Positions 1 through 64,000 of a DNA stretch of 64,000 nt are shown piece after piece. The notes beneath the pieces were generated by a model. It ran no database searches, had not been told where the DNA came from, and saw nothing but the letters and a program-made list of their open reading frames with translations. How positions within the stretch are numbered: position 1 is the stretch's first letter; the number at the start of each line of letters is the position of its first letter. The position numbers and the translations under genes are program-made. Source of the DNA: Pegea sp. RAD2-039 (taxonomy: Eukaryota > Chordata > Thaliacea > Salpida > Salpidae); NCBI GenBank assembly GCA_034620365.1, contig JAQGEQ010000297.1, forward strand, positions 310,001 to 374,000. The letters are read 5' to 3'.

Positions 1-790
1 TAAGACTCATTAATTCATGTCTTTGGATAGTCACTGCAGTTCTCTCTATTTTTTACCTTATTGACTGTTTCTTGGGAGACCATTCCTCTTCTTAAAGTTA
101 AAGGCTCGACTATAATGGCCCTTCTTCATTTGAATTTTCATTCTACATCTTAAATACATACTTGAACCAACTCGATATGTTTTACAACCATGAAATTTGT
201 TTTTTCAACATTTTACACAAATTGCTTTCATGGCCGCTATTGTCGGTTCTGCTCAATCCTCCACCTTGAGGACCATTGAATACTTCTTCTACAGTTTCTA
301 CCAATCTGCCACCAACGAAGTTTTAGTAATTCAACCGGGTATCCTCAAATGTTGCCGCTGAGTTGAAAGCTTCTTCTAATTTATTCGCTATAACAACCGT
401 TGCCTTAAATCTGATCAGGATAATCTGTATAAAACGAACCCTTAATCACATCATCTCGGTGTTCTGCTGCCATGACACTCTTATATTCACAGTTCTTTAC
501 CAAACGTACCTAGGTACAGTAAAAGTCTTCTATAGATTGACATAGCTCTTAGATTTCTATTCTTAGTAAAAGACGCGCAAAAATTTCTTTTAGTTTCTTT
601 TTATCGACCTTTCCAGTGTCGCTTCAGTTACATAAGTCTAACAGCTCTCAATGTCTTGCTACATTTCTGGAACTGTACAACTCACGAGCACAACCTATTT
701 GTCCTCATCATTTATACTCGATAAATACATGTCTAAAAAAATAGTAAAAGTTTTCTTCCAGTGATGCAACCCCAAAGCTGCCAACAACCT
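1..790 (-). mobile_element. Ty3/gypsy-type LTR retroelement fossil, gag region
   Basis: Read on the minus strand, this stretch resembles the gag part of a Ty3/gypsy-like element: a helical capsid-like region followed by a cysteine/histidine cluster spaced like CCHC zinc knuckles, roughly at 90-260. The rest of the element (pol) would lie beyond the left edge of the window. It is old and clearly broken, with many breaks. No terminal repeat was identified. The family is inferred from motif spacing, not from a database match. Confidence 0.5.
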
Positions 791-3285
791 AATTGGGTTT
801 ATGCACAATTTGCATTTTTTCAATAGTCGATTCAATTTCGGAACTTTTTTTGATAAAACAAACATAATTTTCTAATTTATGGGGAATCTTACACAAAATA
901 ATACAAGTTATAGCGAAAAGAAACTATCAAAACAGTTGTTTACTTTTAAGTGCGCAAAATTCCAATAACGCCAAAACAACTGGCAAAAATTAACCCAAGA
1001 AGTAAGTTATGCAAATTTGGAAAATTTTAATGAGAGCAGCTATATAAAACAGCTGTTTTAAATTTGCAACTGGCGACAAGCAACCACGATACGCGCTACA
1101 AACAATGCCAAGTCAAGCTATCGAATGGTCTAACTAAATAAAGCAACAAAAATCATAATGACATTTTGTTCAAAACAAAAAAAGACGAACAAATGATTTA
1201 GAAATTTTTTTTATATACAATTTAACTATTAAATAAAAAAAATTAAAAGTTTCAAAAAACGGAAGTGTATTTTTTTAACTACTTTTATTACAAACTTTTT
1301 GCACAAACATGCGAAACAGCTTAAAAGTTATGCGTAAAATTACAGCAAAAAGAATCTTACATTGTTTTAAAAAAGTAAACTTGTAGCAGTTTCAAGAACA
1401 AAGAAAGTTCTACCGACCCTTTTTAGGCAAAGTACATAAAAATAATTTGTCAAATTATTTTAAATTCTTAAGACAAATATTTATCTGCCATATTATGCCA
1501 TCATGTAGTAATCAGCCAATTTTGGTCTTACTATGATTGCTCCAGACCCAGTAAAAAAATCATATTTTAAAGTTAAAGTTACAAATTAGTTAAAGTAAAT
1601 TAATTAAAGTAACTTTTACAAATTAATAAAATTAAATATTTATTATTATTATTTTTTATGTTTTTCCTTCAGTAAATAATGCTTTATAAGAATGATTTTC
1701 ATTTAAAAAAATTCAAATTTTTATTGACATTTATTTTCAAGTTTCATTCCACACTTAATTTTATTCATAATTATTTTTTTCAAGTGGATTAAGGTTCAAA
1801 AGATTTATATACTTTTAAAATATAGTTAATAATATATTTAAATATGTTTTTATATATTTGCAGTTTAATTTTTTTGAACGTTTTCTGTTTATTTTTATTA
1901 TTCAAAATTTGCTTTATATTTTACTATTTGTTGTCATTTGAATATTATGAACTTGACAATATAGTGTTTTTTTTTTATTTTTTGCTCCTTAAGTTAACTT
2001 TATAGAATTTATTTTGTAAATATGTTAGTTATATAAGCTATTTGATCAATTATTTGCAGTTAGGCCTTAAATAGGTATTGAACTATATTTATATGTATGT
2101 CCCAAGTTATCATTATTCTTTTTAACTGCTGGAATTTATTCTTTTTCTTTATGCTTTTTAATTATCATTTTCATATATTACTCATTTTTAAAGAAGCTTC
2201 TTATAACAAATTTTTGTTTTTCAACTTCTTGTTTTATAAAAGTATCTTGTACATGCTGAAAGAGTTCAATTTTCTACCCAAGTTTGTTACATTAACATGA
2301 TTTGTTATATATGAAATTTTATAATTTAACTTTTGAAACACATAATATTATATAACAATGCTAAAGTTTTATATAGTTTTTCATTTTCTTTCCATAAAGA
2401 TTCATTATCTTTAAATTACTAATATTATTCTACACCTGTGTTGTTTATAGTTCTTAAATATCCTTTATTTTTTTATAATAAACTGTATTGTGATAAGCTG
2501 AAACTTTAATATATTCTGTGGAAAAGTCTTTTTTCAACAACTTATAGGGTTTAACGTTTTCATAAATCTCTTACTACAAGTTCATTCTAATTAATATTGT
2601 TTTTTTTTTACAAAAATAAAAGTAAGCAGCCTAATTGCACCTTTTAAGTGGTTGAGCTGCTATCTTTTACAGTAGTGTAACTATCTGTGATTAGCAGGCA
2701 TAAAAATATGAAGGGCTTTTGATCACCATATGAGTAATACTAGCTAGCCGCAGCCTGAAATTATTCTTTCAAAATAAGGTTGACTTGAAACGCAATTTGT
2801 GAGCTACTGTTTTTTTTAATTGAAAGTTTACTTTTTCATCTTTACATCTGGTCTTAATATTTTCATATTCACCTTTAATCTTTATCTCTTAAATTACAAT
2901 TTCAGTAACTTATTATTTAATCTTTATTTCCCAATCGTTGTTGATTGATGTTTGTAATTTATTTTTCTAACTGGCTTCTGTCTGACTCTCCATGAATTTG
3001 CTTTCCACAAATCTGATAATTTTTTATTAAAATATGTTATTTTGCAAATATCAAAATGCAAATAAGCTGTTTGGCTACTAACTTTTCAAGTCTCATCTAG
3101 TCATGATAAAAATACTAGTTTGTATTTTTATCAGGATAAGGGAGGTTAATGTATTATCATTATTGTAAAACATTGTAAAAAAAATTGATTTTGCATTGCA
3201 TATTAATATTTTGGTAACTAACTGTTGTTCGATTTTATAAAGGTCTTCTAAAATCAAATGAACTTTGTTTAATACCTATTTGCTT
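791..3285. other. AT-rich intergenic stretch, no gene seen
   Basis: Very AT-rich sequence with homopolymer runs. The only longer open frame (2097-2300) is a hydrophobic low-complexity translation of T-rich DNA with no recognisable domain. No RNA gene or repeat family was recognised. Confidence 0.55.
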
Positions 3286-3313
3286 ACAATTTATTTTTTG
3301 TTGTTTATTTAGG
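3286..3313 (+). promoter_or_regulatory. 3' splice site just upstream of the MBD-like start codon
   Basis: A T-rich tract ending in TTTATTTAG at about 3313 lies only 18 bases before the ATG at 3332. It looks like a strong acceptor. It could close a 5' UTR intron or accept a trans-spliced leader; no upstream exon was identified. Confidence 0.45.
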
Positions 3314-3331
3314 CAGATAATTAAAATTAGG

Positions 3332-4312
3332 ATGATAAATACTCGAGATGACTGTACATCATCCAAGGCTTTTAAAGAGATGATGAAGTTTAAACGTGAA
3401 AATGGAAGTAGTGAAGACTTTTGTAAGTCTGTAATTGTTGGGTCTAAATATAAAAGAAAATATTACTCTGCGGAGTATCTAGGAGAAGGTTGGCTTCGAC
3501 ATGTGAGCAAGCGAAATACAAAAGGTCGTGATGTTTACTACGAACGTCCACCTGGAGAGTATGGTAAATCTTCAGTTTCATTAATCCCATATCAGAACCG
3601 GCTTCGAACATTAGGAGATTTACAGAAAGAATGGCCACAGTTTTATTTTACCCCCCAAACTTTTCAGTATGGAAGCGGCGAAATTCTGAATAGAGCTAAA
3701 TTTTATAGAGGTAAAATTCCAAAAGGTTACTGCTACCAATCCCCAGCAAATCTTCACAAACAAAATTCTTCAACAAAAACTGATGCAGTTAAAGGTGGTA
3801 CAAAGAAGATTAAAGTTCTTAAAAAGAAATCTTGTTTGACCCCGGATAAGAAGGTTTCAAACAAAAAGTTTTTACAAGGTTTACAGTTAAAAAGTCTTAC
3901 AACAGACCAAAAACGAGAGGTTTTCAATACACTGGTGAAATCTTTGACGCTGACATTTTTTAAACAAAAAGCTGAACACCTTAATATTTGTAATTTTGTA
4001 TTCCGATCAAATGAAGGAAATGATTATAAAGAATTGGTGACTTATTTGAAAAGACATGAATTTAAGTTTAGTCGATGGGATAGAAATACCAATGCATCTG
4101 AAATCCTGTTTATCCTTATTGCACGTGTGATTAACTTGGATGCGTGTCTTGGTCTTCCTGGAAACAGAAATTTGATTAAATATTTACAAAAACGCCCATT
4201 GAACGAATTCAAAGATTTTTCAGTACCTTTTGCAAATGAAGAAATTGGAAGTAAAGTTTTTGATGAAGAGTTAACAATAATGATGGAATACATGGAAAAA
4301 TATGCAGATTAA
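3332..4312 (+). CDS. MBD-like (methyl-CpG-binding-domain-like) protein, 326 aa, intronless
   Basis: A single open frame of 326 codons starting at ATG 3332, by far the longest intact host frame in the window. Residues about 48-118 look like an MBD: an LGEGW start (GW at 53-54), a basic stretch, RDVYY at 66-70 and a PPG turn. A following segment (LGDLQKEW, then TPQTFQYGSGE) recalls the strip after the MBD in MBD2/3 proteins. Residues 125-195 are Lys/Ser/Gln-rich and probably disordered. The last 130 residues form a helical, unrecognised domain. A decayed paralog lies at 43068-43942 and a short intact MBD gene at 29066-29380, so this is a local family. An AATAAA lies at 4569. The MBD assignment is inference from motif pattern; the C-terminal domain is unknown to me. 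Confidence 0.65.
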   Translation: MINTRDDCTSSKAFKEMMKFKRENGSSEDFCKSVIVGSKYKRKYYSAEYLGEGWLRHVSKRNTKGRDVYYERPPGEYGKSSVSLIPYQNRLRTLGDLQKEWPQFYFTPQTFQYGSGEILNRAKFYRGKIPKGYCYQSPANLHKQNSSTKTDAVKGGTKKIKVLKKKSCLTPDKKVSNKKFLQGLQLKSLTTDQKREVFNTLVKSLTLTFFKQKAEHLNICNFVFRSNEGNDYKELVTYLKRHEFKFSRWDRNTNASEILFILIARVINLDACLGLPGNRNLIKYLQKRPLNEFKDFSVPFANEEIGSKVFDEELTIMMEYMEKYAD

Positions 4313-4568
4313 AAGCAATTAAAAAGTATAAATTTTCTCCCAAAGTCTTCCCAATAATGATTAAAATAATTACTTTGTTTTTATAAAATAGTTTAATCAT
4401 TTTATGCCATTAATTTAAATAATTGTTAATTGCATTATTATGTTTTTTTACTTTCTTTAATTTGAATTTAAAAGTTTTCAATCAGTATTGCTTGTTATAA
4501 CTACCAATTAAATGAAACTTTTGATTATAACTATTATTGTTATAATAATGTACACCTTAACTACTTTC

Positions 4569-4574
4569 AATAAA
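4569..4574 (+). promoter_or_regulatory. Polyadenylation signal AATAAA for the MBD-like gene
   Basis: Canonical hexamer about 260 bases after the stop codon of the MBD-like gene, followed by a GT/T-rich stretch. Confidence 0.45.
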
Positions 4575-4619
4575 CAAGTCAATTTCTTTTGATGTATTTG
4601 CTTGTTTGATTTAACTACT

Positions 4620-6230
4620 AAGCAAAAATGATAATTTGTTACTTGTGCGAGTTGTTTTAGGAGTAATATAATGAATAGAAGATGCAGTTAAGTTAAGTTT
4701 ATTTTCAATGATTATGAACAGTTGAAAATTCTGTTTAAATTAATATAGTAAAAGCCAATAAAAGTTGTAGAATTTTTGTATGTAGAATTTTATGGAATAA
4801 GCAAATTGGCTATTTTCATCTCAACCCAAAACTTCGTTTTTTTCAGATTGTGACGAAGTTTGTTGTACAATTTGTAACTAAGTATTTTGTAGTATTTAGC
4901 ACAGATGTATTTATTTTGAATGTGATTTTACTGAAATTAACAGTTATGGAGCCTACTTCTTAATAATGAAGATTACAGACACTGAAAAAGAACAAAAGTA
5001 AAACATAATTGAAGAACCTGAAAATCTATTGGAAACAAATGACAGTTTGTGGTTATTTATAAAAATATTTAATTGATTTCAATTAATATCTTTATGCCTT
5101 TTAAGAATTTAATCATTTCAAGAAGTATCTTTATCAGAAGAGTTTTAAAACTCACAGATTTTAATGTAAATGTTTTGATTTAAATCAACCATTTTTTCCA
5201 AATTGAATAAACTTAAAATTTTAACTGGTTGTGCCTCAATCTATATAACTGCATTTTAGTTGTAAACGCAACATGGGTTTCCCAGATAGTCAGAAGACTC
5301 AGGTTTGCATTGTATCTTTAGAAAACAGATTTAATTTGTCTGTGGACTCGGCGTACATCTTTTATTAGTGAGGGAGTTTTTTTTTAACATTTCAACAATT
5401 CTAATAAAAATTAACATTTGGTTTCTATTTAACATTCTTATTGCAAAAAGTTTCTTCTCTAAGTTAAGTATCATTATTTTCCACTTGTAGAATTTAAAAC
5501 AAACTTTTTATTGCACTAAATCTTTAAATGCCATCTCTACATTGCACCTTACATGCTACTTACATGCAAATTATATTTTTATACAATTTATATTTCTTTA
5601 GTCTTATAAAAAGGTTTAATTCTCCTAACTAACTGATAGTAAAATAAACATCATTAAATTTTTATTGATTTTTTAACTCTACTTGAAAAATAATTTTCTT
5701 AATTAAAATGGATTAAGTTCTTAAATACCAGCTAACGTTTTTTAGGTGGTCAAAACAGACACAAAAAAAACTTAAGTTAACAAAGCTTGTTTTTTTTACC
5801 TGCAAAACGGATCTCATTACATCTTAGCTTCATCCATAATTCTACTGAACGATTACAAGTGACTTGCAACAGTGACATCGATGCAACGGTCAACATGTGG
5901 AAGATCTCTGCCCAGGTGAACACATAATTGTGACGAGGAAAAGTTAAAAAAAACCCTGGGTAGAAGTCTGATTAATGAAAACATTTCTAGAAGATGAAAA
6001 ACTTTGAATTTAGAGCTGGAGTTGGAGCCTCGTAGGCACCTCATCACATAGAATACTCTTTGAAATCCTGGCAGCTCAGCGGTGTGGAGTTTTTTGGTCC
6101 ACTACATCATTTTAAGGAGTGATATTTTTACTTATAGATCGAAGCTATTATATATACTGTTATTATATAATAGAATTATTATATAAGAATAAATTATATT
6201 CTTATAGCTTATAAATCCAAGTTGTTTCAT
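4620..6230. other. Intergenic, no gene supported
   Basis: AT-rich. A somewhat GC-richer patch at 5800-6120 has short coding-like pieces in several frames but no recognised domain; it may be the decayed edge of the repeat that starts near 6.2 kb. A 31-codon frame at 5271 has no family I know. Confidence 0.5.
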
Positions 6231-6374
6231 AGAGCGCAGGAACTCTTTCAGTTTATGAAGATTGATTTGTTAATTTTTTGGAATAGGTCCATTAATGCTC
6301 TTTGAGAAGCGAGAGAAAAGCGGTGAAAACCACGATGGAGATATGAAATAGATCACTACGATTCGAAATGAATA

Positions 6375-7140
6375 TCTAAATGTACCCTGGTATAGTTATC
6401 ATGTTAGAACTAGATGACCTGTTGGAAGACTACTGATAAAATTGAAACAGATTTTTCCAACTATCTCACTATTGGCTTCAGTGTAGAATTTCTATGTGTG
6501 AGATGTTGGCAGTCGGGAGTCTATTTGGAAGGCTTGGAACATAACACACATTTAGTCTTCGTTCTTGACAGTTGTGATCGAGATATATTTGATGAGGTAA
6601 GAAGAAAGATTCATTATTATAACTTAGAAAAAAGAGATGTTTTAAGTTCCTGTCCTTATTCCAGCCACTAAATATCAGAATGACGATGTGAAGAAGGTTG
6701 GACTAATAGAAAGTAGCCCGATGTACGCACAAGTCCGCTATCCAGATAGCAGAGAATCCATCGTTTCTTTGAGTGATCTAGTCGGATACTCAAACGCTGA
6801 TGAAGATGCAGGATGAGGTAATAAAGAGGATAGACCCCGAAAGGATTCACCAAATGCTAAAAGGAAGAGTCCTGATGATGACATCATGACTAGAGAGGAA
6901 AAATTGAAGAGAGGGGTGAGTTTTAAGGGTTTAGGTATCAGGAGTAGTAATATCAGCTCGAAGAGCAGAAGAAATCGCGGCGTGGAGGTTCGACGGTCTA
7001 TCAGATCATTTAAAGCATTTCTAAAGTGCTACGGTTGGAACTAATTGTCATTGATGGCTATATTGAGACAACATGCAATCTCAACTATTTGCCCAAATTA
7101 TTTGGTTGGGGAGCTGATATATTTGAAACGTAAACCAGTA
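6375..7140 (+). pseudogene. ARF-type small GTPase pseudogene, copy 1 (interrupted)
   Basis: Plus-strand translation from about 6400 to 6665 follows the ARF family in order. A WKTTDKIE segment matches the P-loop tail GKTT, YLTIGFSVEF matches PTIGFNVE (switch I), and VFVLDSCDRDIFDEVRRKI matches the VVDSNDR-EAR segment. Upstream, VIMLELDDL at about 6399 corresponds to the strand before the P-loop in another frame. The frame then ends, and about 6670-6990 is foreign sequence with LTR-element character. Homology with copy 2 at 11.1 kb resumes near 7035, around the shared block AACTAATTGTCATTGA. No introns are visible, which fits a retrocopy. It has frameshifts, a degraded P-loop and an inserted segment, so it cannot be functional. 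Confidence 0.65.
6670..6990 (+). mobile_element. LTR-retroelement scrap (possible pol C-terminal end)
   Basis: Between the two halves of ARF copy 1, the plus strand encodes a short stretch (YAQVRYPDSRE then VSLSDL) like the segment found after the integrase in many invertebrate Ty3/gypsy-like pols, followed by a charged tail. It is an old broken fragment; the family is tentative. Confidence 0.35.
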
Positions 7141-7149
7141 AAGATGTTT

Positions 7150-10100
7150 TACCGCTCCCGTAAAAGTATTGAATGCAACTATAACAGGTGCAACTGTCAT
7201 TCTGTCATAGGGTTGTTGGTACAAAGTGCGTATTGTTGTTATGTCTTCCTTATTTATTTGAATAAAGGTTTGCATAAGGAGTCTTTTTTATTACATATGG
7301 ACTTCGAGTATCTTCTTTTACCATCAATATAAGACTGTTAGAGGAACATTTTGGTTTGCAAACTAGCTTCATATATAAACTAGCCTTATGTATATGCATT
7401 AGAGTTGATTACAATATAATGTAACTTGTACTTAGCTGTGCCACTCTGTCAATTTTTTGGTGATGAATATTTTATAAAAATAATTGTTTGGTTGAAAACC
7501 GAAGATTTTCGGCTTAGACTTATTTTTTTGGTAGCATTTGCCACAAGCTTGATGAAAATATACTGATACTGTAATACAGTGAACATTTTATAAACCATAT
7601 GGTATTATTATAAATCTTTCGCATTTATTGAAATAAATAAATATTATGTTTACTAAATGAGAGAAACAAAATCGTTTACTAACACAAACTAGGGACTTTA
7701 TATAAAAGTTTATCTCAATAGTGCTTAAGAAGTCGGTTTTTTTAAATTTACCAATTTTTATTTAAGAATTAAAATTAAAACAAAGAAATAAACTTGAAGA
7801 TTTTAATTTGTAGATAGAAGTTTTTAAAGCTTCAAGAAGAAGAGTATTTACTTGAGCTAAATTCACATATATTGTTGATCATAAATAATAATATGCCTAG
7901 TATAATTACAAGTTATGTTTATTCAGGTCTTAGCAATATAAATTTGATTAGTTTAAACGCTAAACTGTTAAGAGTTTTGTCAATGATGACGGCACTTAGA
8001 TCGAAACTATCCTATAAAATAAACTTGGCTGGATTTCTCAGTATTTTGAAGATGAAAAACTGATTATTAATCTCAAACGTGGTTGAAAACCATACATTTT
8101 GTCTTTTAAAACACATAAAAATAACTCTAACTATGCATTCATATAGCGGAAGTAGGTTGAAATAATATTTATAAGTTTTAAATGCAAATTTAAATCATAA
8201 AAATGTTATTTTGCCCACAAATACTTGATAAGAGAAATAACTTTTAGTTTGATATTATTATAACTTTAATTGATTATTTCTCAAATTTTCCTAAAAACTG
8301 AATTTTTAAAGTATTTTCTACCTTCTATCATTTTCGGATAAAATAGAATTAGATAATATTCTTTTATCAAAGATTTGGATATTTTATCATTGTTCATATA
8401 AAACAAAACAAATAACACTATTGTTAATTTATATTAATACACTTGTATAATTTTACAGCCTACAGTTTCAAAATGTATATTTCATTAGTTTTCTTTAAAT
8501 AAAATTTAAAGTTATTTCAACTTACGCCAAATTAGTCAAACAGGCAGATAATTTGCTTAGCTTAGGGAACTTACCCCAATTTGAAAGAAGATAGCGCAAG
8601 AACTTCTTTTGTTTCATTTGAGATGTAATTACAAATAGTTCTTATTTAAAATAGTCTAAAAAAACTGTATTTGCACCTAATTAACCGACTAATATCTCAA
8701 GCAACTATTGACCACTTTTTTCTGAAAGTTTTCATTTTATATGAATTTGGAGAAATACCAACATTTTGGCTCTCAAAACTGAAATGCAGCTTTATATTTC
8801 TTAAGTATAAAACATGGTATATATTCTTACAATCACTAACCACTTAAAAAATTATTCATCAAAAACAGTAATTGTTGAGTTTCATTATGAAATTGTTAAC
8901 TGTTAATTGTAAAATATAGTTAAAAGTTTTTCTTTTATTTAAACTAAAACTTAAAAAATAAAAAGTAAATTATATGCTTGATAAATTCATTTTGGTTTAT
9001 TTCAAATTAATAAAATATATCTCAAATCAAATGTGAGCAACAAAAATAATTTTGATTATACAATTTATTTCTCTAAATAACCTTCTGTAAATCTCAAACT
9101 TGATGATTCAGTGAATCTTCGGTCCAAAATATTTGGATTTTAAAATCTTGAAGAAGTAGGACACTCATTCAGTTTTTCAAAAAGCATTGAATTATGTTTT
9201 CGACAGATCACATAAGATTGCAATAAATATTTCAACATTATTGGAGGCTTGGGAGGCTGGTTTTTATGTTAAAACAATTGTTCAAATAAGTATAGAGATT
9301 TAAAAATGTTCCCTATCAAATTCGTAGTGTTGCAGTAGCTCATAATATATGAAGCACAAGCTTTTTACAAAATTTTGCCAAACTAAAAGAATAACTTTGT
9401 AAGTCAATTCTCAACAAAAAAGTGATATCTTTGTAAATTTTTTAAATTAAATATAAACTATCCCATTATCCAGCAGCCGTCTATGTAGCTGGCAGCGGCT
9501 TTTCTTAAATTATCCTAGTCATACGTAAACGCCACATGATTTAAACTTTAAATTGGAGGAACATAAAACAGGTTTTTGTTTAGTGTTCGAAATAGAAGTT
9601 CGATAATTCCAATAATTCTTTGGATATATTGCATTTTTTCAATAAAAATGAAACATTAAGCAAAAATGTCGCCCGATCAATATTATAGTTTACCTTTATT
9701 TCAGAAGTAAAACAAACTTGTGTGAGAAGTCAATCTGAGCAATGGCTTAAGTAAATAAGTCAAAAAATTTTTAGCAATTATATTATTTATGATTTTTACA
9801 TATTTAGATGTATTTTGCTACTTGATTTAATTATTTAACCTCAGTTTTAAAGCATTCTTGTAAACTACTTATTGTACAAAATAAGTATTACTGTGCTACA
9901 GTTATATTATTTTGGTATGCAGTTTTTAGCTAAATATTTAGACTTCATTAAAATAAAAAGGAAAGAAACACAGTTTACTTTTAGTAGGAAGTAAAAATCT
10001 ATACTACCTCCTTTTTTAAACGTAACTTGTATTATAAAACTAGCACAATTATTTTCAAAGTTTCCGAGAAATTGTAAAGAAAATAGAACTTTTTTCATTA

Positions 10101-10190
10101 AAGTTTTCATTAAATTGTAAAAGGCGGTTAGTAAGAACACTACATTAAAACAAACTATACCAAAGTATGCACGTTGTATAACTACTATCA
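7150..10190. other. AT-rich intergenic stretch, nothing recognised
   Basis: No host gene, RNA gene or repeat family recognised on either strand. The open frames at 7872-8063 (plus) and 9907-10194 (minus) are hydrophobic, low-complexity and lack domain-like patterns. Confidence 0.55.
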
Positions 10191-10194
10191 TCAA

Positions 10195-10460
10195 CGGTTA
10201 TTACTCCCTTCGGTAGTACTCTAAGATTACACTTTTAGATGATGGGGTAAGCTGGTCGAATCCCTCCATACTATTGCTCCTCCCGCTGTACGGATGATGC
10301 CACAACTCCTGGTACCAGTTTCGTCCAAGAAAGTTAGAATGGCCGCTCATTTCTTAGCTTTTTCATTGCAAGAGCTGTTTTGAATTCAACCAACGAAGCA
10401 GCTCTTTATCTAGTTATATTGGCTATAACAAGCATATGAACTTTAAACATCTCATATTCT
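10195..10460 (-). repeat. GC-richer repeat-like patch, family unknown
   Basis: This block is clearly richer in G and C than its surroundings and translates into short non-low-complexity pieces on the minus strand. It may be a transposon remnant, but no diagnostic motif is visible. Confidence 0.25.
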
Positions 10461-10839
10461 TGAGTGATATTATGAAGCTCTTTGTTTGTTTTTTACATAA
10501 TTTTTTATCTCAACTGTCAAACACGAAGACTAGATTTATGGTATTTGGGTAATGAGGAGTTTTCTTACAAATGAAACTTATAAGGAAAAAATTACTGTGA
10601 ACGATCTACAAAAAATTAATATCTGGTTTGAATCTATAAACATCGGTTTATGTAGGATTCTTTTTCTCACAACCAGTGAAAAACTCTAACTGTTTAATGT
10701 AAAACCTTTTATTACCAACCAGCTACCAAAAAGTTTTTTTTGGAGCCTCAATATAACATTTGTAAAAGTTTTTGTATTTGTTATCTCCAATAATTGTAAA
10801 TATTTTACGATTATTACACGAGTTGTAGTGTATTGAGTA

Positions 10840-11010
10840 GAAGAGCTTTATTTTCAAGGTTATGGTGTGGGAAGAGATCAAATGAAACCTGATCCGAAGT
10901 GTTTAGAACTTTTGATGGATCATCAGTTCCATCCAAATCCAAAATCGTTGCAGAGAGCGAAGGGATGTTTTTTGTTTATCAAGATGGGATTTAAATGTTT
11001 TGGATAAAGT
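10840..11010 (+). mobile_element. LTR-retroelement pol scrap (Ty3/gypsy-like)
   Basis: Plus-strand translation gives KPDP, then PNPKSLQRA, G and F, in the spacing typical of the RT-to-RNase H linker of Ty3/gypsy-like elements. It is short, old and broken. It abuts ARF copy 2. Confidence 0.4.
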
Positions 11011-11129
11011 CTATTATTTCTCTATGAGAGGGAAGAGAGAGTCTGTGAACTTTTTATGAAATAGGAAACACATTGAAGATATCAAATAGGTTACTACAAT
11101 TCGAAGTAAGATAGTATATCCTGGAAGTG

Positions 11130-11620
11130 CCTTGTTAAAGCTATTATATCAGGACTAGAAGCTGCTGGAAATATACTACATTGAATTGGGAACAAACTTT
11201 TTCAAACAATCCATCTATAGGTTTTAATGTAAAAATTGTTTCATCAGGTAAAAAGGAGTACTCTTACTGTATGGGATGTTACAGTAAAGATTTTATTCGA
11301 AAGGCTTCGAAATACTTTTTTATAAAATAAGTTTGATCTTAGTTTCTGACAGCTGCGATGGAGATAGGTTTGGAGAAGCAAGAAGAGAGCTTCGAACTAT
11401 CTATCAGGAAGAAGAAATGTTAAAAGTTTTTATCTCTATTCTGCCCTATAATCTAGATCATTCTAACAATGTACTTACGAGGCGCTAGGAATGCGACTAA
11501 TTGTCATTGACAATAATAATGAGAGAACGTACGAATTTTGTTGTCCAGCCCAATCATGTGGTTGGGAAGAACATGGTATATCTTTATTGGGTAACAGTAG
11601 ACTATTCTGTCCCTTATTTA
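11130..11620 (+). pseudogene. ARF-type small GTPase pseudogene, copy 2
   Basis: From about 11148 the plus strand reads ISGLEAAGN, matching the ARF P-loop strand VGLDAAGKT with the lysine and threonines lost. It continues TIPSIGFNVK, the ARF switch I signature TIPTIGFNVE. After a diverged stretch, LVSDSCDGDRFGEARREL at about 11336-11395 matches VVDSNDRDR-EAREEL. The tail (about 11490-11600) matches copy 1 better than it matches functional ARFs. Stops and frame changes occur and no introns are seen. Copies 1 and 2 also share about 130 bases of upstream sequence, so they may be a duplicated segment or two insertions of one retrocopy-bearing repeat. Confidence 0.65.
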
Positions 11621-11629
11621 GATGATTTA

Positions 11630-12840
11630 TCCCTTGAACTTCAAACACCCTTATACCCCAGAACTATTTTCCTATTTTAAAACCCCTAGTAATCCAAACA
11701 TTACTTATAATTTAAAATCGCTTCTTATATGAAACCTCTAAGCAGCTTCAACAATCTTTGTAACGATTAAACGCTGAATAAAAAGTGATTTTGACTTTAT
11801 CAAAATGCCATACAAGCCATCTAATCATTAATCCTTCATAGCGGTACTTGATAAATGTTATAAGAATACTTTTTCAGTTAAATATAAACATAACATTTAA
11901 TAATAATTTTAAACTATTCTAAAACTGAATTAGATTTTTTAAGTAGATAAAACCAAGCACAAGAATCCACATTGGTATGAGTTACGGTTAAATAAAAAAT
12001 TTCTCTAGGGTAGACTTAATCTCGTCTCCATTTACTAATTTTTGAAGCAAAAGAAAATCGATATTTATTTTCAGAACTAAAAGTTTTTCTTATTCTTTTT
12101 GAGTCATTCCATTAATGAAGCATTGTCGATATTTGGTACCTTGAAAACTATCTTCGAAGCTTTATTGAAATCATACATCATCATAAAAATATATCAAATA
12201 TCAATTTTTATTGGAGTGGATGAGCATAATGATGTTGTTTTACCTTTCTGCTTTGGGAATCCTTCTCTTCTTTTGACAGTACTATCAGAGATTTATTTAA
12301 TCTTTTGCATCAGATCTTTTCAATTTAATGCATCAATTTTCGGATTAATTTGAAATGAAAATTCATTTTGTTGAACATTTTCGGTTCTTTCGTTCTCTCT
12401 AATCCTTTATTCATCTAAATATTTAAATTCTTCTTGAATCTATTTGAGAAAAAGTTATATTTATATCAAAAAATACTTGTTTAAGTGCAAATTAGTTAAA
12501 AATGTATAGTATTATTTGTTGAGGTTATAGTACTGTATAAAACGATATAACTTACTTTATTTACTAATTATAAAACACAGGTTCCAATTAAATATGTAGA
12601 AAACAAAGGTAAAAAACAAAGACAGTTTTTATTTCAATTTTGTTTTATTTAGCTTCAGATAGGATCATTCAAAGTTATCCATCAAAATCAGGACTGCTAT
12701 CGATAGAGCTCTTTTCTTCTTTACGGTATTATACTCTTTGAAACTTGGTTTTGTCGAATGCCAATGAAAATAAACTTAACACTTTTTTATTTTATTGTCC
12801 TTGTCATATCTGACGTATAGAACGACAGTGAAAAAGATCA
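11630..12840. other. AT-rich intergenic stretch, nothing firm
   Basis: The plus-strand open frame at 12099-12353 has no recognisable domain and is probably decayed repeat sequence. No RNA genes seen. Confidence 0.5.
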
Positions 12841-12859
12841 TGCATATGAATCTTGAAGC

Positions 12860-13100
12860 AAACTAGCATAACATGTTCAACTTGCTAAGCCAGCACAGAC
12901 TTAGCCTGCTTGGTCACAAATGTAGCATGAAAAACGGACAGATCTTCAAGAATCTGTTGTATGAAGAGCCCTCAAAAGGAAAAATAAACATCAGCCATCG
13001 TTTTATTCACTTTAAAGATACATGCAAGTGTGATATGAGATTACTTATGATAATTACAAACGAATGTGAAGATATTGTAGCATATTGCTCTAAATAGTGT
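12860..13100 (+). mobile_element. Non-LTR retrotransposon (LINE) C-terminal fragment
   Basis: The translation LLSQHRLSLLGHKCSMKNG, then LLYEEPSKGK, FKDTCKCDM and a CSK end follows the widespread LINE tail pattern RLRWLGHV-RM, LLYGEL-GKR, F-DV-K-D, DR-KWR. The frame is continuous over about 74 codons, but key residues (the W and H of WLGHV, among others) are altered. It is a relic, 5'-truncated, with only the 3' end of the ORF recognisable. Confidence 0.6.
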
Positions 13101-13639
13101 TTATTTCCCATAAACAACTGAAGGAGAGAAAAGAAAAAATGACATCTAAGAAAATAATTTAACTCCAGTCATTTTGTGTTTTACTTTGTTTTTTTGCAAC
13201 ATTTCTATAACACACTTAGCATCGCCGTTCGATGTCGTATCACATCAATGTAAAAAAGTTATAACAAACACATTTGTATTTAATAGATTCAATCTTTCAG
13301 AAAAATTTCAAACCTAGTGTATTTAAAACAAAAAAAAGAAGTTTAGTTTGTATTCTCAGTTACTCAAACATTCAATAATATACTATCCTTAGCTTTATTG
13401 ATTTAAAATTTAATTGATAACAAACATGTTAAGGAAAAATATCTCTACCTAGTAAAGTAAATTTACTTAAATATTTTTCCTGAAAGTAAACAATTATGAC
13501 CGAAAATAACTGAAACTTACGAAATATTACCTGTAAAATACATTTAAAAATTGTTTATAGCATACATGTATCTCAAAGCAATCTTAATTTTCGAAAAAAA
13601 GTAATCTTATCTCAAACTAACCTTTTATTTTCATCCCTA

Positions 13640-14480
13640 ATTCCAGAGACCTTATCAAAATCATCAGACTCAACCTTCGCGCTCAACATATGCAAATTAG
13701 AAAGGCGGAATTGCGTCTTCAAGCGGTCGCTAAGCAACTTTATCAACATCACCATGGTGATATGCAAATAACGGCCAACAACAGTCAAATCTCTACCAGC
13801 AGCAGACAATGGTTCTAAACGCGCGTCAACACCTAGATATTAATTATCAACAGCGCGCGACGGTTGCCAGGAAAACCAGCACACAAATTTAATCTCAAAG
13901 CTACCCTCAAAAGGGGATTGCAGTTCATCACATGCATCAAAAACCCCCCCAAAATGACGTCATCCATCAAATATGCCATCAGCAACAGCAGATATACACA
14001 GACAATCATGGTAACCATAGCAACAATCCACCGAAGATCTACGATTGCGGTTTCGATTTTAGCAATCAGCAGGCAGGTGTACTTTACAACAGTCAGATCG
14101 ATCAAAAGATTATAAAATTCCCTCGAAATCATTAAGTTTATAGAAATCTTTCAATTTTTTATCCTCCACCTTTCAACCAACTCAATTCACGAAATGTCGG
14201 GCCTGATACGCTTCAACAAGCTAACATGCTTCCTGCTGAGATAACGTTGTCGATCAACCAGCGATTTTCTGAAGAGCAAATAAAGCAGAAGCCAAACTGG
14301 AATCTTCAAACTTTACACAATAGTAGCGGAAAATGGCTTCTGAATTAACTGGCCCATCCTCAGAGCCAACTTCCGCCGATAAGCCGATGAAAGGAATTGA
14401 AAGTCAATCAAGCATGAAGTTTCCCGCCACTGAAGCTTGCCACGTAGTCGACGCTTCTATAAGCTTTAATTAACCTTCAA
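13640..14480 (+). pseudogene. GC-rich coding-like patch, Gln/His/Asn-rich, unrecognised
   Basis: This block stands out by GC content and by amino-acid-like composition in three consecutive plus-strand frames. Frame A (13645-13815) reads LNLRAQHMQIRKAELRLQ and QLYQHHHGDMQ. Frame B (about 13790-14330) is rich in Gln, His, Asn and Pro (CHQQQQIYTDNHGNH, FYPPPFNQLNS, LPAEITLSINQRF). Frame C (14333-14470) begins with ATG and reads MASELTGPSSEPTSADK to a stop. A T-rich acceptor-like TTCCAG precedes it at about 13646. It resembles the disordered activation region of a transcription factor or coactivator, broken into frames, but I cannot name the family. It could also be several small exons of a live gene. 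Confidence 0.4.
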
Positions 14481-14539
14481 CCAGTTTGCATCTTCACCTT
14501 GCAAGGAAGATAATACTAAACTTATAAAAAAAAATTATA

Positions 14540-16430
14540 AAACATAGCAGCATACTTTATCAACAGTAAAATAAACTGTTGTAACTGTAATACAATCTTG
14601 TATTGTCGGGTTTAGGTGTTGCTTAAGATCTATATAGGGTGCAGTGTTCAATGAATTTATTTGATTTATTATTAATCTCATTTTACAAATTTCCACCACT
14701 AGTCACTAATTATTTCGCTGAGATTCATTATGAAAAGGACGTGATCTAGCTTAAGCAAAAGATTGAAAGTAAATTTCATAAAACTGTTTTCTTTTAGTTT
14801 TATGAAAAATGAATAATTAAATGACTTTTCAAAACTGTTAAACTGCAATGTAAGAAAACTTCAAGCTTGTGTTGAGTAAACGGAAGTAATCATAGATATT
14901 TTGCCTTGAGCAGTAAAACAAATCCATAAGACTTTGTCTGATTTTTACTTTTATAGTTTAGTATAATGATTTAATTTTAATAGTTAATTGAAGAATTAAA
15001 GTTCAATAACTGATTTTTTTGGTTTTGGTTTTGAAACTTTGATAATGATTAATTCTCAAATGTCATATACTTCCTTTTCATTTCGTATTTCAACAAACCA
15101 TTGACGTCATTGCTTCGAGATAATTGGCGCTCATATCATCTTAGTTGCTAGCCAAGCAGTATTATTTCAACATTTTCTTCAAGTGGGTGGTAAAATAAAT
15201 CAAATTTTCTTATCGGATAGATCTTATTTGACAGGTGATGTCAAATACAAAATTCTGCGAACCAGTTTGTTTATTCTTAGATCTTAATATGATAAAGTTT
15301 CTGCAATCTTCTAGCAAATATTTAGGTTTGAACAAAAAATCATTATGAATCAGATTTTTTTTTAAACATTTAGGTTTTTCAACTTTTCATTTAATCAAAT
15401 AGATTTTATAACTAAAACAACCAAGCTATAAATTGATTTTTGTTATTACAGTTACACCAAAATATACACATAAATACAATAAATAATTTTAGAATATATG
15501 AACTATTTTCAATTAATATTGTAAGACAAAGTTTTGCTTAATACTATTTTTCTACACTTTGTATTTTTTTGTTAGATTCAAGTCTAAGCAAAAATCAAAA
15601 TGCCATTTCACAGAAAATTATATTAAAACTTATTATATATATTTTATTATATATTATTATTATATATTGTTTAATTACAACTTGGTCTTCTTCTAATCTA
15701 ATGCTTGACTTTACTTTTTTATTGCTTTACCAAAACTTGTTTTCAGTATTTTATAATCACTAGTCAAGATCTCTTATTTAATTATCAACAAATAAGTAAA
15801 CCTTTACATTTACAGTCTATAACGTTATAAAGTATCTCCGTTTCAGTTTGATTTGACAACTTTAACAATCATATGATTCGAATTTTCAACTACTGTTTAT
15901 GCTCTTATAAGCGAGATGCCACCCACAAAGTTTATATAAGCCTTAATGCTCGTATGTGCTCTTAATAAAACGTAGTCAGGTATAAGCTCTGTTTAGTTTT
16001 GTAGATTTTGGTCTGTAAAACTTCGAAAAATAAATAGTATGGAAACACTCAAAATATGATTTATTATGACAATTTGTTGTACAATATATAACAGCAAGAC
16101 TTAAATCGTAAAAAACAAAACGATCGCTTAATTTAAAATGTGTTTATGAGTCTTTTGAAAGATTGTTTGCTTCACTTAGTAAAGTTTTACTCAGTTTTAA
16201 TTATTAAAATCATTCTCATTTGTAACTTTGAACAAACATATTTAAAATAATTTTCTATAAACTATCCAATCAGATATGTTTGCGATAACTTAATTGGAGT
16301 AACCTTTGATAACTATTTAATTCTTCTTTTTTAACCTCCTATCAAGTTTTTGACTATTACTCACTAGAAGATTGCAAAAAAAAACTTAATGCCGTGCAAT
16401 TTTATTCATAAAAATAATAAGCGTTAAATC
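14540..16430. other. AT-rich intergenic stretch
   Basis: No gene recognised. A CRE-like TGACGTCA occurs at about 15102. The open frame at 15569-15763 is low-complexity AT-rich sequence. Confidence 0.5.
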
Positions 16431-16436
16431 AATGAC

Positions 16437-16442
16437 TTTATT
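16437..16442 (-). promoter_or_regulatory. Polyadenylation signal for the first four-pass membrane gene
   Basis: TTTATT on the plus strand is AATAAA on the minus strand, 56-61 bases after the stop codon at 16498. Confidence 0.5.
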
Positions 16443-16497
16443 GGCGACTTGAATCGAATTATACTATATTTTAATAAAGCGACATTAAAATTTAGAA

Positions 16498-17644
16498 TTA
16501 TACTTTAGAAAATGTGTACTTCTTCATGTTGCAAGCTGGCAGTATGCTGTCATATAAAACTGACCTTGTTTTGCATGGAGGTTTTTTAGTAACGTTGGAT
16601 GATAACAGAGTTCGGGTAAGGAAAAAGCACAATACAAGAAAACGAATTACGCCATGAATGAAAAGCAAAGAGCTCGATACCCATGCGATTGTATTCACAT
16701 AAGGTTTATCGCGCTGATTACAAGCTGACACAAAATTTAACTTCATTTTCAGTCCCAATAAATAAAGTAAACCTTTGAAAATTTAAAATTTAGTTTAGTT
16801 TTTGTTATACGAAAATAAAATATTGTAAACATTTACGTAGTTGTTTTGAATATAAGAAAATATTATTTTACAAAATTCATTAAAAGTGAAAGTTCTGTGG
16901 TGAACCTGATTATCATTTTTAAGTGTAATAAGATAACAATCATCTTCAACAAACATTATATTAGAAAAATGTTCACTAAAATTTGTTGAAGTTGGTTTAA
17001 GTTTAGTTTTTAAAATATTATTTCTACTCCCCACATATGATTTTTACAATAAGAACTTTTTTTTTAAAGGTGGAAAGTTTTGTAGAATCTCTAATTAAAG
17101 TTTTTACCAATTGTTATGTTCCAGGATGCAAAACCGACCTCCACTATAACAGCTTTATTCAGCCGTAAGTTAAATGCCCAAAGCAGACAATTTATAGCAG
17201 TTAGTACCATTTGAGCAACTAAGCACAATAAAAACACCATTGCCAGTTGAGGTGGCGTTTCTCCTGTTAAAAAAAAGGTTGATGAGAAATAGTGTATGAT
17301 TTCTTACAAGCAGTGTAACTGATTAAAAGAAACTTACTGAAGGTAGATGTTAGCAAGCTATCACCGAAATTGCACCCACCAACAGCTGAGATAGCTATGG
17401 AAGTATTCATTGGTACAGTAAATTCCAGTATAGATAGTAGTGTGCATATTGAGCCTATGACTGCATGAAGTTTTTTCACCAATTTTAACTTTTCTTGAAG
17501 CTCTTCTAGCCTGTTTGTTAGAATATCTTTTAGGGATTTTCATTTATCAATATAACAAATATGATAAGATCATATTTGAGTTACAATTAAAAAAACAAAT
17601 ATAACATAAAAAACTTACGGAGTGACAGATTCAGTTCTTTCCAT
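16498..17644 (-). CDS. Four-pass membrane protein A, 193 aa, four exons
   Basis: Spliced model, minus strand: exon 1 17619-17644, exon 2 17338-17510, exon 3 17108-17263, exon 4 16498-16724. Introns are 108, 74 and 383 bases with GT donors (GTAAGT twice, GTAAAA) and T-rich AG acceptors, and phases 2, 1, 1. The product starts MERTESVTP and ends KKYTFSKV. Hydrophobic helices fall at about 23-43, 73-97, 104-119 (weak) and 128-154, with a short charged N-terminus and a basic, Cys-containing tail. The loop after helix 1 contains GGC. The exon lengths and phases almost exactly match the gene at 20683-21603, so the two are paralogs. Topology and size recall MARVEL or claudin-like tetraspan proteins, but the claudin W-GLW-C-C signature is absent and I cannot assign a family. 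Function unknown. Confidence 0.75.
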
Positions 17645-18289
17645 TTTGTTACAATAAGCAAAATTACTTTAATTAACAAATCTAAAAAAACATTTTTAGT
17701 AGAATGCATTAGAATAACTGAAAACCTTTTTAAATTTAAAGAAACCAAGCTAACATGTTGTTAAAATTACAAGTACAAAAAATAATAACTTATCACCAAA
17801 TAATTGGCCAGAAAGCCTGTAGCCAGTCAAAATTTACCATCGCGTAGTTCTTGTCTGCATAGTATGAAAAAGAAAAAAAAAATGACTATAAAAAGTATTT
17901 TTCGCCCAACTAGTTTTTTTATTTGAATATGTATTTCAAATTCTTGATTTAAATGTGGTTTAAGAAAATTCAAACATTATATTTTCTAAGCTATAGGATA
18001 AATAACAGAACAGCTTCTCTTAAAGAATAGCTTCTTCTGTAAGTATTTTAACATTACTAAGCAATTTTTTCAAACATACAAATAACATTGCAAAATTCTG
18101 GACATGGTAAATAGCTAATTAAAACGAATAAAAATCGAGTAAAAACATCATTTATGTATTTTTTAAATGTTCTTGAAAGGTAAAAATTTCTGTGAAACTC
18201 ATTTATTTTAATTTAAAGTACTTTTAAACAGACTAACCTGTTTAGCAGTTCGTATGCTTCAACCAAGAACAGCCATGGCTATTATTACA

Positions 18290-18612
18290 GAGATCCAGTT
18301 GTTGCCTATACATTATGATTCTACAATCCAACAAAATATGTAGCGGAACAGAGGGACTAATACGACCAGCTGGCGTCACAGTAGCTGCTAGAATGTCACT
18401 GATTATAGTGGCAAACTACCTAAGAGGCTCTAGCCTCGCCCCAAAGTCGGAGTTTTGCGTCTATATAAAGCGTTATTTTTAACCAGAATACCTTTACCTG
18501 GGTTCTTAAGGAATTTTCCTTGTCGTAAATATATGCCTGCCCAGACTCAAACACGGTATCTTCTGCGCGTTAGGCGGGGGTTTTAACTGCTACACTACTG
18601 AGAAAGACAAAG
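18290..18612 (-). mobile_element. tRNA-like SINE
   Basis: On the minus strand a GC-rich block opens with a tRNA-like head: an A-box-like GTGTAGCAGTTAAAAC near 18595 and a B-box-like GTTTGAGTC about 35 bases further on (near 18550), as in RNA polymerase III promoters. A body of about 200 bases with a non-local GC-rich core follows, then the sequence returns to AT-rich DNA. Head plus unrelated body is the SINE pattern. No second copy was found in the window, so the 3' boundary is approximate. Confidence 0.5.
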
Positions 18613-18619
18613 TAGACAC

Positions 18620-20650
18620 TAATTTAAGTGCAACTAAAACTACAAAAACGGAAATTACACTAGTTAACTAGATCTAGTATCTTGACTTATAAGCTCATTA
18701 TAATAGTAATAATATTTACAAAATTGTGTTTCATAAAAAACATATATTTAAAAGATATCTACAATACTAAACAACTTAAAAACTGCTAGATTAGTTTGAG
18801 AACTTTTAATCATAAACAAATTTTCACAGATTAAAATGAATCGGTTGATTTTTACGTCAAATTAATTTTTTGCTATGAATTTGAGAAAATGTTCATGGAA
18901 AGATACATAACACTTAAATCTTCTTTACCCAATACTAGTATAACCTCCACGTTTTTGTCAAAATGTCAGCGTATGCTGTGTCTACTATCGAATTAAAGTC
19001 TTAAGATTTTGATTGATTTATTGAAATTTCTGCTGTAAACTTTGAATCTTTTTGATGGGTTCTCTTACAATCTCAATACTTGAAAAAACGTGAGTTAAAC
19101 TGTTTTTAATGACAACTATTTCTACACTCTGCATTCTACTGCTTAAGTCAAGAAATTGCTTGGTAAAAAGATTTAAATATTTTAAATATAAATTTTAGGG
19201 TGTTGTTTGAAGATCTATAGTAACTTTTAACAATATTAGATCAACAATTAGTTTGATTGGTTGTACAACTTTATTCAAATCAAAATATCCGTTTCAACTA
19301 TTATTACTATGTAACAATTCAATGCAGTATTAATACATATCGTTTTTATAGAAACAAATTTGAACTAAAAGAAAACTGTGAGCAAACAATATCTTGGTTT
19401 TTTATTACTATTATGCTTTTAATCCTTAAAATCACTGTTCCGAATCTTTATTATAATTAAATCTATTTTTAATAAAGGCTTGTATCATTTTTTTGATGAC
19501 TTACTTAAATAAAAACCCCAAATTTCTTTCAAATAGTAATTTAATTAGATAGAAGTAATCTTAAATTCTTTTTTTTAATTCTTTGTCACTTAAAAACTAT
19601 TCAGCTTTTGAACATACCCGAACATTCCACAAAATAAGTCAAACTAAGAAAATGAGACTTACAAAAGAAACTTACAGTCATTATTGTATGCAGCCATGCA
19701 TGGAACAAAAAATATCACAAAGACAAAAAAACACTGAATTTGTTCTAAATTTGATCTTTTAAAAAATCTTTGCACAGTATTCTGCAACCTATTTTGATCT
19801 TTATTTTATAATGCTATAAGGTTGGTAGACCGCATACTTAAGCAATAACTTTGAAATTTATGAATTTAATAAAGTTTGAAGTTATTTAAGCTTAAGGACT
19901 ATTGCTTGTTTATATAGTCTGAAAATACTTTAGAATAATAATTGTATTAACAAACTTCCATTTTTTAAACTGAATATAGTCTATATAAATACTATTGTTA
20001 TTCTCTCTATCTTTAATGTAATTTTAAATAAATTTATAAAACAGTTGATGTTGTATTAAACAAATTTCTTTGGTAAGTTTAGAATTTACATTTAATGGAA
20101 TATTGCATCATACTGTTGAAACTATCATCATGGTTGAATGATTTCATTGAAGATTTTTAGCGCCAAAAGTATTAAGTTCATTTTTAGTTAAATTGCTGTA
20201 AATAATTTGATCACTTGCTCTTTCTCGAAATTTATTTAACCAGTTTGTTTTCTAATTATAAATATAAGAGCAAATTGCTGATCTCACAGAAAAAATAAAG
20301 TTTAAGAGATTTATAAAGAAAAATAATTTCTACTTTCTTGATAGTATTAGTTTAAAAAGTACAGCATGTCTTTCAAGTAGTATATTCAAGAAGCATGTTT
20401 GTATTTTCTGCTTATAAAGAATCACTTAAAAAACAAATTTTGTTGTATTATAAACAAATTTCACAAAAATTACTTTATTAAACGTTTTAGAATATTATCA
20501 TTGTGTCAGTAAAATACTACTACATCATTTTTAGCAATTTTATACAGAACTAAGTCAAGAAAATCATTTGTGATAAACAACAGGGATAAGTGAGATGGTG
20601 TTAAGCAATTAGATTATTTTTAATATCAAATTGAAATTATATACAAATAT
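18620..20650. other. Intergenic space between the two four-pass genes
   Basis: AT-rich. No exons of the four-pass family and no other gene recognised. The plus-strand frame at 19257-19460 is low-complexity. Confidence 0.5.
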
Positions 20651-20682
20651 ACAAATCTATTATTACAGAGATATCATGCAAA

Positions 20683-21603
20683 TTAAAGATCTTTGTCTCT
20701 CTTGATCAGAGGTGGAAATCGATTCTTGCTTACGTTTTGAAAGTTAGCCAGCTTTTCAAAAACAGTCCACGATATCATTGCACGAAGTACTCCATAGAAC
20801 AACATAATAACAGGTGGTATATAAAGCCAAAAAGACATATATACTCTCTGTCGGTTGCAGACTGAAGTTAATACTTTATCCACAATCAAGCTTCCTAGTG
20901 TTATGGAACCTAAAAAACAAAATTTTTACATTTTTATTAAACTTAGTTAAAAATAATAAATCATCATAATTTTCAATTATTATTTGAGATAAAGCTTATA
21001 ATTGAGTTTTAATCAACTCATAAGCTCATTATAAATTTGTTTAATAATAAAAGCTCACCAATCATTATATTGATAAGTGAAATGCCCATTTCCATTTTGA
21101 CAACTCTTTTGTAGTCAAACATAGCAAAGAAATTTATGCTTCTTAAAAAAAGAAGGAACAGGAGAAACAGGAAGCAACCACATTCTATAATAGTAATCCC
21201 TTGCAGTTGATGCCCTGTAAGATATATATAAATATTACTGTAAGCAAATAAGAACAATTAAATTAAAAAACTTACAAAAGAGGCTAGAGTATACTGTGTC
21301 GTACATCTCGCATTGCATAATCGATAATTTATACGATCTTTCCATCGGGGTGAATAGTTGAAAGCCTATCAACATCACAGTAACTGTATCAACCACAAAA
21401 TTGAATACATTGAAACATCTGAGTTTCCATTTAGTTCTTTCACGGTTGATATTTCTGTTTTACAAATTGAATTAAAAATGTAAAAACAAAATTATATGAT
21501 TTTTTTTAACATTTGATAATTTAAGTAGTCAACACAAAGATTAATATTTAACTATAAAAATCAAAAGACAAACTTACACAATAGAAAGTTTACTCCTCGC
21601 CAT
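20683..21603 (-). CDS. Four-pass membrane protein B, 195 aa, four exons
   Basis: Spliced model, minus strand: exon 1 21578-21603, exon 2 21276-21454, exon 3 21059-21214, exon 4 20683-20909. Introns are 123, 61 and 149 bases, all GT-AG, phases 2, 1, 1. The start at 21603 is chosen because it makes exon 1 26 bases long, exactly as in gene A, and gives MARSKLSIV. An in-frame upstream extension to about 21835 is open but has no ATG. Helices fall at about 20-40, 76-98, 106-126 and 140-165. The C-terminus is a basic tail ending KRDKDL. Exons 3 and 4 have the same length as in gene A (156 and 227) although the protein sequences have drifted far apart, implying an old duplication with conserved structure. 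Family not recognised. Confidence 0.75.
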
Positions 21604-21839
21604 ACTATAGCTTCTACCATACAGTGCTGACATAAGGCCTGAAAACAAAATTAAAAATGAAATACAAAAGTTGATGCCAAGAACATTTAACCCTAGGGCA
21701 ATAGCATTTTGCTGATTTAAAAAATGAAACGAAATGACGTCGAATCTAATATAAAGATAAAAATGAGAAAGTGAACAATCTTTGATAGTTTTCAATCTTC
21801 GGTTAACATGAATATTTAAAGCATCCCATTTACTGTATA

Positions 21840-22900
21840 AAGACTTAATTAAAAAACTGTTTTGAATAACTTCTCAAACTAATTTTAACTTACTTAAAAT
21901 TTTTTTTAACTAACTACTATTAAGAAAAAATCGTTTACAACATGCATAGAAATTTAAAAAAATTATTAGAAACTATAATTTTTGAACCAAGCTAGGAGTC
22001 GAAACAAACTCTCTCAGTGCAAAATATTTTTAGAAAAATGTAAAGCCAAAATCAGTTAAATCATATTTTTATTTTCTAATCATTTCAGATCAGATATTAA
22101 ATGTCAAACTTTACTTATTTTTTTCATTTTTTCACAAACTTATATCCAACGAACAACGTTCTGTTGAAAAAAAATTAGTGTAAAATTTTTGTCGTATATT
22201 TTTTCATTTATGAACAAAACAATATTACTTAATCTGCAAATCTTTTTGCTGTTGAAAAATTGTTCTTACAAATCTTCAGTACTTCTCTTTAAAGCGAGCA
22301 AAAATGATTCAAACATATCTCAAATATTTAAACTCTCATTGTGTTATATTTATATTTACGGCCTTAAAATTTGTCATTGTTTAATTCTTTTGAAATTGTA
22401 AATGATCCCGGAAAAATTTTATATCACATTTTGCAGCAAACATCTTTTGCGAAAAGAATTTTGATACATTATTTTGCGGGTTTATAATGATCCCTTTTAC
22501 GCATGAATGAATTCATGATAAAATTTTGTTCTCTGTTAGACACTGATATCAAAGTTAAAACAATTACAGGTGCGTTAAAAGTTGTATGACGTCAAGCTCC
22601 ATCTAAATTGTACAATCGACATCGCCTATTAGAATGCCGTCATCCTATATGTATATGTATATCGTATGAGCTTTTGTGTGATATCAGCGAAATTATGTTT
22701 ATGATGACATCACTAGTTAAAAAATAGCGAGTTGTAAATTAGATATTTTTCTGTGACGTTTTGATTTTTAAGCTTTGGTGCATCACCAGCTTTTTTTCTG
22801 CTTTTGAAACTTGGGCTGTCATCTATTGCTTCATACTTAAAATTAAGTAGTAGTTGTAGTAATAGTTACTATTGGATATGACTGCATCATTTTTCAGAAG
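21840..22900. other. Intergenic, no gene
   Basis: AT-rich with a GC-slightly-richer part at 22560-22800 containing a TGACGTCA element near 22587. The plus-strand frame at 22189-22401 is not domain-like. Confidence 0.45.
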
Positions 22901-22902
22901 AT

Positions 22903-23099
22903 CTATATGATATCATAATCATGGAAACACGTTATTAATCGATTCAAATAAGCAAAGATCATGTCGCAGATGATGCAGAGAAAGTGAAATATTGTCATGG
23001 CAACAGCGCCCTTAATTATGCGTCCCAACGTTTCCTTAACTTCAATATTAGCGTTGTTGGTAACCACGAGTAAAAACAGTGCTGATATAGAAGCCAACA
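22903..23099 (-). pseudogene. Orphan last exon of a third four-pass family member
   Basis: A T-rich acceptor (TTTGTTTACAAG) opens an exon in the same phase as exon 4 of genes A and B (two bases complete a split codon). The translation has the same layout: a hydrophobic stretch (ASISALFLLVV), a charged loop (NIEVKETLGR), then a long helix (AVAMTIFHFLCIICDMIF) and a short tail to a stop. It is 197 bases long against 227 in the paralogs. No exons 1-3 were found upstream, where LINE-derived sequence begins by about 23230. It is probably a truncated pseudogene, although a gene using distant exons is not excluded. Confidence 0.5.
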
Positions 23100-23229
23100 C
23101 TTGTAAACAAATAAACTAAGCGTTTAAGTTTGTTTAGAGTTCCCAGTGAGTTCTGATATAACTGCAAATGCACGAATAAAAGTGGAAAGTAAATAAAAAT
23201 CCGTCAGGCAACATTCAAGTTTTTGATAT

Positions 23230-23650
23230 GCAAGAAGCTCATTAAATACGTGAGTTATGAAGATCGTCCCAGCTTATTAAATTTAGATACCTTGGAATTG
23301 TGAAGAATTGAATGCAACATAGTTCATGATTTGAGAATTCTGTACGATTTGATCGATCTACAATTTGAAACTTGTTTCTTAATTTGTCTGACACTCAAGT
23401 TATACCCACTCAGACGAGAAACATTACATATTCGTAAGCCCATATTACCTTTAACGTAAATTTTTTCTTGTACCGGACAATTGATACTTGGAGCCAAATG
23501 CCATTCAACACCCAGTTAACTGATGCTTACAGCTTATGTAAATCCAGCAATTAAAGGCGAATAAAAGAGCGCGTCACAAACAGTTATTTGAAACAAATGA
23601 ATATGAAAGATGGGAAATACTAAATGACAGTAAGGATTTGGTTAAGGTGT
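23230..23650 (+). mobile_element. CR1/jockey-like LINE, C-terminal part of RT ORF, degenerate
   Basis: Plus-strand translation reads LNLDTLEL, then LKLYPLRRETLHIRKPIL. This matches the C-terminal end encoded by the LINEs at 30.4 and 37.0 kb (FNLDTLELGRIQYDL, LKLYQLRRHTLHLNKPIS) in the same order. It is a 5'-truncated relative of the same family with in-frame stops. It is split from its own 3' end at about 24.15 kb by another element. Confidence 0.6.
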
Positions 23651-23739
23651 GTTGATTAGTTTAGCAGGTGATATCAGACAGTAAGAGTAAGCAACAAGTA
23701 AAAAGAGAAGTTAGAAAAATTTCCAGGTTCAATCAAGCA

Positions 23740-24140
23740 TCAAATCTGTACTATATCCAAAATCACTACTTTTTTTTTGTTTTTAATGCCTTGAAACCTT
23801 TTTGATATTTTTTCTATGAACTTCCCGAACTTCTTCGAAATTATTCGAATGCGCCAACTATAGCTAGAAGTATTTTAGTATTGACTTTTCACATGATTTA
23901 GAATTCTATTTCCAGATATTTTTATTTGAATTTCTTCTCGAATTCCTTGATACTTACGTATGCCTCAATTGGTAATGCGAAATCAATTAGTGAACAAATT
24001 CTATTGGTTTTATCTTATAGAATAATATCTGGTATGTTGACTCTTATTTCTTGGTCTGCTTTGATGCCAAAGTCATAAAGTACTGTGTACTTTTTTGTTT
24101 CTTATAACCGCTTCAGGATTATAGTAATACGTGTCATTAT
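23740..24140 (-). mobile_element. Second non-LTR retrotransposon fragment, inserted in the first
   Basis: Minus-strand translation contains VNIPDIIL, then ICSLIDFALP, IKEFEKK and IVGAFE. This follows the known LINE C-terminal module (N-PDI, LIDVA-P, KE-EK, V-GA-G). Several stops interrupt it. It lies in opposite orientation between two parts of the plus-strand LINE, so it appears to be the younger insertion. Confidence 0.6.
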
Positions 24141-24144
24141 ATAT

Positions 24145-24205
24145 GATATTATTTTAAAGAACGTGTGTTAGCGAGAGGTGCTCTTTTTAAACCCTTCTTT
24201 CAAGT
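24145..24205 (+). mobile_element. 3' UTR end of the plus-strand CR1-like LINE
   Basis: GTGTGTTAGCGAGAGGTGCT at about 24162 matches, on the plus strand, the 3' UTR of the LINEs at 30.42 and 37.01 kb (there on the minus strand). It completes the fragment at 23230-23650. Confidence 0.55.
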
Positions 24206-24209
24206 TTTT

Positions 24210-27100
24210 TAAAACAAGTAAATAGAGGGTTATAACACCATCACCAAGTTCTTGTTAAAAAACGCTATGTAATTTATACATTTTGTCAAAAAAAGGTTGA
24301 TATCTTTTACATGCTTGATGGAGCTTTGACGTCATCATAAGACTATTTAACATCATACAGTTTGTAATGTCCTCAAAAAGTAAAATTCAAAACACAATGT
24401 AATTTTGCTAGTAATCTCTATATTTACAAGAAATTGATTCTTAGTAAAATTATTAACTTTGTGAATGACGCAAATGATTCATAGATTCAGCTTTAAATTT
24501 GTGAGGTGATCATCGAAAAAAAAAATACAGATGTGATTTTATTTCAAAGTTTAAACTATAATCTTTTAATAGTGATCGAAATTGGAAACAATACTGATTT
24601 AACTATGTAAATAAGAATGTATGTAAAATACTAAGCATTGTAATAACAACCACATAACATATTATTAATTTAATCTAAAATAAACGTAAGCATAAAAAAC
24701 ATTTTATTATTTAGTTTGAAAAAAATAGAATAAAAAATCAATTAATTTGTAATTACTAAATAATAATGATTGTCATCGAATATTTAAAGAATATTGATTT
24801 CTAGCCCTAAATGGCAAATTTATAAAGTTCCGTTTTGACTGTATTTTCAAGAGCTTATTATCAATCAATAAACTACTCAATAAAAGATTCAACTTTTTAT
24901 TGCTTTGACTAAATTTAAAATGAATTTAGAACTTTCATCTGTAGAGACGTTTTTGCAGTCTATTAAGTTTGGTTAAGAAAATATAGTCTCAGATAAGTTT
25001 CTTTGATGGTCTTAGTTGATTATCATCTACCATTAAACTAGGAACGAATAATTGCATGTTTTCCACTCTTGTTGTAGAACTAATCGAAGTTTGTTCTTTA
25101 CTGAAGTAAATGTTTTCATGAAATTAAATTTTTGAGATCCAAAAACTTGTTGTCATGATTCGGTAAATAATAAAAATTTTTCAGGCTGCCATCTAAAAAT
25201 ATATAACAACTATCATCCCTATATTTCAGATTTTCAAATTCTGAAGTTTAAAACACAAATGCATGTTTAAAATACTAACTACAAAAATAGAGGAGTCTTT
25301 TTTTATTTAAAAGAAGCCGAAACTCTTCTCCGTTACAGTAGGTTTTTTGTATAGCAACAAAATAAGTTGCAAAAATTAGAAATTAAAAATGTTAAAGTAT
25401 AAGTCTTCAAAAATATCTCACCCTTTCAAGAAATTGTAGTTATAAAATAATATTTATAAAATTTAAACTAATTTATCACGGTAAGCAAAACTTGTCAAAC
25501 TAAGATGTGTGATACTTAGTTTATAACTAAATTATTTCAAATATATTTCGAAACAACAGCTACAAAATAAGCAAAAAATTGAAAATTAAAACTTTCACTT
25601 TAGTGTCGTAACGAAATTTTTTTTTACAGGTTTACTGAGATTTCTTTACTTTAGAACATATTCTGTATGGGCAGCAACTGAATCTCCATAAATTCTGTCC
25701 TGGCTTACAGTATGATTGGTAGCTTAACCAGGCAATATTATTTTGAATATTATACTTTTTCTACCAAATAAATTTTTAACCAACCTTATTGAATCAAATC
25801 TTGAAACTAAAAAGTTGTTCATTTATCACAAAGTCCAAAAAATTACAAAAAGTCCTTTTCCGTGATTTTGTTTACAATAAAGTTAATAATTTTAAATACT
25901 AAATTGAATATTTTATTAAATTAAATATTTTTAAATTTATATTAAATTTGTAAAGTTTTAAACTTCAAAATGAGCATGTCATAAAAACGTTGCTAAGAAA
26001 CAGCATTATCATAGTGTCTTATTCTGAGATTTAGTTTTATATCTAAAGCAAATCTGTTCTAGAATAAGTTCACTAAAAGTTGAGTTTGTTCAGAAATGCA
26101 CTCATTCTGAAAGTACAATAACTAATTTCTAAGTTACTAAGGTAATACCATAATCGCTTAAAACGAGTCATTTAGAATAAAATAAAAAGTTGTTTTTGCT
26201 GCAAAAGTTTCAATTTTGATTCATCTCACAATAGTCTTGTATGTTTCAAATACAATCGACTAAAAAAATTGTTTAAAAATGTGGAAATTGTTGTAGTCAA
26301 CTAAATATAGCAATTCAATATTTTTTTTTAACACAGAATATTTAATTATTTTGTGTAATTATAGGGAGTTGAAGAAATCATTCTTATAACTCAGGTAAAT
26401 TTTGAATAATAAGTTAAAGTTTTCTCAGAAAACAATGCTCAATAAATATGTTTATGTAAAATAATCGATAAAACCAAAGTCCTTTTTTCAATTCAATAAA
26501 TAACCAGTGTTTTTCAAGTTTACATTTCAAAAAATTGATTATTTTTTATTATAAATATAACAAATCGGAAGCTCAAAAGCAAAGTAAAGTACTGAGTGTT
26601 TGAAAATTAACTTATTTTATATGAAAGGTTTTACATCTGACTTATTTGATTTAAGGATTGTGTGTAATAACCAAGGTCTGTATTGATTGCTTTCTTATAC
26701 GTTTTTCCTTACTTTTAAACAATTTCTAGACAAAAGCTCAGATAAAGTAAAGTTTAATTAGTTTATTTTCTACGGAAATATAAAAAAAGAAAACACTATA
26801 CAGCTGTTTAGAAGTAGATAAAAAATAACTTTATTTTATTGAATTTGTTGCAATCTGATAAAAAAATCATTTTTTTTAATTTGTAACATTGTAAAACATA
26901 TTCAACTGAAAGTGTAAATCATATATGAGTTTTTATTAAGTATAGTGCAAAATTAGATTGAATATACGTGCCGTTCTGGTAATAAATAAGTATATTCTCT
27001 TCCGTTGCTGATGTGTGTTTAAAAATTTAAAAGTTGAAAGTAAAATTAATCTTTTTTTTAGTATAAAACACAATAAAAGCTTGAATCTTCACCAAAACTT
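24210..27100. other. AT-rich intergenic stretch, nothing recognised
   Basis: Extremely AT-rich on both strands, with no open frame of note and no repeat family identified. Confidence 0.6.
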
Positions 27101-27208
27101 TTCCAGAGCCTTTTTAGAGACAAGTTTGAAAACCGCAAAGGAAATAGATTATTAAGAAGTTGAAATTTTTAAGCATTGAGTAGTTATTGGAATAAACTAA
27201 ACCGAAGA

Positions 27209-27724
27209 ATGCAAGCCTTCGCTTATCTTTTAATATTTTATGGAATTACTGTTTTTGCTGTTGTTTGTTGGTATCTGATAAAATTTATTCAGAAGAAGTT
27301 TGTGCGTCCATCTGCTAATGATAATGTAGAAGAAATAAATCTAAGTAACAGTACAAACGTTGATGCATCAGAAGAATGCCATCCAGATAGAAACAGTAAT
27401 GTTAATACTGATGCAAATGTCACCACAGAAGTTGATGAACATACAGTTGGTTGCTCCAGCTCAGAATCTAAGAATGTACAAGACGCTTCTAGTTCAAGAA
27501 ATCTAGGAGATGAATCAACTTTTGAAAAACCTATTGACAACAGATTGAAAGACTTGAGTTCAGATTCTAGTGATAATGGAATAACATTTAATGTAGTTGT
27601 TCCATCTGAAGATGTAACTGTTCATTTACCGTGGCAAGTTGATGAAACCAATGTTGATGAAAATCCTGAAGTGGTAGTACCAAGTGTCCTTAACCAGGAT
27701 ATGGAAAGATCAACTGAAGGTTAA
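27209..27724 (+). CDS. Single-pass acidic membrane protein, 171 aa, intronless
   Basis: Open frame of 171 codons from the first ATG (27209); the frame is open 11 codons further upstream without an ATG. Residues about 3-27 form one hydrophobic segment (YLLIFYGITVFAVVCWYLI) followed by KFIQKKF, a basic stop-transfer stretch, so the N-terminus is a signal anchor. The remaining 140 residues are acidic and Ser/Asn/Glu/Val-rich, hydrophilic and without cysteine pairs beyond two. The C-terminal part (SDNGITFN, VHLPWQVDETNVDEN) is strongly conserved with the two copies at 34750 and 41338. No known domain was recognised and the family may be lineage-specific. An AATAAA lies 270 bases downstream and the 3' UTR is also alignable with the paralogs. 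Confidence 0.65.
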   Translation: MQAFAYLLIFYGITVFAVVCWYLIKFIQKKFVRPSANDNVEEINLSNSTNVDASEECHPDRNSNVNTDANVTTEVDEHTVGCSSSESKNVQDASSSRNLGDESTFEKPIDNRLKDLSSDSSDNGITFNVVVPSEDVTVHLPWQVDETNVDENPEVVVPSVLNQDMERSTEG

Positions 27725-27994
27725 ACTTTTTCAAAGTTTCAATCTGTGGGAAGCTCTTAAGAATCTTATAAATACAACAAATGGCAACTATTTTACCATA
27801 TAAAGCGTTTCCCAAATTGTTGGATCAGCAGATGAACTTTAACTTTGTCTGATATTGTTAATGTTTTACTATTTTTAAAGCTGTAATCTTTTGTATATAC
27901 TCACCCATTTTAAGTGAACCATTTATTTTCTAAATGAAAGTAACAAATATGTCTCATAATCTTTTACAATTTTTTAGTTCAAACATATTTTTTG

Positions 27995-28000
27995 AATAAA
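27995..28000 (+). promoter_or_regulatory. Polyadenylation signal of the membrane protein gene
   Basis: AATAAA in the context TTTTTTGAATAAAAGTT, conserved at the matching place downstream of both paralogs. Confidence 0.5.
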
Positions 28001-28009
28001 AGTTATTCT

Positions 28010-28800
28010 GTAATCAATGACCGTTAACGTTTATTTTGTAAAAGATTTAGTTTAACAGTTGCATAAATATTATAGAAGAAGCTCAAGAAGTTAACACAAA
28101 ATCTTAACTGTTAAAAATTTATTTACATATGCTGAAGTTTTAGTAGCTGACAATAATGAATTAGATTTATTATGTTTACAGCCAAAAACCTTTTTACAAA
28201 AAAGTTTAAAATACAAGTAGACTAGTTACAATTATTAATTCGGAAAAAATAAAGTTTGAACAAAAGTCTAGGGAGTAGACTAAATCTATCGCACACATTT
28301 CTTACAATCTAAAATAACACTTTAAAATTTTCCAATTTAATACTACAAAAAAACTGTTTAAAGCTTTAATATTGGTTTATAAGTTTCTTGTTATCAGGCT
28401 AAAATTATTTTCGAAGCATATGTGAATACTTCTTATCATAATTTTATATTGAAATAACGACTATAAACTGAACGAAGGCTAAAAGCAAAAAATTAAAATA
28501 CTTAAATCTGATGATGATAGAAAAACAAAGTTCTTTTAGATCAGATTAATCACAATTGTTTTTATCAAAATTTTATTGCTTAAATGAAATAGAAATTACT
28601 GTGAAAGAATTTTTATTTTTGCTGATTTATTTATAAGATTGTTGCAATAAAAAAGATAAAAGAGAATCTTCATTTCCGAATTTCTTGATCTCCAAAATTT
28701 TTAGTAACTCTGTTAGAAAACTTCTTCAATTAAAACGATAAATTTTTGTTTCAGCATGGTTTTCTTCGTCCAGACGTTAATTTCACTATTTCTTAGATCT
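28010..28800. other. 3' flank of membrane protein gene
   Basis: The first part (to about 28080) aligns with the 3' flank of the 34.75-kb paralog, marking the extent of an older duplication. The rest is AT-rich with nothing recognised. Confidence 0.4.
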
Positions 28801-29065
28801 TAAATTAAACAACAATTTATTCCATCATTCTTTCTACAATGTAACATGTTTATAATAAGCAACTGAGTGTCCTTACTTCATAGCTTTCATCTTCAACAAA
28901 TGATGATATTTTTGATTTTATATAATCTTAAGAAGCTCTTTTTGTTGGTGTCTTAGTATGGTAACAAGCCTTATCAACTTTTAAAAGCACAAACATTCAG
29001 CTCTATGAGATATAGTTCTGTAATGAACCTCAGCTAAATTTACTTTATAGAAATATTTGCTTTTT

Positions 29066-29380
29066 TTAATTTGACGAAGTCTTATCTACCTTCCTTAAAC
29101 ACGTCTCCATCTCTTTATGAGTTTTATCTTGCTCAGTGTAAGCTCTCATTCCAATAAAATCATAGTTTTCTTCTGAAAAGGATATTCCAAGCCTAATTGC
29201 TAGCTCTGAGTTACTTTTGTATATTTTATTATCTGGAGAGATATAAACACATTTTAAATGATTATTTTCAGCCAGAAGTTGAATTTGGTACCAGCCAGGC
29301 AAAAGTTCTTGATTGATTGCATACTTGTGTTCAGTGACAACTCTCGATTCATTAAGAAGTGGGTATAATGATTTAAACAT
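29066..29380 (-). CDS. Small MBD-domain protein, 104 aa
   Basis: Intronless frame with ATG at 29380. Residues about 24-75 match the methyl-CpG-binding domain pattern well: ELLPGW (25-30), a strand and loop, CVYISPDNK (44-52, like VYYSPSGK), IYKSNSELAIRLGI (53-66, like FRSKPELARYLG). The 30-residue tail is polar. There is little beyond the domain, so it may be a stand-alone MBD module or a truncated paralog. A T-rich tract ending TTTTTCAG lies about 20 bases upstream of the ATG, as in the gene at 3332. Whether the DNA-contacting residues support methyl-CpG binding cannot be judged: the usual basic loop is acidic/neutral here (LLAENNHLK). Confidence 0.65.
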   Translation of the reverse strand: MFKSLYPLLNESRVVTEHKYAINQELLPGWYQIQLLAENNHLKCVYISPDNKIYKSNSELAIRLGISFSEENYDFIGMRAYTEQDKTHKEMETCLRKVDKTSSN

Positions 29381-29394
29381 TTTTATTTACTAGT

Positions 29395-29407
29395 AAGCCT
29401 GAAAAAT
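29395..29407 (-). promoter_or_regulatory. 3' splice site just upstream of the small MBD gene
   Basis: On the minus strand AATTTTTCAG ends about 20 bases before the ATG. It is either a 5' UTR intron acceptor or a trans-splice acceptor. Confidence 0.4.
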
Positions 29408-30374
29408 TAAATCTTCAATAAAAATAATTAATAAAAACTCAGAGTTGTCAAGCATTGTGCAAATAACTCAAACACAAACCTAAAAGTAAATTTAAATTCA
29501 TATAATAAAAGTTATATGTATCTACCATATTATTCAGTTGGTTTTCCATTAACAAAATAGTTAATAGATAGTCATATTACACAGTTTTCTAGAGTAACTA
29601 ATAAGCGTCTACTAAGTAATAGCAACCATTAGTTTTAAGTTTAATTGAACCTCAAATATTTCCTTGATTAAACAATGAATATAAGAGAATTATTATAACA
29701 ATTTTAAATAATTCTCCACTGAGAAGATCTTCACTTGAAACTAAATAAACATAAATATGTAAAAAACATTTTATAATCTTTAAATCTTTCTTTAATCTCA
29801 GTACTTATTATTATCTCATTAATAATGATAAATTAGTTTGAAAATTTTTCATAATTTGCAGTAGTTTGTCTATTTAAATAGTTTATTGATAATAAAAATA
29901 GCAGTTACGATATCCTGATAAAAGAAATCTTTAAAAATCTCCTTACAAGCTGCTAACATCAATTTAAACTAGCATTTATTTCCTTTTCAAGTAACTATTT
30001 GATTGTCAAATTCAGAATAAGAATTTCGGTATCTGACTTGAACCAAGAAACAAAACTACTTACAATATTTTTAATCTAGCTTTTGTAATTTCACTAGAAA
30101 AATACAAATTTAAAAATCAAAGTATAGCGTTCTCATAGAATTGCTTCGAAAAAATAATCTTTTTAAAATATAAAGTTTTATCAAACAGAATTCGAAACAC
30201 TTATGAGAAACTTTGACAATTAGGACATAAACAGTTTATGCCATGAAGTAAAAAACAAGCTTCTTTTAACAAAATATTTTTAACCAATGAAAGTATACGA
30301 TTGGTGATATTATACACAAAAAAGGTTTTGTGAAAGTTTGAATGAAATCTTATTGAAAACATTTGTTGGATATT

Positions 30375-33300
30375 TATATTTATTTATTTATTAGATAATG
30401 CGAAGGAGGGTACCTGAAGAGAGTACCTCTCGCTAACACACATTCTCACCAATAACATCTATTTAGTCAAAAATATAGAAAGTAAAAGATGTAACACATG
30501 GTATTTCAGTAGTCCTCAAACCATATGACAGTGAAAAATTTCATGGAATGTTAATAATATAAGAAAGAGAAAAAAATCACAGTTTAGAAATGACAATGTT
30601 GGCAATATTATAACGGTTCAACTTCTTTTTCAACAACGCGAGCAGCTCCGAGATGACAAGGCCTGATGGCAACTGGTTCCATGTAATGATTGTGCAGTAT
30701 GAGAAAAAAAATTTGCTCTGACCAATGTACCAGGTGATATAGGCTTATTAAGATGTAATGTGTGTCGTCTGAGCTGATATAACTTGAGGGAAGGACTAAT
30801 GGAAAAGATATCAAGGAATTGAAGGTCAATTAAATTGTGGATAATTTAAAAAAAAGAAATAAGTCGTATTGAATCCGTCCAAGTTCCAAAGTATCTAAAT
30901 TGAAGAAACTGAGACGATGTTTATAACTATCATATTTAATATTAAGTTTCCTGCATACTAATTTCGTAAACGTGGCCTGAACAGGTTCGATTTTTTTGGT
31001 ATCACTAACTTGATTTGGTATCCATGCACTAACATTGTATTCAAGAATTGGATGTACGTACAATTTGAAAAAATTGATAAAAAAGCATGGGTCCTTGGAA
31101 TTAAAGGTCTTTATAATTAATATGACAAAGTTGATTGAATTTCTAAAGATTTTGGTAACATAATTGCGCTATTTAAAGTCAGATGATAGAGTAATGCCAA
31201 GGTCTAGGGCCGAAGATATTCGTTGAATAATTAATCCATTAATGGAGTATTGGTTGAAGGAACTTGCAGCTGATTTACGAGAAAAAGCTTTAAGTTCAAA
31301 CTTTGTGGGCTGGATTCTGAGCTGCCAATTTGTAAACCAGTTTTCTACAGTGTGTAGTGCAGTTTGAAGTTTTGAAGGATTACAAGAAAATAGCTTGATA
31401 TCATCTGCATATATAAAAACACAGCCATCATTTACTGCTAATAGTCTTCTGATCAAGTCTTCGATGAAAATTAATAAGAGAAGGGGAGCCAAAACAGGAC
31501 CCTGAGAAACACCACTAGAGATTTGACTAAAAGTAGATAAAGATCTTTCTACATGAGTTTGTTGGGTTCTACCTGATGAGTAATCTTCAATCCACTGTAA
31601 GATAAAGCTGTTGATTTTTAAAGTTTTCAATACATTAACGAGCTTAGTGTGTGGGACAGAATCAAACGCTTTAGCAAATTCGAGGTATCTGATGTCACAG
31701 AGAGTATTACTTTCGTAACGGACTGTAAGCTCATTAATAAAAGTGAGATGTTGAGTCAGGGAAGATCTCGGTTTCACAAAGCCATGCTGGACGTCAGATG
31801 GTGCTCCATCAATGATTGTGAATGATATGTTCTTGAGTTCTGCAGATAACTAAAGTCAGCGAAACTGGTCTGTACTTAACTGCAGTGTTTCTGGGATCTT
31901 TTTTACAAATTGGTGTAATAAGAGCTTTTTTCCAAATTTGTGGAACTCTAACTCGCCTCAGAGTCATGTTAAAGAAAAGCGATAAAGGTAGTGATAAAGA
32001 TGAAGTAGTTTTTCTTAAAACCAAAGCTGGGATCTGATCTGGGGTGTTGGAAACTTATGATTTTAAAGAAGAAATAGCCTTATATACCTCCTGACCGTTT
32101 TGTCAAGATCTACCATCTCAGAGACATTTGTAAGATTGTCGGAGTAGGAGAGAGAAGGAGTATTGTCATCATCGGTTATAAAGACGCTATTAAATTGATT
32201 GTTTAGCAACTCAGCTTTATTTTCTGGTTCTATCACAAGCTGGTCGCTGTTATCAATTAGGGGAGGTATTTGAGGTCTTGCCTTAAGCTTGCGATTTATG
32301 AAATCAAAAAACGTTTTCTTGCAAGAAACTATACAAAGATCTTTGTAAGGATATTTGATGGAAGGGTCTGTTTTAGTTTGTTTGTATAGGAGGTTTTTTT
32401 AGTGTTGTAAATTCATTAAATATTTGGGCAAACGTGGTTTTGTGTTGGCTCTATAAAAAGGTATGAATTTTTCGATTGACTCTTCAACCATGTTATTAAA
32501 CCTTGAGTAAATAGTATTGATGTCTTCGGAAAAGTTGAAAACAGATATCTAGTCAACATCTGATTTAAATTTGTTAATGCCATTATAAATTCCACAGTAA
32601 AAATTCCTCTTGCTTGAAGTTGTAACGTTCATACAAAAAGTTTAATGGAGCTTGAATTCAATCATATTTTGATCGCATATCAAAGCAAAAGGTTCTTTAT
32701 GATCAACCTAGATAATGTTCTTGGTTTTGATGTGATAAGAAGATCCAAAGTATTACCAATAACTTGGGTCGGAAAAGTAACCTAATAAGTAGATTATTGG
32801 CATTGAGGAAGCTTACAAAGGCATGACTTAGAAAGGCTGAACTAGTATTATTGCTATCTAAGTTAAACGATTTTCGAATAAATGCTTGGGTTGTTCCAAT
32901 CAATTTTACTAAAATTAAAATCGCCCAAAATATATAACTCAGGACAGACAACACTCTTCAGAACCTTCAATAAGGCCTTAACAGTAACCTCATCATTAGA
33001 TTTTGAGGGTGGTAGATATGTACATATAAAACGAGAAAATTTGAAATTTGAGTAATGAAAGTCAAAAGCGATAATCTCAAGCCCTGGACACTTAATGGGA
33101 TCGATCTGAACTCTAGAGATCTTGGGTGCAAGCGATATTTTTTAAATTACGCAAACAACCCCGCCTCTATCGTACAGTCTATCACAACGCAAAACGCAAA
33201 AAAGATTTCCGTCAAACAGAAAAGAATCAGGATAAAACGGTTTTATCCAAGTTTCAGTAATAAAAATAAATGTGAAATCTTGGGAAAGCAAAAGAGCTTT

Positions 33301-34065
33301 CAATTGAAAAATAATCGACCGTGCATTCAAGAACATACTTAATGTGATAGAAGACTTGTCTTTTTGACGTTTGTGACATTTGATGATGGGCTTCTGTAAA
33401 TTGATATCTTGGGTATTAACAATTGTGTCCGGAGAAAGTTTGAAAAAAGAAGATGTTGGTCCAGTGGTTATTTGCCACTTCCGTTTTTTGAAAAAAAAAA
33501 CCTTGACAGTTCTTAAAGCCCATGGTGGACCTCGAGCTTTGTATTTGAAATAAGTTGGTTGCTCGTTCTGATTTCAATTATATGCCTCTTTTAGAAGAGG
33601 CATACTTTCTAGGCGACCATCTTCACACATATCATGTGCTACTCTAATGCGCTCAAACTTTTCGTCAAGCATTAGCGTATACAACTTGGCAAGAAGCTTG
33701 CATTTGTTCCAACTTTCTTGAAAGGACACTTTCAACGGTCTTTGATGATCTGAGCTTTTTGCTCCAAGTCTAGTCATTGATACTTTTGGAACATCCACAA
33801 AAGCAAGGCTTTGAGAGCACATTTGAATAAAAAACTTACTGTCATCATCTTTATTAGTCTCAAAGACATTAAAGATGATGGCATTGTTTTCGCTGTCCTC
33901 ACGACATAAAGTGAGCTTTTTGTGCGTGTCGGTGACCTACTTGGCAAGAAGCTGCACCATGCTAGCATTTTTGTCGGAACCGGGATCACCGACCACCGAG
34001 GCCCATGTGACTGAGCTCCATTGGGTCGTTTTTGCTTTAAATCTAAAAGATATTTAAAGGTTCAA
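30375..34065 (-). mobile_element. CR1/jockey-like LINE, copy 1
   Basis: A non-LTR retrotransposon on the minus strand, read from about 34065 down to 30375. In order: an ORF1-end-like part (RLGAKSSDHQRPLKVSF at about 33765), an apurinic endonuclease start (MFLNARSI, ITETWIKP, PDSFLFDG at 33150-33340), a reverse transcriptase (FAKAFDSVPHTKLVNVLK, SGVSQGPVLAPLL, YADDIKLF) and the usual C-terminal end (NLDTLELGRIQYDLF). The element ends in a 3' UTR with an ATAAATAAATATAAATA tail near 30375-30395. Stops and frame breaks interrupt it, including one in the RT not present in copy 2. It is probably 5'-truncated. Confidence 0.85.
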
Positions 34066-34740
34066 TAATTTTTTATACAAAACATTTTTTTTAATTTTTG
34101 CTATGATGAAAAAATTGTAAATGAAAAATTAAAGTTTAAAGTTCATGTGATGTTTTTTTATTTGAACTCATAGCAACTAAGTAAATTTGTTATACTCTTC
34201 ATTAACTAAAGTAATCTATCATTGTCATCCTATATGATTGTTGACATCTATAACTTCTTTTATAACCTTCTTCTATAAATAAACTTTAAGTAAATAGTTT
34301 TTCAGTAAAGTCTTCTGATGATATTTCAAAAATTTAAAAAAACGGTTAATTATGAGATAACAAGTAAACTTAATATTACTTATTTTAATTAGACTTTAAA
34401 TTTATGTCATTTGTTACTAGCTCCAAAAAACCACTTAGAAAATTCTTTACATTTTAGAAACTAGTCAACAAAAAACTAAATCACATACTATCCTTTATTA
34501 AATAATACACAAGCTTTAATAATGAAAAGCCATATCTATAGAATATTAAATGAGAATTTCTATTTTGTTGCAATTTTTATTATTTACAAAGTACTAAAGC
34601 GTTGAAATTTTTGTTATAAATTTTGAAACATCAGATCAAAATCATTCGTGTATTAAAGATAACCAGCATTGAGCTTTAAGCTTGTAAAGAATAATTTTGA
34701 TTGAAGCTTTAAAGTACTCCTTATATTGTTAAACTAAAGT
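34066..34740. other. Spacer upstream of the membrane protein paralog
   Basis: AT-rich. Likely includes the promoter of the 34750 gene, but no TATA or other element was assigned with confidence. Confidence 0.35.
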
Positions 34741-34749
34741 AAGCAAAAA

Positions 34750-35274
34750 ATGTTTGATCTCTACTATTATTTAATTTTTTGTCTAATTGTTATTTTGTTC
34801 GTTGCTTCTTGGCATTTGAAAGCATTTTTAAACAAAAGATATCGCGGTTCAGTTACTCGTAACGCCATAGAAGAAATACCTTCAAATAGATCTTCGAACC
34901 ATAGTACAGATGAAGCAGAAGACCACGGTCAAGGAGAAAGCAATGATATGAACACCTGTGTTGATTTAACTGCTAAAGAATATAATGAAAGCAAAGAATT
35001 AATTTCAAGTCCAACGTTAGAAAGTCTGCAAGATGTTTCTACTGTTAAAGAATGAATTGCCGAATCAAATTCTTGTAAATCTAGTATGAACAGTTTCAAA
35101 GGTTTAAGTTCAAATTTTAGTGACAATGGAATAACATTTAATGAAGTTGTTCAACCTGAAGATAAAACTGTTCATTTAACTCGGCAAGTTGATGAAACCA
35201 ATGTTGATGAAAACTCTCAAGTGTTAGTATCAAGTGTTCTTAACCGGGATACAGAAAAATCAGTTGAAGATTAA
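34750..35274 (+). pseudogene. Membrane protein paralog, copy 1, with one in-frame TGA
   Basis: From ATG 34750 the frame runs 101 codons, meets a TGA at 35053-35055, and continues in the same frame to TAA at 35272-35274. The first part has the family signal anchor (LIFCLIVILFVASWHLKAF) and basic edge. The part after the TGA carries the conserved block SDNGITFNEVV and QVDETNVDEN. The paralog at 27209 reads through this place with sense codons. Reading-frame and sequence conservation on both sides of the TGA is notable. The simplest view is a recent nonsense mutation giving a 101-aa truncated protein that keeps its membrane anchor; stop-codon readthrough is the alternative. The same TGA is in copy 2, so it predates the duplication. 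Confidence 0.6.
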
Positions 35275-35506
35275 CTTTGCAGAAAAATTAGATTTATGAG
35301 TTCTTGTGATATATAATTTGAAACACCTTTTGGCAACCAACTTCAAGCATTCGTCAGATTCTTGTTGAGCAGCTGGCTAATAACTTTGTCTGATCTCGCG
35401 ATTATTTTAAAATTCCATTATTTTTCGAATCATTATTTAATGATTATTTTATGAAAAAAAATCTCTTAAACAATCAACTTTTCAATAACGTTTCAACATT
35501 TTTTTG

Positions 35507-35512
35507 AATAAA
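35507..35512 (+). promoter_or_regulatory. Polyadenylation signal, membrane protein copy 1
   Basis: AATAAA in the same TTTTTTGAATAAAAG context as at 27995. Confidence 0.45.
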
Positions 35513-36486
35513 AGTTTTTCTGTAATCGTTTATACATTTGGCTGATACCAAAGTTTATTTTGTAAGAGTTTTAAATTTACAGTTGCAGAAAACCTGGAAA
35601 TCTTATAGTTTTAGTTGATGTTTAAAATGGATTTATAGAATATCTAATGTGTGACAAATAGTCATAGGTTCTTTAGAAAACGTTACAACTTAATCATATA
35701 AAAAGTTGTAAAACAAAAGATAAACTCTTAATTTAGACAAAAATTTTAGAAAAAAGACTTATAGAACGATGAATTATATAGAAAAAGACTTCCTGGAGTT
35801 TAACTTCAAGTTCTTTATTTTTTACAATACACCCTCTTACGAATCCCCGGGAAAGCTCTTAGCTTGTTCATTAAATGTGTTTAAATTCTAAAGTTTATTA
35901 AAAACTTAGTGTCATTCACAGTAGATGGTTGACTATGTTGACATAAAGAACAACCAAGTTACATCAAACGAAAACTTTTGTATGGTCTTATTATCATTTT
36001 TTCTTATTGAATCTATGGTTAACAAACTTGTGATTGAATAAAATATAGCTGTACCTTCTATAAGAAACGGATATTTTTTTATATCAATTTTAAGTTTGGT
36101 AGTGAATTTTGGTTGGCCTATTCTGAGTGTTAGATTAGTCATATCTTATCCATATGATAATAATTATATACTTTTGTATTTAGCTGCTAAGTTTAACATA
36201 AACTGAGTTTATCTAACAGAAAATAAACTAACATCGCAAAATAGTAATTATAAGTAAATAATGATTACTAAGATCTCCTTAATCTTTTAAATCTTTTTAT
36301 AAAAGAGGCTAATTGAATTCTCAGATTGAAAAAAATCTGACGAAAAATGTTTTTTTAATTTCGTTGTAAATGATTATTTATTTTTAATAGTATAAGAATG
36401 ATAAAGTGCAAACATTTCTATTTTTTAAGTCATTTTTAAAACAAACTTTAGAATTTTTTGTTCGTGAGTAGAGTAAATGCTAAACT

Positions 36487-36638
36487 GAGAATGGAAGTAG
36501 TGAAGACTTTTTCTTTTAGGTGAGAAGAAAATTAAAAGGAAATATTACTCTCCGGAGTATCTTGATGAAGGTTGGTTTTGACAAGTAAGCAAGCGATATA
36601 CTAAAGGTCGTGGTGTTTACGCGAAACATTCACCTGAA
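36487..36638 (+). pseudogene. MBD-like pseudogene, 5' piece cut by the duplication breakpoint
   Basis: Matches codons about 23-75 of the gene at 3332 (GAATGGAAGTAGTGAAGAC, then KRKYYS-EYL-EGW, SKRYTKGRGVY), with an in-frame stop after EGWF. It stops abruptly at 36638, where unit 2 of the tandem duplication begins. Six bases (36639-36644) belong to neither unit. Confidence 0.75.
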
Positions 36639-36956
36639 TATTCAACTTACAATATTTTTAATCTAGCTTTTGTAATTTCACCAGAAAAATACAAATTTAA
36701 AAATCAAAGTATAGCATTCTCAAAGAATTGCTTCAAAAAAATAATCTTTTTAAAATATAAAGTTTTATCAAACAGAATTCGAAACACTTATGAGAAACTT
36801 TGACAATTAGGACATAAACAGTTTATGCCATGAATTAAAAATCAAGCTTCTTTTAACAAAATATTTTTAACCAATGAAAGTATAAGATTGGTGATATTAT
36901 ACACAAAAAAGGTTTTGTGAAAGTTTGAATGAAATCTTATTGAAAACATTTGTTGG

Positions 36957-39900
36957 ATATTTATATTTATTTATTAGATAATGCGAAGGAGGGAACCTGA
37001 AGAGAGTACCTCTCGCTAACGCACATTCTCACCAATAACATCTATTTAGTCAAAAATATGGAAAGTAAACGATGTAACACATGGTATTTCAGTAGTCCTC
37101 AAACCATATGACAGTGAAAAATTTCATGGAATGTTAATAATATAAGAAAGAGAAAAAAATCACAGTTTAGAAATGACAATGTTGGCAATATTATAACGGT
37201 TCAACTTCTTTTTCAACAACGCGAGCAACTCCGAGATGACAAGGCCTGATGGCAACTGGTTCCATGTAATGATTGTGCAGTATGAGAAAAAAAATTTGCT
37301 CTGACCAATGTACCAGGTGATATAGGCTTATTAAGATGTAATGTGTGTCGTCTGAGCTGATATAACTTGAGGGAAGGACTAATGGAAAAGATATCAAGGA
37401 ATTGAAGGTCAATTAAATTGTGGATAATTTAAAAAAAGAAATAAGTCGTATTGAATCCGTCCAAGTTCCAAAGTATCTAAATTGAAGAAACTGAGACGAT
37501 GTTTATAACTATCATATTTAATATTAAGTTTCCTGCATACTAATTTCGTAAACGTGGCCTGAACAGGTTCGATTTTTTTGGTATCACTAACTTGATATGG
37601 TATCCATGCACTAACATTGTGTTTAAGAATTGGATGTACGTACAATTTGAAAAAATTGATAAAAAAGCATGGGTCCTTGGAATTAAAGGTCTTTATAATT
37701 AATACGACAAAGTTGATTGAATTTCTAAAGATTTTGGTAACATAATTGCGCCATTTAAAGTCAGATGATAGAGTAATGCCAAGGTCTAGGGCCGAAGATA
37801 TTCGTTGAATAATTAATCCATTGATGGAGTATTGGTTGAAGGAACTTGCAGCTGATTTACGAGAAAAAGCTTTAAGTTCAAACTTTGTGGGCTGGATTCT
37901 GAGCTGCCAATTTGTAAACCAGTTTTCTACAGTGTGTAGTGCAGTTTGAAGTTTTGAAGGATTACAAGAAAATAGCTTGATATCATCTGCATATACAAAA
38001 ACACAGCCATCATTTACTGCTAACAGTTTTCTGATAAGGTCTTCAATGAAAACTGAAAAGAGAAGGGGAGCCAAAACAGAACCCTGTGAAACACCACTAG
38101 AGATTTGACTAAAAGTAGATAAAGATCTTTCCACACGAGTTTGTTGGGTTCTACCTGATGAGTAATCTTCAATCCACTGTAAGATAAAGCTGTTGATTTT
38201 TAAAGTTTTCAATACATTAACGAGCTTAGTGTGTGGGACAGAATCAAACGCTTTAGAAAATTCGAGGTATCTGATGTCACAGAGAGTATTACTTTCGTAA
38301 CGGACTGTAAGCTCATTAATAAAAGTGAGATGTTGAGTCGGGGAAGATCTATGTTTCACAAAACCATGCTGGACATCAGATGGTGCTCCATCAATGAATG
38401 TGAATGATATGTTCTTGAGTTCTGCAGATAACTAAAGTCAGCGAAACTGGTCTGTACTTAACTGCAGAGTTTCTGGGATCTTTTTTACAAATTGGTGTAA
38501 TAAGAGCTTTCTTCCAAATTTGTGGAACTCTAACTCGCCTCAGAGTCATGTTTAAGAAAAGCGATAAAGGTAGTGATAAAGATGAAGTAGTTTTTCTTAA
38601 AACCAAAGCTGGGATCTGATCTGGGGTGTTGGAAACTTATGATTTTAAAGAAGAAATAGCCTTATATACCTCCTGACCGTTTTGTCAAGATCTACCATCT
38701 CAGAGACATTTGTAAGATTGTCGGAGTAGGAGAGAGAAGGAGTATTGTCATCATCGGTTATAAAGACGCTATTAAATTGATTGTTTAGCAACTCAGCTTT
38801 ATTTTCTGGTTCTATCACAAGCTGGTCGCTGTTATCAATTAGGGGAGGTATTTGAGATCTTGCCTTAAGCTTGCGATTTATGAAATCAAAAAACGTTTTC
38901 TTGCAAGAAACTATACAAAGATCTTTGTAAAGCTATTTGATGGAAGAGTCTGTTTTAGTTTGTTTGTATAGGAGGTTTTTTTAGTGTTGTAAATTCATTA
39001 AATATTTGGGCAAACGTGGTTTTGTGTTGGCTCTATAAAAAGGTATGAATTTTTCGATTGACTCTTCAACCATGTTATTAAACCTTGAGTAAATAGTATT
39101 GATGTCTTCGGAAAAGTTGAAAACAGATATCTAGTCAACATCTGATTTAAATTTGTTAATGCCATTATAAATTCCACAGTAAAAATTCCTTTTGCTTGAA
39201 GCTGTAACGTTCATACAAAAAGTTTAATGGAGCTTGAATTCAATCATATTGTGATCGCATGTCAAAGCAAAAGGTTCTTTATGACCAACCTAGATAATGT
39301 TCTTGGTTTTGATGTGATAAGAAGATCCAAAGTATTGCCAATAACTTGGGTCGGAAAATTAACCTAATAAGTAGATTATTGGCATTGAGGAAGCTTACGA
39401 AGGCATGACTTAGAAAGGCTGAATTAGTATTATTGCTATCTAAGTTAAACGATTTTCGAATAAATGCTTGGGTTGTTCCAATCAATTTTACTAAAATTAA
39501 AATCGCCCAAAATGTATAACTCAGGACAGACAACACTCTTCAGAACCTTCAATAAGGCCTTAACAGTAACCTTATCATTAGATTTTGAGGGTGATAGATA
39601 TGTACATATAAAACGAGAAAATTTGAAATTTGAGTAATGAAAATCAAAAGCGATAGTCTCAAGCCCTGGACACTTAATGGGATCGATCTGAACTCTAGAG
39701 ATCTTGGGTGCAAACGATATTTTTTAAATTACGCAAACAACCCCGCCTCTATCGTACAGTCTATCACAACGCAAAACGCAAAAAAGATTTCCGTCAAACA
39801 GAAAAGAATCAGGATAAAACGGTTTTATCCAAGTTTCAGTAATAAAAATAAATGTGAAATCTTGGGAAAGCAAAAGAGCTTTCAATTGAAAAATAATCGA

Positions 39901-40647
39901 CCGTGCATTCAAGAACATACTTAATGTGATAGAAGACTTGTCTTTTTGACGTTTGTGACATTTGATGATGGGCTTCTGTAAATTGATATCTTGGGTATTA
40001 ACAATTGTGTCCGGAGAGAGTTTGAAAAAAGAAGATGTGGGTCCAGTGGTTATTTTCCACTTCCGTTTTTTGAAAAAAAAAACCTTGACAGTTCTTAAAG
40101 CCCATGGTGGACCTCGAGCTTTGTATTTGAAATAAGTTGGTTGCTCGTTCTGATTCCAATTATATGCCTCTTTTAGAAGAGGCATACTTTCTAGGCGACC
40201 ATCTTCACACATATAATGTGCTACTCTAATGCGATCAAACTTTTCGTCAAGCATTAGCGTATACAACTTGGCAAGAAGCTTGCATTTGTTCCAACTTTCT
40301 TAAAAGGACACTTTCAACGGTCTTTGATGATCTGAGCTTTTTGCTCCAAGTCTAGTCATTGATACTTTTGGAACATCCACAAAAGCAAGGCTTTGAGAGC
40401 ACATTTGAATAAAAAACTTACTGTCATCATCTTTATTAGTCTCAGAGACATTAAAGATGATGACATTGTTTTCGCTGTCATCACGATATAAAGTGAGCTT
40501 TTTGTGCGTGTCGGTGACCTACTTGGCAAGAAGCTGCACTATGCTAGCATTTTTGTCGGAACCGGGATCACCGACCACCGAGGCCCATGTGACTGAGCCC
40601 CATTAGGTCGTTTTTGCTCTAAATCTAAAAGATATTTAGAGGTTCAA
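36957..40647 (-). mobile_element. CR1/jockey-like LINE, copy 2
   Basis: Same element as copy 1, carried by the duplication rather than a separate insertion, because the surrounding host sequence is duplicated with it. Here the reverse transcriptase frame is longer (37409-38359, 316 codons through YADDIKLF to the C-terminal LNYPQF), and the frame leading into the endonuclease is continuous (39724-40266, 180 codons, with ITETW and PDSFLFDG). Between endonuclease and RT the frame is broken, so this copy is also inactive. Confidence 0.85.
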
Positions 40648-41337
40648 TAATTTTTTATAAAAAACATTTTTTTTAATTTTTGCTATGATGAAAAAAGTGT
40701 AAATGAAAAATTAAAGTTTAAAGTTTAAAGTTCATGTGATGCTTTTTTATTTGAACTCATAACAAGTAAGAAAATTTGTTATACTCTTCATTCACTAAAG
40801 TAATCTATCATTGTCATCCTATATGATTGTTGACATCTATAACTTCTTTTTTAACCTTCTTCTATAAATAAACTTTAAGTAAATAGTTTTTCAGTAAAGT
40901 CTTCTGATGATATTTCAAAAATTTAAAAAAACGGCTAATTATGAGATAACATTAAACTTAATATTACTTATTTTAACTAGACTTTAAATTTATATCATTT
41001 GTTACTAGCTCCAAAAAACCACTTAGAAAATTCTGTACATTTTAGAAACTAGTCAACAAAAAACTAAATCACATACTATCCTTTATTAAATAATACACAA
41101 GCTTTAATAATGAAAAGCCACATCTATAGAATATTAAATTAGAATTTCTATTTTGTTGCAATTTTTATTATTTACAAAGTACTAAAGCGTTGAAATTTTT
41201 GTTATAAATTTTGAAACATCAGATCAAAATCATTCGTGTATTAAAGATAACCAGCATTGAGCTTTAAGCTTGTAAAGAATAATTTTGATTGAAGCTTTAA
41301 AGTACTCCTTATATTGTTAAACTAAAGTAAGCAAAAA

Positions 41338-41862
41338 ATGTTTGATCTCTACTATTATTTAATTTTTTGTCTAATTGTTATTTTGTTCGTTGCTTCTTGG
41401 CATTTGAAAGCATTTTTAAACAAAAGATATCGCGGTTCAGTTACTCGTAACGCCATAGAAGAAATACCTTCAAATAGATCTTCGAACCATAGTACAGATG
41501 AAGCAGAAGACCACGGTCAAGGAGAAAGCAATGATATGAACACCTGCGTTGATTTAACTGCTAAAGAATATAATGAAAGCAAAGAATTAATTTCAAGTCC
41601 AACGTTAGAAAGTCTGCAAGATGTTTCTACTGTTAAAGAATGAATTGCCGAATCAAATTCTTGTAAATCTAGTATGAACAGTTTCAAAGGTTTAAGTTCA
41701 AATTCTAGTGACAATGGAATAACATTTAATGAAGTTGTTCAACCTGAAGATAAAACTGTTCATTTAACTCGGCAAGTTGATGAAACCAATGTTGATGAAA
41801 ACTCTCAAGTGTTAGTATCAAGTGTTCTTAACCGGGATACAGAAAAATCAGTTGAAGATTAA
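41338..41862 (+). pseudogene. Membrane protein paralog, copy 2, with the same in-frame TGA
   Basis: Nearly identical to 34750-35274. The TGA is at 41641-41643 and the frame stays open after it to TAA at 41860-41862. One visible amino-acid difference from copy 1 lies after the TGA (NSSDNG here, NFSDNG there); the 27209 paralog has Ser, so copy 2 is ancestral at this site. An AATAAA lies at 42094. Confidence 0.6.
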
Positions 41863-42093
41863 CTTTGCAGAAAAATTAGATTTATGAGTTCTTGTGATAT
41901 ATAATTTGAAACACCTTTTGGCAACCAACTTCAAGCATTCGTCAGATTCTTGTTGAGCAGCTGGCTAATAACTTTGTCTGATCTCGCGATTATTTTAAAA
42001 TTCCATTATTTTTCGAGTCATTATTTAATGATTATTTTATGAAAAAAATCTCTTAAACAATCAACTTTTCAATAACGTTTCAACATTTTTTTG

Positions 42094-42099
42094 AATAAA
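42094..42099 (+). promoter_or_regulatory. Polyadenylation signal, membrane protein copy 2
   Basis: AATAAA in the conserved context shared with 27995 and 35507. Confidence 0.45.
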
Positions 42100-43067
42100 A
42101 GTTTTTCTGTAATCGTTTATACATTTGGCTGATACCGAAGTTTATTTTGTAAGAGTTTTAAATTTACAGTTGCAGAAAACCTGGAAATCTTATAGTTGCT
42201 GTTTAAAATAGATTTATAGAATATCTAATGTGTGACAAATAGTCATAGGTTCTTTAGAATACGTTACAACTTAATCATATAAAAAGTTGTAAAACAAAAG
42301 ATAAACTCTTAATTTAGACAAAAATTTTAGAAAAAAGACTTATAGAACGATGAATTATATAGAAAAAGACTTCCTGGAGTTTAACTTCAAGTTCTTTATT
42401 TTTTACAATACACCCTCTTACGAATCCCCGGGAAAGCTCTTAGCTTGTTCATTAAATGTGTTTAAATTCTAAAGTTTATTAAAAACTTAGTGTCATTCAC
42501 AGTAGATGGTAGACTATGTTGACATAAAGAACAACCAAGTTACATCAAACGAAAACTTTTGTATGGTCTTATTATCATTTTTTCTTATTGAATCTATGGT
42601 TAACAAACTTGTGATTGAATAAAATATAGTTGTACCTTCTATAAGAAACGGATATTTTTTTATATCAATTTTAAGTTTGGTAGTGAATTTTGGTTGGCCT
42701 ATTCTGAGTGTTAGATTAGTCATATCTTATCCATATGATAATAATTATATACTTTTGTATTTAGCTGCTAAGTTTAACATAAACTGAGTTTATCTAACAG
42801 AAAATAAACTAACATCTCAAAATAGTAATTATAAGTAAATAATGATTACTAAGATCTCCTTAATCTTTTAAATCTTTTTATAAAAGAGGCTAATTGAATT
42901 CTCAGATTGAAAAAAATCTGACGAAAAATGTTTTTTTAATTTCGTTGTAAATGATTATTTATTTTTAATAGTATAAGAATGATAAAGTGCAAACATTTCT
43001 ATTTTTTAAGTCATTTTTAAAACAAACTTTAGAATTTTTTGTTCGTGAGTAGAGTAATTGCTAAACT

Positions 43068-43942
43068 GAGAATGGAAGTAGTGAAGACTTTTTCTTTTAG
43101 GTGAGAAGAAAATTAAAAGGAAATATTACTCTGCGGAGTATCTTGATGAAGGTTGGTTTTGACAAGTAAGCAAACGATATACTAAAGGTCGTGGTGTTTA
43201 CGCGAAACATTCACCTGAAAAGCTTAGAAAATCTTCACTTTCTGTAACTCCAATGTAAAATCGACTGACATCTCTTTTTGATATTTGCAAAAAAGACAGT
43301 TTAATAAAACCCTTGAAATATTCATTTAAGAAGCTGGTATAATCACAATAAGGAGTTATACAGGGGTTATATTCCAAGTGATAGCTGTTATCAACCAGAT
43401 ACAAAAAATAGTGATTACACCTAAAAGTCATAAGAACAGGTTTAAAGTCAACCAGATCAACTGAAAAATAAAAATAACTTTTACAACAAAAATTTTAGAA
43501 ATAACTATTCAAATTTGAAACTGTAAAAACAAAAATATGATTTTTAAAAGGGTTTCCTTGTAAAGCTTTCCTTACATGCTTGATGCTTTCATTTTTTAAC
43601 AGAGGCAAAATATAATAATGTTTCAAATTATGAAAAAATGAGAAAATCTGAGGACTTCAAAGGTTTAATAAAACATTCTAAAGAACATGGGTTTAAGTTT
43701 GTTCAGTAGAATAAAGATACGACAGCAAGAGATAATATACCTTTTAAGTAAACCTGTAAATGAACTTAATGATTGGATTTGCTGATAACAAATATATTGT
43801 ATAATGTTTAAGAAAACGTCCGTTGAAAGAATTTACAGATTATTCAGCTCCAAACACTAATGAGGAAATGACCAGTGAAGAGATTGATAACGTGTTGCAA
43901 TGTATGATGGAAGAATTATTAATGAACAACACTTATACGTAA
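43068..43942 (+). pseudogene. MBD-like pseudogene, near full length
   Basis: Colinear with the intact gene at 3332-4312. The MBD-like part comes first (KRKYYSAEYLDEGW, VSKRYTKGRGVY), then KSSLSVTP, then a GYIPSDSCYQPDT segment matching GKIPKGYCYQSPA. At the 3' end, KHSKEHGFKFVQ matches LKRHEFKFSRW, and RPLKEFTDYSAPNTNEEM matches RPLNEFKDFSVPFANEEI, before a TAA at 43940. Stops and frame changes occur along the way and the N-terminal 22 codons are lost. Similarity extends through the C-terminal domain, showing that domain is a genuine part of the family. Confidence 0.75.
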
Positions 43943-43949
43943 TAAACAT

Positions 43950-45300
43950 TTTACTAAATGTTGATATTTGTATAATTATTTTAAGCTTTATTTAGTCTAT
44001 ACAAGCAAAAGCTTAATCCTTACCAGCAATTTTTTCAAACTAGTTTAATTGTTTTTCATGATACTTTTGTCATGATTATTAAGGTTTGTTTTGTAGTAAA
44101 ATGATTTTTATGAGCTGGTTGTAGCAAGATTTCTTTTCATTAGTTTTATTCTTTGCCTAAATCAAGGTATCAAAGCTAAAAAATCTGTAAATTAGCTCTG
44201 TTTGTTGTAAGAAGAAATTAACTTAGGTCAAAGCAGTTATCTACATTATAGCTTTAGTTTTGTTTTGTGCAATTTCTCTTATATCTTAAAAAATTAATTA
44301 AAATTTTGTTGTTTATATATCCTTAGAAATGTTGCAAAATTATTTTTCCTTTTGCTAAGTCATCCAGAAGATTGCTGTGAGATAAGTGTATGACTCTTAA
44401 AGACAATTATTGCAATACAACTTGCAAATTAAGAAATTTGATATAAAAATATTTGATCTGCTTTTAATAACTTTTTTAAATTGCGCTGTGTAGTCTTTTA
44501 TTCCTTTTCTGATCTCGTATGACATTCATTTCACATATATTTGTTATTGTCACTATTTTTTAATGTTTATTTTTTGAGAGGACTTATTTTATTTATTCAT
44601 TACGTCATAGTAACACATGCAATCTTGAACAATTAAGGGCAAAGGTTGCTTGGTTCAAGTCGATTATAGCATCGAAAAATATCTTAAAGAAACGTGAAGA
44701 CATCGAATATAAATTCAAACTATAAATTGCATTTTTTATTGTTTTGAAATTGCAAGAAGCTTTTAAAACGGCCTATCTACCTTTAAATAAAAAGTTGTCT
44801 TCTAGTAAAAACAAAGGAATACAATTTCATAAATACAAAGTTGATGACGTGATGGTAACTTTTGGCAGAACTTGATATTATTATTTCTTAACAGGTTTCT
44901 TAATAGGGCAACCATAAACAAAGATCAAGCATTTTTAAAGCGTGAATTATAAGAAATTTCAATTATATAAGGTAATGTTCTTGATGTCAAATCTTTTTCC
45001 AGTTACTTAATTTAGTACTCTTGAAATCTTGGACGAAAGGAAAGTATATGATTTTTGCTGCATGTTGTTTAATCTATCTTTAATAAATATATTTAAAATA
45101 TACAAGCTGAAGTAATACCATAAAAATAATGGTGTTTCAGATTTACTATTCAGGATGAATAAACAGTTTATTATTCTTCAACAATTTTGAATAACAACAA
45201 CAAATTTACAAAGTCAATGACTTCTACATAAGTAAAAGTCTAAGATATTTGTTTACATATCTTTAAAAATCGTTCAACATTCTTTGTTTTAAAAAAAATA
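43950..45300. other. Intergenic between MBD pseudogene and homeobox gene
   Basis: No gene recognised. The part from about 45160 on resembles the 3' flank present in each unit of the array at 46.8-51.95 kb, so the array's first unit probably starts here. Confidence 0.4.
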
Positions 45301-45545
45301 ACTGAGGAAATATTGTATTGTTTGCACTTTAATATCCAGGAATATTTACTTAGAGATAGCCCAAATATTAAAACTTGTTTCAAATGAGATATTAAATCAT
45401 ATCAATGTAAGTTTTAGAAATTTCGGATTAATTTATACAGAAATTTAGATACATATTAGTAAAATTTAAAACATAAGTAACTAAAGAAGTTAAATTTCAC
45501 AACTGGCTTAAATACTGGTTCCAATGCATTTAGAAACAGGTAAAT

Positions 45546-46101
45546 TTAAGCAGTTTGATTCACTTGAGGATTAGTTTTACCCTCTGAAAGACATTTTTGC
45601 AAATATTTACAAAAACAGAAGTCCTTCATGTAAGCTTGCTTGACAAGTGAAGGTGGGTGTTGGCTAGTACAATCAACGTAACTTAAAGTAGCTGACTTCT
45701 TTCTTACATCTCCTTTATATTTTGAAGAACTTTGTTTATCCTCTCTTCGTCGGTTTTGCATCCAAATCTAGATAAGAGTAATTAATGATACAAAACCGGA
45801 TAAATAATAAAATTACTCGAATGGTTTTCTCATCTACTTCAGTTTCTCGCGCCAATTTGTTTCTGTAACACAAGCCCGTTTAATATTTGAAACTATTGAT
45901 TATTCACAAATAAACAAACATTTTGTCCGCATTAGGATAAGGATCTTCCTTGTAGGAATCTCTAAATATTTCAAGTTGTTGAGGTGTAAACTTAGTTCTT
46001 TTACTTTTTTGCTTGCTTTTCAAGCTTGGAACTTGCTCCTGACTTTTCATTAAACCTTGACTATCTTTGGGGTCTTGATTTTGGCTGGTATGCTGCGACA
46101 T
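45546..46101 (-). CDS. Divergent homeobox gene, three exons, 149 aa
   Basis: Spliced model, minus strand: exon 1 45920-46101, exon 2 45817-45862, exon 3 45546-45767; introns of 57 and 49 bases, GT-AG. The product starts MSQHTSQNQDPK and ends NPQVNQTA. The homeodomain spans residues 31-90 with no insertion or deletion: R5, F8, F16, Y20 (helix 1), L34 (helix 2) and helix 3 with W48, M49, Q50, N51, R52, R53. W48, N51 and R53 are the invariant residues; M49 replaces the usual F and F16 the usual L. The second intron lies exactly between homeodomain residues 46 and 47, a position frequent in PRD-class genes, and Q50 is common there, but no orthology is claimed. The 59-residue tail has several cysteines and no known motif. 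The gene is the intact head of the tandem array to its right. Presumed nuclear DNA-binding regulator. Confidence 0.8.
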
Positions 46102-46800
46102 TTTTATTATGGCGTTTACAGTTTTTACCTATGTCAACCAAATCTGAATAGTAAAAAATAATTTCAAATTTACAAACATTAAAAGGAAACAAATTTAATA
46201 TCCAAAGAAGCTTTTTTTGAAGAAATTATTTTTAAGTGACGTTTTCAAGCTAAAAATAGCTTGAAAAATCAATCAAAATGAAGTTTAATTTTTCTCTAAC
46301 TCTTACGCAGTTAGATAATACTGTCACAATAGATTAATGGTAATAAAAACAAACTATTTATTTAGCTACATTGAAAATAATGTAGAAAATCAAATAAATT
46401 TTTAAATAAAACGAACAAATAAGACATAGAAGAAGTAAGTTTAAGTAAGCAAATTTGTCATTTACTAAAATTGAAAAGCTGGTACTTCTTATAATATATT
46501 AAAAATTCATATATAAATTTATCTAGAAGTTAGTAAATGAATACAGATTAAAAATATTAGATATCTAACACTGTATGCTAAATAATAAACTATAGAAGCA
46601 TGTCTTGCTGATATAAGCTCTACACTAGCTGCAATTAAAATAAAACACATAAAATATTTTAGTAACTGTAGGCAAAATAATTTTTAAGTTATTATTATTA
46701 GTAAGAGCAAAAGATAAAAAAATAACAAATCTCTTTCTTCAACATCAAAAGTGTTTTTTTTTTCAAAAGATAAAAATAAAAGTAGTTAATAACTAACATT
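46102..46800. repeat. Upstream region of homeobox gene, shared with array units
   Basis: Blocks such as TGACGTTTTCAAGCTAAAAA, the TAATAAAAACAAACTATT motif and GCTGATATAAGCTCTACACT recur in the same order in the units at 47.7-51.6 kb. The promoter region of the homeobox gene is therefore part of the repeat unit. Confidence 0.65.
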
Positions 46801-47699
46801 GACATCTAAAACCAATCAAAGAAAAAGCAAATGAAAACTTTTAATCTTAATTAATACTCAAATTAGTAATACTATTATGCAATAAAGTTACATATTGTGA
46901 AAAATAAAAATAGATTTGTTTATTTAGCTTGATTTAAATTGTCAACAATAACAAAAAATGAATTTCGGAATGTTTATACATTCTTTGTTTTGAAGAAATC
47001 TGCGAAACAAAATGTTTATTATTTTTCCCTTTGATACTTCTGAAAACATATTTATAAGCAGTCTTAATGTTAATGTTATTTTCAAGAAAGTTATTAAATC
47101 ATAACCTAATACACTGAAAAGCATTTAGAATTAACTATGAAAAGTAGAATTTAAAACGGGTTGAAGGCTAAGACATTTTCTTTAGCAACTAATATTTATT
47201 TATGTGCCACAATCGTCTAAACAGTCAAATGTAATTTCAAATTTACAAAACAATAAATAATGTTGTTCTAAATTTAGCTTTTTTAAGAAGAGTCTTTTGT
47301 AATTGATGTTTTAAGGCTAAATAGTTACTGAGAAGTCAATCAAAAGAATGATTTAGATTCATTTATGCTTCATTATCAGTAGGAAAGTAGTGTAAAAATA
47401 TATTTATAGTAAAAAATACATTTATAGAAGCAAACTATTCAGTTAGCCACTTTGATAATAGTGCATAAAAGTAAATCAAACTTTAAATAAATAGAACAAA
47501 AAGAATCAAAAAGAAAGTTAACTTTTTAAAGCAAACTTATCTTTTACTAAAGTTAAAAGCTTGTAGGTATTACATTATTTTCAAAATTGATCTAAAAGTA
47601 AGTTATTAACTACATACAGAATAAAGTAACTCTAAAACTGTATTTACTTACTTCATAATAAGAAAAAGGAAATTATGCTATATGTCACTATCTAATAAT
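46801..47699. repeat. Array unit 1 (about 0.9 kb, gene remnant missing)
   Basis: Starts at GACATCTAAA and aligns with the later units, but about 400 bases are missing near 47170 where the others carry the homeobox remnant. Contains only flanking sequence. Confidence 0.7.
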
Positions 47700-49002
47700 G
47701 ACATCTAAAATCTTTCAAACATAAATAAAATACAAACTTTTAGCCCTAGGTATCCTTCAGTTTCAATTTTATTTTATAATAAAGTTAGAAACATATTGTT
47801 AAAAAAAAAAAAAATCTGTATAATAACTTTACTTAATTGCTTTAAACTGTGTGTTGCTAGAACAAAGCTCTTCAACAAATGACTTGAGTTTAAGTAAAAA
47901 GCGAAATAATTGTTTATAATGTTTTGGAATATTTAAACATTTTTTGGTTTGAAAACAAAAATATTGTTTATTTTGTTTTTTTCATATCTTTGAAAATATA
48001 GCAATAAAAAGTCCTAAGGTTAAACCTATTTATAAACATTATATCAAATCATACCATAATAAGCTGAAAAATGTTTACAATTATCAAATTATCTATAAAA
48101 TTTAGAATTTAAAACTGCTTGTAATAACAATGCTTTCAATGATTTTGAAAACAGATAAAATTAAGCTGCTGGATTTGCTTAGAGTTGCTTGCACTTAAAC
48201 TTATTTATTTTACTTATTTGCTTACTTTTCAACGAAGGAAGATTTATAAACGAACTTAAACCCTACTCTTCACTTCTTACCAAGACTTGAATATTGATCG
48301 AATCTTGATGTGAGCCTGTAAGTTGTGATACTTTCATTAGAGCCTAATATTCATATATGTGTCACAAAATTCTCAACAGTCAAGCAAAATTTCAAATTTA
48401 CAAAACAATAATAATTTTTTTCTAAAATTAACAGTTTCTAAAAGAGTCTGTTTGTAAGTGACGTTTTTAAGATAAATAGTTACTGAGAAATCAATCAAAA
48501 TAAAGATTTAAATTCACTTATACTTAATTATCAGTAAGATAACAATGTAAAAACAGATTTATGGAAAAAATAAATTAATAAAAACAAACTATTAATTTAG
48601 CTAGATTGATAATAGTACAAAAAAAGTAAATCAAACTTTAAATAAATGGAACAAAAAAAAACCTCATAGAAAAGTAGCTTCGTTAAAGCAAACTTATCTT
48701 TTACTAAAATTAAAAAAGCTCATAGGTATTAAACAGCTTTCAAAATTCATCTAAAAGTAAGTTATTAACTAGAGTTATGCTAGCTAAGAATCTTTAGCAG
48801 TATCTCTTGCTGATATAAGCTGTATACTAGCTGCAATCAAAGTAAAATCTAGGTAAAACTAAAGCTAGCAACTGTTAGGGAAGTAATTTCAAAGTTATTA
48901 TTTATTTTAAAAGTATAGAAAAGTCTTTTTTATCAACATACAAAGTAAAGTTACTTCCTAATACAAGAAATATTATTAAGCTAGGTATCAACATCTAATA
49001 TT
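47700..49002. repeat. Array unit 2 (about 1.30 kb)
   Basis: Anchor GACATCTAAA at 47700, a shared GACTTGAGTTTAAGTAAAAA at 47881, and a homeobox remnant at 48161-48337. Confidence 0.85.
48161..48337 (-). pseudogene. Internally deleted homeobox copy in unit 2
   Basis: Minus-strand sequence aligns with the start of the homeobox gene (KVSQLTGSHQDSI-, then LKSKQ) and jumps directly to its last codons (VNPAA then TAA, against VNQTA and TAA). Most of exon 1 after the QQL position, all of exon 2 and most of exon 3 are absent, so the homeodomain is gone. Stops are present. Confidence 0.65.
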
Positions 49003-50330
49003 GACATCTAAAATCATTCAAACATATTAAAATACAAACTTTTAGTCTTAAATATCCGTCAGTTTCAATTTTTTTATATAACAAAGTTAGAAACATATTG
49101 TTAAAATATAAAAAAAATCTGCATAGTAATTTTACTTAATTGCTTTAAACTGTGTGTTCTTATAACAAGGCTCTTCAACAAATGACTTGAGTTTAAGTAA
49201 AAAGCGAAAATAATTGTTTATATAGTTTTGGAATATTTAAACATTTTTTGCTTTGAAAACAACTATAAGAAAAATATTTTTTTTTTCATATCTTTGAAAA
49301 TATAGCAATAAAAAGTCATAAGGTTAAACCTATTTATAAACATTATATCAAATCATACCATATTAAGCTGAAAAATGTTTACAATTATCAAATTATCTAT
49401 AAAATTTAGAATTTAAAACTGCTTGTAATAACAATGCTTTCAATGATTTTGAAAACAGATAAAATTAAGCTGCTGGATTTACTTATAGTTGCTGACACTT
49501 AAACTCATTTATTTTACTTAATTGCTTACTTTTCAAGCTAGGAAGCTTTGTAAATGAGCTTAGACCCTACTCTTCACTTCTTACCAAGCCTTGAATATCG
49601 ATCGGATCTTGATGTGGGCTTGTAAGTTGTGATATTTTCATAAGAGCCTATTATTCACATATGTGTCACAAAATTCTAAACAGTCAAGCAAAATTTCAAA
49701 TTTACAAAACAATAATCATTTTTTTCTAAAATTAGCAATTTCTAAAAGAGTCTATTTGTAAGTGACATTTATAAGCTAAATAGTTACTGAGAAGTCAATC
49801 AAAATAAAGATTTAAATTCATTTATACTTAATTATCAGTAAGATAACAATGTAAAAACAGAATTATGGAAAAAATAAATTAATAAAAACAAACTATTAAT
49901 TTAGCTAGATTGATAAGAGTACAAAAAAAGTAAATCAAACTTTAAATAAATGGAACAAAAAAAAACCTCATAGAAAAGTAGCTTCGTTAAAGCAAACTTA
50001 TCTTTTACTAAAATTAAAAAAGCTCATAGGTATTAAACAGCTTTCAAAATTCATCTAAAAGTAAGTTATTAACTAGATACAGAATAAAATAACTCTAAAA
50101 TTGTATGCTAGCTAAGAATCTTTAGCAGTATCTCTTGCTGATATAAGCTGTATACTAGCTGCAATCAAAGTAAAATCTAGGTAAAACTAAAGCTAGCAAC
50201 TGTTAGGGAAGTAATTTCAAAGTTATTATTTGTTTTAAAAGTATAGAAAAGTCTTTTTTATCAACATACAAAGTAAAGTTACTTCCTAATACAAGAAATA
50301 TTATTAAGCTATGTATCAACATCTAATATT
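49003..50330. repeat. Array unit 3 (about 1.33 kb)
   Basis: Anchor GACATCTAAA at 49003 and the shared block at 49184. Units 3 and 4 are more alike than either is to unit 1. Confidence 0.85.
49465..49641 (-). pseudogene. Internally deleted homeobox copy in unit 3
   Basis: Minus-strand reading MKISQLTSPHQDPIDIQG parallels MSQHTSQNQDPKDSQG of the intact gene. LPSLKSKQ and FKCQQL parallel VPSLKSKQ and FTPQQL. The next codons are the gene's final ones (VNPAA, stop). The same fusion point occurs as in units 2 and 4. Confidence 0.75.
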
Positions 50331-51656
50331 GACATCTAAAATCATTCAAACATAAAAAAATACAAACTTTTAGTCTTAAATATCCTTTAGTTTCAATTTT
50401 TTTTATATAATAAAGTTAGAAACATATTGTTAAAATATAAAAAAAATCTGCATAGTAATTTTACTTAATTGCTTTAAACTGTGTGTTCTTATAACCAGGC
50501 TCTTCAACAAATGACTTGAGTTTAAGTAAAAAGCGAAAATAATTGTTTATATAGTTTTGGAATATTTAAACATTTTTTGCTTTGAAAACAACTATAAGAA
50601 AAATATTTTTTTTTTCATATCTTTGAAAATATAGCAATAAAAAGTCATAAGGTTAAACCTATTTGTAAACATTATATCAAATTATACCATATTGAGCTGA
50701 AAAATGTTTACAATTATCAAATTATCTATAAAATTTAGAATTTAAAACTGCTTGTAAAAACACTGCTTTCAATGATTTTGAAAACAGATAAAGTTAAGCT
50801 GCTGGATTTACTTAGAGTTGCTGACACTTAAACTTATTTATTTTACTTATTTGCTTACTTTTCAACTAAGGAAGATTTATAAACGAACTTAGACCCTGCT
50901 CTTCACTTCTTACCAAGCCTTGAATATCGATCGGATCTTGATGTGGGCTTGTAAGTTTTGATATTTTCATAAGAGCCTATTATTCACATATGTGTCACAA
51001 AATTCTAAATAGTCAAGCAAAATTTCAAATTTACAAAACAATAATCATTTTTTTCTAAAATTAGCAATTTCTAAAAGAGTCTATTTGTAAGTGACGTTTA
51101 TAAGCTAAATAGTTACTGAGAAATCAATCAAAAGAATGATTTAAATTCACTTATACTTCATTATCAGTAGGATAGTAGTATAAAAATAGATTTATGGTAA
51201 GAAATAAATTAATAGATAAGAACTTTTCATTTAGCTACATTGATAAAAGTACAAAAAAGTAAATCAAACTTTAAATAAATAGAATAAAAAAAACCTCGTA
51301 GAAAAGTAACTTTTTAAAGCAAACTTATCTTTTACTAAAATTAAAAAGCTTGTTGGTATTACAATATTTTCAAAATTCATCTAAAAGTAAGTGTTTAACT
51401 AGATACAGAATAATATAACTCTAAAACTGTATGCTAGCTAAGAATCGGTAGCAGTATCTCTTGCTGATATAAGCTGTATACTAGCTGCAATCAAAGTAAA
51501 ATCTAGGTAAAACTAAAGCTACTAACTGTTAGGGAATTAATTTCAAAGTTATTATTTATTTTAAAAGTATAAAAAAGTCTTTTTCATCAGCATACAAAGT
51601 TAACCTGTTTCATAAGACATAAAAGAAGATTAAGTTATGTATCAACATCTAATAAT
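50331..51656. repeat. Array unit 4 (about 1.33 kb)
   Basis: Anchor at 50331 and shared block at 50513. Period to the next anchor is 1326 bases. Confidence 0.85.
50794..50970 (-). pseudogene. Internally deleted homeobox copy in unit 4
   Basis: Reads MKISKLTSPHQDPIDIQG, GLVRSEEQ, LKSKQ and QQL, then a stop, VNPAA and a stop. It has the same deletion junction as units 2 and 3. Confidence 0.75.
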
Positions 51657-51945
51657 GACATCTAAGACCATTCAAACAAAAAATAAATGAAAACTTTTAA
51701 TCTTAAATATTTTTCAGTTTCTTCTTTATTATATAATAAAGTTGTTATAATAGTTGTTTTTTTTTATTTTGGAATGTTTACACATTCTTTGTTTTGAGAA
51801 CATCTGTGAAAAAGCAATATTTGTTATTTTTCTCATTGATATCTCTGAAAATATATCCTAATAAATAATAATTGTAATTAATAACTCTAATGCTAAATTA
51901 GCTTTTTAACAACAATTCAAATCATATCGTATTAAGCGAAAAAAA
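51657..51945. repeat. Array unit 5, partial
   Basis: Starts with GACATCTAAG and follows the unit to the CAAATCATATCGTATTAAGC block, then diverges into unrelated sequence. Right edge of the array. Confidence 0.65.
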
Positions 51946-51949
51946 TTAG

Positions 51950-53600
51950 GCGGTGGGGTTAGCTGTAGCATTAATTTCTTTTACTTAGCTTTTGTAATAC
52001 TTTCAGTTATCATAACAAATCATATTAAAATATATCGTAAGCAAGCTTTCATTCTCAAATAATTTGCAGTTATTTTAGTTTTTTCTTTGTTTTTGCTTCT
52101 TTTTTTTGCTATTGGTTATGCAGTCTTTAAGCTGTGGAATACTTTTCTTTAATAATTGAGTTATGGATTCTATATTTTATTTTTTATTTTTGGAGACGTT
52201 TTAAATATAACTAAATAGTTAGTTGCGCTTTAAATCTAGTTTAATTTTGTTCTTTATTTCCGTGAAATGATGAAAAACATTCTTGGTTTTTGTCATTCTT
52301 CAGAAAATAACTTTAAATCATGTTTATAATCTTAAAACGTTCTTTAATATTGAAAAAGAATTAAATTAAAACTTGTGTTTATTTTATTATATAAAAGTTT
52401 AAGGCATCAATTTCTGCTTTTTAAAAATTAAAATTAGTAATCCTTATAGAAACATTATAGAGCCTAGTGAGAAGTTTATGCTACTTTCCAGGAAACTTTC
52501 TTTTACTAGTGGCTGGCACAGGAACTGCACGAGATAACGAACGGTAAAAAACTGAAAAGTTATTTTAGGTAAGACTAAGCATTAAGCTTTTTTTTGTTCA
52601 AATTATGTTATATATGCTTAACTTATATAATGCTTTTTCGTTTACTGTTATTATCATACCGGAAATATGTTATAATGGTTGAAAAACACCTCTTTAGCTT
52701 ATCAAAATTTATGATGATTACTGATGATAGATAAAATCATTACTGATTTTTATTTAAGATTGGAATCTACGTTGGTTTCAGTTATCTTTATATCTTTACT
52801 TTTTATTTCAAATGTAACTAATATTATAGAGTTACAGTGACAAAATTATTTGGCTAAATAATCGCATTATAACTATATAAATTTAACTGAAATAGTTTTG
52901 TACTGGCTTGCTTTTTTATTATGCTGGTTGTGGTTCATTTCTAATAGTATATTCAAAAACATATTTCATTTATTTTCAAAAAAACTTCCATCTCATACAT
53001 TAAAATGCAGTTAAAAAGATAAGAGTATGCATAAAAATTTGTTTATCAAATGTTTTATATTTTAAAATGACTTTTGATTAAAACTGATTTTTTTGACTGT
53101 GAAAGCTTGTACAATTGTCATTGAAGTTATTTTTGGTCTTCTTTTTGAAAACATTTCTTGCAGGTATATACTAATTCAATGGAAAAATTTAAAACTTATA
53201 AAGAACATTTAAATTTAAACTTTGTAGCTTATAAGAGAAGCTGTTTGAAAAACAAGCTGTTTTCTTTCCAAACTTTACAGCTGTTTTCCAAAACAGCCTC
53301 ATTATAAATTGATATTTATTAATTTAAGGATGTATGGAAATAAATATCAAAATATAAATAAAAAAGGAATAAAACAAATTTTTAAAAATTGGCGCCTTTT
53401 TTACTTTAACGTAAAGAATAATCTAGTAGCCCCAGGGTAAGAAAACGTTTTAAGAAGAATCAGACAAGGAGGTGACGTCGAAACATCGTAGGTTTGACAA
53501 TTCTCTGCTAAAGCCAGTCACTGAAATTTCTAAAAACTAAATAGAAATTAAAACTGTTTAGAGCAATTCTTTCAGTTAATCGTTTTAAATAACTTAGATT
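51950..53600. other. Intergenic before the hairpin cluster
   Basis: AT-rich, no coding gene recognised. It may contain the promoter and first exon of the hairpin host transcript. A GACGTCGAAACATC block near 53475 is GC-richer but unassigned. Confidence 0.4.
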
Positions 53601-53607
53601 CATTTTT

Positions 53608-53691
53608 TGCAATAAAAGGATCACAGTTACAGTGACTGCTTGAAAAATGTATTACAAGCAGTCAATGTAACTTGTAAACTTTTTCTTTGCA
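53608..53691 (+). ncRNA. microRNA-like hairpin 1
   Basis: Arms CAGTTACAGTGACTGCTTG (53624-53642) and CAAGCAGTCAATGTAACTTG (53655-53674) pair over about 18 bp with one mismatch around a 12-base loop. A looser lower stem extends to TGCAA/TTGCA at the base. Family features: 3' arm beginning CAAGC, loop starting AAAA, basal CTTTGCAGCTA. Confidence 0.6.
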
Positions 53692-53799
53692 GCTAACAAC
53701 AAGAAGTATCTCATTAATTTAAAACTACAGTTTACAGTATTTGAAATTAAATGTATTTTTTCTCTTAAAACACTAATAGTAAAAATTTTTGTTTTACAG

Positions 53800-53906
53800 A
53801 CAAACAATCCCAAATGTGAAGGAAACTAAACGTGTTCAACGTTTTCAGCTTGAATGGAAAATAGATTCTACTTTATTAGCAACAATAAAGAAATGACAAA
53901 CATTGG
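53800..53906 (+). other. Candidate host-transcript exon a
   Basis: Bounded by a strong acceptor (TTTTGTTTTACAG) and a GTAAGC donor. It begins ACAAAC like the candidate exons at 54163 and 61080. The frame starting CAA is open for 32 codons, then TGA. It may be a non-coding exon of a transcript carrying the hairpins in its introns. Confidence 0.4.
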
Positions 53907-53944
53907 GTAAGCTCTACCGAAACTAAGCTATTAAAAACTTGTCA

Positions 53945-54025
53945 GCAGTTTCATGCAGTAGTCATGGTGACTACTTAAGACTCTTACAGCAAGCAGTTAA
54001 TACTGCTTTTGAACTTTTTCTGCAA
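53945..54025 (+). ncRNA. microRNA-like hairpin 2
   Basis: Loop CTCTTACAG and 3' arm CAAGCAGTTAATACTGCTTT match the family. The 5' arm (GCAGTAGTCATGGTGACTACTT) pairs with a bulge and a few mismatches, making it the weakest hairpin of the five. The downstream CTGCAACCATCAACAAC flank is conserved. Confidence 0.45.
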
Positions 54026-54162
54026 CCATCAACAACAAATGTTTATTATACTAAGTACACATGCATGTTAGAATGTAAATGCAGAGTTTTCAAGCTGATT
54101 TATTATTAGTTTAATTTCTAATTATGATCAATGAATTATTAGTAATGAAACATTTTTTACAG

Positions 54163-54305
54163 ACAAACCAAGCAAACTGCAATTGGGAATAAATCAATTA
54201 GACTTCTTCAGGTGGATGGGGAAAAGGGAATAATAAAAATTTCCAATAGAGTAGTAGGCTCTAACAAACCTGTTATAAAGTTTGAGCACTTTATGATTAA
54301 GATAA
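54163..54305 (+). CDS. Candidate exon b, possibly coding
   Basis: Acceptor TTTTTTACAG before and GTAAAT donor after. Joined to the piece at 54453 it gives an open frame of about 70 codons (QTKQTAIGNKSIRLLQVDG, then SNRVVGSNKPVIKFEHF, then RIASIVKSDDTEYIFF and stop at 54529). No ATG and no recognised domain. Its start resembles exons a and e, so it may be a non-coding duplicated exon that happens to be open. Confidence 0.35.
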
Positions 54306-54452
54306 GTAAATATTTATTGACAAATTTTTGAACAATTACAATACTAATATCAGTTTTTTTTTAATTTATATGTAACTTTTAAGTAACTACCTAAGCAATG
54401 AATTTATTAATTTTAAGTAGTTTCTATAAGGTATATATGTTTCTTTTCTTAG

Positions 54453-54529
54453 GTCGAATTGCAAGTATAGTGAAAAGTGATGATACTGAGTATATCTTTT
54501 TTACTATCGCCATCTACTTGAGATTTTAA
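54453..54529 (+). CDS. Candidate exon c, terminal
   Basis: Acceptor TTCTTTTCTTAG at 54452, in-frame with exon b, ending at TAA 54529. Confidence 0.3.
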
Positions 54530-54663
54530 AAGAGCAGCTTATGATTACTACAACTCTTCCTTTTACAAAGACCCTTGTTTTCAATTTTTTGTCAAATTTT
54601 CTTGTTTAAATAATTCTTAATTAAAAAACATTTGATTTCAATCACTGCAACTTCCTGACAAAT

Positions 54664-54745
54664 TGCAGAAAACGTGCACCGCATGAGTGATTGTTTGAAA
54701 ATCTTACATCAAGCAATCACTCCTGCATGTGAACGTTCTTATGCA
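54664..54745 (+). ncRNA. microRNA-like hairpin 3
   Basis: The best fold of the set. The 5' arm from TGCAGAAAACGTGCACC through GAGTGATTGTTTG pairs with CAAGCAATCACTCCTGCATG and GAACGTTCTTATGCA over about 35 positions with few mismatches, one small bulge and a 12-base loop (AAAATCTTACAT). Length 82 bases, typical for an animal pre/pri-miRNA. Confidence 0.7.
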
Positions 54746-54869
54746 GCTATACTCAATGAGCATTACTTTTGAAAATGTTTGATGCACGTGCAACAAAATT
54801 GTTTGTCGACTGTAAAAACAAATAAAATTATTCCCAACAAAGATGTTTGTTTTTTAGACAATGATAGTT

Positions 54870-57840
54870 CTCAGTAAAGATGAATCCAAAAGATTTCAAT
54901 TAAAATAGCAAAGCACTTCTTACTTGGCAAAAAATAATCAAAATCAAATTTTTTGTCTGAGAAAAAAAATATGTAGATGAGTAATGTGTTAACGAGCAAA
55001 TACTAAATAAAGAGAGTTGATCTAAAAATTCAACAAAAACGTAGATGAGATTTAAAGTGCTGCTACTATTATTTGTTAATTATAATATTATTCTGTGGTC
55101 GTTGATTTACGAGTAAGTGAAACATTTTTACAAATATTTCAAGACGTGCAACTTTATTGAAAACTCCATATTCTTCAATTCAAATTCTATAATATCTTTA
55201 AAAGTTGAAATATATTATTTTTGCAATAGTTTTATTTGATTTTCAGTTCAAGCATTTGGATTTGGGATATTATATTTTTCTTATAGTTATAACTCAATAA
55301 CAACAAAGATTTTGAATGACAAGTTTGTTTTCTTGACTTGTTGTTTGCATTGGAGAATATATAATCAGCATTTATTAGTTTCTAGTTAGTTATGTTAAGC
55401 AAGCTGGGTGTTTAAGAGTTATATGTATAAAAATACAGTTTTATAGATTTTAATTTAAAAAAATTTTGTATGTTAGGTTTTTAAGAAACAAAAAATGATT
55501 CTACCTTAACTGATACTATTATAGTATTGGTATTCTCATTTTTCTTTAACTACTTTTAAGCAGCTTTAGCCAGTTTTTTCTAAGGTATTTTTGAAAGAAA
55601 AATAGTTTAAAAAGTGAATAAATTTACTAGAGTAATGAATTAATAGAGAGAATTATGATTATATTCGAAAATACATATAGTTATAACTCATTATAGGAAT
55701 AACTGCTTGCTTTTAGATTTACAGGCAGTTTTTACTATAGATAAAGTTACAACTTAAGCAAAAAATATACTCTTTGTAAACCAGCTATTTCCGACTAAAG
55801 GAATATAATCATGCTTATTACAGACCTGTTATTCGATGTTATCATCAGATTTGATATGTTGATATGATATGATTACATTGCAATGTAGAAATTGCATTTC
55901 TTCAATATTATTTTCCTTTTTTTTCACCCTTACTGTATTTATTGCAATTATTTGTCAGATTTAATTTAAACAATGATAGCTTTAAAATTAAATTAACTGT
56001 TCGAGAATCCTTCGAACGGTTATTACAATTTATAAATATATTACTTGCTCCTAAGTTCAAATTTTACTTATTATATCTTATTTTAAGTTTTTACCTTACT
56101 TAATTAATTTTAATTATCCAGGCTTTGCTTCTACTTCAAAGTGGTAAGATTTTTCAGATAAAAATAAATTATTTGCTTTTAATTAGTAAAATCAGGCTCA
56201 CTTGTATATTTTCTGCTCACAAATCATAGATCGAGCAGATATGTAAGAAAATATGTAAGTTGGCCATTTTCTACAATATTTTCTACACCAAATATCTCTA
56301 TTCTAGTCAAACGGAAAAATTAAGAGTTTGAAAATTAATTTTCTCTTAAATCCAAATTCTTCTACCTTCTTGCACATTTTTGTAGTTAAATTATATTTAT
56401 TTTTGGTTAAAAACTAAAATAATTATTTTAAAAAAACATGTTATGATGTATTATGTTTTTTATAAAAAATTTCACTTAGATATTTTAACTTAAAGAAATA
56501 ATAATAAATTTGAAATGTATTTCCTTATTTATAATTCATTTCAAAAAGCAACTTACTACTCTAAACATCATTTTTTCTTAAAATACGCAAATTTTACATT
56601 AGAATTTAGTGACGTCAATATTCTATACAGCTTTGCAGATTGTTTTTAAATTGTTATTGTTTAATTAAGAAATTAATTTTGTTTTGACATAATAATGTTT
56701 ACATAGGTTAGTTTTCAAAAGATTTAACAAATTTTAACAATTGCATTGAGTAATAAGCTTTTATAATGTAATAAAATAATAAATAAAAATTATTTTGTTG
56801 ACAAACACTGCAATCTATGAATGTGAGTGAAGAAGATACTTTTTGGTATTGATTTTGATGATGAAAATTAAAAAATAAATGAAAAAGATATCTACTTTGT
56901 GGTTTCTTATTATATAGTCAGAGAAATAGCTTTAATATTATTATTTGTGAACCCCTACAATAACATTTAATAATTTAACAAGTAATTATTGTTTTATTTA
57001 TTATTTTAATTGTGTATTTTCATTCTATTTCCTTATTAAAAGTTAACAAACTTCGATGCAAATCTATAAAATAAAGTAAAAGGTAGTATTTCGTACAACA
57101 TTAGATTTAAGCAACTAATTAGATCAAACGAAAAAAACATGAACTCCTTTTATGTTTACTTTGAGCTTTAAGAACTTTCTTTCACTTTATAAAAACAATC
57201 TTCTATTTCATTAAAACAGAAAATCAGGTGGAAAATTTAAATTAAAGCACAACTATTTTTCTGCTAACTTCTTAATAATAAACTTCGTTCAAAAACTTAA
57301 AACATATTCCTTTTATTTTTCGTCATAATTATTTTCAATTTTCAAAAGATGTTTTTGGTGGATATGCTGAAAATAAGTTTCTTAAAAACTGTTTAATTAG
57401 TAAACTATCATAATTAAGTTAATAAACAAATCTTAATTTATTATTTTTTAATCTTCAATCTCACATATAGTTGGAAGTTTACTTTGATTAATCTTCAAAG
57501 TTTTAAATAGTTAACTAATTTATATTTTACAGTATTAACAAGTGCAATACCAAAAATTATATTTTACCTTTTATTAACTAAAGTGGCAAGTATTTTCTTA
57601 TTTCTTATTTGGGGTTATTCCCTCGGTTTAGTTACCTGAAATATTCTAGAACTTTTCATAAAAAATTTTTCGTTAAAAAGCCTATAGAGAGCTTAAATGA
57701 TTTTAATTTTGAATAATTTTTTTTCTAAACTAATTTTATCTAATTTTAAATTGAAATGAACTGATTTAAGGATTTAGCTACCTATTTGTATGTATTAACC
57801 TTTAAAATAATGAAAAAAATGTTCATCAACAATTTCTAAA
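54870..57840. other. AT-rich stretch inside the hairpin region, nothing recognised
   Basis: An acceptor-like TTTGTTTTTTAG at about 54858 follows hairpin 3 as in the other units. Beyond that, no exon, gene or repeat was recognised up to the LINE-derived region. Confidence 0.45.
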
Positions 57841-57849
57841 GAAAGGTCT

Positions 57850-60470
57850 TATGGAATCAAGTCATCTTTCAAAAAAGGTAAGTGCATTTTTTTAACAATT
57901 TTACAATTTGTACAGTTTATAAAAAGAAAATAACAGAAATCCATAAAGATACTAAAAAAAGTTTCCATTTCTGCTAAGTGATATAAAACTGATTATTATG
58001 TTATAAAAAAAGAAATTACAAAATAAGTTTTAATGAACCTTACTGTGCTGTCTATCTTTAACAAAATGCTATAACTAAGCGATAATAACTAGTATTTTGT
58101 TAAAATGTCTGAGAACTTTGATCAATCTAATATAAAACTGAGTTTAGAACCTTGTAAATGTATGTAGACCTCTCAGTAGTTAAACTAATTGCTGTTGGGG
58201 ACAAAATCTGATCACTAAAGGATCTTTGATGAAAATATAATCATAATGATATTCAATGAGCAAAATGTTTTGAGAGGAAAAGTCAGATCTGTCTATTTGT
58301 TTCTGAAAATTATAATTTTGCTAGCAATGTATATCTTATTGTTAAACATAAGTAAATGAGTTGTGTGCAAGGAAACCTTTAGAGATTTTCACTCTACAAC
58401 TTGAATATAATCCATCTAATTGTTGATTTAATATTATTCACTTATAGACTCTTCCTTAAATGATTAAAGCAAATGTAGTCAGTTGAGCAAATTGTATATT
58501 TAAAACTGAGATAATTGTTCCAATATACTGATAATTTGTAGAATCATATTTGAAAAACCTTTACTAAAACTTTTTTTAGTGATACTCATGGAATAGTCTT
58601 TTTTTTATAAATATTAAGTAACTGAACTTCAAAGAATAGATATTTAACAATAAAGTTGTTGTTCTGACATCATTCTTTTACACTATTTCAAAAATTACTA
58701 TTAATTTTATTCATGACTTTGTCAAGTTTACTATAAAAAAAGAGAAAGGGTTTTTGAGTAACATAATAATTTGTATGGGAGTAACTAGTAAGTTTTTTTG
58801 ACATACTATTGAAACTTCTGTCAAAAGAATAACTCAATGATAAAGATATATTCTATTAATTATGAATAGCTTTGTTTTTATATTTTATTTTTCACAAAAT
58901 CTACTTTGGATGTTGATAATTTCAAAGCATATTGGAATCAAAGTTGGCAGATTAAAATGTCTTAATAATTTTATTACTGACTCCAGAGGATAAAGTTGTA
59001 ATGTAAATTTGCTTTTAGTTATAGGAAGAAGTCAGTATGGAAAATGAAAATCTTGAGCTTAAGAGTACAAGAACGATTAATGATTTTAAATAGTAATTAA
59101 GGTCAGAAAAATGTAGTTGATAATGCAAGGTTTAAATATCTAGATTATAAAGACAGTCTCTCTATGAAGTAAAGAATATCTTAGAAAAGATTTACTGGTG
59201 GATAAATATAAAATATGTATTATTTTCATAAGAACTCTATAAACAAGAGTAGGACTCTAAATTGATATGGTTGAATGTAATGAAAAGCTTTAATAATGTC
59301 CAAATGTTATTTGCTTCTTTAGATTAGAAAAATTTGGTTGGAAGTTAATGAAATTATTTTGAACTTGAATTTTTCTGGTAATTCCATTTAAGTCATTAGA
59401 GATAAATGATTGTAGGCCTTTAATCACTTGACATAAGCAAATTGTTTTGTTGTTTATTTAAAAATAAGTTATAGTTGAGTTGGAACTTGGAGTTGATAGA
59501 TTGATCAATTTGTGACAACATTTGTCAGTGGCGAGCTTGAGTTGCCTTGATTGAAACTCTAGATTAGTAGATTCCAATAAAGGTTGGAGAGTAACTGATT
59601 TAGTACCAAAAATTTTGGCATCTTTGTTTAAAATTAAAGTTTCTAGAACTATTAAGTAACAAAAAACTGATTGTTATGTCATTGACATAAATTTAAAAAA
59701 GATAGGACCCCTTTTGCTGCCTTCAGAAACACCACTAAAAAACCTCAGGAAAGTATAAAAAGGTTTTAATGAACTTAATTGTGGTGTCTATCTTAAAATT
59801 ATTGCTTTATCTAAGCCATAAAAAAAGTGTTGTTGTTAAAATGTCTGAGAACTTTAACCAATTTAGAAATTGAAACTGAGTTTAGAACTTTGTAAAGTTA
59901 TGTAGACCACTCAGTAGTTAAACAAGTTAATGTTGGAGACAGCAGCTGATCACTAAAGGATCTTTTATTGGAAAATAAAAATCATAATAATATTCAAAGA
60001 ACAAAAGGCTGTTGAGAGGAAAAGTCAGATCTGTCTATTTGTTTCTAGAAATTATAATTTTACTACTAATTCATATCTTATTGTTAAGACTAAGTAAATG
60101 ACATCTTCTAAAAGGTGACCTATAGAGATTTTCACTCTACTATTTGAATATGATCCATCAAAAGGTTGATTAAATATTATTCACTTATAAACTCTTCCTT
60201 AAATGATTAAAGCAAATGAAGTAAGGTATAGAAGTCAGTTGAGCAAATTGTATATTTTAAAACTGAGATAATTGTTCAAATGTACTGATTATTTGTAGAA
60301 TCATATTTAAAAACCCCTTACTAAACCTTTTTAAGTGGTATCTGTATAAAACAGTCTTTTTTCATAAATATTAAGTAACTGAACTTCAATAAATAGATAT
60401 TTAACAATAAAAGTAATTGTTCTGACTCTATTCTTTTAATCTATTTCAATAATAAACTACAAGTTTTTAT
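57850..60470 (-). mobile_element. Degenerate LINE-derived region with direct repeats
   Basis: Minus-strand translation of 59390-59750 follows a LINE reverse transcriptase: FFSGVSEGSKRGPIFF (like SGVPQGS-LGPLLF), DAKIFGTKS (like DDTKIF), SRQLKLATDKC (like WQLKLN-KC), LQSFISNDLN (like LGV-IS-DLK). The A-DD motif is lost. Flanking blocks at about 58035-58710 and 59765-60465 are direct copies of one another (shared GTCAGATCTGTCTATTTGTT and AAATATTAAGTAACTGAACT), so two related LINE copies, or an internally duplicated one, are present. All frames are heavily decayed. Confidence 0.55.
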
Positions 60471-60491
60471 TTTGCCTTTATTATTTTACAG

Positions 60492-60578
60492 GCAGCAGAG
60501 CTAATGCTAGAAATTTTTGTGATGAATGCTTGTAACATAAATCATATGGACCAAATAACGCAGTGGGGTTTGAGACAG
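60492..60578 (+). other. Candidate host-transcript exon d
   Basis: An 87-base block with a clear acceptor (TTATTATTTTACAG) and GTAAAC donor, open in one frame for 29 codons (AAELMLEIFVMNACNINH). It could be a coding exon or a non-coding exon of the hairpin host transcript. Confidence 0.4.
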
Positions 60579-60874
60579 GTAAACAAACTACTCTAATAAG
60601 AAAACTTATTATGACCTGTACAACTATTCGTTGCTGTGCTGAAGGAATCTAACAGTGGAAACCAAATTAGTTTTGGTGGTGTAATATTTTTTAACCTACC
60701 TGTAGAATTTTTTAAACCAAAAATTATTGAAAATAATTTGAATGTTTTTCATTTACAAATACCATGGTTTTTAAGTATTTATTAAAATATTTGATTTAAT
60801 ATTTCACAACTTTGTAGAATTTATTTTGAATTAATTTATAAGATTTGATTTTAATTAGTCCAATCTCACTAAGT

Positions 60875-60962
60875 AGTGGTGATAAAGTGTTTGAGGCATT
60901 GATGACTGCTTGAAAATCTTACAGCAAGCAGTTGACATTGCCTTTGAACATTTTGTCTGCAG
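60875..60962 (+). ncRNA. microRNA-like hairpin 4
   Basis: 5' arm GAGGCATTGATGACTGCTTG pairs with CAAGCAGTTGACATTGCCTT around loop AAAATCTTACAG. The lower stem GTGTTTG/GAACATT continues the duplex and the basal TCTGCAGCTATCAA is conserved with the other hairpins. About 86 bases. Confidence 0.65.
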
Positions 60963-61079
60963 CTATCAATTAGGTTTGATTATTTTACTAAATACATAAG
61001 CATAATTTATTTGAAGAGTTATTCACTTGATTTCTAGCTTTGATCTAAAAATTGATGGTAATGAGATCTTTATTTATAG

Positions 61080-61133
61080 ACAAACCAAACTATTTCTAAT
61101 TGAGACTGAAAGAGTTCCACAGCTTCAGGATGA
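61080..61133 (+). other. Candidate host-transcript exon e
   Basis: Begins ACAAACCAAAC after a TTTATTTATAG acceptor and ends at a GTAACA donor. Similar to the start of exons a and b and placed at a similar distance after its hairpin. Confidence 0.35.
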
Positions 61134-61392
61134 GTAACAAGCTTTAGTTATTTATATTTTCAAATGGAAAAAATGGTAAGCTTCTGTAAACAATGTTCTT
61201 TAAAATTTTTATTTAATACTTAGCTGGAATTAGAACATATTGAGATGGTTAATCTTGGGGAAGAGGAAGAACAAAGACTTGTGAGCTTGGGATCAACTTT
61301 ATTCATTCATGTGATACACAGAATAACTTTGATTCTTTTTAGCATCTCGGTGACCTTCACCTACTTCATCATCAATATTGAGACCTATTTAC

Positions 61393-62035
61393 ATATTTGT
61401 TGACAAACCTTGGACCAATTGACGAGGTAGTAATGGGAAAGGTAATTGGACTTCCATTGAATCAACGAAATTGGAGAGAAGTCGAAGTCCAAAGTCCACA
61501 TATTGGGGCTGTAAAAAGTTGTACGCTGTCTAGGTCAGATGGACCATTGTACTGGACTGTGTTTTGCCCTGTGAGTAATTTGTAAGAAATTACTTAGCAC
61601 CTTGACTTGCAAAAAACCCTGGCTAACAAAAATAAGTGGAGAAAACTTGCGATATAAAACCACAAAAATATACAATATTACGAACCATATCGTCAGTGGT
61701 TTGACAAATCACTGTTACTCCAGGTAGGGGTGAATACAACCTATACACTTTCGACTTTTCTTCAGCTAAAACCTAAAAAAATTGAAATTTAAGGAAGTGG
61801 TGACGAGATAGAATCGGTTACCAAGACATTAAGAAAGCAATGATCGACATTGACCTTATTCAAATAAGCGCGAGTCACGCAGTGGGATTCTTTATCTACA
61901 TCAATAAGAATCACATATGAGGACCCATCATCATCAACATCAGGTAATTTGGCCAAAACAGAATTCCATATTTCATTAACAACAATAACATCGATTCCTA
62001 ATACATCATTTATACTTTTTATACACCAGATGTCG
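61393..62035 (-). pseudogene. Tudor-like domain fragment, two candidate exons
   Basis: Minus strand. Exon at 61822-62035 (acceptor TATTCATTCACAG, donor GTAACC) reads LAKLPDVDDDGSSYVILIDV and AYLNKVNVDHCFLNVL, resembling the SNase-like half of an extended Tudor domain. The exon at 61393-61508 (acceptor CTTTTTACAG) reads PQYVDFGLRLLSNFVDSMEV, then LPFPLLPRQLVQGLS, matching the Tudor core pattern Y-DFG, then V, then F-LP-QA--C-L. The two join in frame, but the strand expected just before YVDFG (the WYRA region) lies in another frame in the 61510-61570 gap, and no start or other exons were found. Probably a decayed Tudor-family gene copy; a live multi-exon gene is not excluded. Confidence 0.45.
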
Positions 62036-62315
62036 CTGTGAATGAATAAATAGATGAGAGGATGTTGATGAAGATCACGTGAGATCTAACTCACCTACAT
62101 TCAAGTTTCCAATGAGATTCTCACGACAAATCCACAGAAATTCACAGCAAATAAAAATCTTGAAGATTTACTTTATAGCTTAATTCTTTATTTTTAAATC
62201 TTTTTTGTTTATTAGTAATTTCGGTTTTCAGTTCTTCTAATTTTCAGGTAATCTCAAGAAAATTGGAGAAATACCGCTAACATCAGTGATAACACATAAT
62301 AGCAATTACAAACTA

Positions 62316-62395
62316 GCAATTAAAGGCTTACTAGCAACGTGACCCCTTGAAAATGTTATTACAAGTGGTTGCTTTGCTTGTAAACTTTGTATTGC
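62316..62395 (+). ncRNA. microRNA-like hairpin 5
   Basis: The 34-base 5' arm starting GCAATTAAAGGCTTAC and ending GACCCCTTG pairs position by position with CAAGTGGTTGCTTTGCTTGT and its continuation, with about eight mismatches or wobbles and no gap. Loop AAAATGTTATTA, basal ATTGCAGCT. The 3' arm start is CAAGTGG instead of CAAGCAG, so its seed would differ. Its 3' flank (about 62450-62490) matches the flank of hairpin 3 (GATGCATGTG, ATCGACTGTAA). Confidence 0.6.
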
Positions 62396-62399
62396 AGCT

Positions 62400-64000
62400 T
62401 TCATCTAAAAATGCTCATATGTCAATTTCTACTAAATACTTTTAATTTTGATTAGTTTTGATGCATGTGAAACTACTTTTCATCGACTGTAAGGAGTAAT
62501 AAACTTCTATTAAATACAAATTTGTTTTGATAATTTTATTTTAGCAGCAACAAAATTAGCAAGATGAGAATGTAACTAAAGAGTTTTATTTATCTTTCCC
62601 CAACCATTTTCCAACATGGAGTTAATCAAATTTAGAGAAAACAACTTTTGAATTGACTTGAGATCAATTTTTAATGCAGTATCAAGAATTGCTTTTATAC
62701 GTTTGTTGAATTTATATTGAAGGGATACTTAAATATATATATGACAATCTTTCACAACAGGATTGTTATTTCTATATTCTCTGTTTTGAAACAAATAAAG
62801 TTGCTAATTAAATTTATACTAAATCCAAAAGCAATTCCTGCAAAGTATAAAGTATTAATTACAAAACAGGAGATCGAATCAATTTTAAAGCTGAATTAAA
62901 TGTTCTTATCAGATTTTGTAAGATTTTTTAAACTCGCTTTTTACAACAAATTAGCTTTAAATTTTGCTTACAAGTTATAAAAATTGAACTTACATTCCTT
63001 AAATAAAAATACTACACATTTTTTTAATGCTAATAAATTGTAAAACTGTTTAGAGAAAAAATGAAGACAAAATTAATTCTTTATTTGAGATGGAGGTCAA
63101 CTTTAAATATCACAAAGAAAAGAATCTTGCCAAAACTTAAAACCCTAAACGTCGTTTTGACTCCATTTAAACTAAGGCTAAAACTCATAATGAAAGCAAC
63201 CCCAGTTCTAATTTGAACTTCCAGTATGGTTTGATTAACAAATAAGTTACTACAGCTGGTAACGTTTTATTATTGTTCAATTCTATCAGTCAAATATTAT
63301 TATTTTAGACCACTTACTACTCACGCTACACATTTATAATTAGTTAAATGTATCTTGATAATTTTACTACCATATTTAGTTTGTACTCGTATTGGTTCTG
63401 CACTGAATTTTAGATCTGATTAGTTATTTATTTTATTGTTTCAATCAGATTTATTAAAAAATATCGGTAGGTTTTGATACAATACTTTGAATAGAATAAA
63501 TATTGATTAATTTACAAGTGAAAATTTTTGAATTATACAGTGCCGTAAAGAATACTAACTTAAATTACAAAACAACAATAACTTTTTTATTGTAACTTTT
63601 TCAAAAAGAAATTTCATTCAAAAACTGGAAACATTTCGTTTGTTGTTCTCGCTGCTACCGTATAATTATCTTTTACAGCTTAAAATTATTTTTATGTCAA
63701 AATTATTCTGTTGGATAGACAATTGAAGGTTTTTGTGATTAATCATAAATTTTTAAAAGTCTACGTAGTTGTTACATGTTTTTAAGGTACTGATTCATGG
63801 AGACTAAAATTCAATCCTTATGCTTCTTGCATTAAATATAATCAAAAATGAAAATTTTGTTTTAGGTTTGGTTATCATTAAATAATGATAGAAAGTACTT
63901 CACAGTTTCCAAATGTCTGAGTTTTAAAATCTTAAACTTCTTCTTTCGGTTTGTGCCTATTGGTTTGATTCTAATTAGATATTGATACAATCAGCAATTT
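62400..64000. other. AT-rich right end, no gene recognised
   Basis: Besides the flank shared with hairpin 3 (to about 62500), nothing is recognised. Open frames at 62717-62899 and 63061-63219 lack domain-like patterns. Confidence 0.45.

Follow-up and report, generated by a model that had tools for sequence, protein, structure and literature searches.

A 64,000-nucleotide stretch of DNA from the tunicate Pegea sp. RAD2-039 (the window) carries a family of paralogous hairpins with paired change among its older members and an asymmetry between the strands, and no close copy was found elsewhere in the assembly. A microRNA-like reading of the hairpins is reasonably supported, and we consider the locus likely to be a candidate lineage-specific tunicate microRNA cluster that expands by tandem duplication. 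Shuffle tests, covariation and an excess of G-U over A-C cells speak for a paralogous family of hairpins that have undergone paired change.

Members of the family and their folds

The earlier note had listed five plus-strand hairpins (H1 to H5, Table 1) that were expected to fold better than shuffled sequence. This applies to H1, H3, H4 and H5 (z-scores from -4.79 to -6.23), for which 0, 0, 1 and 0 of 200 dinucleotide shuffles per hairpin were as good, but not to H2, whose fold is broken (20 of 200 shuffles as good, z -1.35) and whose best fold consists of separate small hairpins; moreover, two extra copies, H6 and H7, are located 5.5 and 7.0 kb beyond the window end. H6 folds no better than shuffled sequence (z -1.35) and H7 moderately (z -2.89). 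Thus H1, H3, H4 and H5 each form one stem-loop in which two ~22-nt arms pair extensively; H2 lacks such a fold, and it is weak in H6 and H7. H2 is probably a decayed copy and, since its fold fails, was omitted from the pair count and from R1, a covariance model of the hairpin family with six training members. Two further intervals may hold diverged relatives, Ha (z -3.42 on the plus and -5.29 on the minus strand for 55670-55762; R1 20.8 and 22.8 bits, respectively, Ha being outside the training set) and Hb (z -4.25 for 55965-56056).

Table 1. Positions of the hairpins, exon-like segments and duplication copies on the scale of the window.
Feature	Position	Strand	Details	Predicted 3p
H1, candidate pri-miRNA hairpin	53608..53695	+	MFE -31.9, z -6.12; R1 97.6 bits (training member)	CAAGCAGTCAATGTAACTTGTA
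Exon-like segment 3' of H1	53800..53906	+	between TTTTACAG and GTAAGCTC; stops in 3/3 frames	
H2, family homologue, fold broken	53942..54024	+	z -1.35; R1 26.2 bits, E 6.6e-4, at 53944-54027 (outside training set)	
Exon-like segment 3' of H2	54163..54253	+	between TTTTACAG and GTAGGCTC; 1/3 frames open, 91 nt	
H3, candidate pri-miRNA hairpin	54664..54748	+	MFE -35.2, z -6.23	CAAGCAATCACTCCTGCATGTG
Ha, possible diverged relative	55677..55760	+, strand uncertain	AACTGCTTG...CAGGCAGTT stem	
Hb, possible diverged relative	55969..56052	+	R1 26.5 bits, E 5.5e-4 (outside training set)	
8.6-kb tandem duplication, left copy	56726-65272 (in window 56726..64000)	.	BLASTN	
H4, candidate pri-miRNA hairpin	60878..60964	+	MFE -34.3, z -5.43	CAAGCAGTTGACATTGCCTTTG
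Exon-like segment 3' of H4	61080..61175	+	between TTTATAG and GTAAGCTT; stops in 3/3 frames	
H5, candidate pri-miRNA hairpin	62315..62398	+	MFE -29.1, z -4.79	CAAGTGGTTGCTTTGCTTGTAA
8.6-kb tandem duplication, right copy	65400-73934		holds H6 and H7	

A scan of 134 kb on both strands, limited to intervals whose stem has 18 pairs or more, ranks H3, H4 and H1 first in stability, H3 being the most stable single-stem locus; the rank of H1 rests on its minus-strand fold, and on the plus strand only H1 comes about seventh and H5 ninth. The plus strand is favoured by 18 G-U against 5 A-C cells, counted on a structure that is H1's own plus-strand fold and thus biased toward plus. Folded as the minus strand, H1 is slightly better than on the plus strand and H3 nearly equal, and R1 also matches the minus strand of five of the six training members.

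Shared sequence features and the surrounding units

The common 12-base loop and a 3' arm that begins with CAAGC or CAAGT, both described earlier, were found at all five sites: the loops of H1 to H5 read AAAAATGTATTA, AGACTCTTACAG, AAAATCTTACAT, AAAATCTTACAG and AAAATGTTATTA and are followed directly by CAAGC at four sites and by CAAGT at H5. The basal TGCAGCT, likewise thought to be conserved, holds for H1, H3, H4 and H5 but is TGCAACC in H2. Measured from the apical pair, a TG lies at 33-36 nt in H1, H3, H4, H6 and H7 and at 38 nt in H2, with none in H5. All seven hairpins have a CNNC 3' of the stem (CAGC in six, CAAC in H2) at a position that was picked from the alignment; it lies only 11-13 nt beyond a 22-nt 3p and so falls short of the usual distance of 16-18 nt. 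The loop and the adjoining apical pairs comprise 13 invariant columns among 19, as compared to 6 among 40 in the arms, whereas in typical miRNA families the loop is not among the best-conserved parts.

Acceptor- and donor-like ends align across the H1, H2 and H4 units, the hairpins being 105, 139 and 116 nt, respectively, upstream of the shared acceptor-like site, and the hairpins may possibly reside in introns of a noncoding host. A protein-coding host was rejected at the level of longer frames: a comparison of ten ORFs with Pfam gave two reverse transcriptase matches and one sub-threshold match, and between 44 and 64 kb only two frames of at least 80 amino acids are open, though shorter coding exons may occur. 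Both the largely invariant loop with its apical pairs and the location upstream of a common acceptor-like site would suit a hairpin that works inside its host transcript, for instance as an element of the repeated introns that governs splicing or binds protein, or as an RNA-destabilising Drosha site, giving no small RNAs. However, the stem of about 35 nt, the basal TG and the CNNC would suit pri-miRNAs, while non-miRNA Drosha substrates, according to PMC10954719, are reported to have stems of about 26 bp without basal TG and CNNC motifs, and we regard a role confined to the transcript as unlikely.

Paired change was counted in an alignment of six members (A3: H1 and H3-H7), on the plus-strand fold of H1 that also served for the G-U count. 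Of the 30 pairs, 8 changed on both sides, as did 14 of the 174 cells, and none of 500 shuffles reaches either figure, in line with the earlier claim that the arms have co-varied; that claim has to be tempered, since further pair types (19) are not in excess (104 of 500 shuffles) and in a control shifted by a single column two-sided change persists at 7 pairs and in 10 cells. The proportion of paired cells is 82.2% versus 38.0-47.5% in six slid controls, the covariation score is 0.329 versus at most 0.153 in the controls, and an independent RNAalifold structure contains 7 pairs with two-sided change among 26.

The two copies of the 8.6-kb tandem duplication are 91.8% identical by BLASTN over 8584 columns, with 7.3% substitutions at 8499 aligned positions. 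Since the duplication H4 and H6 have come to differ at 5 of 87 positions and H5 and H7 at 6 of 84, the surroundings differing by a mean of 6.2 per 85. All 11 changes are uncompensated, and pairs of the parent fold are broken by 4 of the 5 changes in H4/H6 and by 3 of the 6 in H5/H7. The selection on the fold that the earlier note had deduced would fit the paired change among older members but not the young duplication. Constraint downstream of H4 and H5 (15/296 and 9/300 differences) was considered and rejected, since 300-nt windows taken from the duplication are as low in 34% and 12% of cases.

The uncompensated changes, seven of which break a pair, the change of the duplicated hairpins at the local average rate and the loss of the fold in H2 and H6 are what a former microRNA cluster would display if the hairpins of an active ancestor were decaying with selection gone. 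Against this, older members show paired change, four hairpins retain z-scores of -4.79 to -6.23, and a duplication may leave one copy free to decay with the other retained; decay of the whole cluster therefore appears quite unlikely.

Comparison with the genome and with known microRNAs

Outside H3-H7, the loop pattern derived from these hairpins is matched exactly nowhere in the 105.7-Mb assembly. One mismatch allows 53 further sites versus 17 for a reversed control, many of them in repeats, and the five of the 53 scored with R1 reached at most 17.6 bits. DNA queries with H4, H1, H3 and H5 match this locus alone in the 105.7 Mb, in a search that misses strongly diverged copies such as H5 from H1. 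The repeated and palindromic nature of the hairpins, the one-mismatch loop sites in repeats and the reverse-transcriptase elements elsewhere in the window would agree with copies of a foldback (MITE-like) transposon, but the confinement of the DNA matches to this locus, the low R1 scores of the five sites and the arrangement of the members on one strand, in register with the exon-like repeats, make this very improbable. Chance inverted repeats are hardly credible and disfavoured as the origin of H1, H3, H4 and H5: weak hairpins are common in AT-rich DNA (134 kb yield 1544 entries of 23 or more pairs), but shuffle z-scores, paralogy and paired change contradict this origin.

The earlier note had recognised no conserved animal miRNA, and indeed none of 4227 Rfam families matches in the window at its gathering score. 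The same holds for L004, L005, L009, L010 and L014; since L014 contains let-7, the thresholds are set too high for this genome, and a search that misses the genome's own let-7 cluster gives weak evidence of novelty. At E up to 10 there are six weak matches within 53500-62500. Weak minus-strand matches to mir-459 and mir-2076 at H1 and H3 were excluded (E 0.32 and 3.8; 22.2 of 62 and 19.8 of 90 gathering bits). Twelve mature-like strings had no match in a text search of the papers covered, and the hairpin family is absent from the passages of PMC2243180 covered. In keeping with a tunicate source, the genome has a Ciona-type spliced leader, and a nematode was rejected as the source because the SL1 exon does not occur with up to one mismatch. 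A search of the assembly for COX1 gave no match.

Four let-7 starts (TGAGGTAG) stand in tandem on the minus strand of C42 at about 53785-54360, so known kinds of microRNA do occur in this genome. Like the present family these are tandem paralogous hairpins on one strand, but let-7 is a family known from Bilateria, with a constant 5p start; R1 found no match in the let-7-bearing L014. Another parallel, described by Hendrix et al. 2010 (PMC2884542), is the Ciona-specific series Ci-mir-2200 to 2219, which is lineage-specific in a tunicate, arose mostly by tandem duplications and forms clusters of 25 and 11, the former with families one seed nucleotide apart. The 25 members of the larger cluster sit close together, within about 4 kb, and are backed by small-RNA reads, whereas the present hairpins are candidates spaced by hundreds to thousands of bases.

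A candidate microRNA cluster and its proposed turnover

For the microRNA cluster that we favour we infer transcription, splicing, Drosha and Dicer processing, guide-arm choice and any target. The hairpins would be carried on a primary transcript of the plus strand, which may be a spliced noncoding host RNA with a tandemly repeated exon-intron unit; cleavage by Microprocessor close to the base of each stem of some 35 nt and by Dicer beside the 12-nt loop would set free arms of about 22 nt. The guide is probably the 3' arm, which begins with CAAGC or CAAGT, as its seed region is the part common to the members (predicted 3p seeds AAGCAGU, AAGCAAU and AAGUGGU). The family may have grown by duplication of the unit and later by the 8.6-kb tandem duplication, the arms of older members diverging with compensating changes while H2 and H6 would have decayed.

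A more specific proposal, which we hold to be rather unlikely, is that the loop and apical stem are the conserved core: the 12-nt loop would stay fixed and recruit a shared processing factor, the arms and the majority of seeds would be replaced through compensated change, and the cluster would thereby supply new guides under one control. LIN28, which acts on the let-7 loop, offers a model for such recruitment.

Tunicates, as PMC5006418 describes, lose old microRNA families and gain lineage-specific ones unusually readily. The locus resembles this turnover in stages, with elders that show paired change, a broken member and diverging 8.6-kb duplicates, and its expression, if shown, would make it well suited to measuring the birth and death of new seeds.

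Folds and members of the hairpin family

The earlier note describes five plus-strand hairpins (H1-H5) of microRNA-like appearance. Measured against 200 dinucleotide shuffles each, H1, H3, H4 and H5 fold better than shuffled sequence (z -4.79 to -6.23); H2 does not, and can be aligned with the family despite its broken fold. We scanned 134 kb (the window with 20 kb before and 50 kb after it) on both strands in 90-nt windows with a step of 10 bases, keeping folds of 18 or more pairs with an MFE no higher than -23. The top three loci by stability were H3, H4 and H1, the last via the way it folds on the minus strand; among plus-strand folds only, H1 ranks about 7th and H5 9th. A strong hairpin just upstream of H1 was not matched by R1, a covariance model derived from H1 and H3-H7.

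Two further copies (H6, H7) are found past the window end, where they belong to the right copy of a tandem duplication of 8.6 kb (91.8% identity). A search of the 134 kb with R1 gave 79.9-97.6 bits for the six training members, five of which are also matched on the minus strand (20.8-51.3 bits), and 26.2 bits for H2. Two sites that the earlier note lacks, Hb (26.5 bits) and Ha (20.8 bits plus, 22.8 minus), are possible relatives by this model; beyond these nothing in the 134 kb exceeded 12.6 bits. A partial copy of Ha (79.7%) is found where the two halves of the duplication meet; the break may thus fall within Ha or next to it. The left copy contains a 0.7-kb direct repeat (82.5%), found again in the right copy.

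Features of the locus and of the assembly (G000). Unprefixed positions are on the window scale; L004, DNA directly past the window end; C260, contig carrying the window; MFE in kcal/mol, plus/minus strand where two values are given
Feature	Position	Strand	Fold	MFE	z	Shuffles as good
H1	53608-53695	+	one long stem-loop	-31.9/-33.6	-6.12	0/200
H2	53942-54024	+	small separate hairpins		-1.35	20/200
H3	54664-54748	+	one long stem-loop	-35.2/-34.4	-6.23	0/200
H4	60878-60964	+	one long stem-loop	-34.3/-20.8	-5.43	1/200
H5	62315-62398	+	one long stem-loop	-29.1/-23.4	-4.79	0/200
H6	L004:5526-5612 = C260:379526-379612			-21.8	-1.35	
H7	L004:6958-7041 = C260:380958-381041			-25.6	-2.89	
Hairpin upstream of H1	53225-53311			-23.7/-30.9	-5.57/-5.71	
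Ha	55677-55760					
Hb	55969-56052					
Part of Ha and its recurrence	55704-55830; 65258-65394 (L004 1258-1394)					
8.6-kb duplication	56726-65272; 65400-73934					
0.7-kb direct repeat	58012-58695; 59749-60453					
RVT_1 element, two copies	30397-33943; 36980-40525					
Stretch similar to RVT_1 element	78500-82103					
Tandem repeats	45974-51856					
let-7 starts	C42, about 53785-54360	-				
Spliced-leader array	C4:1135044-1142219					

Paired change and the conserved loop

The co-varied arms had been taken to argue for selection on the fold, a claim for which the counts point both ways. When the alignment of H1 and H3-H7 was read against the plus-strand structure of H1, standard pairs filled 82.2% of 174 cells (one pair position in one sequence each). 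Two-sided changes occur in 8 of 30 pairs and in 14 cells, and 0/500 shuffles reached either number; the 14 cells are not 14 events, since H6 closely resembles H4, and H7 H5. The 19 further pair types were reached by 104/500 shuffles. RNAalifold without an imposed structure returned 26 pairs, 7 with two-sided change. Sliding the structure by 1-3 columns left 38.0-47.5% of cells paired. Two-sided change nevertheless persisted in 7 pairs (10 cells) at +1, which tells against the claim, and in 6 (7 cells) at -1. On the plus strand G-U exceeds A-C by 18 to 5 cells, or 12 to 3 with H1, H3, H4 and H5 (two-sided binomial p 0.011 and 0.035, relatedness being ignored and the structure coming from the plus-strand fold).

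The recent duplication counts against selection: the duplicated hairpins diverge about like their surroundings (H4/H6 5/87, H5/H7 6/84; local mean 6.2 per 85), and none of these 11 changes is compensated. Of the five in H4/H6, four disrupt pairing in H4's fold, and the fifth replaces a G-U pair of the shared structure by A-U. Of the six in H5/H7, three disrupt pairing in H5's own fold, one likewise replaces G-U by A-U, and two fall at unpaired positions. Distributed by arm, the changes (H5/H7 4/23 in the 5' and 0/24 in the 3' arm; H4/H6 2/23 in each) hint at a guide from the 3' arm (3p) in H5/H7, not in H4/H6.

In microRNA precursors the loop usually varies most freely. Here 13/19 columns of the loop with its adjoining apical pairs do not vary among the six sequences, against 1/20 and 5/20 in the two arms; the 3' base with TGCAGC has 9/17 such columns and the 5' base 4/12. 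Three explanations offer themselves: a 3p product that starts slightly within the loop, a young age of the duplications, or recognition of the loop itself.

Genomic setting and predicted products

The alignable unit after H1, H2 and H4 continues into a segment bounded by an acceptor-like sequence (TTTTACAG, TTTTACAG and TTTATAG, then ACAAAC) and, 91-107 nt further on, by a donor-like GTARGCT. All three frames are closed by stops after H1 and H4, and one is open after H2. These splice-site-like ends and stops suggest repeated noncoding exons, with the hairpins in putative introns. Another downstream stretch (TTTTGATGCAYGTG-like and TCGACTGTAA) is common to H3 and H5.

DNA queries with H4, H1, H3 and H5 found this locus only in the 105.7-Mb assembly; the same search missed the link between H1 and H5, so diverged copies may exist elsewhere. 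Exact matches to the loop pattern TTGAAAATSTTAYWDCAAG, derived from H3-H7, occur in the assembly at those five only; one mismatch adds 53 sites, versus 17 for the reversed control, and R1 gave at most 17.6 bits at the five of these 53 sites to which it was applied. The neighbourhood also holds two copies of an RVT_1 (Pfam) reverse-transcriptase element about 6.6 kb apart, a third similar stretch (83%), and tandem repeats (about 1.3 kb, overlapping) with identities of up to 92%.

Motifs of pri-miRNAs usually lie at distances of 35 nt and 16-18 nt. The 5' side of the H1 stem measures 35 nt. A TG and the apical pair are 33-36 nt apart in H1, H3, H4, H6 and H7, and 38 in H2; H5 has no basal TG. 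CNNC follows the stem base in 7/7 hairpins (CAGC; CAAC in H2), at a position chosen from the alignment. Motifs of these types are described as aiding Microprocessor on pri-miRNAs (PMC10954719). With cleavage positions as predicted, 3p products would begin CAAGC or CAAGT, giving the seeds AAGCAGT (H1, H2, H4, H6), AAGCAAT (H3) and AAGTGGT (H5, H7), while the predicted 5p seeds differ in each of the five in-window members.

Known families and comparison with Ciona

The earlier note recognised no conserved animal miRNA in the mature sequences, and in the Rfam search no family reached its gathering score in the window, L004, L005, L009, L010 or L014; this negative is weak because L014 contains the genome's own let-7, which was missed too. 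Allowing E values of 10 or less gave no more than six weak matches in 53500-62500, of which those to microRNA families (mir-459, mir-2076) lie on the minus strand, and no occurrence of 12 mature-like strings was found in the literature searched. The let-7 cluster has four starts in tandem (one is TGAGGTAGTGGATTTTGTAGT), three of them found by the Rfam model, all under its cut-off. The Ciona spliced leader with a GT directly after it is matched 141 + 118 times in the assembly at no more than one mismatch (reversed control 0 + 1). These matches include a tandem array with a spacing of about 199 bp, compared with the 264-bp units published for the same leader in Ciona intestinalis (PMC7986045). 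Together, leader and let-7 tandem make a tunicate the most likely source.

In Ciona, Hendrix et al. (2010) found 20 genus-specific microRNA families, mostly tandem, with clusters of 25 and 11 that lack conservation in C. savignyi; the larger has families one seed nucleotide apart (PMC2884542). By analogy with these clusters, the candidate locus looks like a lineage-specific tandem microRNA cluster of the same kind in another tunicate.
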